Assembly: GCA_903813345.2 (NCBI GenBank)
Contig: CAIIXF020000007.1
Coordinates: 23,921,564 to 23,985,563, forward strand
DNA from: Owenia fusiformis
Lineage: Eukaryota > Annelida > Polychaeta > Sabellida > Oweniidae
Reading direction: 5' to 3'
Length of the DNA: 64,000 nt
The position numbers were made by a program, and so were the translations under genes. Shown piece by piece: positions 1 to 64,000 of the stretch (within the stretch, counting starts at the first letter, position 1; every line of letters begins with the position of its first letter). The notes under the pieces were generated by a model. That model saw only the letters and a program-made list of their open reading frames with translations. It was not told where the DNA came from and searched no databases.

Positions 1-159
1 AAATATTTAGCGACTTGGTTTTTTATACAACATCGAGAGACAATTGAAAGGAGGAAACCATTGATTTAATACTTGCAAAAACAGATCAATGTCAGGAGAA
101 CGTGGTCGCATGAAAATCTTGTTTTCAACATTTATTTACCAACTGGTGTGGTGTTACAG

Positions 160-483
160 GAGCGTCAGGTCCTATAGGAGCAACAGGTCCTATTGGTGCA
201 ACAGGTCCTACTGGTTCAACTGGTCCAGCCGGTCCTGCTGGTTCAACTGGTCCTACTGGTTCAACGGGGCACACTGGGTCTACAGGACATACAGGGTCCA
301 CAGGCCCCATTGGCCCTACTGGTTCAACGGGGCACACTGGGTCTACAGGGCATACAGGCCCCACTGGTTCAACTGGTCCTACTGGTTCAACTGGTCCTAC
401 TGGTTCAACTGGTCCTACTGGTTCAACAAGTCCTGTTGGTTCAACAGGCCCTACTGGTCCAACCGGCAAAACGGAAGAGAGAG
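160..483 (+). CDS. Exon 1 in window: collagen-like Gly-X-Y segment
   Basis: With a phase-1 acceptor after ttacag (158-159), the frame encodes 35 consecutive triplets, mostly G-P-T, G-S-T and G-H-T. One Gly is replaced by Ser (S-P-V, triplet 31). A donor at GAGAG|GTATCA leaves phase 1, which joins in frame to the phase-1 acceptor of exon 2 (codon G|TT). The exon is 324 nt, phase 1-1, so it is symmetric. Thr in the Y position with little Pro there suggests stabilisation by Thr glycosylation, as known for vent-worm cuticle collagen, rather than hydroxyproline. If the weak donor (C at +5) is not used, the frame runs to TAA at 519-521 and this would be the last exon of a separate collagen-like gene. 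Confidence 0.7.
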
Positions 484-3400
484 GTATCAATGGCATGTGC
501 ACGTGCGGGCTTAGCGGTTAACGACGTTCTGACAATTCCGACCTTTCTCATTTAGATTCAGTCAATCATGTTTCTTTCAGAAGGATTTGGAAGGCCATAT
601 TCTTGCAATTGATTGACTTAAGATGTCAAGTAATATTGGTAGTTATTGTCAGGTTGCTTATTATTGTAGTTAGGACTATGACACGTAGGATAGACAAATT
701 CTTTTTACTTGTATCTTCTACAGTACTAGGCCTAGACAGTAGTGCTGATCTCTAATTTAGCCTTGCTTCCACGACCATGGTTTCTTGCACTGGTATAGTC
801 CTGTATTTCTAGCCTGCCAACCACACCCCTTTCTTCTTATTCTGACTGGTCAAGGCTTGTATTTCTAGCCTGCCAGCACACTCCTTTCTTCTTATTCTGA
901 CTGGTCAAGGCTTGTATTTCTAGCCTGCCAGCACACTCGATCCTTTCTTCTTATTCTGACTGGTCAAGGCTTGTATTTCTAGCCTGCCAACCACAACCCT
1001 TTCTTCTTATTATGACTGGTCTAAGCCTATATTTCTAGCCTGCCAACTACACCCCTTTCTTCTTATTCGGACTGGTCTAAGCCTGTATTTCTAGCCTGCC
1101 AACCACATCCAATTCTTCTAATTCTGACTGGTATAGGCCTGTAATTCTACTCTACCAACCACATGCATTTTTTCTTGCAATAGAATATACATCAAATGTA
1201 CAATCACCTCTTTTAACCCTCTACACAGATATACTGATCACCAAGAACCTTTTTGGATTGGAAAACTTACATAGCCTAGTTTATTGCACTATTTAGTTAT
1301 TTATTTTTAGTTGTATTAATTATTTTACTCATACAATGTACCTGGATGTTTAAATTAATTCATAGTAAGCTTATAAGACGGGCATTATTGACGTCAAGTG
1401 TTTAAAAAGATTTTCAGAAACATTAAATAAAACAAGCAAGCGTGGCGAACTTTTGTTTTGATATTTAAAACATCAATGCAGTATAAAATATATGTAACTT
1501 CATAACACATATCGGACTTAAAAAACGAACCCGCCTCTTGGGACCCCCCCTCTCTAGGATGTAAAAATCAGTCGAACCCCATCCACGTCTATCCATCATA
1601 TCACAAAGAAATCAAGGTATATCAATTCTTACGAGGTGAGATTGTTGATCATGTTTGCCATTAATATTTTTACAGTTGAGCCGATGGACGACAACTTTAT
1701 CGTATTTGTGGATAGCAGGGCAGACACGCTCTACCAGATGGACACAAATGATCCGAGTAGATTTCGCACTGTCACTAAGACTGGCCCTAATCCAGTGGCT
1801 ATTGCGTACGATCCCAATGGAAAGCGAATCTACTTTGCAGATGTCCGAGAAAATACTATTAAAAGCGTCAACGTTGACGGAACTGACCTGAAGGTTGTCA
1901 AGCAGCTTCTAGCAGGTAACCTACTGATTTTAATCATTACCCATGTTATCTTTAGGACATTTCGCTGCACGTTTTGTGACGTTCTTCGACAGACACATAA
2001 ATGGTTCAATCATTCAACCGATAACCATGATAGTTATGTTACATGCTGTTTTTATCCAGATTCTGATCCCGAAGGCCTTGCGATCGACCCCGACAATGAA
2101 CTTCTGTATTACGCGGATAATGGACGGAACATTATTTCCGTAATGAAATTGAATGGATCTTTTGAGAAAACAGTGGTTTATGGGAATATTACCCACCCAA
2201 GGGCAATTCAGCTGGACCCAGTGAACAGGTATGGAATCTTCATCAAAATCAAGCGTTCACATCATCCAGTGAATGAAACGTACAACGGTCACGTGCATCT
2301 ATATATCATTGCAACCAAATACATTAATCCGCCCCTAATTCTCCATTATAATGATTACGGACAGTAAGTTTGTAACTACCCTGCGTGCAGAGTCTAGTTA
2401 AACTACACTATGCCTAGTAGAGACCATATTACAGTTTAGTAGCCCCGCCCCCACGACGGGTACCGATGACAGTTTTAGTAATAAATCACTTCTGACCTAC
2501 GCGCTGACCTTTCTTCCACTAATCAGCGAGCTTGAAGAAACATACGCCAAATCCGTTCTAATTAAGTATGCGCATGGTATTGGTCAATTCCGGGCTCAAC
2601 GATGACGTCAGAAGGAATGACCATATATAGAACGTCGGTCAAATTTGGCCGACGAACACTGATTGGCGCGGTGAGTTCACAGGTTTATTTTAGTTTGAAA
2701 GAGTGAAGACGAAGCTCTCTTTTAAGAAGTGAAGTCAAACGAATGCAAAGGGTAGTTTGTAACGTCTGGTAAGCTCAAAATCAATTCTTGATAAGATCAG
2801 TACTGTAGAAAATAATTCTACCAAGTCCTGATAATGTTGGTCATGTCAGTGTTCGAATTTAAAATAACTTATGTGACAGGTTCACTGCTTCAGGTAATGT
2901 AACACTATCAATGCTGTAAATGCATTTCTACATTTTCAATGTCCCTTACTAGGCTAGAGCCCTTGCACTATTAGTTTTGTTGTTTTGAAGTTGTTTATTT
3001 CTCAAATAAAGTGTGATATGAAGCCTTGAATAGATAAATCAACATTTTATTTAAATAAATTAAAATCCGGATCACCATGCCACATTCTCAGTTTGAGGCT
3101 ATTGTTTGTTTATTTAGTCTGACCGAGAAAACAGAAGTAAACGTTATCTAGCCGTTTTTCTCTGATAAACTGTTAGTGTGTAATAAGTGAAATAGATAAT
3201 AAAATTTTGCATGACTGAGGCCGATGGGTCAATTACTCAATCTGAACATGATTTGATATTTAAAATCTCCCGCTTTTTTAACTTTACTCGCTTTAGCCAA
3301 ATCTTGCTGATTGATATTTGGCAGTTCTTCCATTGAAGAAATGCAGATTCGAGAGATGCTCAATATAAAATTGAAATTATTGATTTATCGCTGATTCTTT

Positions 3401-6400
3401 GATTGTCCACTCATCAATGTGGATCGAATGGTAGGATCGAATGGTATGTTATAAATAACCCATTCATATCATTGTAGATAACTGACTAGACTAATTTAAC
3501 TCTAATAAAAGTGAATTTATAATTCAAAAAAATCATTTTCAAGACAAGAGACAATATACTCATCTTAGATCTGTAGATAATTCTTACGGATAATGGGAAG
3601 TTCTCCATATATTGTATATACTGAATACTACAGTAAAATTTTAAATGTTTGGGAGTACTTTGAATTTAGGTCAGGGTGCATGATGGTAGTCCTGCGAACG
3701 TCTTATTCTTTTGCCTGTACGATTACAACATGGGAGAATTTTCTACGCTTCTTACAATTAAGATACCTATTTCAATAGATTCCTTGGTATTTTAGCATTC
3801 TTTTCGTGTAGTTGAATCCACAATTGTCTGGGTTTATCGGCAGAACAAAGAAATTTTCGTTTTTAATCACAATATTTGCGTGTAATATTTACCTTATTTC
3901 AACCATCAAATTCCTCCATTTATTGGTTATCCGGGCCACTTCCGGGTCAGTCAAACGGGGAATCCCTTACTTCCTGCGAAAGCTATTTGGATTTTGATAT
4001 AATAGCTTTCCCACGGAGCATTTGGACAGCTGAATGATTGTGACCTTTGAAATCGAATTAATGAGATACTTCTTTTTCCATCAAGACTTGTAAATTGTTC
4101 ATCGAGTGAATGTTTTTTAGACCTATTTCCAATATGGCGGTTTGCTAGGAGCGAGATATGCAATGAACGAAATGAATTTTGAGAATTAGTTAGGTTCGGA
4201 CAACCTCCGGAGATTTACGAAAATGTCCGAGCAGAAAACGCCATATTGGAATTTGGCAGTAAAAACATTCACTCGACTAACAATTACAAGTCTTTATCGA
4301 AAAGGAAGTACTTCAGCGCTCCAATACTTACACTGATTGATGATACTGATGTAAGACACAGTTAGAGACCAAAAGTAAGCCGCGGATCGACTTAATTCGA
4401 TTTCAAAGGTCACTATTAATCAGCTGTTCACTTCCCCGTTTGAGAGCCATAAGTTTCAAAATCTAACATGGCTCTCGAAGTGAGTAAGAAATCCCCTTTT
4501 AAATCCAACCACCATCTTGGAAAGTGATGGAATATCTCTTGATGAAAAATAAAAATGTTCCCGTTCTGCCGATATACCCAGACAATTGTGATTCAACTAC
4601 ACGAAAAGAATGCTAAAATACCCAGGAATCAATTGAAGTAGGTATTTTAAGTGTAAGGGGCGTAGATAATTCCCCAAGTTGTAATCGTACAGGCAAAAGA
4701 ATGCTCTCAATGCAGGACTATAATCCTGGTACGGGATAAGCATGATGGGACATTTTCTGCATCCCTCAATTGAGTCACATGTTAATTTCCAAACAAGAAT
4801 CACTTTCCCCACATTGTCTACATCTTCCAGGTTTGCACAAAGAGTGCACTTATGAGACTAGAAAAGACTTGTGAGAAGATTTGTTTTGTAACATGTATAA
4901 AAAAATAGAAAATTCACTGAATCATATTGACTTACATAATATGGCCCTGCCCCCTACCCATCATTTAAGTGTTTTGTTCATGCTTTTGCAGGAAAATCTA
5001 CTGGTCTGACTGGGGCCTTGGGCAGATTGATGTCTCAAACATGGATGGTTCAGAACGCACGCAGATTGCCATTAACAATACAGAATGGCCTAATGGCTTG
5101 GCCATAGATATAAAAAGTAAGTTATTAAGAGTAGAGTATTAGTCATAACACTAAAGGCTGATGACTTCATTTAAGATATTAATACCAAAACTTGATACTC
5201 TGTGATTTGAGCAGGTCAACATCAGGAAGTAACTGATAGGGCCAAACAAAAATATATGTCTGTTTCCTGCTCCATGTATTTTCAGATTAGGGTAGGTAGG
5301 TAGGAGGATTATTTTATTTTTCATTAAAATTTTACTCATTTTTTTTTAGGGTAGGTCAGTCAGAAAAATATTTTATCTTATGTTTTTTGTCATCTCTTCA
5401 TTTTGTCATTTGCTCTTAACTGCCATGAGACCTTAATTCATCATGCAATCTATAATCATTTGATCCGTACTTACTTAAAACCTTCAGATATTGAACTAAA
5501 TAAACAACTTGGTCAGGGTTCGAACTTAACTTTCTCACCTGGTATTGAAAATTGTTACGTAAGATTTTTTCTAGGTAACTAAATACCAAAGTAAGGTAGT
5601 TGTTATTATCGCTTGAAATTGTTATTATCGCGATAAGACAAAGTTTTCCTTTACAATAGGCCTATATAATAATAAACAAGTCTATTGATCTGTTGATCTA
5701 TTATCAATTTTATTCCACCATAACATTCGAAACTTCTGGATAAAGGCCTTCATGGAAATCAAATATCAGTATATTTAGCACTGGATCAGCAGAGGTTACA
5801 AAGTTGTCATCATATTAACATATGCCTCAAAAATATAATTTTTCTGACTCAAAAATAAACAGAATCAGCTTTAGAAGACCTTAGAAGAATATTTCTAATT
5901 CAAACAATTCAGAGAAAACTTGTCTCTGTGAGAACATAACATTTTCATCTGGTACATTGGAATTCCCTCTCCCAGAGTATCATTGATGCCACGTCAGTTT
6001 CCCACTTCAAAACCCTCCTGGACAAGGCATGGTACTCAGATCTTTACAAATAGCCACTAGTGAGCAATAATCAGTCCCCTTCCCTAAATTCAGTTTTAAT
6101 TTTAATAGATCAGATGGGAGAACATTAAAGGGAATAAAGCCTCCACCCCTCCTAAACTTGATAATGATGATGATAAGTCATGTGATCAGATCAAACTATA
6201 ATAGACCAATCATGTGGTCTAAACATTCAAATTCAAATTTCCCACTATAAACATTCCTAGGTGAAAGGTCAGGCTGATTTATGCAAATAGCTGTTGTGTT
6301 TTCGGGTTTCCCTCCCCAAGATTTTATTTTTCTTATTTCAAATCTGCATGGTAAAATGGGAATTGCAAATTTTATTGAAGGGGGTGAAACCCGAAACCAA

Positions 6401-9400
6401 GTTAGTACTTAGTGTTATAGATGTCTCCCTAGCAATTGCTAGACCCCTCTGGGAGTTGATTGCGGGCCTCTATTTTGAAGAGCAAAAATGGCGAACTTTT
6501 CAAGAAAATAAACAATATTTCCTGTGTTTCAAGTGTTTTGGGGCCCCTAACGATAATATTACTGCAAATGTTCAAGGGTATGAGCAATATGGACACCTGG
6601 GCCTGATGTGAGTAAAACATTTCAGAAGGAAATGTATTGTTTCAATCGAGTAGGGCCAGAGATAGAATATTTTATTTTTCAGTGTACTAAAAAATGTCTT
6701 AGGGTCGGGGGTTCAAACTAGGGTCGGTCGGGGTTCCGGAAACGGACATATATTTTTGTTTGGCCTAGGTAGTTTAATATTAAGTCACTGGCGGATCTAG
6801 GGGGGGGCTCCCTTTTGTAGGCCCAGAAATTTTTTTAGGGCCCCAAAAATTGTGTAGGGTCTCAAAAAATGGGACTTTTTGGGCATTTTTTCGGGCCAAA
6901 AAAATGGGCCTTGGAATTTTCAAATTTTGGGCCCAATTTTTGGTATTTATAGGTTTATTTGATGAAGCTTGAAATGTCTTAGTATATACATGTGTTTATT
7001 TTGCACTATTTGATTTTTATCGCACCCTTGTTGTGTATAATTGACAATCATGATCCATTTACAGTATATGTATGTATGTGCATTGGGGGAGGGACAAAAC
7101 CCAACTCGAGTCAGAAATTGCAGAACTTTGAGTAATATACTATTTACAGGAGAACATTTACAGGAAAACAAACTTTCCAGGAATAAAACAGAAAATTATA
7201 TCAGTTTTAGCCCAATTTTGTTTTCAGATATACTGTTTACAAGATATATCTGGAAAATAATGATACGTTTCACTTTTTGACAGGTTAACAGTGCTTAAGA
7301 ACTAGTGAGAAAAGAATAAATGAAAATGAGGGGACAGACAAGAAATGTCTCCATTTCATAAATATCTGCCTGTTTCATAATTTGTGTTCCACATATTTTC
7401 ATCTTCAATATACCAATATTTTATTGTTTGCAGACCAACTGATTTACTTCTGTGATGCAAAGACAAATAACATTGAGGAGATTGACTTAAAAAACGACAA
7501 TGCTCGTAGGGTTGTCCTTGAGGTGCCAGAAGATAGGTATGAAGGTATAAGGACACATTTCTTTGGCATCACTCTGGATGATACATATCTCTATCTCAGT
7601 GACTGGGAGAAAAGGTAGGGAAATTAATTTATTTGGGTTCGATTCAAGCGACCATTTTTAACCCAATTGCTAGGTTTCTTATTTACAGTTTTAAACTTTC
7701 TGATTAAATACTCCATATTCTTGGTTTTCAGTTTTCTTTCATAACTCATGTTCAATGTATGGATGCCTACCTGTATAAGTTTACTTAAAGTTACATTGAA
7801 AATGATCAAGTTCATAAATTAAAGAAGACATAAAGGTCAGAGATTTAACGGTCATAATGTTAACCTGTTAAGGATTTCAGCGTATAATGCAATAAAAAAT
7901 ACTTGAAATGAATTTCACAATGTGATTCTCTTATATCAAATTCTGGAGTTATGAAGCAGAAGGCTTTTGAAAACCAGTCAAAAAAAGTTAAAGTTATACT
8001 TGACATTTTATGATTAAAAGCCCATAAAAATCAAAGATAACTGTTATTGCCACTTATAGGTATGAATTTGATGTTTTTAGAAACATGATATTTTCTGAAA
8101 ATTTAGTTTTTGAGAAAAGTAAATGGATGTTTTCTGTTTTGTCCAAATATTATGTATTTTACATATGTACCAGGTACATGATTGTATATGTATCTCGAAA
8201 GATCTAATTTCTATTATCATAATTTCTAATATCGTAGCATCAGTTCTAATACTTCTCTTAATTTTGAAATTAACATCATTCTTAAATTTATTTACAGATA
8301 AGTTTTTACTTGAAGAATATTTGGCTTGTATAGTTTTTATTATTCAATCTTCCCAGGTTTCGTCCACGTGCTCTACTTTTACGAGATAGATAACATTGCC
8401 AAGAATGTTTTGTAACCTCAATAATATTGACACTTATCAAAGCAAGGTAAACAGTCTTAAAATGAAATAGGACATGTCAACCTGAATTATAAACATTGTA
8501 ATAAAAAAAACTGTACACTTGTTTTAAGAATTTATTTTTCAAAAATTAAGTGAACTGATATTTGCTATTTAAAACAGAGAATTGAAAGTGTCTTCTCGGA
8601 TTAAATATTGACAAAACTTTTAAAAACATTTGCAAGGGAGACGCAATTTTTTCTTTTCTTTCAAGCACTCTGAATAGAGTCTTAAAAAACTATGAATTTT
8701 GCTTGTCATAGTATGCATTGAATCACTGTAGACTTGAAATCTCTGTTATATATGATCTTAATTTTAGTCATGCTGTTCAGCAGGTTATGTATGACTTTAT
8801 ACCCAAAGATGAAATTTATCTATTTTATTTAACTATTATCATTTTGATATAGCATTTTGAAGGTGCCTGCTATTAGCTAACTTATGTCAAATTAAGTATA
8901 AAGAAATCGTAAAGGTCCCGCAAGAATGGTATCATAGGCAATTTATTCAATGAACTGTGTTCTTTGTGCAGTGAACCAACCATTGTCAAAAAAGATCATA
9001 ACGATATGTTTGGAATGATTTTCAGACTTTGACAGATTTCATAATTAACAGTTTACACATACTTTTTAGATTGTTAAATGCCAACATTGTAAAGAACTGT
9101 TTTACCAGAAAAATCATATTCATTTAATGAAGAATCTCAACTTTGTGTTTATGGTTACAAAAAATAGAAGCAATTTAAAGTGAAATCAATAATGTACTTA
9201 ACTCTGCAATAAATAGGTTTAACAAAAACACAAGTAGGACAAGTATGTGACATTTCTATTTGATATTTTGTTTAATTCTAATTTTTGTATTATATATGTG
9301 TTTTTTTTGACTGATAAATTTCTGAGAAAATTATTTTGGAAAGGTACATGTAAAATAAAAAAGTTTTCTTAAGGTGATTTGACATAATATACATTCAGTA

Positions 9401-12400
9401 AATGAAATAGATTCAGTGAATCAAAACATACAAGTTATTCATTCATTCAAGTCCCTTTACTAAGAAAAGCTGTAAAACTTGTTTATGATTAATTTTGATG
9501 ACAACCAGGATTTTGTTTTTTGTGTGCATGTTCAAATAAGGACTGGTAATACATACTGTGGCAAACAATTGTCTCTAAAATAAATTATAAACAGTAGAGT
9601 ACAGGATGTTTAAAAAGTATAGCTGAAGGAAATGTATTTGAATGAATGATTAAACTGTTCATTTTACATGTTATTTATAATAATATCAGAGATGCAACAA
9701 GTAAAGGAGATTTTCCCACATATACCAGTTAAAGTATAATTTGATCGAAAAAGTATATAAGTATTGGTATGCTTTTCGTTAAAATAGTTATTTATTCTCT
9801 AGATTTATTATATTTTTCTATATACTTGTATACTTGGTGTACATTGAGTTAAATCACTAGATATATAAGACTTACACTAAGTTATACCATGATATATGTT
9901 AAATGTTTACTACATGATATGTTAAATATATGTATATGCATTTCCTTACAGACGTCAGACACTGCGACACATTTAATTTTTTTTATTATGATTTATCTAT
10001 TTACTTATACAAAGTGTTCACTTTTAGAATCAGAGTATAATAATTTCATTTTTCTCAGACAATTACACAGGATTACTAGGGTGAATGCATCCATGTATCA
10101 TGACGGTTATGGTGCTAAGAAATTTAGGCGGATCAATGGTCTTCAGATTTATAAATCTGCTCTGCGTGTGAAGGGTAAGACTTGTAGGAGCTGAGCTTTT
10201 GCTTTTAAACGTGCAGCATCCAGAGGGTAAATCCTGATGGTTGTTTCCTTGACAACAAATCGAATCACCTGAATCATCTTTTGTATGAACATAACCCCTA
10301 TGAATGTTAATGTTTAGAAAATTGGAGACTTGGTCCATTATCTATTCATGGGCCCATTGCACTACGGGGCAATATAGTCTCATGTGGCATTTGGGCCTTT
10401 AGAATTCTCACCAACACATGTTATAGAAAGCATATTCATACCGTTTTAACAAATAAAGAGAACATGACCAAAAAAGAACAACAGATGCACTCTTAGATAC
10501 TATGGCAATAGAACAAATACACAGTGCACTGTCAACATGCTCGGGCCAAATGAAAACACGAATTCTCGGGGTTAAGTCAATACATAGGTGGAAACAATTT
10601 AAGTACAGCCTGAAATGAATTTGTTTTAGAGAAGTGTTTCTCAAACATAGACCCACATATTGAAATGACAAACTTATAAATATTTGTCAATCAGTGCTCT
10701 TTGTTCATTCAAATTATTTCATGTTTTCAAGGCATATCTATGAAAATGCCTTTGAATGCTGGCACCTATGTGTGCTACATAATTTTTTAGTAATTCATTC
10801 ACAAATAGCATGTTCATTCTTCGAAATCAAAAAGGTCAAATCGTAGGTTTTCTTTGATATGACTTGGAATTCAGGATTATGTTTCAGCTAAATATTTACA
10901 GATACTTTAATATGTTGATTTGGAATTCAAAACATGAAAACTTCATTGAAATTTTAAACCAAAACAAGGATGTGAAAGTCATGGGATTTACATTATTTAA
11001 GAAACAATTCTCTAAATTTTTCTTTCGGTGCCTACTTAGAATCAACATACAGCTTTCGATGCTTTTTACTAATTATTCTTTTTATTTTATGTCTTTTTTA
11101 GCTGTTAGATTTTAAAAATGATTATGCTACATAACATCTCAATGTGCTACTCTTAGCATCTGCAATGTCGCTGATTTAGAAGTTCGATTGATATTGTCCT
11201 GTTTGTCATACTGGTGTTGTATTTTAGTTGATTTACCAATCATGAAGTTTTGATTACTAATCATGATATTGTGATTATCGATCATGAAATTGTGATTACA
11301 TATCACAGGCCCGTAGCCAGGATTTGCCAAGGGGGGGTTCAGTTTTCAAAAATTTCCAGGGGGGGTTCACATTTGACAATTTTGGCCCAAATATGGCTAA
11401 AATCGAACCCTGCGAACCCCCCCCCTGGCTACGGGCTTGTATCATAATGAATTTTTAACTCTGTCAAAGATCATGTCTGCTAAAAAAACTGAACAGGCAA
11501 AAATCCAAATCAACTGATTCTATACTACATGTACTACACTGTATATTATTGTTTAGCTTGTTGCTTGCTTTTTATAATCGACCATTTAATCAACAACATT
11601 CCATGGATTTAGGATCCATTGGAAATATACAAGTAGAATATATTTATTTAATTGCATTTAGCTTTCAACTTAATGCAACAGGAAACTAAATGAATTGTTT
11701 TATACAGCTATTACAATAACCTGCTCAGTGTATGTATCAAACATGGATCAAATCAGACATGTAATGGAGAATCGCAAATAACCCAGAAGCTCTGGGAATA
11801 TTGATTGATTTGACATGTGTTTATATGGTCTTGAATTGATATTCTCTTCATGCATTGAGTCCTTGTATACTATGTTTACTATTAGTTTCAAATAAGGCTC
11901 AGGGGCTACCAAATTATCACTTGATTTATATTTTTGCATCCTATTGAAGTGATCTTCTACTTTGTTCACTCTTCTTGTCTACGGGTATTAGCCAGACCTA
12001 AACAAACCGTGAGCATTTGAAGATTCACATTGAGCTGTACATACTGTCGATGGCATCGAGCACTGCCAAGCTCACTAATACATATAGCCCCTTCCCATGA
12101 CCATGCAGCGATCTCCCCAGCATTAAAGCAAGTGGGTGCAGCACCCAACAGAGATTTTGAAAATAGGCTTGCACCCACCTGAAAATCCATATATACCCAC
12201 TTGAAAATGAGAAAAATCATGAAAAATGGGCATAATTTAAGCATTGAATCTTGGTCTGAATTGTGAAAATGAGAATTGTGCACCCATTTGAGAAAAAATC
12301 CTGTGGAGATCACTTCCATGATACCGCCAGTAAGCTCACGGTATTATGAGGTCTGGTTTATGTCTGTTTTGTCTGTCTATTACACTTACATTCTGTATCA

Positions 12401-15400
12401 CGTTCCTGCTCCCCCTAACTCTCAATTTTCTTACTGGCATATTGTAAGGGGAGATGGAGGAGGAGGGGTTTGGGGGTGATACAGGATATTGATGCAATAC
12501 TATATCACTCATTAAAGCTTGGAAATTCCAACATTCGATCGCTCTTTATTAGCCAATCTTAACACTATGCTTAGAAGAGTGTGTTGTGCTTGCTAGAAAC
12601 ATGGTGCGCATCAACAGAACGGGGGGACAGACTGAGGATTGGGGCCCACAGAAATTCGAACATTTGAATGGATTATATGCAAAATATAGCGGCATGGAGT
12701 TGTCATGTAAGTAGATGATTATACTAACTTTGAGTGGCATGTCCGGGCAAATCAGAATAATGGAATATGGACTTCTGCATCTTCGCACACTCGTTCTTCA
12801 CTGTGTTCAGAGACTGACAGGAGCCGAGTTAAACGAAGATTTTACTTGTAGTGGTTTTGGTTACTTTGTAATTAAGGAATTGGTGGTAAATGAATGTTGC
12901 TAATTGGGAATTATGATATTTGGGAAGTTAAAGATTATTGATGCTTCTGGAAATTTCAAAATTGAGGTAAATTACCAATTTTGGAATTTATCAGCATTTG
13001 AATGGTGGTAATTGGGAACTTTGTATTATTGGAGCTTTGGGAAAGTTATGGCATTTTGGAAGTTTGTGAGTATTGATGCTTCTGGGAATTTCTGAATTTT
13101 GGTTTATTCGTAGCTTAAGAACTTATCAGATGTTGAATGGTGGTAATTGGTTTATTTTGAATTAATTAGAGTATTTGAGTTTTGGGCTTATTTCATACGA
13201 GAACATGGATCTCGTAGATCAGAACTATAACATCAAGAACATTAAATGAGTTTTAGGAGTACAATATATTTATGATATGACATTTTTGAGGGTTTGTAGA
13301 AAATACCGGGTACTGGGTAGTAAATCCTTCATGCTGGGTTCAAAATTGGTACCCGGTCGAAAAAAACGGTACCCAAAAAAACGAAAACTACAAATATATG
13401 ACATATATCATTAGAAAACGTGTAAGATGTGTTTTGAATTTACAAAAATGTTCGTACTGTAACTTCCTTCAAAATTGAGTTAGAATCTTCAAATAAAAAG
13501 CATTTAAGGCTCTTTTCTTCCTCTATCATCATGGTAATATTTTCATTGGTTATGGGGGGGTGTGATCGCACCATCGCACCCCCGTCTGGCTATGCCTATG
13601 ACATTGTAAGACGATTTGAAAAACATGACAAATCAATCTTACTGTATTTTCAATAGTTTGCGATCGTATGTTGGTTCGTGAATTGTTTTGATTATGATTT
13701 AAATCTGTAAACAGCTATCGTTACTTTAGCAGAGAGATGACGTGTGTTAATTTACATGATGCAACGTGTAAGATTTTGATTATAAATCATAATTTAAGTT
13801 ATCCCAATTTTTGACGAAACGTCCACTGAAGTGTAAATTGTTACGCCTTACAAGGTCATAGGCGTAGCCAGGAGAGGAGTGCGATGGTGCGATCGCACCC
13901 CCACCCCCATAACTAATGAAAATATGACCACGATGATAGAGGAAAAGAGCCTTAAAATGCTTTTTATTTGAAGCTTCTAGCTCAATTTTGAAGGACGTTA
14001 CATACATTTTTGCAAATTCAAAACAAATCTTACACATTTTCTAATGATATATTCATATTTTTCGTTTTTTGGTACCCGTTTTTTTCGACCGGGTACCAAG
14101 TTTGAACCCAGCATGGAAGATTTACTACCCGGTACCCGGTATTTTCTACAAACCCAATTTTTGAAATTTAGAATTAAGAAGGTTAAATAGGTTATGAAGA
14201 TATATGTTTAGGATTTTTCTGAATAAAAAAATGGTGAATTATGCTTTAACATTTAGCATGTTTTTATTAGTCTTTTTATTTTGAGTCTGCACATTTTATT
14301 ATTTCATCCACTAAATCAAAAGTATATTACATTCATCTTGAAAAATGATTTTAGGGTTGCCTCCAGTCTGAAGATATTCAATTTAAAATCACACAATATG
14401 TTATGTGTTTTGATATCTTATTCAAATACAGGAAATACATTCTTTGTTGACAAATATTTGAACATAAGAAGAAAAGAACTGATTTTAATATTGGTGCTTA
14501 ATATTATGTAACTTTCCATAAGGAACAAAAAGATATACAACATGATAGGCAGTACTACATGTATGAGTTTATGGGGGGGGTGCATACATATGAAACACCC
14601 TGTATATAACATAACTCAACTCATCTATAAAGTAACATGATACACCAAATATGGCCCAGAAAATAAGAAGTATATTTATTACATGCATATGTGTTATTTC
14701 AGATAAAAATATTAAAAAACAAAGATTTGAGGGATATTTTATGAGGCTGTATGGGCATAAAAATACCTACAAATATACTTTTTGAAACATACGTATATAA
14801 TTCCCTGCTCTTTTAGGACACTTCATATTGAGGGCATGTCAAAGTACCCCTGTACTTATACAACCTAGACATGTATTGAAAAATTATTGAATGGATAACA
14901 CATCTTATTTGCATTTTTATTTCAAATTGAAGAACTTTTGAGGCTATAAGACCCTGGATGATTTATGACTTAATATTGGCTGATTTTGAAGTATAATTTT
15001 TTAAGAGATAAATCTGCATTCAATGAAATTTCCATCTCTCTATCATAAAAATTTTGAAATGATATACTCCTACAAGTTTTAAATGCACAGTTATAAAATA
15101 TAGGGGTCATTTTTTTAAAACATCATCTGACTGAACTTTACAGTTTAAAGACTTGTAAAACCGAATTATAAAAGGATGCTATTTGAAAGCTCATGATGTG
15201 TTTTATACTGACTATTTTTTAGAGTGTTACGGTTATGATCTTATAAAGCTTAAATATCTTGTTTATTTTCTTAGTTCAGTTCTTTTCAAAGGATCCAGGG
15301 ATAAACATTGTTTTATTTGACATATTTAAAAATTCATGTTGAAATGAATTCACTTATTTCGACACAGCACTGAATGAATGTTCCTTGAGGCTTTCATGTA

Positions 15401-18400
15401 TAAAAGCTTTATAAAGACCCTTAGGTTGATGAAATTGAAGACATGTTGACTTTTATTAAAAATCTAATTTTGCAGTTTTTTGGGGTTATTAGACAAACAT
15501 ATATGACCTTCAAAATCCAATCACATGACTAGATCATGTGTTTGTGGTCTACAGTGTCTGGGGATGGGGATGTTAGAACTGGTAGAGGGGACATCTTGGG
15601 GGAGGAGACATTTTGGGGGGGAGGGGACATTTATGTTACCGAGATCTGTTGGTGTGTCCTGTATAAATAAGCCTTGAAAAAACCATTAGCTAAATAAGCT
15701 TCCAAGGCATAATAGGATTGATTTTTGGTTGAATTTTCATAAGGTTTCAGCATAATAGGATTGATTTTTGGTTGAATTTTCATAAGGTTTCAGCTTAATA
15801 GGATTGATTTTTGGTTGAATTTTCATAAGGTTTCAGCTATACAGAATTATGAATAGAGGGCAAGTTTTATAATAATTTTGACTCAATGTCATTCCTTATT
15901 CCTGTGTTCTTTGAAATCTGTTTATCCTGCATTAGCTGTTACACATCCAACAAGTACTTTTACACCCACTCAACTATTTTACATCCATCTACCTAATGTA
16001 CATACATGTAGTTATTATACATCCATTTAGCTATTACAGTATATATTTACTAAGAATGTACATCCACCTAGCTACACATTCATCAAACTATTCATGGGCG
16101 TAGCCAGGGGGGGGGGGGGTGTGTGCGATTGATGTGAATGCACCCCCCCATAACCAATAAGAATAGATAGATTAGATAGATGAAGAAAAGAGCTTCAAAA
16201 GCTTTTTTTGAAGTTTCTAGCTCAATTTTGAAGGAAGTTACATTAATTTTTGTAAAATTCAAAACAAATCTTTAAAATAATTATTTTGCTCGCTTATGCC
16301 ACGATCACTGACTGAAAACTACAATTTTTTGGGCGATCGCACTCCCCCTGACCAAAAGTGGCTATCCCCATGCTATTATACATCCACCCAACTGTTACAC
16401 ATTTATATAGCTTTCATACATTTATATAGCTTTCATACATTTATATAGCTATTATACTTCTATTTAATTATCCCATCGAACGAAGTTCGGAGGGATATAG
16501 GGAACACCTCCGTCCGTCCGTCCATCCAGGCAATAACTCAAATACTGTTGGCCCGATTTTGTTCATATTTTGTACACATATACCTTATGGGGGTAGAAGT
16601 TCTGTTCTAAAGCCGATTTTCAAAATTGTGGCCATTTTAGTGCTGATTTTACAGTAATTTAAATTATGTAAAACTGTAATATGTTTTAAATATAAAAAAA
16701 GTATATAGGACATTAATAAAGCTAGAAATGTAGGTATTAAAGAAGCACATGGCAGCCATCTTGAAAAATGGCGGCCTTTACTCGCTATTTTATGATTATG
16801 ATGATGACTCAAAGAGTATGTGGAGCGATTTTGTTCATATTTGGTATGTGAATACTATAAACATGGCACACTGTCTAATGACACTTTTGGTGGAAGGCGG
16901 CCATTTTGAAAAATGGCCATCATTTTAACATATTTTACTATAACTCGAAAAGTAGTGGAGCGATTTTGTTCATATTTGGTATGTGAATACTATAAGCATG
17001 GCACACTGTCTAATGAAACTTTTGGTAGAAGGTGGCCATTTTGAAAAATACCCATCATTTTAACATATTTTACTCTAACTCGAAAAGTAGTGGACCGATT
17101 TTTTCATATTTGGTATGTGAATACTATAAGCATGGCACACTGTCTAATGAAACTTTTGGTAGAAGGCGGCGATTTTGAAAAATGGCCGCCATTTTAACGT
17201 ATTTTACTATAACTCGAAAAAACTGAAGCGATTCTGTTCATATTTGGTATGTGAATACTATAAGCATGGCACACTATCTAATGACACTTTTGGTAGAAGG
17301 TGACCATTTTGAAAAATGACCGTCATTTTTGCTATATACTTTGTAAAAATGCTGTTAGAACTGTTAGAACCATGGCTGTTCGATGGGATTTGCTACGCTT
17401 TGATGTTGCTGTTGTCTAGTTAAATTACACATTCATCTAGCTATTATACATCAACCCAGCTATTATCATATATTTACCAAGCATGTGTATCATTGATACT
17501 TATATCGAAAAAGATGGCAGCACCACCTATAGAGAGGAACATTCTACACTTAGCTTAATTAATAGAATTAATAAATCAACGCTTCGCTCTATAACATTGC
17601 ATGTATGTTGCCAAGCATCCTGTTATGAGCATCCTTCAATCACAGGGCTACATGAGCTAGGTATGAATTGATTATGGAGCCCTGTATTTAAGTGGTGTAA
17701 CTAGGAACATCTAAAAAACTAATCAACTTAACTTATTGTCGCATGTTGTATCTTTCTCTGAACTCAGCTATTCATTAATTGTCCCAGGAGGAAAGTGAAA
17801 TCATATATTGTCAATCTTTGAATGGTGTCTTCAGAGGGTGTTTTATATATGTATTCAGCTTACATTTTATATGTGGTAGGTCATATGTGCCCATATGTAT
17901 ATCTCTAAGATAATTGTTTTATGTTTGCATTATACTTAAGAATCTGAAATGATAACATCAAAGATATTGCTTTAAAGTTATAAGATTATTGTATCACTTT
18001 TATGTACAGTATAGTCTTACTATTTTTAACTGAGTTGCATATAGCATTCTTTTGCATATAGCATTCTTAGCTATGAAGATTCATAAGTCTACTGTTATAA
18101 CCAAATGGAAATGTGGCTGTCATAGCATGAGAACAAGGAACATATTATGAATTCATAAACTTTAAAATGCTTACTGAAATGTACCCCTGTTTAACTATAT
18201 GATTTTTGTATTGTCTTATTGTATTGTTTATTCTTGTATTGTATTATTATCTTATTGTACAATTGTATAATTACAGCGGATTCAGTGTGTCAAAACCAGA
18301 ATGGAGGTTGTTCACATCTGTGTATACCTGTGCCCAATGGCAGAACTTGTATGTGCCCCAATGGATATAAAAAACTGAATGATACTACATGTTCTGATGG

Positions 18401-21400
18401 TGAGCCATTATTGTACAACATACCACACTTGTATACCACATTAAATGGGGCTGAATTATAATAAAAACTCCTAATTATCATTCTGATACTCAGACCATCT
18501 CTGCAATGCACAAGAAAGGAAACTGAGAGAAGGCTGTGATATCTCACAATGCCTTATTATGATATGAACAAAAATGGCAAAATATTACACTTTTATTGTC
18601 ATATGTAAACAATAGAAACTGACATTGCAATTGTTGGCCAACAATGCATTTACTTAGATGAAGCACTGCGTGAAATATGGGATTCCAACTCTTGACACGT
18701 CTAGAAACTGGTCTTTACACGCCGGGTTTCTAGACGTGCCAATTATTTACACCTCTTGACACGCGATGAATTCAACTCTTTACACCTCTTTGCACTTCTT
18801 GGCACACGCAGTGCAAAGACGTGTAAAGACCATGTCAAAAAGTCTTTACACGCCCTGTGACAATTAATGGAATCTCTTGACACGCTCTTGGCACACTGAA
18901 CAACATAATTATGTGTAAACAACTAACCTAATTACCAATAGCAATACATACAGTATTTTAACGATTGCAAGTATTTTCTCTGATACTTTTAATTGATATA
19001 TTTTTAATCATTCTTTCGCAGACTGTTTGGAACAAGTACATGTAGCAAATATTAAACAGACTATTTTGTATGTACGCTGACACATTGACTTATTTAAACA
19101 TTTTGGCAATTTCATGGCGCCTTTTGAAAATATAAATCAGTTACAGGCAATGCTAATCGACGCATTGATCCTAACTGAAGGAAATACATATCATGATAAG
19201 AAAAAGAAAGGCGTTTCAAGGATAAAACGTGCAATAAACTTTGAAAACACTGATACATCAGGCCTATTTATATATTTATTTTGTATTAGCTTAATATAAA
19301 GATAACCTTACTTTTCGATGAGTATTTGGATTTCGGAGTAATTTGTTTCAAGTTAAGTCAATACAAATTATCGCCGACTTAACTTGTAATATATGATAAA
19401 TGAGGGGCATTTTAATACACAATTGGGCAAAACAAGCATATTCAATCGAATGTACCATTCTCTCTGCTGTTCTTTCCCAGCCTATCCATAAACAGACAGG
19501 TACAAGTTCCCATAGTTTTCGCAACATCTAATTCTATGATCAATTGCTAGACACAGCAAATATACTAATTAATTGTCTGATTGTGATTCGGGAACGTAGG
19601 GTTTTTACATAAACAGGATACTTGGCTGTACATAGCCTGAGAACACCGGATTGACCCCCCCCCCCAATCGACGCCTAGGCGCTGCTTATGTTTTAATAAG
19701 AAACATTCCCTTGTAAAGAATTATCGGGATATAAATTGATACAAGGTCAAGTATTCTGCCCCTTTTGTGTGATAAAAATATGTATTTAATTGGTGCTTTA
19801 ACTTTTTGAACAAAGAAATGAAATAATCGCACTGAATGTCTCAACATAAATCAGTGATGTTTAATTAATAAATGACACTATTATGTCAGTCTACGCACTT
19901 CATGGACATGGACGGGGGGGGGGGGATGTGAGTTACCCATTCTAAAATGGTTAAATTTTGTATTAAAGAGTAATCAATAGGTCGTGAACTCCGATTGATA
20001 ACCAACTGTAGCATACTACTTAATTTGTTTGACTATTGATATTAAAAAGGAGTGAATTTATGATATTCATAGAGGTACATTGTATTGGTATTAATATAAT
20101 AATGATATTGGGGACCATAAACCACTTTGTTTCGCAAGTAGCTTTAGGATCGCGGTTTTATCTTCACATGTTGCCCTTTGTGCAATTCGAAAATGAAATA
20201 TTTTAATCTATAATTTATATATCATTTGCAAAATAAATGTAATTAAGAGACATGGGGGAGGGGGGGGGGGTTAACGGCCAGAATTTGGAATGAATTTGGG
20301 AATTTCAAGGATTGATTCACTTAATGTTGTTCACTGGAGTCGATACACACACCTGCATAACAATCGGAGACAAAACTGACTTAATCTGATATGATAACAA
20401 AAGATTAATAACTTAGTCTATGTTTTTGTTTTTATAATTGCGGAAGTGTACCAAAACCACCTTGATTACAGAAGATATCGTCTAGGCTTTAGATTTAATG
20501 AATAGATTTTTTGCCCTAGTCTCATTTAATAAAACAGGCTATTTGCGTATTTAATTAATATTTGTGACAAAATATTTCAGTTAGACTCAAAATCAAAACG
20601 AATTTCTCCATTATAGCCCCCCTTGCAACTGTCCCGAGTCTGCATCTGTTTTTCATGCTTCCGATCCACCTTTGGGATAGAGAGAATAGATGTAGATTTG
20701 TAATTTGGGGGGGGGGGTGGCATTAAATGTGTTCTCATACAAACTAAAATAAACCCCAAAAAGCCATATCAAATGTCCAAACACAAGACCAATGCCATGT
20801 CAAACATCCAAATATAGAACCAATGCCATACCCCCGGGTACCAAATATCCAGAATATAAGACCAAGGCCATTCGAAATATCGAATGCCCCGAGAAGAAGG
20901 CAGATCTTTGAGTAAAATGGTCATAAACAACCTCAAATGAAGGATATGTGTAACAACTAGACCAATGCCCCGGGACCAATGCCGTACCACAATTGAGGGG
21001 TAACATATTTTCCACACCGATTCTTATACCAGAAAATGGAAAAATCTGTCTTAAAATGTGGGTCCATTGGCTTGACATACCAAATGTAAAAAAGGTACCC
21101 CACCTGAGCCGAGTGTGAACCCCCGGGGTGAATGGTGAACACACGGGGCAAGGAATTCTTCGATTTTGATTCAAGTAATTTTTTTTATAAAATACTCATG
21201 TTAATAGCGGACGCCTTGGCCAAATAATCGTTCAAATCATGCACTTTCCAAGTGATTTTGTAGCAAAATTGTGATAATATATGAACCCTTGGAATTATTC
21301 AAAGACGGACCCCCGCCAGCCCATCCCCCATTCTTACCTATGCTAAACACTAAGATAAACATATAGAATGGTATCTTACACTTTTTTCTAAATGTTGATA

Positions 21401-24400
21401 TCCAAAAAACATATCTTTTTGGTTTATCAACACATACCGCTCACAATATAACAAGTATACAGATTGTAACATACGTAAGCGAATTGGGGAAAATTACAAT
21501 CCCTTTGATCAAATTATTATAAGATTTAATCTCCAGCTGAGGTGCAATCAAAATGTTGATACACATAATTAGCAGTCAGAAAGATGCTCTTACCACTGTA
21601 GTTTTCAATATTCCCTTTGTTGTAACATCTTATTTCAAAAGAATGGATATTGATGGTTGTATGGAAGTATTCATATCAAACATTCACATTATAGTTTACA
21701 GTGGAATTCCCTCCATGAATGCAACATATTTACCATTTAAGATTTCATATTGGACTTTCCGCATAATGATAAAATGTTGACGATATAGTTTTCGATAAAA
21801 CCCCAGGGCCGCAGCCAGCTTTCAGTCGGGTGGAGGGGTGATGCAATCACCAAAATATTTTAGGTTTTCAGTCGGGGGGTGCAATCGTGACATAAATGAG
21901 GCAAAAAATATTTGTTTTGAATTTTTACGAAAATGATGCAACTTCCTTCAAACCTGAGCTAGAAGCTTCAAACAAAAAATCAATTTAATGCTCTTTTCTT
22001 CCTCTACCTTATGGTACCTTTTATTGCTTGTAGGAGAGGGTGCGAACCCACCGCTTCTCCTCGTTACGCTTATAAACCCAATAACGTATTCCCAAGGAAT
22101 CGACTTTATTAATCTATATGTGAAAAATGAGCTTGCATGTACAAATTGCATCGTATGCAAACCTTCCCCTACCCTTTGCATTCGTTTGACTTCACTTCTT
22201 AACCCTTTCACGACGATAGGCTCCATATGGAGCCCTATTATGTAATACCTTTCAGGACGATAGGCTCCTTTTGGCACCATTATTTTTATTTATATACATC
22301 AATGAAATGACAATATCTCCAGTTCTATTCAGTATTTTTACACCAAATTTTGACAAGTTGTTCTTATGTGGTTATCCTTACTAAAAATTGTATATCTGTG
22401 ATGAAATCCAAGGTATAGGTCCCAGGGCATAGGTATTTTGCAGTTTTCCCCTAAAAAACACTCTTACTTATCCGTCACTGGGGACAACATTTTCCTCTTA
22501 TATTCACGTCGGGAAAGGGTTAAAAGAGAGTTTCGTCTTCAGTTTAACTAGACTCTGCACGCAGGGTAACCTTCCCCTGACCGACCCGGTCATGTTTATG
22601 TCTTTTGAATGATGTCTACCCCTTGATGCATGCATCCTTTAAGTGGTGTTAAGAATATTGGTGTAGGCCCTGGTGAAGGGATATGTCATAAAGATTTCAC
22701 GTTATCGCGATATACATGTAGCCGCGTCCCCTTTGTCTTTATCCTTCCAAACGCAAACGGCAGATAAGAGGGGTTCTTAGTGATTGATCTGATGCTTAAT
22801 AAGCCACTTACAAGATACAGTTTTAAATATTGATATTGTGTAAAGTTTTAACACATAGGCGTAACCAGGGGGGGGGGGTGCGATTCGTGAATGATCGCAC
22901 CCCCCCCCCCTGCTTAACCAATAGAGAAGGAAGAAGAAAGGAGCTTTGAATGGCTTTCATTTGAAACTTCTAGTTCAATTTTGAAGGAATTTGCAATGTC
23001 TGGTTCACATTTGCTCAAATTCATCGTCCGGCCTCCGGCCGATTGAGTATTTTGTTTAAAATTGTTTTCATGTTTGAAAAAACACTCAATCGGCCAGCCC
23101 CCGGCCGATGAATCGGAGCAAATATGACCCAGGCATATGAGGGGCAACATTTTAGATATAGTATTGTTTGAAATCCTGGGAAAATGCACTCCCCCAATTT
23201 TGCAAATCTGGTCTGCGGTACTAATGAACCCTCTAATTTGTTTTCGTTTACATGAGCAACTAACAGATATGTTTATTCTCATTCTGTCTCAGCTTGATTT
23301 TAATTAAATTTTACCCCCACCCTTCGAACGTCTTTGTCTCCCTCATTTTTGCAACCCTACATTCAGTTTCTTTTTAAACCAAATCAAGAAATATCCGTCC
23401 ACATATCAGATATTAAACCAATAGTTGTTCATTATAAGAACAACCATATATTATATTTATAGATCATAAGCTATTTTTAATTTCAGCTATAAAATTAGCC
23501 CTCTCTCCCCTCCTCTATCTCTAGATACGCAGAGTTTCTAGACCGGCTAAGCACGTCTAAAAATTACTAGAAATTCCACAATTTATACAGTGATATGGAT
23601 TTCATGTTTCTATTGAATCCCTTATTTTGAAGTCTAGCTAAATAATCGAGTTTGATTTTAAACGTTTTCGGGGATCCGGGCAGAACTCAGGATATAGTAC
23701 TTGAGTACATTTGCATTCAAAATAAGTCAAAATTCAAAATTGCAAATATCATGGAAGTTGATTGCAATTATGTTTCGATGATCGTCAACATGAAAGAACA
23801 ATATGTCTGAATAATTAGCTATTAAACATCTTTATCAAAACTTTCCTACACTTTTAAATGTTGATCTTGTCAAAGAGTACTCTCCATCTGAGATTCAGAT
23901 GTAGATCGAAAATCAAATTGATTTCAAAGGTATTTATAGATGGTTTACATGAGGGGTTCTGTCCGGGTGGTGTATTCCTTTCATAACAAAGAGTTGTTTT
24001 GCTTCCGGGGTCCTAAATTATTCAATTTTAAATAGTAACTGATAAGATTAAACAGATCAAAAAGACTCGGGGCACTGCCGTCGCCCCATCATGATCAATA
24101 CAGGTGACAATAAGCGACACATGTTTCAGCGTCATGATAGTAAACCATGACATCTCAAATCTTCCCAGCCCTTGATTTTTGAGATCTTTCATCCCAGCTC
24201 ATATTTAATCTAATTGGGGTAATAAAACTTGTGTAACTGTGCCTGTTGCATGCTCGCTGGAAGGGTATTTTACAAGTATAAATGAAGTCCTTTGAAGAAG
24301 GATGTGCCTGTTGTTAAATACATGTACAATGCCTTACTACATTATGTAATGTATTGACATTAAGGTAGATGATTACATGATAACAATCACACTTATTGAC

Positions 24401-27400
24401 ATTCATAACTCTTCCCATCTGATATGCTCAGATCACAGAATATGCTTCATTATATCAGAGCATGTTTCAGGCGTTTCAGACCCATAGCCAGGATTTGCCA
24501 AGGGGTGGGTTACTTTTTTAAGAAATTCCAGGGGGAGTTTACTTTTGGCAATGTTAGTTCAAAAATGAGCAAAATAATTTAAAAGGTGCTCAGTATGGGG
24601 TAAAAAATGCAATTTTGGTCACGGAGGGGGGGGGGTCGCTAGAACCAATCTATCCCCCCTGTATTCGGGCCTGCATGTGCTATCTACATATTTGACAATT
24701 TGATTGACACGGTTCAAAGTGGACTTTGTTAATTATTCAAACTGTTTTAATATCTAGGAATATGCGTCCAAGTTAAAATCACTCGAAATCAGGGTAGATA
24801 AACCTAAGAAAAACACATTTCTTGTTTTCATTTGATCTTTAACATGATCCTGTAAAAATGTCAGATTTAGCAAAATGCATAGGCGATCTATATCTGCACA
24901 CATCTACTCATTTCGACTAAGCTATTGCCTATACTTACACGCACACGCATACTTTTAAATTAATTTTATTTTGATAATGATTTAAAAAACACAAATTATT
25001 ATTAACACGAAATTAAAATGATTGTTATATTCCAATCCTAGTAAAGTATAATTAAGCGCGACTATAGGGCATAACAACATGTGGCCGGTCTAATTATACT
25101 GTTTGTTTTGATAAGGCTGTGCAAAGAGATATCAAAACTCTTGACACGCTCTTTACACGCGAGGTCTTTGCACCTCTTGACACGTCTTGGAATCTCTAGA
25201 TACGCGGAGTTCCTAGACTATCTTTGCACGTCTAGAAATTGCTTGGAATTTCACATTTGACGCAGTGAAGTTTATTATACTTTAAAGAAATCTGTTACAT
25301 TATCTAATTCTTATATAAATAACTTTTGTACTTACTCTTTTGTGGGCTCTTTTGATATTGGTATGGCCTTAATTACAAGTTTTGATATTGGTATGGCCTT
25401 AATTACAAGTTTTGATATTGGTATGGCCTTAATTACAAGTTTTGATATTGGTATGGCCTTAATTACAAGTTTTGATATTGGTATGGCCTTAATTACAAGT
25501 TTCGATATTGGTATGGCCTTGATTACAAGTTTCGATATTGGTATGGTCTTAATTACAAGTTTTGATATTGGTATGGCCTTAATTACAGGTGTGCAACTCC
25601 ATGCCACTGGGACAGTTTGGATTGAGCAAGACAAAGACGGCTCTGGGATAATACGTATGATCCATGGCTATCCTGGAGACTACCTTGAAAATAGCACTCT
25701 CGTAGTGTGGCAGGTACCGCGGGACAACTGGCATTGGCGAGCTATGGATTCAGATTTTAATAACAAGGCTGTAATTATGAGCGATGAGGCGGACAAAATG
25801 ATCATGTCAGTAAAACTAAATGGATTGGGCCACAAAATTATTTATGAAGGTATGCTTAGCTGATGGAATGTGCAATTATAGTTCTGTTTTGAATAATTTG
25901 ATGTGTTCATTAAACATAAAAGGGCAAAACAGACGAAGGCCCAAGGTCCAATATTTCACTATGTTGTCTGCTGAACTGAGGTTATTATATATTATTACTA
26001 CCTTGCAGGGCCTGTTCTAGGGGTTTTAGTACTAGTTGAGAAGGCATTTAAATTGCTATATTGACGTGAGCAATATTGTGTCGGGCGTTAATGACTTTAG
26101 TCGGGCAATAATGACATTATCCGCCCGGCTATGTTTCCCGGGAAAAGTGATATCGTTCAGTGCGTAAGATTTTCTATTTCAAATTTGCTATTTCAGCCCT
26201 GGTCATTAACGGTGGTAATAATAGTAATAACGTCATTTCTGCGGGCAAAATAGTGAAATATTGGACCTTGGGCCTGCGGCCCTTGGTCCAATATTTCACT
26301 ATATTGCCCTTTAAAATGACGTTATTGTACTATTGCTCAGGTCAATATAGTAAAATATGAGCCTTCTAAACTAGTACTAATACCCTTAGAACAGGCCCAG
26401 CAAGGTGATGATAATAAGATTATACTTGTATGCTTTTCATTGAAAAGATTCATTTGTACATTTTGACATCTTTCTAGTTGCAATACTTTTTGGTTAAAAA
26501 CCAGCAGGGGATGTGAACAAAATGTCCTAATTGAAATTATGAAATTGATTAGGGTAATCAATTTCACTAAATCTAGGTCAAGGCCAAAATTTTTTTATCT
26601 GTTGTAAAATATAGAATGCCTGTACTGATATACTATCTAATTAACTGGAATGCAATATATCACATCATAATTTTCAATAGTTATTTATTTCTCCTATAGA
26701 GGGCACCCAGGTTTACAGTATTGATATCATTGAAATTGTATACCCACAGGTACATCTAGCGAAGTGCAGGGTATTGCCGTAGACTGGTTACATGGCAACA
26801 TTTACTGGACGGATTCCACATATAACAAGATCATGATCGCTAAGAATGAAGAAAGAACAAATAACTCAAGAGTCATTGTAGAGACTGGGCTTGAGAAACC
26901 TAGGGGTATCGTTGTCAATCCTAAATTGGGGTAGGTTTTCTCAATGATATAATCTGACTCCTTTACTATTGTGTAACTTGTTATTGATACATAACACTTG
27001 TGATCATGATACATGCACATAATGATAATTATTATTACAATATAAAAAAAAGATTTTCCAAAATGTTACCAACTGTTAGATTTTTAGATTTCACATTTTC
27101 CAGAAAAGAGAAACATAGAGAAGAATTGTTAGTACTAATATGGCTAATTAAGGTGTTCTGTATTCTATACACCTGTTCTGTATTTTATGTACCTTTATTG
27201 TATTCAATACCTGTTCATTTTTCAAGAAACCTGTTCTGTATTCTATATCCTAATCTGGGGGCCGTTTCCAGAAATGTCGTAGACTTATGATATCGTAACT
27301 CAACGATAGTCGTAGGAATGGTGAAAGTTAAGACAAACTTACGACTGCCGTAGACTTATGACATGTCCGTTTCCATAAAAATCGTAACCCTGTCATAGAA

Positions 27401-30400
27401 ATTCGCAACTTATTACAAGTTCCATGACAAGTGATCCGAACGTCAGGTGACATTATTATTTAAATCTTTACTTGTATATGGTGTACTAGTCCTGTAGTCT
27501 GGTATTAGTGACTCAATATCATTATCCATATTGAAAGCTATTGTTTTGTTTTAAAAAGAAATCATATGCCCATAGGATGTCCATTGTGAATGGTCAATGT
27601 TATAAACAATTTCAACGTCAAATAACACAAGAAAGAAGACACCTTTGGTACATAATATGATCATAATACATAATCTTTATAACATATGTCGAAACATATG
27701 TGTCAAAAAATAAGTAAAAATAGAAATAAACGTTCTCATATGTTAAGTTTATGTTCATTTGCAAACCACTAGAGGTAGTCTTCAGAGATAGATGTATCTA
27801 TGAATTCTTTGGATCTTGCTAAACACCCAGAGGCAAATATAGTGGAAATTAGGGCACCTTGAAAATTTGAGCTTTTACAGAAATTCATCATGAAAATGCC
27901 CATTTTCTTATTTTTAGAAGGACACGAAGTCCTGCAATTTCTTCTGCGATCTGTCAAGTGCTCGCATTGGATACGCAAATTCTGACATAATCTATGAGAT
28001 AGTTAAAACACTCTCAAATAACCAAAATATTCCTCGACGACAACAAGGAGGGTGTCGTGGGTTTCACACGATAGCTATTATCCCAAATCATGAAAACACT
28101 AAATTGAATCTACGATATGGTAAGTCTACAACATTTCTGGAAACAACCCCTGTATTCTATATACCTGAATTAAAGATACCTGTATTGTATTCTAGATACC
28201 TGTTCTGAAATTTAGATACCTGTTTTGTATTCTAGATACCTGTTCCATATTCAAGATACCTGTTCTTTATTTTAGATATCTGTTCTGGGCAGAACAGGGT
28301 AAAAAGGATCAGATTGAGAGGTCCAACCTAGATGGCACTGAAAGACAGGTGTTTGTACCCGATCTCTATCGACCTAATGGTCTCGCTATAGATTCGGGAA
28401 GGTACAGTGTGACATAGATTATTTAGATTTGTAATTCCTTTCATGCAATTTTAAGGTTTCCAATGGCTAAATTATGTACGCCTTTAAACTGAAATATGAT
28501 TGAATAAGTTCTGAAATATTTGACCCTTTCCCCTAAATTCGCAAGTGAAGTCAGTACATTGAAGCTTTTTGCAATCTGTTATGCAAACCTAAAATGTTGA
28601 ATTTGCATTATCCTGTCAAAATGGCTGTTCTTTTTTTTAGAAAAGTGTAAAAGTGTATGATTACTTGTATATCTACAGCAATTTATGTATATATTGTGTA
28701 AATAAATATTATTCTTTTAATTATATTCATTTGGGAAATTAAAATTAGTTAAGAAGAGTTTAATTCCTATGAAATCAGTTACTTAGTAACTCATACCATG
28801 GGCTTTCAACAGAAAAGCCCATGCTCATACTTAGTATGCTAGCTGTTACTAAGTTGTATGTCAGGTATACAGATATGTGTACATGTATACTGTAACTGCC
28901 ACGGAAATTGACAAATGTAAGAATCATACAATTTATTGCACTGCAATTATAAGGCTGTGTACACAGATTGGAACCATGCTATAAAAAGACAAATCCATCT
29001 CAAGTTTTTATTTTGAAGTAAAGTTTGGACCATCATATCCTAAAATGAAACTGCCATCTACTTGATTTTTTCAAAATATAGAAATATATCTAGATGGGTC
29101 AGGATTTATCCCGCTACAAAATAGCACTTGCGGAACCAGAAAATAGCATTAGCAGAACCTTAATGGCATAATTAGCTGAACATTTTCCACCTATATACAT
29201 AAGATGTCCAAAAAGAACCAATTTATTGCTGCCATTTTTTATGTTTCATATTATATTATTGCAAGGTTGTTTATTAACATACACCTGTACTTGGCTGTGT
29301 AAGTGCAATTATAGGCTGTGTCCATGCAATATGTGGCTGTGCAAGTGCAATACTAAGTTAAATTGATACACCATAAATCTTATGGTAATATGCTGCATAT
29401 TGTCCTTCGATATTCTCACTTTCGATTTGTTGGCATATGAATCATTCAATGCATGTAGCATGGCCTTCTTGTAGACTGTACTGGACAGACAAATATAAGA
29501 TTGAGTCCATGTTCTTCGACAAGACTCACAGAAAGCAACATTTTAAAGGGACAGCGTCTATTTTCAACTTTGTTGACCTAACAGTTTACAAGGTAAAATA
29601 TATATGTTGCATGTCGCTTGGCTTTGTGTGTAATTTGATGCATTAAGCATGGCTTTCTTGTAGGCTTTACTGGACAGACAAATTCAAGATTGAGTCTATG
29701 CTATTTAATGGAACTGACAGACAGGTCCATTTTCAAGGGATGGAGTTTATGTTTAACTTCATGACACTAACAGTGTATAAGGTAATATGGCATTACTTAC
29801 TAGCTTGTCTAAATAGCATCTTGTGTAAAATAACATGTCATTTTTGCTCTGTTTAAACATTTATTCTGCTTCATACATCTTATGGCTATGAATTGTATAA
29901 TTTATCCAAACTTATATATTTTGCAAATTAGATGTTATTTCATACTTAAAGCTGTTTGATGATTTTAGTCTGACCACCGAAAGCTAAATAATTTAATCAC
30001 GTTCTCGGGTGACTACATTGCCATTCTATAACTAAACAAATTGTTGCATCTTTATTTGGCCAATTTCAAACTTCTTTTCAAAGTCATTCCCGGGAATCTT
30101 GTCATTTTTATATCCAGGAATACAGCTCACCCGGTATTTTTGATGAAATTCAATGTCATTCATATCAAGTGCCTCATTCAATATTATTTTAATTACCATA
30201 TTCCCTCTAATAAACACACATACTCCAATAAACATACATTACAGTACACCCCTCTTTTTGTCCAAGGTCAGAAAATCAAAGTCCTCGATCGGCAAATATT
30301 TGCTTTAATGCTGCTGTATGAGCTTTTACCTTGTTGATCATATCTACATCAGCATATAATAAGTTTATTTTATGATAAGGTGGGAGTATATTGATAAAAG

Positions 30401-33400
30401 GTAAAAAGGCTTATACTCTGAAGAAGGGGTATGATGTATAACAGATGTAAAATATTTATGAATCCTTTATCCCTAATACCATAGGCAAAGGGTGATAGAA
30501 ATAATTTTTAAATAAAGATGGCATGGTAATCGATCTGTGTTGTTGGTGCTGCCATCCTTATATCGGCCCAGAACTATGCCTAATACTAAAACTCCATTCA
30601 ATTGTAATAGATTCACCATTATTATACTTTTACACACAATATATGCTTTGTCAATCAGCCATCAAATATTTACCTTAAATGTTAATTTTAATGTCCTATT
30701 TCTTTGCTTAAGGAAACAATATTTGCGTGTGATGGGTATGTACCAGATTACTACCCTACCCTATGGTTCATGAATACTACAAGTGACACACGTCATAAAC
30801 TAACACTCAGGAATGAGCCATACGCAATTTCAATGTATCAGGATGAAACATTAGCTTCAACAGAGATAAGTAAGTAAATTGTCCGATTTGAATCAGTGTG
30901 CATCATATGAATTAGTGTGCTTCATAAGAATCAGCGTGCATCATATGAATCAATGTGTGTCATAAGAATTAGTGTCTGTCATTCATTATAAAAATCAGTG
31001 TGCATCATATGAATTAGTGTGTGTCATATGAATAAGTGTCTGTCATTCATCATAAAAATCAGTGTGCATCATATGAATTAGTGTGTATCATATGAATTAG
31101 TGTATGTCATAAGAATAAGTGTATATCATTTATCATATGAATCAGGGTGTGTCATACGAATCAGTTTGTGTCATATGAATCAGACTACTAGTATGTGCCA
31201 TAAGAATCAGTTTGTGTCATATGAATAAGTGTCCTTCATTAATTATTAAAATCAGTGTGCATCATATGAATTAGTGTGTTTCATATGAATCAGTGTGTGT
31301 CATATGAATCAGTGTGTGTCATATGAATCAGTGTGTGTCATATGAATCAGTTTGTGTCATATGAATCAGTATGTGTCATAAGAATCAGTGTGTGTCATTC
31401 ATCATAAGAATCAGTATGTATCGTAATAATCAGTGTGTATTGTATGAATCAATGTGTCTTGAAAATCGCTATGCGCCATATGAATTAGTGTGTGTGTCAT
31501 AAAATCATTGTGCATCATAAGAATAAAGGACGATTCTCGGTTTGGAGAACGAAGTTCATCAATCTAAATGAGCATTATCCCTGCTTCGGACAAATTTGAT
31601 TTTTTTCATAACATAGATTTGAATGTCCTCTTTTGAGTAGTCATAATTTAATTTGGGTAATATTTCTAGATTTTTTGCAAAAAATATCAGCGCAGTACAC
31701 TGATGAACTTCTTTCCCCAAATCGAGACTTGTATTTTATTGAATCAGTCTAATTGAGCATTATCCCTGCTTCAGACCAATTTGTTATTTTTACATCTTGT
31801 AGATTTAAATGTCCTCTTTTGAATATTCATAATCTAATTTGGGTAATATTTCTATATTTTTCATGAAAAAAATTATTAGCCCAGGAGACTGTTCTCCAAA
31901 CCGAGAATCTTCCTTTTGTATCATAATAATCAGTGTGCATTTTTCATCTTATGAATCAGTGTATGTTATATGTTAAACATACTCTATTCATTTTTTATTA
32001 TCCCATTGAACAAAGTTCCCAAATGTTTTTTTCTTTTCAGATGTGTGTGCGAGTGCGAACTGTCAGCACTTGTGTACAAGAACTACAAACAAGCAAGCTA
32101 AATGTCTTTGCAGAGATGGTTACAATCTGGATCGAAATCAACAGACATGTACAAGTAAGCACATGTTTTTATGATATCTAAAAAATTTTTGATATTGTCG
32201 TCAGCTTGTTTCTTTTCATACTGTGTTCAAAAAAGAATTATAGACCTATGGTCCATACCCAGATTTTAAGTAATGATTATGGCCAATCAATTCCAAATTG
32301 ACACCATTTTTCATGAAGAATGCCAGTTTTGATAACTCGAATATTGGTTATTAGACTTGCTCAAATTGCATAGGCTAATATAGGACCTTTTGCTCAAGTA
32401 GAATTTCTCCAATATAGCTGCTCAATTCAAAATGGCCACCATTTTCGGTGAAAATAGAATTTTTGATTATGCAAATTCCTTATTTTGGGTTTGGTTCAAA
32501 TTTTATACGCTAATACCTGAAAACATAGGACCTTTACTCAGGGAGAAATTTCAATAGGGCCACAATTTGGAAGTCCATTTATATAAAAATTAAGAATACA
32601 TTTCCATATGTTTTCATGATAATTACCGTGACAACCATGTAATGCTAGTTGTGTATTTTGTTTGCTTACAGAGGATGCTAACTATGACAAAACAGGTGCC
32701 TACATCTACAGTCTTGGCAACCGTATATGCCGCATACCAATCTCTATCGCAGGACAAAATATAGGACCACCAAACCCAGATAATTACTGCTTTTTGCAGA
32801 AAAGTAATATTTTTGGCTTATATATTGAATATAAGAGCAGTAGTAATCACTATATTGGAAATTATATTGTAAATTTTTGATATTTTTCTCCCTGATGAAC
32901 AACAATGACATTTTCAATTCTTTGAATAATTATTAGATTGTAATTCTTTTAATAACAAAGATTAACCGAAGGGTTATATGAAATAGTCATTTACAGCTGC
33001 CTGTAAAGTAGAGGAATCAATTTTATAGCTGCAGGTTGAGAAAAAATATTTCAAACAAGCTTTAAAGAGACACTTAACCATTTTCATCATAAATGAACTA
33101 CAAAATAAATTAAACTGTAGATATTTGAAAATAACATATCTGGTATTTCTTCAATTTAGAAGCTGAAAACAAAATGGAGTACAGATGGATTGACACAGAC
33201 TTCTACTCCGAGAGGATCTTTGTCTCGGAACAAAGGGAATTTGATACCAAAATTAGCACATTCCAAGCATATGATTCTGATAAGTCTCTTAGGACAATAT
33301 TCAATTACAGAGGAGTCATCTCAGGTGTTTACATCTTATTTTTATTGTTAAATTTTTACTACATTGTAATATTTTAATATAATTAATTGTTTCATAAGTT

Positions 33401-36400
33401 ACTGATTCATTAAAAGGAAAAACATAAAACGTTTGACAAATGCACCTGTTTTTCATTGTCCTCTTGGGTGTTTATTCAAATATCAATGTGTAATCAACAG
33501 AAAATTAATGAGATCTCTTTAAAACTGAAAATAAATGAATACAAATATGTAGTCGCATATTACATAATGTCATTTCAGTGTTCTCCATAAATGAATTAGG
33601 GATGGGATCTGGGAGTGTATTCTTCATTTCACCAATTTGATGTTATAATGAATTTTTTTGACAATGCAAAAGCCTTTCAAAGTCCCGCTGGCATTAGCAA
33701 ATCGGAAGTTTCAACTGTTCCAAAAACATACCCCTGATTAACATTCTACATTCTGTTTTTGAAGAATCAATGAAATCTAAGTGAAATAATTTATGATGAG
33801 ACTCATATGGCTTATATTACATGACAACCAATTAGAGATTATGAAATGCAGATTTGGATTCTTTGAACTTTTGGATCACCCCTCGTATTAGTGCAAAAAA
33901 ATTAATAGCGTTTTAACTTGTGTTCTTATTATGCTAAATAATATATAATATAATATTTTAGGGATCTATGTGGATTATATAAGTAACAACCTGTACTGGA
34001 CTGACAGTTTGAGAAATCAATTGCTGATATCCAGAACTGATGGCTCTTATCCATATATACTACAAAAGAATACGAAGAATCCTAGTGCAATCACAGTTGA
34101 TCATATACCAAGGTATGTACATGTAATAGTCCAAGTGCAATCACAGTTGATCATATACCAAGGTATGTACATGTAATAATCCCAGTGCAATCACAGTTGA
34201 TCATATACCAAGGTTTGTACATATAATAGTCCCAGTGCAATCACAGTTGATCATATACCAAGGTATATACATGTAATAGTCCTAGTGCAATTACAGTTGA
34301 TCATATACCAAGGTATATACATGTAATAGTCCTAGTGCAATTACAGTTGATCATATACCAAGGTATGTACATGTAATAGTCCAAGTGCAATCACAGTTGA
34401 TCATATACCAAGGTATATACATGTAATAGTCCTAGTGCAATTACAGTTGATCATATACCAAGGTATGAACATGTAATAGCCCCAGTGCAATCACAGTTGA
34501 TCATATACCAAGGTATATACATGTAATAGTCCTAGTGCAATCACAGTTGATCATATACCAAGGTATATACATGTAATAGTCCTAGTGCAATTACAGTTGA
34601 TCATATACCAAGGTATATACATGTAATAGTCCAAGTGCAATCACAGTTGATCATATACCAAGGTATATACATGTAATAGTCCAAGTGCAATCACAGTTGA
34701 TCATACACCAAGGTATGTACATGTAATAGTCCTAGTGCAATCACAGTTGATCATATACCAAGGTATATACATGTAATAGTCCTAGTGCAACCACAGTTGA
34801 TCATATACCAAGGTATATACATGTAATAGTCCTAGTGCAATCACAGTTGATCATATACCAAGGTATATACATGTAATAGTCCTAGTGCAATTACAGTTGA
34901 TCATATACCGAGGTATGTACATGTAATAGTCCTAGTGCAATCACAGTTGATTATATACCAAGGTATATACATGTAATAGTCCAAGTGCAATCACAGTTGA
35001 TCATATACCAAGGTATGTACATGTAATAGTCCCAGTGCAATCATAGTTGATCATATACCAAGGTATATACATGTAATAGTCCAAGTGCAATCACAGTTGA
35101 TCATATACCAAGGTATGTACATGTAATAGTCCCAGTTAATCGTCACTTTTACAAATATTTCAGAACTGTGTATTGGTGCGCTGGAGATGCAATCTGGGCT
35201 GCAGACACTGATGGGAAGTCTGTGGGACGCAAGGTGGTCAGTGACATAAGCTCACCTACTGGCCTGGTCATAGACTATGTTGAACGAAGGTAATTATAGA
35301 ATCAATATCTGAAACCTATAACATGTGTTTATTATTCCATGTAAGTGTATAGTTTTTAATTTGGGGCAGCAACATGCTGAATATTTTAATTATTGTCCTT
35401 AAATATCTAATTTAGTTATTTGATCCACACAAATTAGAATTTGTGCTAAGGTCATGTTCATATTTTTCATTGTACATTTGCAATCATAGTGATTAGAAAG
35501 GAAACAGGCTGAGAGTAAATTAAGAAAAATTGTCACAATTAAAAACGTTTTTTTCTTATTATAATTCACCTCATGTCCATTTTCTGAATTTCAACAGTTT
35601 ATTTTTGTGTCACCACCAGATGTAGTGTAACAAATGGCAAGTGGTGATATTTTGCGTGTCAATACCTTGTTTCCTTTGATTTTTCTCAGGACATTCTGTC
35701 ATGATTGCCCCATGATATTACCTTGTGTACTCCCTGATGATATTTCCCTGTATTCTCGATTGTGATTTTACCCTGAATACTCTAATTGATATTACACCAT
35801 ATACTCTGAATGGATATTACCCTGGGTACTCCCATGTGATATTACCCTGCATACTCCCTTGTTATATTACCCTGTATACTCCCTTTTGATATTATCCTGC
35901 ATACTCCCTTGTGATATTACGCTTCATACCCCCTTGTGATATAACCCTGCATACTCCCTTGTGATATTATTCTGCATACTCCCTTGTGATATTATCCTGC
36001 ATACTCCCTTGTGATATTACCCTGCATACTCTCTTGTGATATTATCCTGCATACTCCCTTGTGATATTATCATACATACTCCCTTGTGATATTACCCTGC
36101 ATACTCCCTTATGATATTACCCTGCATACTCCCTTGTGATATTATCCTGCATACTCCCTTGTGATATTATCATACATATTCCCTTGTGATATTACCCTGC
36201 ATACTCCCTTATGATATTATCCTGCATACTCCCTTATGATATTATCCTGCATACTCCCTTGTGATATTACCCTTCATACTCCCTCATATTATTACCCTGC
36301 ATACTCCCTTGTGATATTATCCTGCATACTCCCTTGTGATATTACCCTAATCCTGTGATTTCCTAATATACTGCCCTGTAGGTTATACTGGTCAGACAAC

Positions 36401-39400
36401 GTCTGGATGATGGTAGGCGCATTAGATCTAGACACTGGAGAGTACTGGCATCAGCATGATAGCACTCAAATAGAAGATGGTCTCAATGACATAACTTTGT
36501 TCCAGGTATCTACTATAGATGTATATTCATATATCACTCACTAGAGGTCTCTGTGTGTTGTGAAATCACCATAAACTGTAGATAGGTGGCACTGCTTTGT
36601 GTTAATCAATTTCTACCATGTATTTAGCACTCAAATCTAATCCTAATATTTTGTATTCTCTTTCAGACTTAAGCTAGATTCTTCTCGAAGCCAAATAACA
36701 AATATTATCTTTTTATTAAACAAAACATGTTTCACTCTATCTTCTGTCTTAAACACTTTACTGTACTGTATATGTGCTTCTTAAAGATGCATTGTCTCCT
36801 AGGTTTCTCTCATGAACAATCAGTGATGTTCCATTATTATTGCTAACATAATATCTTACATACTTTAGATAAATCGTGAGACCAACTTATAGGCACAGTA
36901 TTGCCAATATATTTAGAAAATCAACAGAACAACAAACTGTCAGTATTGAATCTATGGGAATTCCCATCAAGTGACAAAAGCGTTGTCACATCACTTGAAC
37001 TCTGGCAGCCAATAAGATTCAGAATGGGTTTTTGATTTTTCAAATTTCCAGATCATGTGACCGGATCTTCCATGGATATTCAAATTTCATATTCAATTTT
37101 TCGGTAAAAGTGATTCAGTCGGTCAGTACAATCGTTAAATTAGCACTGACAGCCGCGGACTTGGAACTTCGTTTGTAAGTAGATAGATGAATATGCAATA
37201 CGACTTATAGGCTAACATTCAAAAAAGTCCAAGAGGTCTTGATTGTTCTCTTCTATGTCTCAATGCATCTTTAAAATATTAATATATGTGCTTAACTAAA
37301 TGTCGTCTACATTCTTAATCTATGCTTCTCATGCTATATTAATACTGAGACCTACAAGTAGTGAACATACTTAGTATGACACATGATTGATGTGTTCTAG
37401 ACAAGTATGAAATATAACTGTTGTGTTCTAGACAAGTATGAAATATAACTGTTGTGTTGTGAACATAACTGTTATGTTTTAGACAAATATGAAATATAAC
37501 TGTTGTGTTCTAGACAAATATGGAATAAAACTATTGTGTTCTAGACAAATATGAACGTAACTGTTGTGTTCCAGACTATATTTTACCAATTCTATGAGCG
37601 GAGGTATCTATAGTGTTAGGCTAATATCAGGATCAGGAAAACGAACTTATTCACCAAGAAAATCCAATCCTATGTTTGACCTAGCATTGTTCCAGGTATA
37701 GTCACCCCTATTGGTAAGGTGACACTTACAGGGGCTAGGTGATACTTACAGGGGCTATGTGATACTTACAGGGGCTAGATGATACTTACAGGGTCTAGGT
37801 GACACCTAAGAGGGCTATGTTACATTTAGAGGGGCTGGTAATACTAACTGATTTATGAACGTCACAGGCACAGGGACTTGAGTTGAAAATTTTAGGGACT
37901 ATGTTATATTAAAAGAGGGACTAGGTGATACTTAAAAGGGCTGTGTTATATTAAAGAGATTAGGTGATACTAAAAGGGGCAACATAATATTAAAGGGACC
38001 AGGTGATACTTAAAGGGGCTGTGTCATATTAAAGAGACTAGGTGATACTAGAAGGGGCAATGTTGTATTAAAGGGATAAGGTGATGCTTAAAGGGACTAT
38101 GTGACCCTTCTACCCCTTGTAGAAGCAAGCTAAGTGACAATTAAAGGGGTGTAAGACACTGTGATACACCCAGGGGCTTAGTAGTACATAAATACATAGC
38201 ATTTAAAAGGATGTGGTGACATTAACAGGACTTATTTGGCCACAACCAAATCAATGGGCCTAGAAAAATAACTCTTGCTCATCACTTAAGATTTATTTGG
38301 TATATACTGGAACATTAATTTTTATTTCAATACACAATTTCTTTTGTGAATGTACTGTATATAGTTTTTTTAAATATTATTTGATTTTTAGCATTAATGG
38401 GGAATTAGTTGGTTACATACATACACCACTCATTTACTAGGTTGCTTATTATGATGTTGCTTGCTTAAATACAAATGATTCAACTTCTTGTTGTCATTTT
38501 ATTTCTCTGTGTATGCTTACTAATAGACAGATTTGAAGTACTTTAAACTGTATTATAATAAATGATAAGCCATGTAGGTGGTTATGCAGGCCAAAAGGTT
38601 GAACTGTCAAAAAATTGCAAAAAGATTCCTTGTTTTAGTGATGTTGTACAAAATCTTTTGCCATGTGTGAAAAGAATTTAAGCACTTGACTCAATGGTTT
38701 GTAGGGGTTTTTATGCACTCGTGGTTTCAATGCTAGACTTTAAATTTGGGCTCCCAGCTCATTGAAAGTCTCATACAAGACACTCATGCTAAAAATCATA
38801 TAAAAATTATTGGGGCTGGGCTTCCTTATCTTCCTTCTGAGATATATGTTGTTGGATATATGTTCATATATTGCTGATCAATTCAATGTATAATATTTAG
38901 AAAGGTGTCAAGACATTTAATACTCTGTAGGTTACAAACCTTTGTATGTGTTTTTTCTTCAGGATTTCATCGTTTTCACGGATTACAGCAGATCAAAAAA
39001 AAGAGCTGGAATTCAGATAGTCAACAAAGAGACATATAAGACAGAAAAGCTCATCTTGCATAATAATACAGAGAGAGCATATGGTATTGTAACAATGGAT
39101 AAATCACGTCACCACATGGCTAGGAGCCTCTGTGATGACAACAATGGCGGGTGTAATGAACTTTGTTTGGGTAACAGAAGAGGGCGCTCATGTCAATGTA
39201 CCCACGGGCATAAGCTTGTCACTGAGCAGAAATGTATGCCAAACATTGGTAAGTTTTTTTTAGAATAAACACTCACTTGAAAAAATGATTAAGCAATCCC
39301 TCAGTATTGCATGTAATATAATCTGTACATGAATTGGGTTGTCACGCTTCACTAAGTACACATATTCATGTTTATGTTATTTAATTGCAGCCTATTTCAA

Positions 39401-41950
39401 AAATGATGAGTTCTTACTGATAGCAGATGTCGGCAAACACTTAGTGTATAGTCTATCAAATACTGACCCTGCATCGTTTTATCGTGTACTGTCGGCAGCA
39501 AAAACACCAAATGGAATGGACGTTAAGGATGTATTATGGGATAACTTACGCAACCGCTTATATTGGTTAGAAGGGAATTTGATAAAGTCATCTTTTTGGA
39601 ACGGATCAATGCCTCAATCTATTGGACAAGGTTTGTAATCATCTATGCCTTATATATACTACTAAATAATATGTAATGTGGTGTAAACTGCACAGTATAC
39701 ATCCAGCGTCTTGTGCATACCTTGTTATTCAAATTGTAATAATTATAATATAAAAATGAATATAACATAACATCTATAATAGTGCAGTACTAGATACTTC
39801 TGTACATATAAAACTCTACACATTTGATCATGATTCAAAACATTTTTTTCCAAAATTGAAGCTGGCTGAGCTGTTTAAATTTCATGCTTAATGTTTTTTT
39901 TCCAAAATTGAGGCTGGCCTGGCTGTTTAAATTTCATGCTTAATGTTTAAGTATAATTTATGAGTATGACAGTGTGAGACTATCATGAAGATTTCACTCG
40001 ATTTTACTAGCTAACACTACTGTAATAGATCTCAGAAGCTTGGGTTAAATATATTATTTATGTCATATGCCATTTTAATATATATAAAGACATGGCAAGT
40101 AATGCCAATATGGCACAGCCATTGAAATAAATTTATAAATAGAAAAAATAAAAAAAACATCTCAGTGAATCAAATAATGTTTATGAGTCTACTGCACTTC
40201 TACTCAATTTGGCACTCTTTATTTTGGCAGATTTGCTGTTTTGAATATTTAGTGGCTACTTAATTTGCTGTACTTGTAGTATTGAAATATTGAAATGTAT
40301 ATACGATACATATTTAGTATTGGAATATGAAATATTGAATTTGATGGCTACTTTATGTGGCGGCCCTCAACAATTTGTTGGATCTGCCAAATTAAAACAG
40401 CCACCAAATTAAGGTAGAAGTACAGATTCCTGAATTGATGATTCCATGTATGCAAAAAATCCATTTATTGTTAAATATTATTATATTTTAGCACTTTTCA
40501 AATGATTTTCCCAGGCAGAGCTGGCTATGGGCCTGCGTATAATATGATTGAATATTTCGTTGTTTTAGGAGATAATATTACCGAAATGGCCTTAGACAAT
40601 AGAGCCAGATTACTCTACTACAGCTACTTTGATGCATCTACACAGCTGACAAATATCAAAGTGTACAATCTGCAGAGCACTAATGACAAAATTATAGTAA
40701 AGAACGCTACCAATGCCAGGGGACTTGAAATTGACTTTGCTGGAGGGTATGTACGAGATTATTCCATCATTCTTAGACATGTGCAGTAAAAAAAACTGTC
40801 GAGCTTTAACATCTCAACAAGAACACCTCCATAAGTGAAACACTTTTTCAAATTCCTGGGACTCGTTGCCTGATATTAAGTGAACTTCTGTAAATGGAAC
40901 TCCTCCAAGTGGTTTTATAGTCCCAGGGATGGCCCACTTGCAAAGATTTTACCGTACACTATTTAGAAAGCCATTATCTTTTTTTTAGATACTTTATATT
41001 GATTGACTTTGACAGAAGGACATTATATTCCATATATTACCATCTCACATGCAGTACACAGGCCTTTTTGTATTGACATTAACAAACATTACACTACTTA
41101 TTTTGAAACAATTTATTTCAGCTACCTATATTTTGTGACGCTGGGCCTTGGGAACTCAATTATAGAGCGTGTCATGCTAGATGGAACTGATCGTAGAACA
41201 ATACAGGCGGGAAATATCAACTATATTACAGATATATCCATAGATTATAATTGTAAATATTCTTTTCTAACCTTCCTTTTATTTTGCCCGAAGCCAAATT
41301 AAAAGAAAATTATCATCTACATGTGAGTTTTCAGATTCCTACATGTCAAATGACTGAGCTAAGTTAAGCACACAAAAATTCAAGAGTATATGATTGAGTT
41401 AGATATTCGCATATCAGTTATATTTCTGTGGTATGTAATGATATCCAGGTAAGTGAGTTAAATGACAATTAATACTTAAGTAGTTTAATAAAAGAAAAAA
41501 AGTTCAATGACATTACTGTATAACATGTATTAAATCCGGGTGCTTTATTTTCCGAATTGGATTTAAATTGTTTTTTCCGAATAAAAGTTTGTCGACATCC
41601 CTTAATGTAAAGCCAAATAAATAAATATTGCTAAGTTGACACCCCTAGTATAATTTTGATTTACAACTGAATTTTAATCACCTTCATTTGACTGACTCAG
41701 AAAACCTGACATTAGGAGTGACAATTTGAGTGATTACCCGCATTCGACAGATTCAGGACAATTAATACCAGGATTAAAAACTTAATACGGGGATTAAAAA
41801 CTTTTAATACTGGGATTTCCAAAGCACTTGGATACAATTAGATCTTCTGACATTTTAACTTTTTAACATGACAATCCTTTTTATGTCCTCACCACATAGT
41901 GTGGGGCCATATTGTCGGCCTAGGCGCGTCCGTCTGTCTGTCTGTCCGTA

Positions 41951-42022
<72 letters not shown>

Positions 42023-45000
42023 CGTACGTCCGGCAGTTTTCTCCTAAACCGCTACAGATATCACCTTTAAATTTTCAGGGATAACTTATGAGTGCATACA
42101 GATGTGGATGAAAAAAAATTATCTCGATACATACTTCCTGTCGGCCATTTTGAAGTCAAATGCTAAAATCCTTGTCTGCAAACTTTTAGAAAAACGACTT
42201 CACTGTTGCTTTTAAAACTTTAACATCTTGTTCAGCTCACTTCATTCTAGATCTGATTAGGTTTTGGACCTGTTAGCTCAGTCATGTCAGCCATTTTGAA
42301 TGTTTTAAGAAAAGTTAGCGCACGATAGTACTTTGTATCATATTGAATGGTGTTTTTCAGTTTTCATACTTTAACTATTTAGTAGCTTTATAAATAATTT
42401 CAGGTGTACTTTGTTGTAAAAGTCTATGTTATTGTTAACAGTAGTAATATGTGATAATTTTGTAAAAAGAAATCAGCAAAAACTCATAATCACTTTTTTA
42501 TTGTCGGCCATTTTTGATTTTTCCGTCCTAAAATTTTGTCTGTAAAGTCTTGTCTACGCGTTTTCAGGTGAACCGTTTGGTAGATCAATTTCAAATTTTC
42601 AGGGATGATTCTTAGTATGAAAATCTAGATCTGATTAGTTTTTGGGCATTCTGGGTAAATTTCAAGGCAGCCATTTTGGATTTTCCGTCCTAAAATCTTG
42701 TCTGTAAAGTCTTGTCTACGCATTTTCAGATGAACCGTTTGGTAGATCAATTTCAAATTTTCAGGGATGATTCTCAGTATGAAAATCTAGATCTGTTTGG
42801 TTTTTGGGCATTCTGGGTAAATGTCAAGAGGCAGCCATTTTGGATTTTCCGTCCTAAAATCTTGTCTGTAAAGTCTTGTCTACGCATTTCCAGGTGAACC
42901 GTTTGGTACATCAATTAGAAATTTTCAGGGATGATTCTCAGTATGAAAATCTAGATCTGATTAGTTTTTTGGTATTCTGGATACATGTCAAGGCAGCCAT
43001 TTTGGATTTTCCGTCTTAAAATCTTGCCCGTTAAGTCTTGTCTACGCGTTTTTAGGTGAACCGTTTGGTAGATCAATTTCAAATTTTCAGGGATGATTCT
43101 TAGTATGAAAATCTAGATCTGATTAGTTTTTGGGCATTCTGGGTAAATGTCAAGGCAGCCATTTTGGATTTTCTGTCCTAAAATCTTGTTTGTAAAGTCT
43201 TGTCTACGCATTTCCAGGTGAACCGTTTGGTAGATCAATATCAAATTTTCAGGGATGATTCTTAGTATGAAAATCTAGAACAGATTAGTTTTTTGGCATT
43301 CTGGATAAATGTCAAGGCAGCCATTTTGGATTTTCTGTCATCAAATCTTGTCTGTAAAGTCTTGTTTACATGTTTTCTGGTTAACTGTGTGACGGATCAA
43401 TTTCAAATTTTCAGGGGTGTTTCTTAGTATGAAAATCTAGAACTGACTAATTTTTTTTGCGTTCTTGGTAAATTTTAAGGTGGCCATTTTGGATTTTCCG
43501 TCCTTAAATTGTGTCGGTAAAGTCTTGTCTACTCATTTTTAGGATAACCATTTGAAGGGATCACCCATAGGTGGGGACATTTTGTACACATTTGTGTTCT
43601 TGTAATATCTTATAGAATTTACTACATGCATTTTAACTGCAACATTTTTATTATTAACTTTTTATTGTAATTTTAAGCTGGGGAATAAAGATTCAATTTT
43701 ATCGTATTTTATTTATGATTTTTAAAGTATAGTAAGTTGATACTCGTTAGAAAATTACCCTATTACAGTAAGTTGACACACGTTAGACAACTACCATATT
43801 ATCGCCCACTAAGATCGATCTTCAATTACTTAATTATGTTTCCGAATTTTATGTTGCCGTTTCTGTTTTACATTCGGCAATCGGCAACTTTAGATCCACG
43901 GTAATATTTCATGTTATTCAGTATCCAAACTTTTCTAGGTGAGATTAAGATTGCCAGATCACAATGAAATGATCCAGGCTTCTCCATGTACATGTATGTG
44001 TTCAGCTCTAAAAGACTACCACATGTAAAATAAAATCATAACTAAAGAAACAATGGCCTTTTAATGGCCTCTGGGGGCCACTAGGAGCATGTACAATAAT
44101 AAGCATCTAACATGCACTCTAGATCTAGTTTAATAAAGTAATATACAATATTTCGTTTGTTTCAGCTGACCCTAAGCTACTATACTGGACAGATTCTCAA
44201 GCAGTTGAGATCAATCGAATGAACCTGGATGACCTAACTCAAGCCCCTGTTAAGGTCTGGAGCAATTCTGCATCATCATATACACTAGACAAAATTGCTG
44301 TCAATGGTTCCATAATTTATTTCAACAATAAAAAAACGAATCAACTCACTAAGTTAGATAACAGTGAATTCAGCTCGGGTTCTACAATGGTTGGAAAAGA
44401 TTTCTTCTTTGGAATATCTGATTTGGAATACGTGGTCAAATATAAGCCCAGTGGTAAGTTATTTTAGAATCTTATGTAGAAAGGGTGTTTCAAATATACA
44501 TGTACATGTATGTGACTTTCATTGAAATAACAAATGATATTCACCAGTCACGACAAAGTCCAGTGTAATTTTAATTTAATATATCCCCGGGGGTACGCTA
44601 ATATTTTTAATTACACATTTATAGTTTGTTAATTTAATAATGAGAAATAGTAATATAGCGTGAATAGTAAAACAAATATTGAATTCTATATTTTCACCGG
44701 AATCTCACTTGTGAAAGATGCACAGTTATTCACCTCAATAGAATTAAATATTTGTATAATATTCAACTATCCTGAAGTCACTCAAATCCCTGCTAAAATA
44801 TGTACTTTGGCAATTATTATCCCATCAAACGAAGTTCGGAGGGATATAGGGAACGCCTCCGTCCATTCGTCCGTCCAACCGTCCGTCCGGGCAATAACTC
44901 AAATACCGTTGGCCAGATTTTGTTCATATTTTGTACACATATACCCTATGGGGGGTAGAAGTTTTGCTCGAAAGCTGATTTTCAAAATGGCCGCTCATTT

Positions 45001-48000
45001 AAAAATGGCGGCCATTTTAGTGCCGATTTTACAGTAATTTAGGTGCAATATGTAAAACTGAAATAGCAATATGTTTAAATGTAAAACAATTACATACGAC
45101 ATTAATAAAGCTAGAAATGTAGATATTAAAGAAGCACATGGCAGCCATCTTGAAAAATATTATATATATTATATTTTTTACGATTTTTGAATCTTCTATA
45201 AAGGCGTCTTTAAACCATTTAATACATTATTAGATACGATACATGTGTCACAAATGAATAACCAAGATACAGCTACTTTAGTCCGATGCAAGATATTAGC
45301 ATCTTTCATCCTCAAAAGTAACACATGCAAGATGACTTGTGACATCATTGGTTATAAACATCAACAACATGGCAACGGATACACCGTCACTATGAGTACT
45401 CATACATATACTCAGAGGGGGATTAACACCAGAGTTCAAATATGACATACGCTTATAATGTAAACCTGTATTGAGATGACATACACCTCTGATTGGTCCA
45501 AATCGATAAACAAAAATGGCTGATTCAAAATTTTCTAATAAAGCTTCGAATAATATTATGTTGATTCCTGGCATATTAAGCGATATCATAGCTTGGTTTT
45601 TCACATCAAGATAAAGAAATATGTAAGCAATATGTTTGCATCGATTAAAACATCCCGACGATGCGCTATGTTCGAAAATTAACTGGTGAGAATTTGCCCA
45701 AACGAAGGTGGTACGCAAGAGACGTATTATGTCAGTCATCGCTAAAGCTCTGAGGCTTTCCCTCCTCTTGCTCATACTAAAAATACAAGTATTTTCTATA
45801 ATATTGATGTGACCTCATAACATCCGGGACACTCTACCGTGGTATATACTCCGTGGTATATACACCGTGGTATATACAGTTGAAAACGAGGCTGCAGCTG
45901 GACACTGCAGGAAACAATGAAATGCACCCTAATATTTTTAATCATGTGATTGGTTCTTATCCAATGAGAAAGCGAGATATATTTCAATGGTATGATAAAT
46001 ACAGATATCCAACTCTACATCATTCAACACTTGTGTAGTTATATGTATTTTATAATATGTGATGTTGTCTGTCTGTTTGAAGATAACCACCCCTGTTTTA
46101 ACGACAATGGAGGTTGCAGTGACTTCTGCTTCCGTCAAGGTGTCAATGGGGAAGGCACATGTGGTTGTAGAACTGGGAAGGGATTGAAAGCAGATAAAAA
46201 AACTTGTGATTCAAGTAAGTACTCAGTCCTAAATATGTACAGCCTTTGTAAGTGTTACATACTGAGAAAAATGAATTTCATAGTGTAGGTCTAGAATAGT
46301 AGAAATCACAAATACAATTAAAGGAGCAAACATCTTAATATGACCCATCTCCAATTTTTAGGTGTTTTATGTTCAAAGTGTTTCCTCTGATAAATCAACT
46401 CATTTTCCATATTTCCAGTTGGTCTATGTACAGAGTTTATCAAGAATGGTGACTTTGATAAATCATGCAGTCGTAAACCAACCACCTGGTGTAGCTTCAC
46501 ATGTAATCCTGGCTATAGACCTGTTTCTGATCGGAGGAGCATTCACTGTGATGTCACAGGGACCTGGATTTTTAATACAGACACCCTTTGCATGAGTAAG
46601 ATTCTCAAACAAGCAAGAACTTGTAGCTTTGTGTAAAAACCTAATACCAGCATACTACATTATCAGTACAGTTTTATTTTTAAAATTATCATATCATAAA
46701 TACAAGTTCACATTAACAGAACAGCACACATGGTTCTTCTTATCATTTTAGATTGATACATCTGATGATGTCAAGGAAATTGTCCAAGAAATTACCAATT
46801 TATCAGCAAATTTTATTGACAAAATCATCTGATACTTTATACAAGTCCATGATCGTAAGGACAAAGTTCAACCCATCTTTCATCAATCATTATTATTCAT
46901 TCCTTACATTTCCCATAAGGACTATGTAACACTTACAAAAGACATGACACATGTTTTGAGAACTGATATAAATATATGTTAATTTGCAAATTTTATATAA
47001 GGGAGGCCAATAATGTAATGTTTTACATAGGCCTTTGTAGTATGTTAATAACAAGTGTAAAATCTTATTGCAAATAAATAAAACCTAACCTTAAAAAATA
47101 TGGATTGGAGGGGACCCATAAACTATTTTTTGTATTTAGATGATGATTGGAGGGTAGTCTACAGTAGTTACTACTGCATGTCCTGATTGGTTTATAACCT
47201 TGTGCAGATGCACTATGTGATGTACTGTTACATACACTGACTAGCTCTGACTGAGTAACAAGAGTAGGAACTGGACAACTATTTATAAATTGTATGTGTT
47301 GTTTACTTCTGTGTATTTCTTCAAGGTAATACATGTGGAACTCTTCAAATACCTGAGAATAGCATCTCCAGAAATTGTACCTCGAGCCTTTTAGTTCCTG
47401 GAGTGACATGTGGCTTCCATTGTAAGACAAAGTACGAGCCGACTAGTGGAAATAAGGAACGCACATGTCTAAGAGAAGGGCTAAAATGGAGTGGATCCCC
47501 ACTAGTGTGCACAGGTATGATTTGTTTTATATTCCAATTTTAGTATCTGTATCAAAATGTTTGAACTAGGAATGATCACCAGTGCAGCTAATACAGTGAG
47601 TTCAGTTTGAACACACTGTATTATGCAATCCATTCAACATTTAGTGTTTATAACAAAACACATTTTGTTTGAGAAGTGAAAGAGTTCTTTTTCATTTCAT
47701 CACGTTCATGTATAGTTCAGTTTCATACCACAACATTATAAGTTATTGAATGATTTGAAGTGCAATACAGGATATATTCTGCTCGAGAAATTCCGTATTG
47801 GAACGAGACGAAGTTGAGTGCCAATACAGAATATCGAGACAGAATATATCCTGTATTGCACTTCAAATCATTCAATAACATTTTTATCGTGTGATCCTCT
47901 GTATTGCTACTGAGATTGTCCCCTCCGTACCAATATTTTCTGTATTGCGACGGAGATGATCAATGGGGACAATCTCAGTAGCAATACAGATTGGTACAGC

Positions 48001-49371
48001 ACAAGAACTGACCAATCAGAGGGCTTCATTTTACAGATCATACGATAATACTCTTTTTCATTTCATGTTCATGTATTGTTCAGTTTCATATAACAACATT
48101 GCTCTTTTTCATTTCATTTCAACATTACTTTTAATATTTCAGCTATCGACTACTGTAAAAATAATCCTTGTAAAAACAAAGGAGTTTGCCGTCAAACTGA
48201 TGATGTCAGACTTGTGAAGTGTTACTGTAGGCCCCATTTCACAGGCCAGTACTGCGAGACACGTGAGTTGCATGCTGATTATGTAATCAAGATGCTTATG
48301 AATACGTTAACAATCATTTTATGGAAATAAGCTTTTGATAAATAGGGAATACTAAAAGGAGGAATTGGAATTATATTTGTGAGCTCATTGTGAATATACA
48401 TGTACTTGTTCAATTTTTTCACATTTTTTACCCATTATTATATCTTTTATTGACTCTTTAGATGTCATATCACCATGAACTTTAAAAATATGAATTTGAA
48501 AAATAATTGAAGTGAGTAGAGTTAGAATCAGAAGAGATTATGAGAGTGTAAAATGTTTGAAGAAATACTTTCAAAAATCATGTTAATGTCTCACTTACAA
48601 TCGTAATCATATTTGATATCTGATCAAATACAGCAGAAGTTATTTAAAATCAAAGATCGAGGCAGAAATGTCCAAATTCAGTAGAATACCATTTTTGGCC
48701 AGATAACATTAAAAATTAAAAGATTATCTTGATATAAAGTCATAACTGTTGAACTTTCAAACAATAGCATGGCATGGAATAATGAGTGCAAAAAATGTTG
48801 TAAGATTGTGATTTTTCGATACTTACTCGTCTCTTTCCCTTCTAAGCTAACAATCATACATATCACATCTGAAAAAGGACATTATCTTTTCCAAATATGG
48901 AAGTGATTCAGGATGAATATATGTGTAAATGTTTAATTATGAATCTATGTAAGTACATGTACAATGAGTTCACAAACACATGAAATTGCTTGTTCTCAAT
49001 ACATGTGGAAACTACAGTGAAATCTATCTTTTACAAACAATGTCTTCCCAGTATGCTATCTTTTCCTCTTTACAAAATATAATTTTTGTAATGATGACCA
49101 AACTTGGTCACAATATACCAAATTTTCCTTCTTTTGATAGCACAGGAGTGAATTGGATGTAAAAAAATCAATAATTATGCTCCCCTTCAAGCTCTTTGGT
49201 TTAAAGAGATAGACATAACCAGTGTTTACAAAGACGGGGTTTACTGTACTTATCTACTGAAATAGGGTCAAACTTGCACAAAGAATAAGAGAATCGCTTC
49301 CATCTGTTTTTATAATGCAACATTCCTGGTTATTCTTTGATTAGCGATACCTTGGACAACACCCACTAAAG

Positions 49372-49403
<32 letters not shown>

Positions 49404-51073
49404 ACAACTACAACAACAACAAAACCACCTGTTTCTCCCATAGTTACCAAAGCAAACAATGTTAAACCAGATATTTCCACTAAACCAGCTGAGCCATTAA
49501 CTACTGCATCAACAAATAATACTGGGCGAACACAGCAGATTAAAGATAAAGGTATTGAAAGAAACAGTGCAAGACATTTGGTTGATTTGATTGTTCCAAA
49601 AATTTAAATGTTCATTTTGTAATTTTTTCATTTTATTTTTATTTTGTTATCCTATTAGATGATGCTTGGTGGATATATAGAATGCCAATTGGGCGCCATT
49701 GTCTCAACTTGCTGTATAAGTCGGACATTTTGAATGTTTTACTCTATATTTTTCGTTTTTAAAGCAAAAAGTAATAAAATGCTTTTGTTGATATATGACA
49801 AAAATTCAATAAGCGATATTAGTACTTGAAATATAACCTGTTTTATATGTCTCTGATTAGTTATACTCGTATCTGGCAGATCATACATTAACTGTCTACT
49901 AAGTTAAAAGATCACTTTCAAATCTTCATATAGCGTTTCAAATTATGTTTTCTGTCTAGAAATGATCATTGTATCAAATCATTCAAAATTTCAAAATCAC
50001 GAGATCTGCTCTTGTTATTTCTAAATTAGAAAGTTATTACAACATTTTGATGACAAATTATTTCAACAAAATGCATAACCATATTTGCTAGTAACACTGT
50101 ATTATTGTTTCTATTATGCTCAACTACAAGACCATATCCTCAAACTATAACTGTGTATAATTTAACCTTTCAGGTTCCCAAGGTGGTGCGTCAGTAGGGG
50201 GTGTAGTTGGGGGTGTAATAGCAGCCTGTATCATTGTTGCCATAGCAGCTATAGCTGGCTTTTTCATGTGGAGAAGGTAAGATATTCAAATGAGTCATTT
50301 AAGTGACAAAAATGCATTAATGCATAACTGCTGTGAATAAGTTGGTTGCATTTTGGAAGAATTTAACTTTGCACACTGTTTGAAAGTTACATTATGAAGT
50401 GTAACCAAAACTGTGGATGGTGTTCGGCAGTTAGTGTTTGACCTTTGGTGGAAGGTGGTTGGCATCTGTGACAGATGCCAGGTGGTGACGATGTATGACA
50501 GTGCCTTCTTATAAGTTACAATTGCACCATAAATGAACATATAACACCTGAGTAAGATATTTCCAAACTGCTAAGTCAACCATTTTTTCATGCAATATTT
50601 GCTGTTTCAGGCACCAAGTTAACAAGCAGACAGCTCACCGTCAGTTTGAGAACCCAGTTGATACCATGCCAGATGGGGTACCAATCTCCCCTATATCAGA
50701 CAAGGACCCTATAGCCAAGTATGATGCCTCAATGGACAGTGGTGCTGTAAGCATAGCCTTTGACAACCCGGGCTATAACAGCTTACGCGGAAATAAGAAC
50801 AACAACTATGGGAAAAATGGCAATGCCAACACTGAACCACTGGGAAATACAGCAGTAACTAACCCTACGTATGGATTCGCTCCCAATGATAAAATTGAAA
50901 TTGCTGAAAAACCACCTCTTAATGACTCTGATTTCATCAATGCTGAGCTGCAGCCTGTTGAAGCGAATGGAGGCCCCGAGGCCAAAATTCCAGCGGGAGA
51001 TTATGTTGACCCTGACTCTGTTAAGTTTGAGTTCCAGGATGATGTGTTAAAGGGGGAGGCCAGTAGTGTTTAA
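160..51073 (+). CDS. LRP-like collagen/YWTD-propeller/EGF/CCP transmembrane receptor, 5'-partial, about 30 coding exons (join; listed individually below)
   Basis: A multi-exon gene reconstructed by matching GT-AG sites with codon phase. One alternative per duplicated exon gives 5,447 coding nt, in a single frame to TAA at 51071-51073. Domain order: 35 Gly-X-Y triplets; four six-bladed YWTD (LDL-receptor class B) propellers, each followed by an EGF module; two CCP domains; a fifth EGF; a Thr-rich stalk; one transmembrane helix; a tail of about 150 residues with FDNPGY, NPTY and a terminal SSV. In LDL-receptor relatives such propeller-EGF units bind extracellular ligands, and FxNPxY recruits PTB-domain endocytic adaptors. 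Four propeller-EGF pairs recall LRP5/6, but the tail lacks PPPSP motifs and no LDL-A repeat is visible, so it is not an ordinary LRP5/6. The signal peptide and any earlier domains lie left of the window. Exon joins are inferred and untested by cDNA. Confidence 0.85.
484..1675 (+). other. Intron 1 (inferred)
   Basis: No coding exon is visible. The middle holds a tandem array of about 62-bp units (listed separately). The 3' end reads ttttacag before exon 2. Frame 1 is open from 1636 through the exon and the next intron, but this is read-through of intron sequence. Confidence 0.5.
795..1160. repeat. Minisatellite, about 62-bp unit, about 6 copies
   Basis: Repeated units contain the words ctgtatttctagcctgcca and tttcttcttattctgactgg, with small indels and drift at both ends. 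It is intronic. Confidence 0.85.
1676..1915 (+). CDS. Exon 2: propeller 1, blades 1-2
   Basis: Acceptor tttacag, donor GCAG|GTAACC, phases 1-1, 240 nt. It encodes two YWTD-type blades: [16 protein letters not shown] and a canonical [17 protein letters not shown] unit. This opens the first six-bladed propeller. Confidence 0.88.
2060..2228 (+). CDS. Exon 3: propeller 1, blade 3
   Basis: Acceptor tatccag, donor AACAG|GTATGG, phases 1-2. It starts with the usual PEGLAIDP linker, then [19 protein letters not shown], a clear LDL-receptor class B blade. It ends [10 protein letters not shown], with the last Arg codon split as in other YWTD exons. Confidence 0.92.
2377..2754 (+). mobile_element. Small DNA transposon with 9-bp TSD (family A, copy 1, long form)
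   Basis: The ends are TACCCT and AGGGTA. The insert is flanked by perfect 9-bp direct repeats GTTTGTAAC (2368-2376 and 2755-2763). The terminal sequences (GCAGAGTCTAGTTAAACT at the left, GAAGTCAAACGAATGCAAAGG at the right) recur at 22,170 and 61,674. About 300 bp of extra internal sequence is absent from the other copies. A 9-bp duplication is typical of Mutator-like elements, but class assignment is inference. Confidence 0.85.
3665..4744. mobile_element. Large foldback (inverted-repeat) element in intron 3
   Basis: The left half is the diverged reverse complement of the right half, with its centre near 4,204. For example, CAATTGTCTGGG at 3821 pairs with CCCAGACAATTG at 4577, and CTTTTGCCTGTACGATTACAAC-like arms pair around 3710 and 4690. 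Arms of about 500 bp with mismatches suggest an old foldback transposon or an inverted duplication. Confidence 0.8.
4992..5116 (+). CDS. Exon 4: propeller 1, blade 4
   Basis: Acceptor ttttgcag, donor AAAA|GTAAGT, phases 2-1. It encodes [19 protein letters not shown], an exact YWxD blade, followed by the linker WPNGLAID. This is the most canonical blade of propeller 1. Confidence 0.95.
5117..7433 (+). other. Intron 4
   Basis: No exon-like signal. It holds a short dispersed-repeat fragment rich in GGCCC and CCAAAAA words (about 6790-6945). Short open frames here show no domain signature. Confidence 0.6.
7434..7614 (+). CDS. Exon 5: propeller 1, blade 5 and start of blade 6
   Basis: Acceptor ttgtttgcag, donor AAAAG|GTAGGG, phases 1-2. 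The split codon A|AC continues IDIK into [19 protein letters not shown] (blade 5). It ends in [11 protein letters not shown], which opens blade 6. Confidence 0.9.
7615..10058 (+). other. Intron 5
   Basis: About 2.4 kb of AT-rich sequence in which I recognise no exon, repeat family or RNA gene. Confidence 0.6.
10059..10174 (+). CDS. Exon 6: propeller 1, end of blade 6
   Basis: Acceptor tttctcag, donor AAGG|GTAAGA, phases 2-1, 116 nt. It encodes [17 protein letters not shown] and then GLQIYKSAL, the usual closing strand before an EGF module. NAS is a potential N-glycosylation site. Phase and position fit directly before the EGF exon at 18,277. Confidence 0.85.
11308..11436. repeat. Short inverted-repeat element with poly-G/poly-C ends
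   Basis: It begins cccgtagccagga and ends tggctacgggc, which are inverted copies, with G7 and C9 tracts just inside. A related sequence with a mutated left end occurs at 24,480-24,670. Confidence 0.65.
13290..14155. mobile_element. Foldback element with arms of about 310 bp
   Basis: The left arm 13290-13610 and right arm 13847-14155 are inverted copies. They run from GGGTTTGTAGAAAATACC through the GGTACCC/CGACCGGGTACC words to GCCTATGACnTTGTAAG. The spacer is about 235 bp. The inner part of each arm matches the dispersed repeat with gtagccagg and gcgatcgcaccc, seen also at 16,095, 22,855 and 60,000. Confidence 0.88.
15709..15838. repeat. 42-bp tandem repeat, 3 copies
   Basis: The unit contains aataggattgatttttggtt followed by gaattttcataaggtttcag. 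It is repeated three times almost without change, so it is recent. Confidence 0.9.
16095..16370. repeat. Dispersed repeat with poly-G and gcgatcgcac words
   Basis: It starts ggcgtagccagg plus a long G tract and contains agcttctag/ctcaattttgaaggaagtta-type sequence shared with 13,480, 13,980, 21,940, 22,965 and 60,005. It lies within a degenerate array of acatccatctagctattat-like units spanning about 15,940-16,465. Confidence 0.7.
16470..17421 (+). mobile_element. Dispersed element with ATCCCATCGAAC inverted ends (family B, copy 1)
   Basis: The left end ATCCCATCGAAC is matched by the inverted GTTCGATGGGAT at about 17,379. A CCGTCCGTCC microsatellite follows the left end. Inside are about four tandem units of about 133 bp (16,816-17,330) with words gcgattttgttcatatttgg and aagcatggcacactgtctaa. 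Relatives occur at 44,818 and 51,495. The flanks resemble each other, as if the element had inserted into the surrounding degenerate array. Confidence 0.7.
18277..18399 (+). CDS. Exon 7: EGF module 1
   Basis: Acceptor attacag, donor GATG|GTGAGC, phases 1-1, 123 nt. It carries the six-cysteine LRP-type pattern [13 protein letters not shown]...CMCPNGY...C. As in LDL-receptor relatives, it follows the first propeller. Confidence 0.95.
18690..18905. repeat. Cluster of TTGACACG/TTTACACG words
   Basis: Short words cttgacacg, tttacacg, ttggcaca and tagaaac/tagacgt recur in both orientations over about 200 bp. Related segments occur at 23,520-23,580 and 25,128-25,260, where tagatacgc and tagaaatt words also appear. 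Class unknown. Confidence 0.5.
22170..22568 (-). mobile_element. Family A transposon, copy 2, with a nested insertion
   Basis: The termini are TACCCT (22170) and AGGGTA (to 22568). The flanks are perfect 9-bp direct repeats ACCTTCCCC at 22161-22169 and 22569-22577. Removing the nested element leaves 78 bp matching copy 3 in reverse orientation. Confidence 0.92.
22203..22519. mobile_element. Nested piggyBac-like element with TTAA duplication
   Basis: TTAA (22199-22202) precedes CCCTTTCACGACG, and CGTCGGGAAAGGG is followed by TTAA (22520-22523). These are the terminal inverted repeats and target site expected of piggyBac-type elements. The empty site, CTTTTAAGAAG, is preserved in family A copies 1 and 3. 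At 317 bp and without an ORF it is non-autonomous. Confidence 0.92.
22855..23010. repeat. Dispersed G/C-tract repeat fragment
   Basis: It contains ggcgtaaccagg plus a G tract, a C tract, and then tagttcaattttgaagga. It belongs to the same family as the fragments at 13,550, 16,095 and 60,000. Confidence 0.65.
25351..25590 (+). repeat. 30-bp tandem repeat, 8 copies, whose last copy contains the exon 8 acceptor
   Basis: Units start every 30 bp from 25351 (tttgatattggtatggcctt, then aattacaagt). The eighth ends aattacaggt, so its AG is the splice acceptor. The array is open in the exon 8 frame (a 10-residue [10 protein letters not shown] unit), but splicing at upstream copies would shift the frame. 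Confidence 0.95.
25589..25849 (+). CDS. Exon 8: propeller 2, blades 1-2
   Basis: Acceptor aattacag, donor GAAG|GTATGC, phases 1-1, 261 nt. It encodes [19 protein letters not shown] (blade 1) and [21 protein letters not shown] (blade 2). ENST is a possible N-glycan site. The open frame extends upstream through the 30-bp array, but the phase-1 EGF exon joins only at the final AG. Confidence 0.9.
26000..26406. mobile_element. Inverted-repeat (MITE-like) element with inner palindrome
   Basis: The outer arms (accttgcagggcctgttcta at 26000 and the inverted gaacaggcccagcaaggtg at 26388) enclose a strong hairpin at 26,243-26,315 built on gtgaaatattggaccttggg. A relative of the hairpin arm, ccaaggtccaatatttcact, lies just left at 25,940. 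Confidence 0.75.
26750..26930 (+). CDS. Exon 9: propeller 2, blade 3
   Basis: Acceptor acccacag, donor TTGGG|GTAGGT, phases 1-2. It encodes the linker [11 protein letters not shown] and then [18 protein letters not shown], a canonical YWTD blade. NNS is a potential N-glycan site. Confidence 0.95.
27155..28275 (+). repeat. Diverged array of about 23-bp units resembling the exon 10 acceptor, split by a transposon
   Basis: Units like tgtattctagatacctgttc recur at 27,155-27,255 and 28,150-28,275. The last unit, tattttag|atatctgttctgg, is the real acceptor and the first codons of exon 10. Several upstream units keep ctag, a decoy acceptor. Confidence 0.8.
27258..28150. mobile_element. DNA transposon, about 893 bp, with TIRs of about 41 bp
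   Basis: Left end 27258-27298 and right end 28110-28150 are inverted copies sharing TTTCCAGAAATG, GTAGACTTA and ATATCGTA. There is no long ORF, so it is non-autonomous. It inserted inside the 23-bp array. I could not identify a convincing target duplication. Confidence 0.85.
28276..28401 (+). CDS. Exon 10: propeller 2, blade 4
   Basis: Acceptor tattttag, donor GGAAG|GTACAG, phases 2-2, 126 nt. It encodes [20 protein letters not shown] and then RPNGLAID. It ends with the split Arg codon AG| that both alternative exon 11 copies complete. Confidence 0.95.
28402..29474 (+). other. Intron 10
   Basis: About 1.1 kb. I see no extra blade exon and no clear repeat family in it. The 3' end is ccttcttgtag. 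Confidence 0.6.
29475..29592 (+). CDS. Exon 11a: propeller 2, blade 5, alternative version 1
   Basis: Acceptor cttcttgtag, donor TACAAG|GTAAAA, phases 2-0, 118 nt. It encodes [20 protein letters not shown] and ends NFVDLTVYK. Exon 11b starts 189 bp downstream, has the same length and phases, and is about 26/40 identical in protein. Joining 11a to 11b gives TGA within ten codons; skipping both also gives a stop. The two are therefore mutually exclusive if the protein is made. Confidence 0.92.
29664..29781 (+). CDS. Exon 11b: propeller 2, blade 5, alternative version 2
   Basis: Acceptor cttcttgtag, donor TATAAG|GTAATA, phases 2-0, 118 nt. It encodes [20 protein letters not shown] and ends NFMTLTVYK. 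It differs from 11a mainly in the middle and second half, and gains an NGT glycosylation sequon. The 71-nt intron between 11a and 11b retains the duplicated leader gcat..agcatggc.ttcttgtag, so the duplication unit included the acceptor. Confidence 0.92.
29782..30712 (+). other. Intron 11
   Basis: No third blade-5 copy is visible, and no recognisable repeat family. It ends ctttgcttaag. Confidence 0.55.
30713..30869 (+). CDS. Exon 12: propeller 2, blade 6
   Basis: Acceptor gcttaag, donor GAGATAA|GTAAGT, phases 0-1. It encodes [20 protein letters not shown] and ends [12 protein letters not shown], the closing blade. NTTS carries a potential N-glycan site. Confidence 0.85.
30890..31975. repeat. 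Minisatellite with 19-20-bp unit, interrupted by a MITE
   Basis: The unit is close to atcagtgtgtgtcatatga, with many variants. It runs to about 31,520 and resumes at about 31,918 after the inserted element. Confidence 0.9.
31525..31917. mobile_element. MITE with TIRs of about 25 bp
   Basis: AAAGGACGATTCTCGGTTTG at the left is matched by the inverted CAAACCGAGAATCTTCCTTTT at the right. The interior has two direct copies of a block containing gagcattatccctgcttc. It has no ORF. Confidence 0.88.
32041..32154 (+). CDS. Exon 13: EGF module 2
   Basis: Acceptor ttcttttcag, donor ACAA|GTAAGC, phases 1-1, 114 nt. It encodes [11 protein letters not shown]...[16 protein letters not shown], an LRP-type EGF after propeller 2. 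It lacks the usual NNGG before the second Cys. Confidence 0.92.
32155..32671 (+). other. Intron 13
   Basis: About 0.5 kb. A stretch with aaaatggccacca-type words resembles the interior of repeat family B, but there are no defined ends. Confidence 0.4.
32672..32803 (+). CDS. Exon 14: propeller 3, blade 1
   Basis: Acceptor gcttacag, donor CAGAAAA|GTAATA, phases 1-1, 132 nt. It encodes [17 protein letters not shown]. The YWTD motif is degenerate, as is common in first blades. Confidence 0.82.
33160..33324 (+). CDS. Exon 15: propeller 3, blade 2
   Basis: Acceptor caatttag, donor TCAG|GTGTTT, phases 1-1, 165 nt. It encodes [18 protein letters not shown] and then [13 protein letters not shown]. 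It is a divergent blade without a strict YWTD. Confidence 0.82.
33325..33961 (+). other. Intron 15
   Basis: About 0.64 kb of AT-rich sequence with nothing recognised. Confidence 0.5.
33962..34112 (+). CDS. Exon 16: propeller 3, blade 3
   Basis: Acceptor atattttag, donor CCAAG|GTATGT, phases 1-2. It encodes [20 protein letters not shown] and then [12 protein letters not shown]. Its last 32 nt and the first 18 nt of the intron form unit 1 of the 50-bp array that follows. Confidence 0.95.
34081..35130 (+). repeat. Exact-period 50-bp array, 21 copies, copying an exon end and its donor site
   Basis: Units begin every 50 bp from 34081 to 35081 with no length change. Each has c..agtgcaatcacagttga, tcatatacca, and aggtatrtacatgtaatagt. 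Unit 1 lies in exon 16, so each later unit repeats codons for [11 protein letters not shown] and a donor AG|GTATRTAC. Units vary by a few substitutions. Confidence 0.98.
35164..35289 (+). CDS. Exon 17: propeller 3, blade 4
   Basis: Acceptor tatttcag, donor CGAAG|GTAATT, phases 2-2, 126 nt. It encodes [18 protein letters not shown] and then [12 protein letters not shown]. It ends with the split AG| codon completed by exon 18a or 18b. Confidence 0.93.
35770..36353 (+). repeat. Minisatellite with 25-bp unit, about 23 copies
   Basis: The unit is close to tgatattaccctgcatactccctt plus g. It ends about 30 bp before the exon 18a acceptor (ctgccctgtag). Copies differ by single substitutions. Confidence 0.93.
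36382..36505 (+). CDS. Exon 18a: propeller 3, blade 5, alternative version 1
   Basis: Acceptor ccctgtag, donor TTCCAG|GTATCT, phases 2-0, 124 nt. It encodes [20 protein letters not shown] and ends NDITLFQ, so it keeps a canonical YWSD. It is paired with exon 18b. Exactly one must be used to hold frame into exon 19. Confidence 0.93.
36506..37574 (+). other. Intron between exons 18a and 18b
   Basis: 1,069 nt. It contains a tandem array of about 31-bp units near 37,385-37,574 with tgttctagacaaatatga and ataactgttg words. Its last unit, tgtgttccag, is the exon 18b acceptor. Confidence 0.7.
37575..37695 (+). CDS. Exon 18b: propeller 3, blade 5, alternative version 2
   Basis: Acceptor gtgttccag, donor TTCCAG|GTATAG, phases 2-0, 121 nt. 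It encodes [20 protein letters not shown] and ends MFDLALFQ. Start, end, phases and length match exon 18a, but the middle is almost entirely different and YWSD has become YFTN. Including 18a and 18b together reaches TAG after 12 codons. Skipping both reaches TAG in exon 19. It is an older or faster-diverging duplicate than the exon 11 pair. Confidence 0.85.
37715..38160. repeat. Diverged minisatellite, about 20-22-bp unit
   Basis: Units such as aggtgatacttacaggggct and aggtgatacttaaaggggct repeat with many changes. Intronic. Confidence 0.85.
38161..38962 (+). other. Rest of intron 18
   Basis: About 0.8 kb without a further blade-5 copy or a recognised repeat. The 3' end is tttttcttcag. Confidence 0.5.
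38963..39248 (+). CDS. Exon 19: propeller 3, blade 6, plus EGF module 3
   Basis: Acceptor tcttcag, donor ATTG|GTAAGT, phases 0-1, 286 nt. It encodes [20 protein letters not shown] (blade 6), then the six-cysteine [15 protein letters not shown]...CQCTHGH...KC. Here the blade and EGF share an exon, whereas propellers 1 and 2 have an intron between them. Confidence 0.95.
39391..39630 (+). CDS. Exon 20: propeller 4, blades 1-2
   Basis: Acceptor taattgcag, donor ACAAG|GTTTGT, phases 1-1, 240 nt. It encodes [18 protein letters not shown] (blade 1) and [18 protein letters not shown] (blade 2). It has the same length and phases as exon 2, the equivalent exon of propeller 1. Confidence 0.93.
39631..40568 (+). 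other. Intron 20
   Basis: About 0.94 kb. A block of about 50 bp with ccaaaattga.gctggc and ctgtttaaatttcatgctta is tandemly duplicated at 39,850-39,945. Nothing else is recognised. Confidence 0.6.
40569..40746 (+). CDS. Exon 21: propeller 4, blade 3
   Basis: Acceptor ttgttttag, donor GGAGG|GTATGT, phases 1-2. It encodes [20 protein letters not shown] and then [11 protein letters not shown], and ends [13 protein letters not shown] and NAT are potential N-glycan sites. Confidence 0.9.
41122..41252 (+). CDS. Exon 22: propeller 4, blade 4
   Basis: Acceptor tatttcag, donor TAATT|GTAAAT, phases 2-1. It encodes [21 protein letters not shown] and then [10 protein letters not shown]. The donor is weaker than most but the phase fits exon 23 (T|CT). 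Confidence 0.88.
41253..44165 (+). other. Intron 22
   Basis: 2.9 kb, mostly occupied by the element at 41,884-43,579. No coding exon is seen. Confidence 0.6.
41884..43579 (+). mobile_element. Repeat element of about 1.7 kb with short inverted ends and internal tandem units
   Basis: It starts TGTCCTCACC and ends with the inverted GGTGGGGACA. A (TCTG)n microsatellite of about 80 bp lies at 41,935-42,020. About seven tandem units of roughly 160-165 bp follow (42,480-43,550), with words ggatgattcttagtatgaaa, cagccattttggattttc and aagtcttgtctacgc. No protein-coding capacity. Confidence 0.75.
44166..44453 (+). CDS. Exon 23: propeller 4, blades 5-6
   Basis: Acceptor gtttcag, donor CCAGTG|GTAAGT, phases 1-1, 288 nt. 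It encodes [20 protein letters not shown] (blade 5) and [17 protein letters not shown] (blade 6), and closes the propeller. Blade 5 is not on its own exon here, unlike propellers 2 and 3. Confidence 0.95.
44454..46082 (+). other. Intron 23
   Basis: 1.6 kb. It contains a truncated family B repeat (44,818-45,155) and a short tandem of accgtggtatatac units (45,838-45,880). The remainder is unremarkable. The exon 24 acceptor ends gtttgaag. Confidence 0.55.
44818..45155 (+). mobile_element. Family B element, truncated copy 2
   Basis: It begins ATCCCATCAAACGAAGTTCGG, then gagggatatagggaac and a CCGTCC microsatellite. It matches 16,470-16,770 closely (for example aataaagctagaaatgtag and gaagcacatggcagccatct). 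The right end is missing. Confidence 0.8.
46083..46214 (+). CDS. Exon 24: EGF module 4
   Basis: Acceptor tttgaag, donor TTCAA|GTAAGT, phases 1-1, 132 nt. It encodes [13 protein letters not shown]...CGCRTGKGL...TC, an LRP-type EGF directly after propeller 4. Confidence 0.93.
46419..46595 (+). CDS. Exon 25: sushi/CCP domain 1
   Basis: Acceptor atttccag, donor GCATGA|GTAAGA, phases 1-1, 177 nt. It begins GLCTEF and has [14 protein letters not shown], then HCDVTGTW and a final LC. The C..C..C..W..C layout with TCNPGY is diagnostic of CCP modules. Two extra Cys may form a further bond. CCP domains are not part of typical LRP ectodomains. Confidence 0.9.
   Translation: MVYVQSLSRMVTLINHAVVNQPPGVASHVILAIDLFLIGGAFTVMSQGPGFLIQTPFA
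46596..47325 (+). other. Intron 25
   Basis: 0.73 kb. I see no exon or repeat. A minus-strand open frame here has no domain signature. Confidence 0.5.
47326..47514 (+). CDS. Exon 26: sushi/CCP domain 2
   Basis: Acceptor ttcttcaag, donor CACAG|GTATGA, phases 1-1, 189 nt. It begins [12 protein letters not shown] and has [16 protein letters not shown], then [17 protein letters not shown]. The module is CCP-like with the usual W before the last Cys. NCT (within RNCTS) is a potential glycan site. Confidence 0.88.
47742..47879. repeat. Perfect 39-bp inverted repeat (hairpin 1)
   Basis: Arms 47742-47780 and 47841-47879 are exact inverted copies (start GTTATTGAATGATTTGAAGT). The spacer between them is itself nearly self-complementary. 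Intronic and MITE-like. Confidence 0.95.
47898..47990. repeat. Perfect 26-bp inverted repeat (hairpin 2)
   Basis: Arms 47898-47923 and 47965-47990 are exact inverted copies (start TCTGTATTGCTACTGAGATT). It lies 18 bp after hairpin 1 and shares caatacaga words with it. Confidence 0.95.
48143..48262 (+). CDS. Exon 27: EGF module 5
   Basis: Acceptor tatttcag, donor GACAC|GTGAGT, phases 1-1, 120 nt. It encodes [13 protein letters not shown]...[13 protein letters not shown], a classical Notch/fibrillin-style EGF rather than the LRP type of the other four. Confidence 0.93.
48263..49344 (+). other. Intron 27
   Basis: 1.1 kb with no recognised element. It ends ctttgattag. Confidence 0.5.
49345..49551 (+). 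CDS. Exon 28: Thr-rich mucin-like stalk
   Basis: Acceptor tttgattag, donor AAAG|GTATTG, phases 1-1, 207 nt. An (ACA)n tract encodes more than a dozen near-consecutive Thr, followed by a Pro/Thr/Ser/Lys-rich segment. It is likely O-glycosylated and holds the ectodomain off the membrane. The triplet tract may vary in length between individuals without breaking frame. Confidence 0.88.
49552..50173 (+). other. Intron 28
   Basis: 0.62 kb of AT-rich sequence with nothing recognised. Confidence 0.5.
50174..50276 (+). CDS. Exon 29: transmembrane helix
   Basis: Acceptor ctttcag, donor AGAAG|GTAAGA, phases 1-2, 103 nt. A Gly-rich start (GGVVGG) runs into [18 protein letters not shown], then basic RR as stop-transfer. 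Gly spacing would permit helix packing. Confidence 0.93.
50277..50610 (+). other. Intron 29, with a small palindrome
   Basis: 334 nt. TGGCATCTGT and ACAGATGCCA flank one base at 50460-50480, an exact 10-bp hairpin stem. Nothing else is recognised. Confidence 0.6.
50611..51073 (+). CDS. Exon 30: cytoplasmic tail with FxNPxY, NPxY and PDZ ligand
   Basis: Acceptor ctgtttcag, phase 2 in, stop TAA at 51071. About 153 residues. FDNPGY matches the FxNPxY endocytosis signal of the LDL receptor, and NPTY is a second PTB-binding site. FENPV near the membrane resembles a further, Tyr-less copy. The last residues SSV fit a class I PDZ ligand. No PPPSP motif is present, so LRP5/6-type Axin recruitment is not indicated. 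Confidence 0.93.
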
Positions 51074-51101
51074 CAAGGGTGCAGTTTTCAGACAATACCC
51101 A

Positions 51102-51107
51102 AATAAA
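51102..51107 (+). promoter_or_regulatory. Candidate polyadenylation signal of the receptor gene
   Basis: AATAAA 29 nt after the stop codon. A second AATAAA is at 51181. Between them is a tandem triplicate of a 20-bp aaggaatatcaatatattg unit (about 51,118-51,168). Which site is used cannot be told from sequence. Confidence 0.45.
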
Positions 51108-51494
51108 GGAATTCTTATGAAGGAATATCAATATATTGAAGGAATATCAATATATTGAAGGAATATCACAATTGATTCACAATAAATAAGTTACAATTTG
51201 GGTCACAACCTCTTTTCACCTGATTGTTATGTATTGTGATAATACGTTGATCTGGGTCTTGAAATTGCTATTCTATAGAATGTTGTATAGTGACATATGA
51301 TATTCAAACATGAAGAACTTATGAATTGGAATTGAAATCAATTTTACATAAAGCAAAGGTGTCCCCTTACCCTGCGAAATTGCTCACATTTTTAATGTGA
51401 CTCGATTCTCATATATATATAGTATAATTTTCATAGATGGCATTATAAGAATTTGTCAGTTCAAATTGTTTTGAGAAACAAAAAATCAAAGTTA

Positions 51495-52275
51495 TTATCC
51501 CAGCGAACGAAGTTCGGTAGGGATATAGTGAAGCCCTCCGTCCGTCCGTCTGTCCATCCGTCCATCCGTCCGTCAGTCAGTCAGTCAGGCCGTCCGTCTG
51601 TCCGGAAGATAACTCAAATACTAGTAGACGGATTTTCTTCATATTTAGTGGAAAGATGTATATTGGTGAATAGTTTTATGCAAGATGGCTGCCACTTTAA
51701 AAATGACGGGACTTTTTCGCAAAAATCATAAATTTTTCATTCTAAACCAAAGTAATTAATATTATTGTTTGAAATTTTGGTAGTATATTCACAACATTTA
51801 TCTATTTCACATATATTCCGTGTTTTTCATCCTGACTCCCAGGGGCCGTGAATGGGGGGACAGGAAAACAGAAATTTTCGCTAATTTTTAGATCTTTCTG
51901 AAGTATAGCTTTAATATACTCAAATGAAAGGCAATTAAGAGTAGATTGCAAATATTGTATCTTTTTTTCTGATTCGAGCCTCGTTAAATTAAAAATGGCC
52001 GTCTAATGTACGATTTCGCAATAATTTTTCGATTCCTTCAAAGTATGGCTATATTATACTCAAATTGAAGGAATTTTGGAGTAGATCACAATTATGGTAT
52101 TATTTTTCAGATTTGTATCTCAGAAAATTCAAAATGGCTGCTTTGCAGGAATTCGCAATTCTAAAATCTAATTTTTTCAATTTTAACCAAAGTAATGAGT
52201 ATAATTGATTGGAATTCGGTAATTGATATTTTGTTCGTTGGGATTTGCTACTCCGCGGAGTTGCCGTTATCTAGT
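51495..52275 (+). mobile_element. Family B element, copy 3
   Basis: It begins ATCCCAGCGAACGAAGTTCGG with a CCGTCC microsatellite, and ends with GTTCGTTGGGATTTGCTAC and ttatctag. The inverted ends ATCCCAGCGAAC and GTTCGTTGGGAT are retained. It lies in the 3' flank of the receptor gene. Confidence 0.8.
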
Positions 52276-55200
52276 TTTATACAGTGCAGTGCAGTCATGA
52301 CATGTGACATTTTCATCATGATAAACCATGACATCTCATTTCTTCTCAGCCCAGGTGAAACAGAAAGATGCTATGAGTATCAGAATGTGACATTTTATAT
52401 AAATGAGGAATGAATCTACATTAACAGTTTTTATAAGAGAGCTTCGTTGTCTAACACACAGCATTGTGTCAATGTTTAACTGTATATCCTAGAATCAAGT
52501 TTGTATCCTCCTCTAGGGAGAGTGTGAATGAAGTTGCAGTAAAAAGTGATATCATGTATATTGTGAATATTACAAATGCCTTACCTGAGTTCTGCTGAAT
52601 ATTATAAATAATATTATATTGTTGTATATAAAGGGAAGATGGTATTGAGGACTTGAAAACTTGAAAACTACTACTTCAAAAGTTCTAATGCTACGACATT
52701 CCATAGCGGTAATTATAAAAAGAAAAAACTGATTTGGTATATGTAGTGTATTTTAAGAGAAATAATTTTTACACACAAACAATCGTACAGGAAGTGAAAA
52801 AACGAGTTGTGGTGATCTGCCATCTACACGTGTCCTCGTCCTCAACATTGAAATAGAAACAATTTTCAAATGTATTATATGATACACACCTGTATAAAGT
52901 ATTTGTATAAAGTTGTGAATTCTTTTATGGTTTAAGAAAATTGAAAAAACTTGTTCCTTTCTCTTTTATAGCTCTATAGCTGTTTTTGTATCAAGTCCAA
53001 ATTCTTTCTCGCTTTCTTCATTGTTGGGGATATAGATGCTGAAATGCACTCTCAAATGTCTCGGTGTTTTTTGTGTTTGTTATATATACAATATTTCTAT
53101 ACAATGTAAAGTATGTACAATATTCAGATATTTCTATGATTTGCTTCAAGAGAAGTTTGGCTTACTGAGGTGCCATTTTGTCTTTTTGGACCATTTGCAT
53201 TAATTATTGCATGTATTTTATTATTGCATCTATTTAACGCATTGGGTTTCTTTAGAAGCCTACTTTTGGTGTACAGATAGCTAATACCAGTATGTAGAGG
53301 TAATACCAATATGAAAAAGTAACACCAATATGTAGAGGTAATACCAATATGAAAAGGTAACACCAACATGTAGAGGTAATACCAATATGAAAAGGTAACA
53401 CCAATTTATAGAGTTAATATCAATATGAAAAGGGAACACCAATATGTAGAGGTAATACTGATATGAAAAGGTACCACCAATATGCAAAGGTAATACCATA
53501 AGTAGAGGTAACACTAATATTTTGAGATAAAATAATTTTATGAGAAACCAGCAGTTACTTGTTTTGCTCAGTGTAACATAAATGAAAATATTATTTGAAG
53601 ATATATATTTGAATAAGGTTAGTGATTAGTAAACATTATGTTGATTTTATGAATGCCATATTTTTTCAGATGACCTACCAGTATTTTAGTACCAAGTCTG
53701 GATTTGTATATACAGTATATGAACATTGCTACACCTCTTTTTAACAGTTTAAAGACATAATCAAACACTTTGAATAGAAAGAATTTGTGGATATACGACG
53801 TATACTGATGCTTTTAATATATAACAGCTATAACCTTTATCTTTGTATTATATTTGAACATTAAGTATTTTAAACAAGACTTATGTGTTAAGTTTGTGAT
53901 TAAGAATCATGTTCAAAGTAAAATTGTGTATCTATTGTATGAGAAATCTTCTAAAGATTGTTGAGTTTTCACCACAAGTCTAGTTTTGCATGCCTATGAG
54001 AAGATTATGCTAATGATGACTTGGCCTCTCATCCAATGAAATGCATGCATTCTAAGTAAAGGCAAATGGAGAAACATGTATGTTTAGTTGAAACTGACAT
54101 GTTTAATTTTTAGTTTTTTAAGATTTTAGAATTTTTTTTAATGTTTCCTTTGGGAGACAGTTGGATGTTTGAAGTTGATCTGGCAAGTCTATTGTTTGTT
54201 TGTTTATTTGTTGCCATAACAATGGTATCCCATCATCTCCCGCAGGAGCTTGCTCACTCCAGGTCAGTTTAGGCTGTAAATGTGTACAGCCTCTCAAGTG
54301 GAAGGGATTTCATTAAGAAAATATGAATTCATAATTATGTATAATTCACCACCTTGGGACTATCTTGCTCTGATTTGCTTTAGTTTGTTTCAAAGTATGG
54401 AGATAATAGTCCCCAAGTGCCAGGGATAATAGTCTCCTTTATACATGTTATATGGCCCTGATTCAGTAAACTGACAAGAGGAAATGGCGTAATCACTGAT
54501 AACTGATGAATCAATTTAGAGGGCAATCACATTTGGCTGAGATTCAAAAATGTGTGCATTTACACCAAGGTAACTCCCATTTTAATTGTTTTTTATTCTT
54601 TCAAAGGTGGGCAAGGTGTTTTTTACATAATGTTGATTGCTTAAATGTACAGCTGGCTAGATGTATATCTTGTACAATGTACAGCTGACTAGCTGTATAT
54701 ATGGCATGATGTACAGCTACGCAAATATTTTTTCCAAAATGGACAGAATGTTTATCATCATAGGTCCAGGAAAATCTAGTCTGATACCAAATTCAAGTGA
54801 GAAAGCAGAGCATATACTTACAGAAAATATTTAATATGGAGATTTATATTTTTCCATCAGACAAGGTTTTCTTAGGCCTTTGAGTGTCATTGCTCTGTAG
54901 ATGTGAATTGAAACTATGCAAATATGAGACAAACAATACAAAGATATTATATTATGTACAGAAATCATTAGTCTTGTTATTCCTCCTGTGTTGATAATCG
55001 GAAAATGGATATGATTTCAAATTAACTCCATTGTCTTTCAATTGGGAACTAATATTCTTCATATTTTAGTGGATTGATGCACAAGGATAAAATGTGCTGT
55101 GTAATTAAAAAGTACTAAGATGATTCCTCTTTAGTATTAAAAGGGGTTGATGAGGGTTGGTGGTTTGGTGATTTAGCCTTTCATGTGTAGATTTTAATGA

Positions 55201-55286
55201 AATACCTGTTTAGAGGTACATGTAACTCCCAAACTTAGAATATTCACACAAGTGCACATAAAAATCAGTACTCAATTTTTTCATAA
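52276..55286. other. Intergenic region between convergent genes
   Basis: No gene is recognised. It contains a diverged minisatellite at 53,283-53,516. It may include the distal 3' UTR of the receptor gene if a late polyadenylation site is used. Short open frames lack domain features. Confidence 0.55.
53283..53516. repeat. Minisatellite, about 37-38-bp unit, about 6 copies
   Basis: Units contain accaatatgtagaggtaat and accaatatgaaaaggtaac in alternation, a dimeric unit of two related half-units. Confidence 0.88.
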
Positions 55287-55292
55287 TTTATT
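55287..55292 (-). promoter_or_regulatory. Candidate polyadenylation signal of the fucosyltransferase gene
   Basis: TTTATT on the + strand reads AATAAA on the minus strand, about 86 nt past the stop codon at 55378. Confidence 0.5.
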
Positions 55293-55377
55293 TTGGCACA
55301 TCAGCTTCTTTCTGATCATATTTTAATATAATGCAAGAAGGAGGTATTCTTATTTCAAGAGATATACTTTAAACATT

Positions 55378-56547
55378 TTAAATTGCTATCCAATTAGGTG
55401 GAAAATAATTTGTCCTATTAACACCCCTATCTAAAACTGACCCCGCCCGTGGCCATGTTGCGTCATAGATGACGTCACCACCCGTCAACCAAGCGCTCCA
55501 CCAGCTAAATGTTCCCAAAGTTGTAATCATATGATCACATTCTGATAAAATTGCCATATCTTCATAGTCTTTATTCCCCCTTGCAAAATACATTTTATAA
55601 TTACTAAAGTTGAGATGATCCAAGGACCATTTCATATCATCGCTACATACAATAAACAATATCTCATTTTTTGGATAGTTTTTACTGAACCATTTCATTG
55701 CATTTTTTATGTATGTTGTATTTGTATCAACTTGGCCCTTGGATAAAGACGCTGGTGAAACCATGTTAGTTCTTCTTACATGTATTCCAACGACAATGGC
55801 ATTGCTTTCACTTCGCGGAGTCTCTTTCGATATTTGGAGCTTATCGTGTAAAGCTTTTTTAATAGTTTCTTTGGCCACTTTTATAAATGATTCATGAAAT
55901 TGGAAATGTTCTCTAACTTCAACATTGGCACTTTGGAAGTATTTCCATGATTGTCTGTACCCACGTATTTCTGTATTATTTTGTGACAGGTGAAAAACTT
56001 GACGTGTGAAAAAACAACATATCCATCCAGTTCTATATTGTTTCCAATGTACGCCAGGCCTACCTGAGTCTGATAATTCAATTTCGTTTGAGAGTTTGAA
56101 TATATGCCTAATCGGAAGCGTTCTTGGTATGACAATTCGCATATTATTAGCTCTTGCGATTCCTATTAAGGTTGCGTACTGAAACATTAAGTTTCCTATA
56201 CCATTATGAGTGTTCCACTTTGCGGAAATTTTAAATTGTGGTTTTATCGGAGATCTATTTTCTGCTTGAGTCGCACTAAATTCGGATGCTATTCCACTCT
56301 TAATGTATCTATTGTCAACGTCCCCAGCCTCATTTGATGAAAATCTTGCAGTTACAACTCCGCGGTCTTGCTCAAGTACGTTCCCTTCGGAGATTAAATT
56401 ATTGTTTATGGTCTGGTAAAAGTAGTAGTTGATGTTGTTTATCTGATAGTTATTTACGAAGGGTTTAAGGAAAAGGTGGATCTGTATCATCAAAGACATT
56501 GTTGCCAAGATCATCAACGTCTTCAGCTTGTTCTTCGTTTTCCTCAT
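55378..56547 (-). CDS. GT11-family galactoside alpha-1,2-fucosyltransferase-like enzyme, 389 aa
   Basis: Predicted Golgi type II membrane enzyme that transfers fucose from GDP-fucose to galactose in alpha-1,2 linkage on glycans. A short basic N-terminus is followed by a hydrophobic anchor (about residues 9-28) and a stem. Catalytic-domain motifs appear in GT11 order: GIGNLMFQYATLIGIAR, GIHVRRTNMV (the family HxRR motif; the usual GD is TN), CSDDMKWSLDHL, and AILSECDHMITTLGTFSWW..WL near the C-terminus. The length is normal for the family. The coding sequence is one exon; an acceptor (aaatacag) at 56562-56563 lies 14 nt before ATG, implying an upstream 5' UTR exon. Acceptor specificity cannot be read from sequence. 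Confidence 0.95.
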   Translation of the reverse strand: MRKTKNKLKTLMILATMSLMIQIHLFLKPFVNNYQINNINYYFYQTINNNLISEGNVLEQDRGVVTARFSSNEAGDVDNRYIKSGIASEFSATQAENRSPIKPQFKISAKWNTHNGIGNLMFQYATLIGIARANNMRIVIPRTLPIRHIFKLSNEIELSDSGRPGVHWKQYRTGWICCFFTRQVFHLSQNNTEIRGYRQSWKYFQSANVEVREHFQFHESFIKVAKETIKKALHDKLQISKETPRSESNAIVVGIHVRRTNMVSPASLSKGQVDTNTTYIKNAMKWFSKNYPKNEILFIVCSDDMKWSLDHLNFSNYKMYFARGNKDYEDMAILSECDHMITTLGTFSWWSAWLTGGDVIYDATWPRAGSVLDRGVNRTNYFPPNWIAI

Positions 56548-57353
56548 GGCTGTGGTCTAATCTGTATTTAAATAAAAAACAAAGTTTTAGTCATGCATCT
56601 CAATAATCAAGACCTTCGCCTCTAGAAGTAAGTTGTATCTGCGGAGTGAAATACAATATACAATATATGTGTTTAATATGACCATAAAACTACCGTGCAT
56701 GACAAGATCCTATCAAATATTGAAAACTTAAATTGCATATTTTAAATGAAACTACTGATAATTGAACCCATCATGAGAGGATAGAAATTATGTTTGATAA
56801 TAATCATATGATGCCTTTCAATACGACTCACGTAATTGTATGATCGCCCCTTTTGTTTTACAGTAATTCATGTTAAATACGAACGCCACTGGCGGCTTAA
56901 AGTGTTCACATTAACAGGTGTTCACATTTCAAGGTATTGTTATGTGATATAATGAGAGATAACAAAATTGGGATCGAGATATAATGTTCAGTTCGAATAA
57001 GAAAGGTGTACAGGTTTTACTGTTGACTGCTTGACCAAGTGAAATGGATGAAGAGCTGAATATCCGAGGGAGGTCCGGAAAATAAGGCAGGTCATACGGT
57101 ATAAAATGTCGTCTAATCACCGTGAGAAATCATGGCCATCTATCCGGGCATGATATTTGTTCTTTCCTAGAATTAGTTCATATTAGCCAATATTATTTCA
57201 TCGCTAATTGAAAAATCTGAGAGAAGTGATGAGTGTTAAATATCTGATGTATATGAGTTGTTTGTTAAGCTGAAAACGTTGAATAAATTACGGATATTAC
57301 AGAAAAAATTCAGTGTGATAATGAAAATGAAAACATATTAAAATATAACATAC

Positions 57354-57410
57354 CTTCTTTGCTTTCCAATGGTTTGATCCTACTAGTTTGATCTCGCTTC
57401 TTAAAACAAA
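57354..57410 (-). other. Possible 5' UTR exon of the fucosyltransferase gene
   Basis: On the minus strand, a good donor AAAGAAG|GTATGT ends at 57354, about 0.8 kb upstream of the acceptor at 56562. The upstream boundary is arbitrary. This is inference only. Confidence 0.3.
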
Positions 57411-59087
57411 AGATTCATCTACATCCAATACTTAATGCTGGGCTCTGAGTCACATGGTACCTCTTTACGCCTTTTTCATACAAACACCTTTAAATTTTGT
57501 TAAAAGGAAATAGAGTCGCTGTATGAGCTTAATGTACAGTTATATATAGGTACAACATATGTCTTGGTCGATTGACGCTGACCTTATGTTACTGATATCC
57601 GGCCAACAGGCACTCCCAAAAAACGTCATCTTATCACGGCACACACCACACGACAACGCATGTAACGTTCGATGACCGTATCAAAAGTCGATGAATATAA
57701 TCACTCAAGTGACAACTTTAATATAAATGTTTATATACACTCCCTCCATAATTTTGGCAGGAAATCCGTTCTGAATAACAAAGTCAGATTATATTTGTTG
57801 ATTTGAAGCAATTCATCAAAGTCATAATTAGTGTGACTTGACAATTATGCAGTAACTTCTTTAATAACTTCAATTTCAAGTAAGCCATTTCAATTATTTT
57901 CCAAAAGACAAATTAAGGTCACCCTTTTTGAAAAGGTTGCTTTCAAAATGCGCAACTGTGTTAATGTATTTTGAGTCCATGGGGCTTGCCATCATGAGGC
58001 AAATGATTGCCTCATTAAAAGTTTACAGAAATTTGTATCTCCCTGGTTATGTCCTTGGAGTTGCGTCCCGAGTTGCGTATATAAATTCAATAATAGGGAG
58101 TTTAAGCTTGCAATGTTTTTCACAACCTAAACGTGAACGAAAAATATTTAAGCGATGCATTTGTATGGGTGATTGGTCATACGTATAGGTTGGCGTTTCG
58201 ATTTTATATGCACGCTTAAACTCCCCAATAAGTGTATTTCGTCCTCGGTTGGCCTTGCCTAAGTTGGTGTCTTTTTATCTTTTAAATATTATTTTCACCG
58301 CGGTATATTATATAAAATCAAGATGAATAACCAACCTGAATAACTTCCACATATAATCTGCCAAAAGCGTTTAAATAAGATCCAATCATTTGGAAAATAG
58401 GGGACTCATAGGTCTACTCAAGTTCTAGGAATAAATAAATAATAGTGATTTTGAATCAAATCAATTTTATTAATTCTGGCATTATAAAAATATATACAAG
58501 TGCTCATGATTATTCCAACGTAAGGTTTATTGTTGTGTAACATCTTTGAAATATTTACAAGAATTAAAATTCGTTTTTAAAGTCCTTCAAGAGACTAGAT
58601 AAGTCTCTTTTCACAATTACCATATTTCCAACAGTCAGATATTACAAATATTGCATACAACTTACAAAAATAACCACAAAGCAAGATTCAAAATGATATG
58701 TGCAATGTATCATATGTACAGGGTAACTCAACACAAACTAGGCCCATAGGCTTTTCAGTGCTAGAAAGAATGTTCATAAAAAGATGGCACTGACGTCCAA
58801 TAGAGAATTATACGTTATGAATAGTATACAAGGAACTACTCTACTGCCATCTAAATATCGATAAGGTTTTCCATACAACAATCTTTCAGATAAAAATATG
58901 TATAGGTTTCTCTCATTTTTCGTATTCATATAAAGTTTATCTTATTGAGCAGGTTTTTGCCATGATAACTAAATCTAAACATAAATGAAGAGACTTGTCA
59001 CATGCCCTTCTAAGAATATTTCTGCAAATTTAGAATTAATATGTGGGCCCAAAATCGTAAGGTGAGAAATATTCCATCGAAAATGTT
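57411..59087. other. Intergenic region
   Basis: No gene is recognised. GGGAGTTTAAGCTTGC at about 58,098 and GCACGCTTAAACTCCCC at about 58,210 form a short inverted repeat around 110 bp of sequence. TTTATT at 58526 is a candidate minus-strand polyadenylation signal for the Ly6 gene upstream. Confidence 0.5.
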
Positions 59088-60660
59088 CTATCGTTGCATA
59101 GTGTACATGTATACGATAGTCACAATTGTTGACATCATGACGTAGATGTTGTATTTCAAACTGCTGCTTCCAAGCTGGAAAACAAAAGAATTAAATTTGC
59201 ACTGGTCTATTTCTAACTACATATTTTCACATTCATATCATATTGGCACGATGATAGACTTTAATACTAAGCATCATTCTTTGGGTATCAAAACTTACTC
59301 ACCTAGCTAGTAAGCGTCAAAAAAAGTTCCAAATTGAAAAACGTGCATATTTTCTAGTATTTAAAATATTCACATTGTATGTGAACATTTTTTCAGAATT
59401 GCAATTTTTTCAGTAAATGATTATTCTGATTTTTTATTTCGGGTATTTCGGGGTTATTTTGGCTCACGTTTGAAATTCGAAAATAGGCTTAATATAATAT
59501 TTCAGAAGACATGTTTGAGACATACTGACACAATACGGGTAACGACAATATTAAACGATATGAATATCGTTTTTCTTTCGGGAATTTGGTAAAATTTCAC
59601 TCACAGTTACGTAAAAATTGCATAAATCACCAGAACAACACTCAACACATGCCCAATCGTTGTACCAGTCTCGTTTACAGGACATCCTATAGAGGGCAGC
59701 ACGACGAGTACAACCATCTCGAGTGTCACAGCCCTTTGAGATCCAATGTACTCTCTCTCCACGCGGGGTCCAATAAGGTGGGGCTAAAACAAAGTACATT
59801 TTATAATTTGAAGGCAGGGTTGTTTCCTTATATCAAGAAGGACGTTAAAGATGTGGTAGACTTAGTGTCGAAATTTACCAATAATGTTTTGCCTGTACCA
59901 AATGCAAAGGGGATTCCACTGGCTGCAAGGGATTGCAGGATATTGAACCCCCTTTCTTGTCATTATCAGATCCATCTGATAATTCCACTAAAGTAGCTAA
60001 AGTGCTCAATTTTGAAGGAAGTTGCATCAATTTTTGTAAAATTCAAGATAAATCTTGATTTTTTGGCTTGTTTATGCCACAATCGCAACCCCCCTGACTG
60101 AAAACCGAAATTCTTTTGGCGATCACCCCCCCCCCTGACTGAAAGCTGGCTACGCCCCTGCACGACTATAGTTGAACTTACTACTCCATCGTATATATGA
60201 TGTACAAGTATCCTGGAACTGTCTGCATTGTACTACTGTTTTACCGCATTTGTCCTGATTTGAATCCTGACCCTCACACGAATAACACTCTAGAGCGTAA
60301 CCTGTAACATATTTCAAATGATAAACTGGCGCCATCTATAAATGTATCCTTAGTCTAATTTTCGAAGAAGTCTTACCGATCGTGAGACGCCACGACCTTT
60401 CAATGTCCTTGCTTATTTGAAACAGAGTGAGGTCATTTACCAGAACTCGCAGAACGGGCACTTACTCTGTACTAACACCAAAGTTACATATATGTACAGG
60501 GCAAGTAGGAACTCTGTATTGTCAGAATTAAGATTGGATATTGTGGTCATCTTAATAATTGAACATACGGGCTTTGGCAATTAATTTCTAGTCAACTAAA
60601 ACCCAACTTACCCGTCGTGATGAAACACAGGAAGCAGGTTAAAATGAATGTTGTTTCCAT
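59088..60660 (-). CDS. Ly6/uPAR-domain GPI-anchored protein, 144 aa, 4 exons
   Basis: Join on the minus strand: 60660-60612, 60301-60182, 59783-59605, 59174-59088 (435 nt, ATG to TAG). All introns are GT-AG, with phases 1, 1 and 0. Exon 1 is a signal peptide (METTFILTCFLCFITTG). Exon 2 starts the mature domain at LECYSCEGQ with QFQDTCTSYIRW. Exon 3 carries KGCDTRDGC and the family signature CVECCSGDLCN. Exon 4 is a short hydrophobic C-terminus (MSTIVTIVYMY) suited to GPI attachment. Three-finger Ly6 proteins act at the cell surface as receptor modulators, adhesion factors or ligands; the specific role is unknown. A paralogue lies next door. Confidence 0.9.
59995..60165. repeat. Dispersed G/C-tract repeat fragment in a Ly6 intron
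   Basis: It contains tcaattttgaaggaagttgc, gcgatcac plus a C10 tract, and agctggctacgcccctg. It belongs to the same family as 16,095 and 22,855. It abuts the exon 2 donor at 60,181. Confidence 0.7.
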
Positions 60661-62384
60661 TCTCCTCGGAATCGCTTCCTGAACCGTAGAAAAATTCAAA
60701 CGTCTTCCTTATATTTGTTGTACTCTCACCATACAATAATTTCAGATCATCGATCATCAGTTTCTCTTTCAATCACGTTGTTTAATCTGTTACATGCTTT
60801 ACTTTATCGGATATTATAAAAAATGGTACTGAACATTGTAACACAAAAATTTGTTCCGTTTTAAACAAAATGGCTTCCAATGCTGTCCACACCAAAATAT
60901 CTGTTAATGGGACTTTGATCAAATACATTTATCTCTGTAAATGATTAACAAATAATGTGATTCATGAAATGCACAATCGTATTTTCATTAATCTGTTAAT
61001 GATTAATTAGTAGAATCAATTGTATATATTGGAATATATTGGGGAGTCAAGCGTATGTTCAAAATATTTCGGTCTTCATTTATACTAACCATTGCATTAT
61101 GAGAGGTAAAAGCAAGGGTTGAAATGAAATAACTTATAATATTGATAGAAACGTTACTCGACTTTATTTGCAATTCTTCCAAATTTTCTCAAATTTTTTT
61201 CCTTAATTACAATAGGTCGAAAATTTATGATAAATTTGATGAATTTTAAAAAATCGTCAAACCCATGTAAACCAATGGGAATGGTGGGTTCGGGGCAAAT
61301 CAGAAATCAGGATATCTATCCAGTAAAAAATTCAGCAAAAAATATTTTTATATATAAATTGAATTGTCTAACTTTTTTGTACACTAAGTGTTTAGTTTAC
61401 TTGATGAATACTAAAGTTACAGAGCTTCAAAGTCATTTTTGCAAATCATTTTTCGCCTTCTGAATTATTTCAATGGGAGAGGTTTTTTGTAAAACGATTT
61501 TGACTTTCAAGACCTATAACTTTGTTGAAGCTGAAGAAACGTATCAATTTTTTGTTAAATAAAGTTAGCAAATTCAATTCCCTACCTAGATTGTATTTTT
61601 TGCAAGGAGTTGGATCGATGAATATTCTGTCATGTGACGTGCGGCAAACTTATCATCAATTTTGGACCTATTGTACCCTGCATGCAGAGTCTAGTTAAAC
61701 TACAAAGACGAAGCTCTCTTTTAAGAAGTGAAGTCAAACGAATGCAAAGGTTAGACCTATTGCAATTGAGGCAAAAAATTGAGAAAATGTGTAGGTGTTC
61801 GAAATAAAGTCAAATTACGTACTATAAATATTTTCATCGCAGGTAAAAATTCAAAGGTAAAGAGGCTTTAACACGTAGTTCAATGGAGGCTAAGGTTGCC
61901 AAACTTATGGAGGGGAGTGTAAGTTCTGTATATTATATAGTCTAATAAAATACGTACACCCATAATAATACAAAACAACAGTTCGATATATCAAACAATA
62001 TATGTTTTCAATACATATTTATATACTTCCAATGTTTGTCCAATTATTAAACGATTTGTATAAAACTTAAGTAAAAACACATTCACACTCAGTCACTCTG
62101 TCTATCAGTCGATGGGGGTTTATACATGTATTTTTTTGTGGGGCCTAACATTCATTCTTTTTCGGAACTCCATTGACTTAACCATAAAGGGACTATATTG
62201 ATAGATGGGACATAAAGTGTCCATGGAATATTTCCGAAATTGTGTAGTTCGGTCTCGACTATTTTATACACACATAATTCGTTTTGATTCTAATAATAAT
62301 AGCAAAAATGAAAAGCTGTCCAGCTACTTTGGGCGTCGCCAAAATGTGATCTATCAGTTCAGTCTTTGAGTGTTTTTCTGATTA
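60661..62384. other. Intergenic region between the two Ly6 genes
   Basis: 1.7 kb including the promoter side of the first Ly6 gene. It holds the short family A element at 61,674. No further gene is seen. Confidence 0.5.
61674..61753 (+). mobile_element. Family A transposon, copy 3 (short form, 80 bp)
   Basis: TACCCT start and AGGTTA end, flanked by perfect 9-bp direct repeats GACCTATTG (61665-61673 and 61754-61762). It contains the intact CTTTTAAGAAG empty site of the nested insertion seen in copy 2. Confidence 0.93.
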
Positions 62385-63555
62385 TTAACTTGAGATATAC
62401 CAAATGGCAAAAATAGATGCCGCCACTGTTGCCACGCTTGACTGAACACTGGTCGCAGCTAACTGAAAATAAATGTACATGACCTAATTAAACTATTTGA
62501 GAGTCCTTACGTTATAGTTAAACAAGAGTGATCTTGCTTTAAAATTTCATTAATTCAAATAGACATTCGGCAATTTTGCCACTTTTTCAATCTAACTTTT
62601 AACTAAAATGAAAAATGTACATTGCTGGATGTATTGTTACCATGTTACAAAAACAAAACAAAAGCCTACAGTAATCTCCCTGTTACACAGGTTCCCTTGG
62701 CAACAATCAACGCACGCCCAGTCATGGTACCAGTCCCTCCGACAAAGTGTTTCCAGTTGCGCTTGCCTGCGACGGCATCCCTCCATTGTGTCGCAGCCCT
62801 TTGAGATCCAATGCGCCCTGCTTCCACGGGCAGTGGGGTAGTCGGGAGCTGAGAAAGAAATGACGATCTAGTTTGAAAATATTACATTGAAACCGCGAAT
62901 ATCACTATGCTAGATTGATACATACAGAGCAAATGTGAGCCCTAAAATATCACAGTCAATGGCGTGATTTTTTGTCAATTACTTATAATTACGAAATTTC
63001 ATCACTGATAAAAATAGTTTCCAAACCATTTTGAAATGATCTAGCGGGCAGGTAAACAAAAAATTCTTTCAATTTTAGAATATTTCTGGCTCATGTCATT
63101 CATTTTTCATGTCTATTTTCTAAAAATCCCCAAAGTGCACACTTTATTTCAGATAAACTAAAGATTTTTTACAACAGTGTATTATTATTATGGTTCACCG
63201 TTCTTATTATTTGGGAGAATTTAAGCATTTTTCACCCATTTTTACACTTTGAATCATAAATAACTTCACCAATTTATAACATATCGTGAATCTTTTGGGA
63301 GATATCGTAATTGAGATTGTAAGCAATAGATCGGCGGGTCAATTGTACATGTTGCTCGTAATTTTGTCACCCCCTATAGATCTGATTCTGCCTTTAACTT
63401 GTACTTACTGCTCCATCTGACGTAAGTTGTACATGTATCTTGGAAGGTTCTACAGCTGATTCTATCCCTGATGCATGCTGCACCATTCCAATCCTGTCCA
63501 CTACACACATAACATTCTAGTGGAGGGCGTTCTCTGCCGAAATTCTGGCAATTAC
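62385..63555 (-). CDS. Second Ly6/uPAR-domain protein, partial (exons 2-4)
   Basis: Minus-strand join: 63555-63409, 62848-62670, 62462-62385 (stop TAA). Exon 2 encodes PPLECYVCSGQDWNGAACIR and RTFQDTCTTYVRW. Exon 3 is 179 nt, exactly as in the first Ly6 gene, with HWISKGCDTMEGC and CVDCCQGNLCN. Exon 4 is a hydrophobic C-terminal tail (VATVAASIFAIWYI) fitting a GPI signal. Phases 1, 1 and 0 match the paralogue. The signal-peptide exon is not found up to base 64,000 and is expected beyond the edge. Tandem duplication with the gene at 59,088 is clear. Function unknown. Confidence 0.88.
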
Positions 63556-63589
63556 CTAGAAAAGAAAAAATTAATGAGGCATTTTAAGA

Positions 63590-64000
63590 GCATTCTCTAC
63601 CAAAATTGTGGCAAATGCACGGAAAATTGATACACGCTGCGCCGTTCCAATCTTGTCTGCCACACACGTAAGGGAGGACGTTCTGAGGCGTTCTCTCCCT
63701 GGAAGTCAATTACCCAGAAAAGCAAAATAACATTTTAATAGGGGAGGTTTTTTTTCGGGAAGACGTTCAAGTTGAGGGAGTTCTCTAACGGTTGGCACTT
63801 ACTGAGAAAAACATATTACCTAATGAGGCCTTGTATGCCGAAATTCTGGCGTTTACATAGAAAAAAACAAAAAAAACAGGAGTGGAAGTCTCTTGACCCT
63901 AAGGGTGGTCTTCTGTCAAATAAGTGTCAATCACAAAAAAATACACAAAATATAGCAATCATGAATGTTCTCTGTTGAATCCCTGGCAGAATAAAACAAA
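63590..64000 (-). repeat. Degenerate array of copies of the Ly6 exon 2 start
   Basis: On the minus strand the exon 2 start (ttttctaggtaattgccaga) recurs in diverged form about every 80 bp, near 63,600, 63,705, 63,795, 63,845, 63,925 and 63,985. The copy at about 63,630-63,720 extends further, to GGAACGGCGCAGCGTGTATCA, matching the middle of exon 2. It is then cut off, so it is an exon remnant. Confidence 0.7.

Follow-up and report, generated by a model that had tools for sequence, protein, structure and literature searches.

Does a pair of similar, adjacent exons in a receptor-like gene of the annelid Owenia fusiformis form an either/or switch within a beta-propeller, and is it the only such pair in the gene? 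The locus lies in a window of 64,000 nucleotides, the whole stretch of DNA that was analysed (assembly GCA_903813345.2, contig CAIIXF020000007.1, positions 23,921,564 to 23,985,563 of the forward strand), and coordinates below are those of the window unless stated otherwise. The pair was placed in a gene that we modelled exon by exon, of which the following parts frame the protein:

1676..51074, plus strand: modelled gene within the window, with 32 exons when all alternatives are counted
50183..50276, plus strand: transmembrane exon
50611..51074, plus strand: cytoplasmic tail exon with NPGY and NPTY, ending in TAA
G000:C7:23915455-23915527, 6.1 kb upstream of the window: likely first (signal-peptide) exon, MEYCVIGVLLMLTLCSGQSTTPAP, with donor GTAAGT, in phase with exon 1676-1915

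The model held 31 exons at first, which, once joined, encode 1,718 or 1,719 residues depending on exon choice; their phases agree, and the first stop is the last codon. Addition of one further alternative exon, P1-b6x, brought it to 32 exons. Its 31 introns are all GT-AG, with no unusual intron type among them. The layout comprises four YWTD propeller-EGF units, two CCP-like modules, an EGF module, a Thr-rich stretch, a transmembrane helix and a tail. The protein thus has YWTD propellers followed by EGF modules and a single transmembrane helix with an NPxY tail, as expected of an LRP. Pfam placed PF00058 (Ldl_recept_b) above the cut-off in the fragments of propellers 1, 2 and 3 and did not report it in the propeller 4 fragment, while EGF families were reported in all of these fragments, above the cut-off only after propeller 1. 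No LA repeat (PF00057, E 0.01) was found in six fragments, taken without 32672-33324 and the Thr-rich, transmembrane and tail exons, and because none was found in the fragments scanned we call the gene LRP-like rather than a standard LRP. The CCP label was given because these modules align to the CCP region of a Lingula anatina protein (P0004), which carries PF00084; on the gene's own protein, Pfam reported no Sushi domain at E 0.01.

Several features of the surrounding DNA were observed in passing. Between the first propeller exon and the likely signal-peptide exon lies a collagen-like Gly-X-Y open frame (114-521), which may be a further exon of this gene or belong to a different one. At 34080-35136, a minisatellite with a 50-nt unit and about 21 repeats holds 19 copies of the donor of exon 33962-34112 (CCAAG/GTAT), its own included, and this exon has many tandem potential donors. 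Exon 25589-25849 has an acceptor that is directly adjoined by a similar 30-nt repeat of about eight copies (25350-25587). A 20-nt tandem repeat (28174-28287) is similar to the start of exon 28276-28401 and its acceptor; use of an acceptor three repeat units (60 nt) further 5' would lengthen the protein by about 20 residues without a change of frame. A general enrichment of minisatellites at the gene's splice junctions was considered and rejected, as 8 of the 33 arrays lie there where 7.6 would be expected (P 0.5) and, at a score of at least 100, 7 of 16 where 5.0 would be (P 0.2). Beyond the gene, the minus strand carries an open frame of 392 aa (55378-56556) that resembles an alpha-1,2-fucosyltransferase (GT11) and, within 59551-63583, several frames with what are presumably Ly6/uPAR-like cysteine patterns.

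The pair that raised the question lies in propeller 2, between two exons taken as constitutive:

28276..28401, plus strand: exon 5' of the propeller-2 pair (blade 4), taken as constitutive, phase 2 out
29475..29592, plus strand: P2-b5a, upstream alternative exon of propeller 2 blade 5, 118 nt, phase 2/0, 40 residues, net charge +4
29593..29663, plus strand: intron between P2-b5a and P2-b5b, 71 nt, GT-AG, in-frame TAA if retained
29664..29781, plus strand: P2-b5b, downstream alternative exon of propeller 2 blade 5, 118 nt, phase 2/0, 40 residues, net charge +1, NGT sequon
30713..30869, plus strand: exon 3' of the propeller-2 pair (blade 6), taken as constitutive, phase 0 in

A preliminary description of this DNA had proposed that one, and only one, of the two exons must be chosen. 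Its coordinates, its lengths of 118 and 118 nt, its phases (2 in, 0 out) and its 71-nt gap were all re-derived as claimed; the common RLYWTDK start and LTVYK end are correct, and the NGT sequon that it assigned to P2-b5b is found in that copy only. The copies are identical at 85/118 DNA positions without gaps and at 26/40 residues (14/40 differ), and both have an intact acceptor (TTCTTGTAG) and donor (AAG/GTAA). Either exon, taken singly, joins blade 4 to blade 6 in frame. Also as described, inclusion of both leads to a stop at the tenth codon of P2-b5b and skipping of both to a stop in the following exon; retention of the 71-nt intron (307 nt, in phase) reaches a TAA. Boundaries, phase, frame-breaking length, splice sites and stops, together with the constraint and branch-point spacing given below, support the proposal that P2-b5a and P2-b5b are a mutually exclusive pair, as far as sequence can tell. 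The sibling exon had a relative alignment score of 0.65; the highest value reached in 400 simulated intron sets was 0.105. When the 498-Mb genome was searched, the sole DNA match of the 307-nt stretch was itself, and the propeller-2 protein gave 32 matches, comprising the gene's own exons and other YWTD loci, the latter with a local identity of 30-49% at most.

The position of the exon in the fold was defined on the AlphaFold model of a crinoid homolog (P0214, mean pLDDT 82), which is not the window's own protein. Alignment to this predicted structure bears out the earlier placement in propeller 2 blade 5, of which strands b, c and d belong to the exon together with the first strand of blade 6. 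Most of the differences between P2-b5a and P2-b5b fall in the c-d turn, strand d and the d-a loop. In Pfam, Ldl_recept_b matches blade 4 of this propeller and not the alternative blade 5 alone.

Is the propeller-2 pair an isolated case? We compared the 29 internal exons with stop-free AG..GT candidates of matching phase and similar length in both flanking introns, a procedure close to the published one in the available part of PMC5740500. Three pairs stood out, in propellers 1, 2 and 3, where the preliminary description had only that of propeller 2; for 7 of the 29 exons there was no candidate to be scored, and P4b5 was flagged, then dropped for a relative score below zero. The two further pairs and their neighbours are:

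7434..7614, plus strand: exon 5' of the propeller-1 pair, covering blade 5 and the beginning of blade 6, taken as constitutive
10059..10174, plus strand: P1-b6x, upstream alternative exon, rest of propeller 1 blade 6, 116 nt, phase 2/1, net charge +9
12597..12706, plus strand: P1-b6, downstream alternative exon, rest of propeller 1 blade 6, 110 nt, phase 2/1, net charge +1
18277..18399, plus strand: EGF exon 3' of the propeller-1 pair, taken as constitutive
35164..35289, plus strand: exon 5' of the propeller-3 pair, taken as constitutive
36382..36505, plus strand: P3-b5a, upstream alternative exon of propeller 3 blade 5, 124 nt, phase 2/0, net charge -7
37575..37695, plus strand: P3-b5b, downstream alternative exon of propeller 3 blade 5, 121 nt, phase 2/0, net charge +5
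38963..39248, plus strand: exon 3' of the propeller-3 pair (blade 6 and EGF), taken as constitutive

In each of the six queries, the sibling exon came first among the candidates of its interval and was equalled in none of the 400 simulated introns of that query, and no third copy emerged in any cluster, the best third candidate having a P of at least 0.075 in each query against 400 simulated introns. The pairs of propellers 1 and 3 also have matching phases and frame-breaking lengths, and their double inclusion and double skipping lead to stops. P1-b6x has the acceptor tttttctcag and the donor GAAGG/gtaaga. P3-b5b is weak against a general blade profile (E 1.6 only, compared with 0.0001 for P2b, 0.003 for P2a and 0.3 for P3a), and the case for it lies in its phase and boundaries and in its likeness to its sibling and to homologous blades, against which it scored 28, 29 and 38, compared with 6, 15 and 16 for P3-b5a. 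Each pair consists of neighbouring exons of similar length (118/118, 124/121 and 116/110 nt) in the same frame, with similarity beyond chance, no in-frame stop, GT-AG sites and no full-length product on joint inclusion or skipping, which are the marks of a mutually exclusive cluster given in the section of PMC5740500 available. Quite probably, judging from these sequence features, the propeller-2 pair is one of three mutually exclusive clusters in a single LRP-like gene, one in each of propellers 1-3.

Such clusters presuppose that both copies are in use. In propeller 2, one copy might be a non-functional exon duplicate, a pseudo-exon, given that tandem duplication is common in the gene (33 arrays of period at least 14 in the merged list) and that neutral drift of both copies left both frames open in 24% of simulations, so that open frames alone are weak evidence. 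The differences between the copies nevertheless make a pseudo-exon highly improbable. Their dN/dS is 0.16 (bootstrap 0.04-0.43), with 14 synonymous changes on 22 sites and 19 non-synonymous changes on 98 (Fisher P 8.6e-5), at a dS of 1.4 that brings synonymous sites near saturation. When the 33 differences were simulated in 2,000 runs, an outcome of at most 14 amino-acid changes and no stop was obtained in 0/2,000 with both copies drifting, in 0.65-0.85% with one copy neutral (P 0.0065-0.0085) and in 17-86% with both constrained (P 0.17-0.86). Besides the acceptor and donor kept in both, the copies match outgroup blades almost equally, P2-b5a and P2-b5b scoring 42/45 and 58/65 against Branchiostoma and Antedon blades and an equally poor 4/4 against a Lingula blade. 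Both propeller-2 copies look coding. It might still be that this pair alone works and that the additional exons of propellers 1 and 3 are relics in decay: their copies are strongly diverged, the profile value of P3-b5b is the poor one given above, and the downstream copy was closer to homologous blades in seven of eight within-cluster comparisons, with one tie, so that upstream copies might be decaying. We hold this to be unlikely, as open frames, exact phase and usable splice sites have been kept in both copies despite the divergence, and 0/400 nulls match the propeller-1 and propeller-3 siblings. Individual exons of these older pairs could be weakly used or dead.

How would a single exon be selected? 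The 71-nt intron of propeller 2 is the shortest of the 31 modelled, the next having 142 nt, and its best branch-point match, TTGAT, puts the A at +46 from the P2-b5a donor, with weaker matches at +41 and +54 (all of them matches to a consensus matrix). A donor and a branch point closer than about 50 nt are not usable together, according to the portions available of PMC5740500 and PMC7969005. Because of the predicted branch point at +46 and the short intron, steric exclusion combined with decay of mis-joined transcripts is the simplest reading for propeller 2. The exons of propellers 1 and 3 lie 2,422 and 1,069 nt apart and are not of the steric type; because of this spacing, only the frame rule is evident there. 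The early stops, which all six wrong combinations tested carry (three pairs, both in or both out), also suit a looser scheme, in which the alternatives are not strictly exclusive and double-inclusion and double-skip transcripts are regulated decay products that tune receptor level, and joining reads were present in 18 of 20 frame-breaking clusters in one comparison, in the part of PMC5740500 that was available. Such tuning seems rather unlikely, since the branch point predicted in propeller 2 lies too near the donor for a to be joined to b. Exon choice could instead depend on competing RNA pairings of the Dscam type, RNA-structure control being known for other clusters (PMC6071210, partial text); yet eight intron/exon duplex tests, all in propeller 2, gave z from -1.86 to +0.31 with none below P 0.08, and we consider this very doubtful. 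Local folding of the short propeller-2 intron was unremarkable (z -0.43). Returning to steric exclusion and the frame rule, we propose that each cluster would have arisen by tandem duplication of a single exon. In propeller 2, the predicted branch point would lie too near the P2-b5a donor to permit a-to-b joining, and nonsense-mediated decay would remove the rare transcripts with both exons. For the pairs of propellers 1 and 3, further regulators would work together with decay and the frame rule.

The swaps would alter charge. With net charge defined as K+R minus D+E, the upstream and downstream exons carry +9/+1 in propeller 1, +4/+1 in propeller 2 and -7/+5 in propeller 3. The differences of 8, 3 and 12 jointly exceeded those of 20,000/20,000 random triples of 40-aa segment pairs from the same ectodomain, by a statistic chosen post hoc. 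Selection of one exon per cluster would swap most of one blade and change its net charge by these amounts, and 2 x 2 x 2 choices would provide up to eight ectodomains, with different ligand preferences, from one gene; we infer that the switched propeller surface binds ligand. We give about an even chance to the fuller reading, built on these predicted exons, that the clusters are three independent either/or switches between a more basic and a neutral or acidic form of a blade, which would make eight electrostatically distinct ectodomains and a small combinatorial recognition receptor.

We then looked for the arrangement elsewhere. No close relative appeared among the matches listed in protein searches, where the closest protein of the same architecture was the Lingula anatina 'prolow-density LRP1 isoform X2' (P0004; 1,658 aa), colinear with the model at 27% identity over 85%. 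Among 333 homologs (28,114 pairs), 43 pairs were flagged as possible blade-swap isoforms and none looked by eye like a swap of homologous blades, in a database clustered at 90% that may hide isoforms. In the same genome, neighbouring blade pairs at most 3 kb apart were sought in 15 stretches of 10 kb, which were taken from the propeller-2 protein matches and not from all PF00058 loci. No second such pair was seen by eye among the best 14 of 287: the sole pair closer than 1.7 kb was the window's own, and the remaining best pairs look like equivalent blades of successive propellers. This control excludes recent duplicates only, because it also missed the propeller-1 and propeller-3 pairs.

The usual view of LRP-type receptors is that they widen their ligand range by added modules or gene duplication. 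Here, one gene seems to do so by splicing-swapped blades in three propellers, with large charge changes. Comparing natural isoforms of this kind would be a way to look for the blade that governs ligand choice in a YWTD propeller, and the gene would be an example of exons duplicated several times over at almost the same place in the fold of a single protein. No report of mutually exclusive exons in a YWTD propeller was found in the open-access literature, where absence is no proof. The words "lipoprotein" and "LRP" are absent from the main texts of PMC9741552 and PMC7954323, and co-mentions of mutually exclusive exons with the LDL receptor or LRP1 concern, in the portions of text available, FGFR2 and tau.

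Among known systems, LRP5, LRP6 and arrow share the four YWTD propeller-EGF units, and the first structural match of the P0214 homolog model is LRP6 E1E2; in contrast to them, the present gene has no LA repeats in the fragments scanned and CCP-like modules instead. PPPSP motifs, the mark of LRP5/6 tails, are absent by eye from its tail. Lingula P0004 has, by eye, the same order of four propeller-EGF units, CCP modules, transmembrane stretch and tail, but three CCP modules where two are present here. Insect Dscam1 has far more exons per cluster and is controlled by RNA structure, whereas each cluster here has two exons and no such pairing was detected in propeller 2. Its likeness to this gene lies in the combination of several mutually exclusive clusters in one protein (PMC8042237, as far as its available text goes). 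The mechanism proposed for propeller 2 resembles that of OGDH exons 4a/4b, where, in the available text of PMC7969005, a short intron with branch points within about 50 nt of the donor enforces exclusivity; OGDH is an intracellular enzyme whose branch points were mapped experimentally, while ours is a consensus prediction. The closest functional analogue found, in another propeller family, is integrin alpha-7 (ITGA7), whose mutually exclusive X1/X2 exons lie, like those here, within the ligand-binding propeller of a receptor and alter laminin affinity (PMC12564407, from the part available). As described there, ITGA7 has one pair in a seven-bladed FG-GAP propeller, compared with three pairs in six-bladed YWTD propellers and the swap of nearly a whole blade here.
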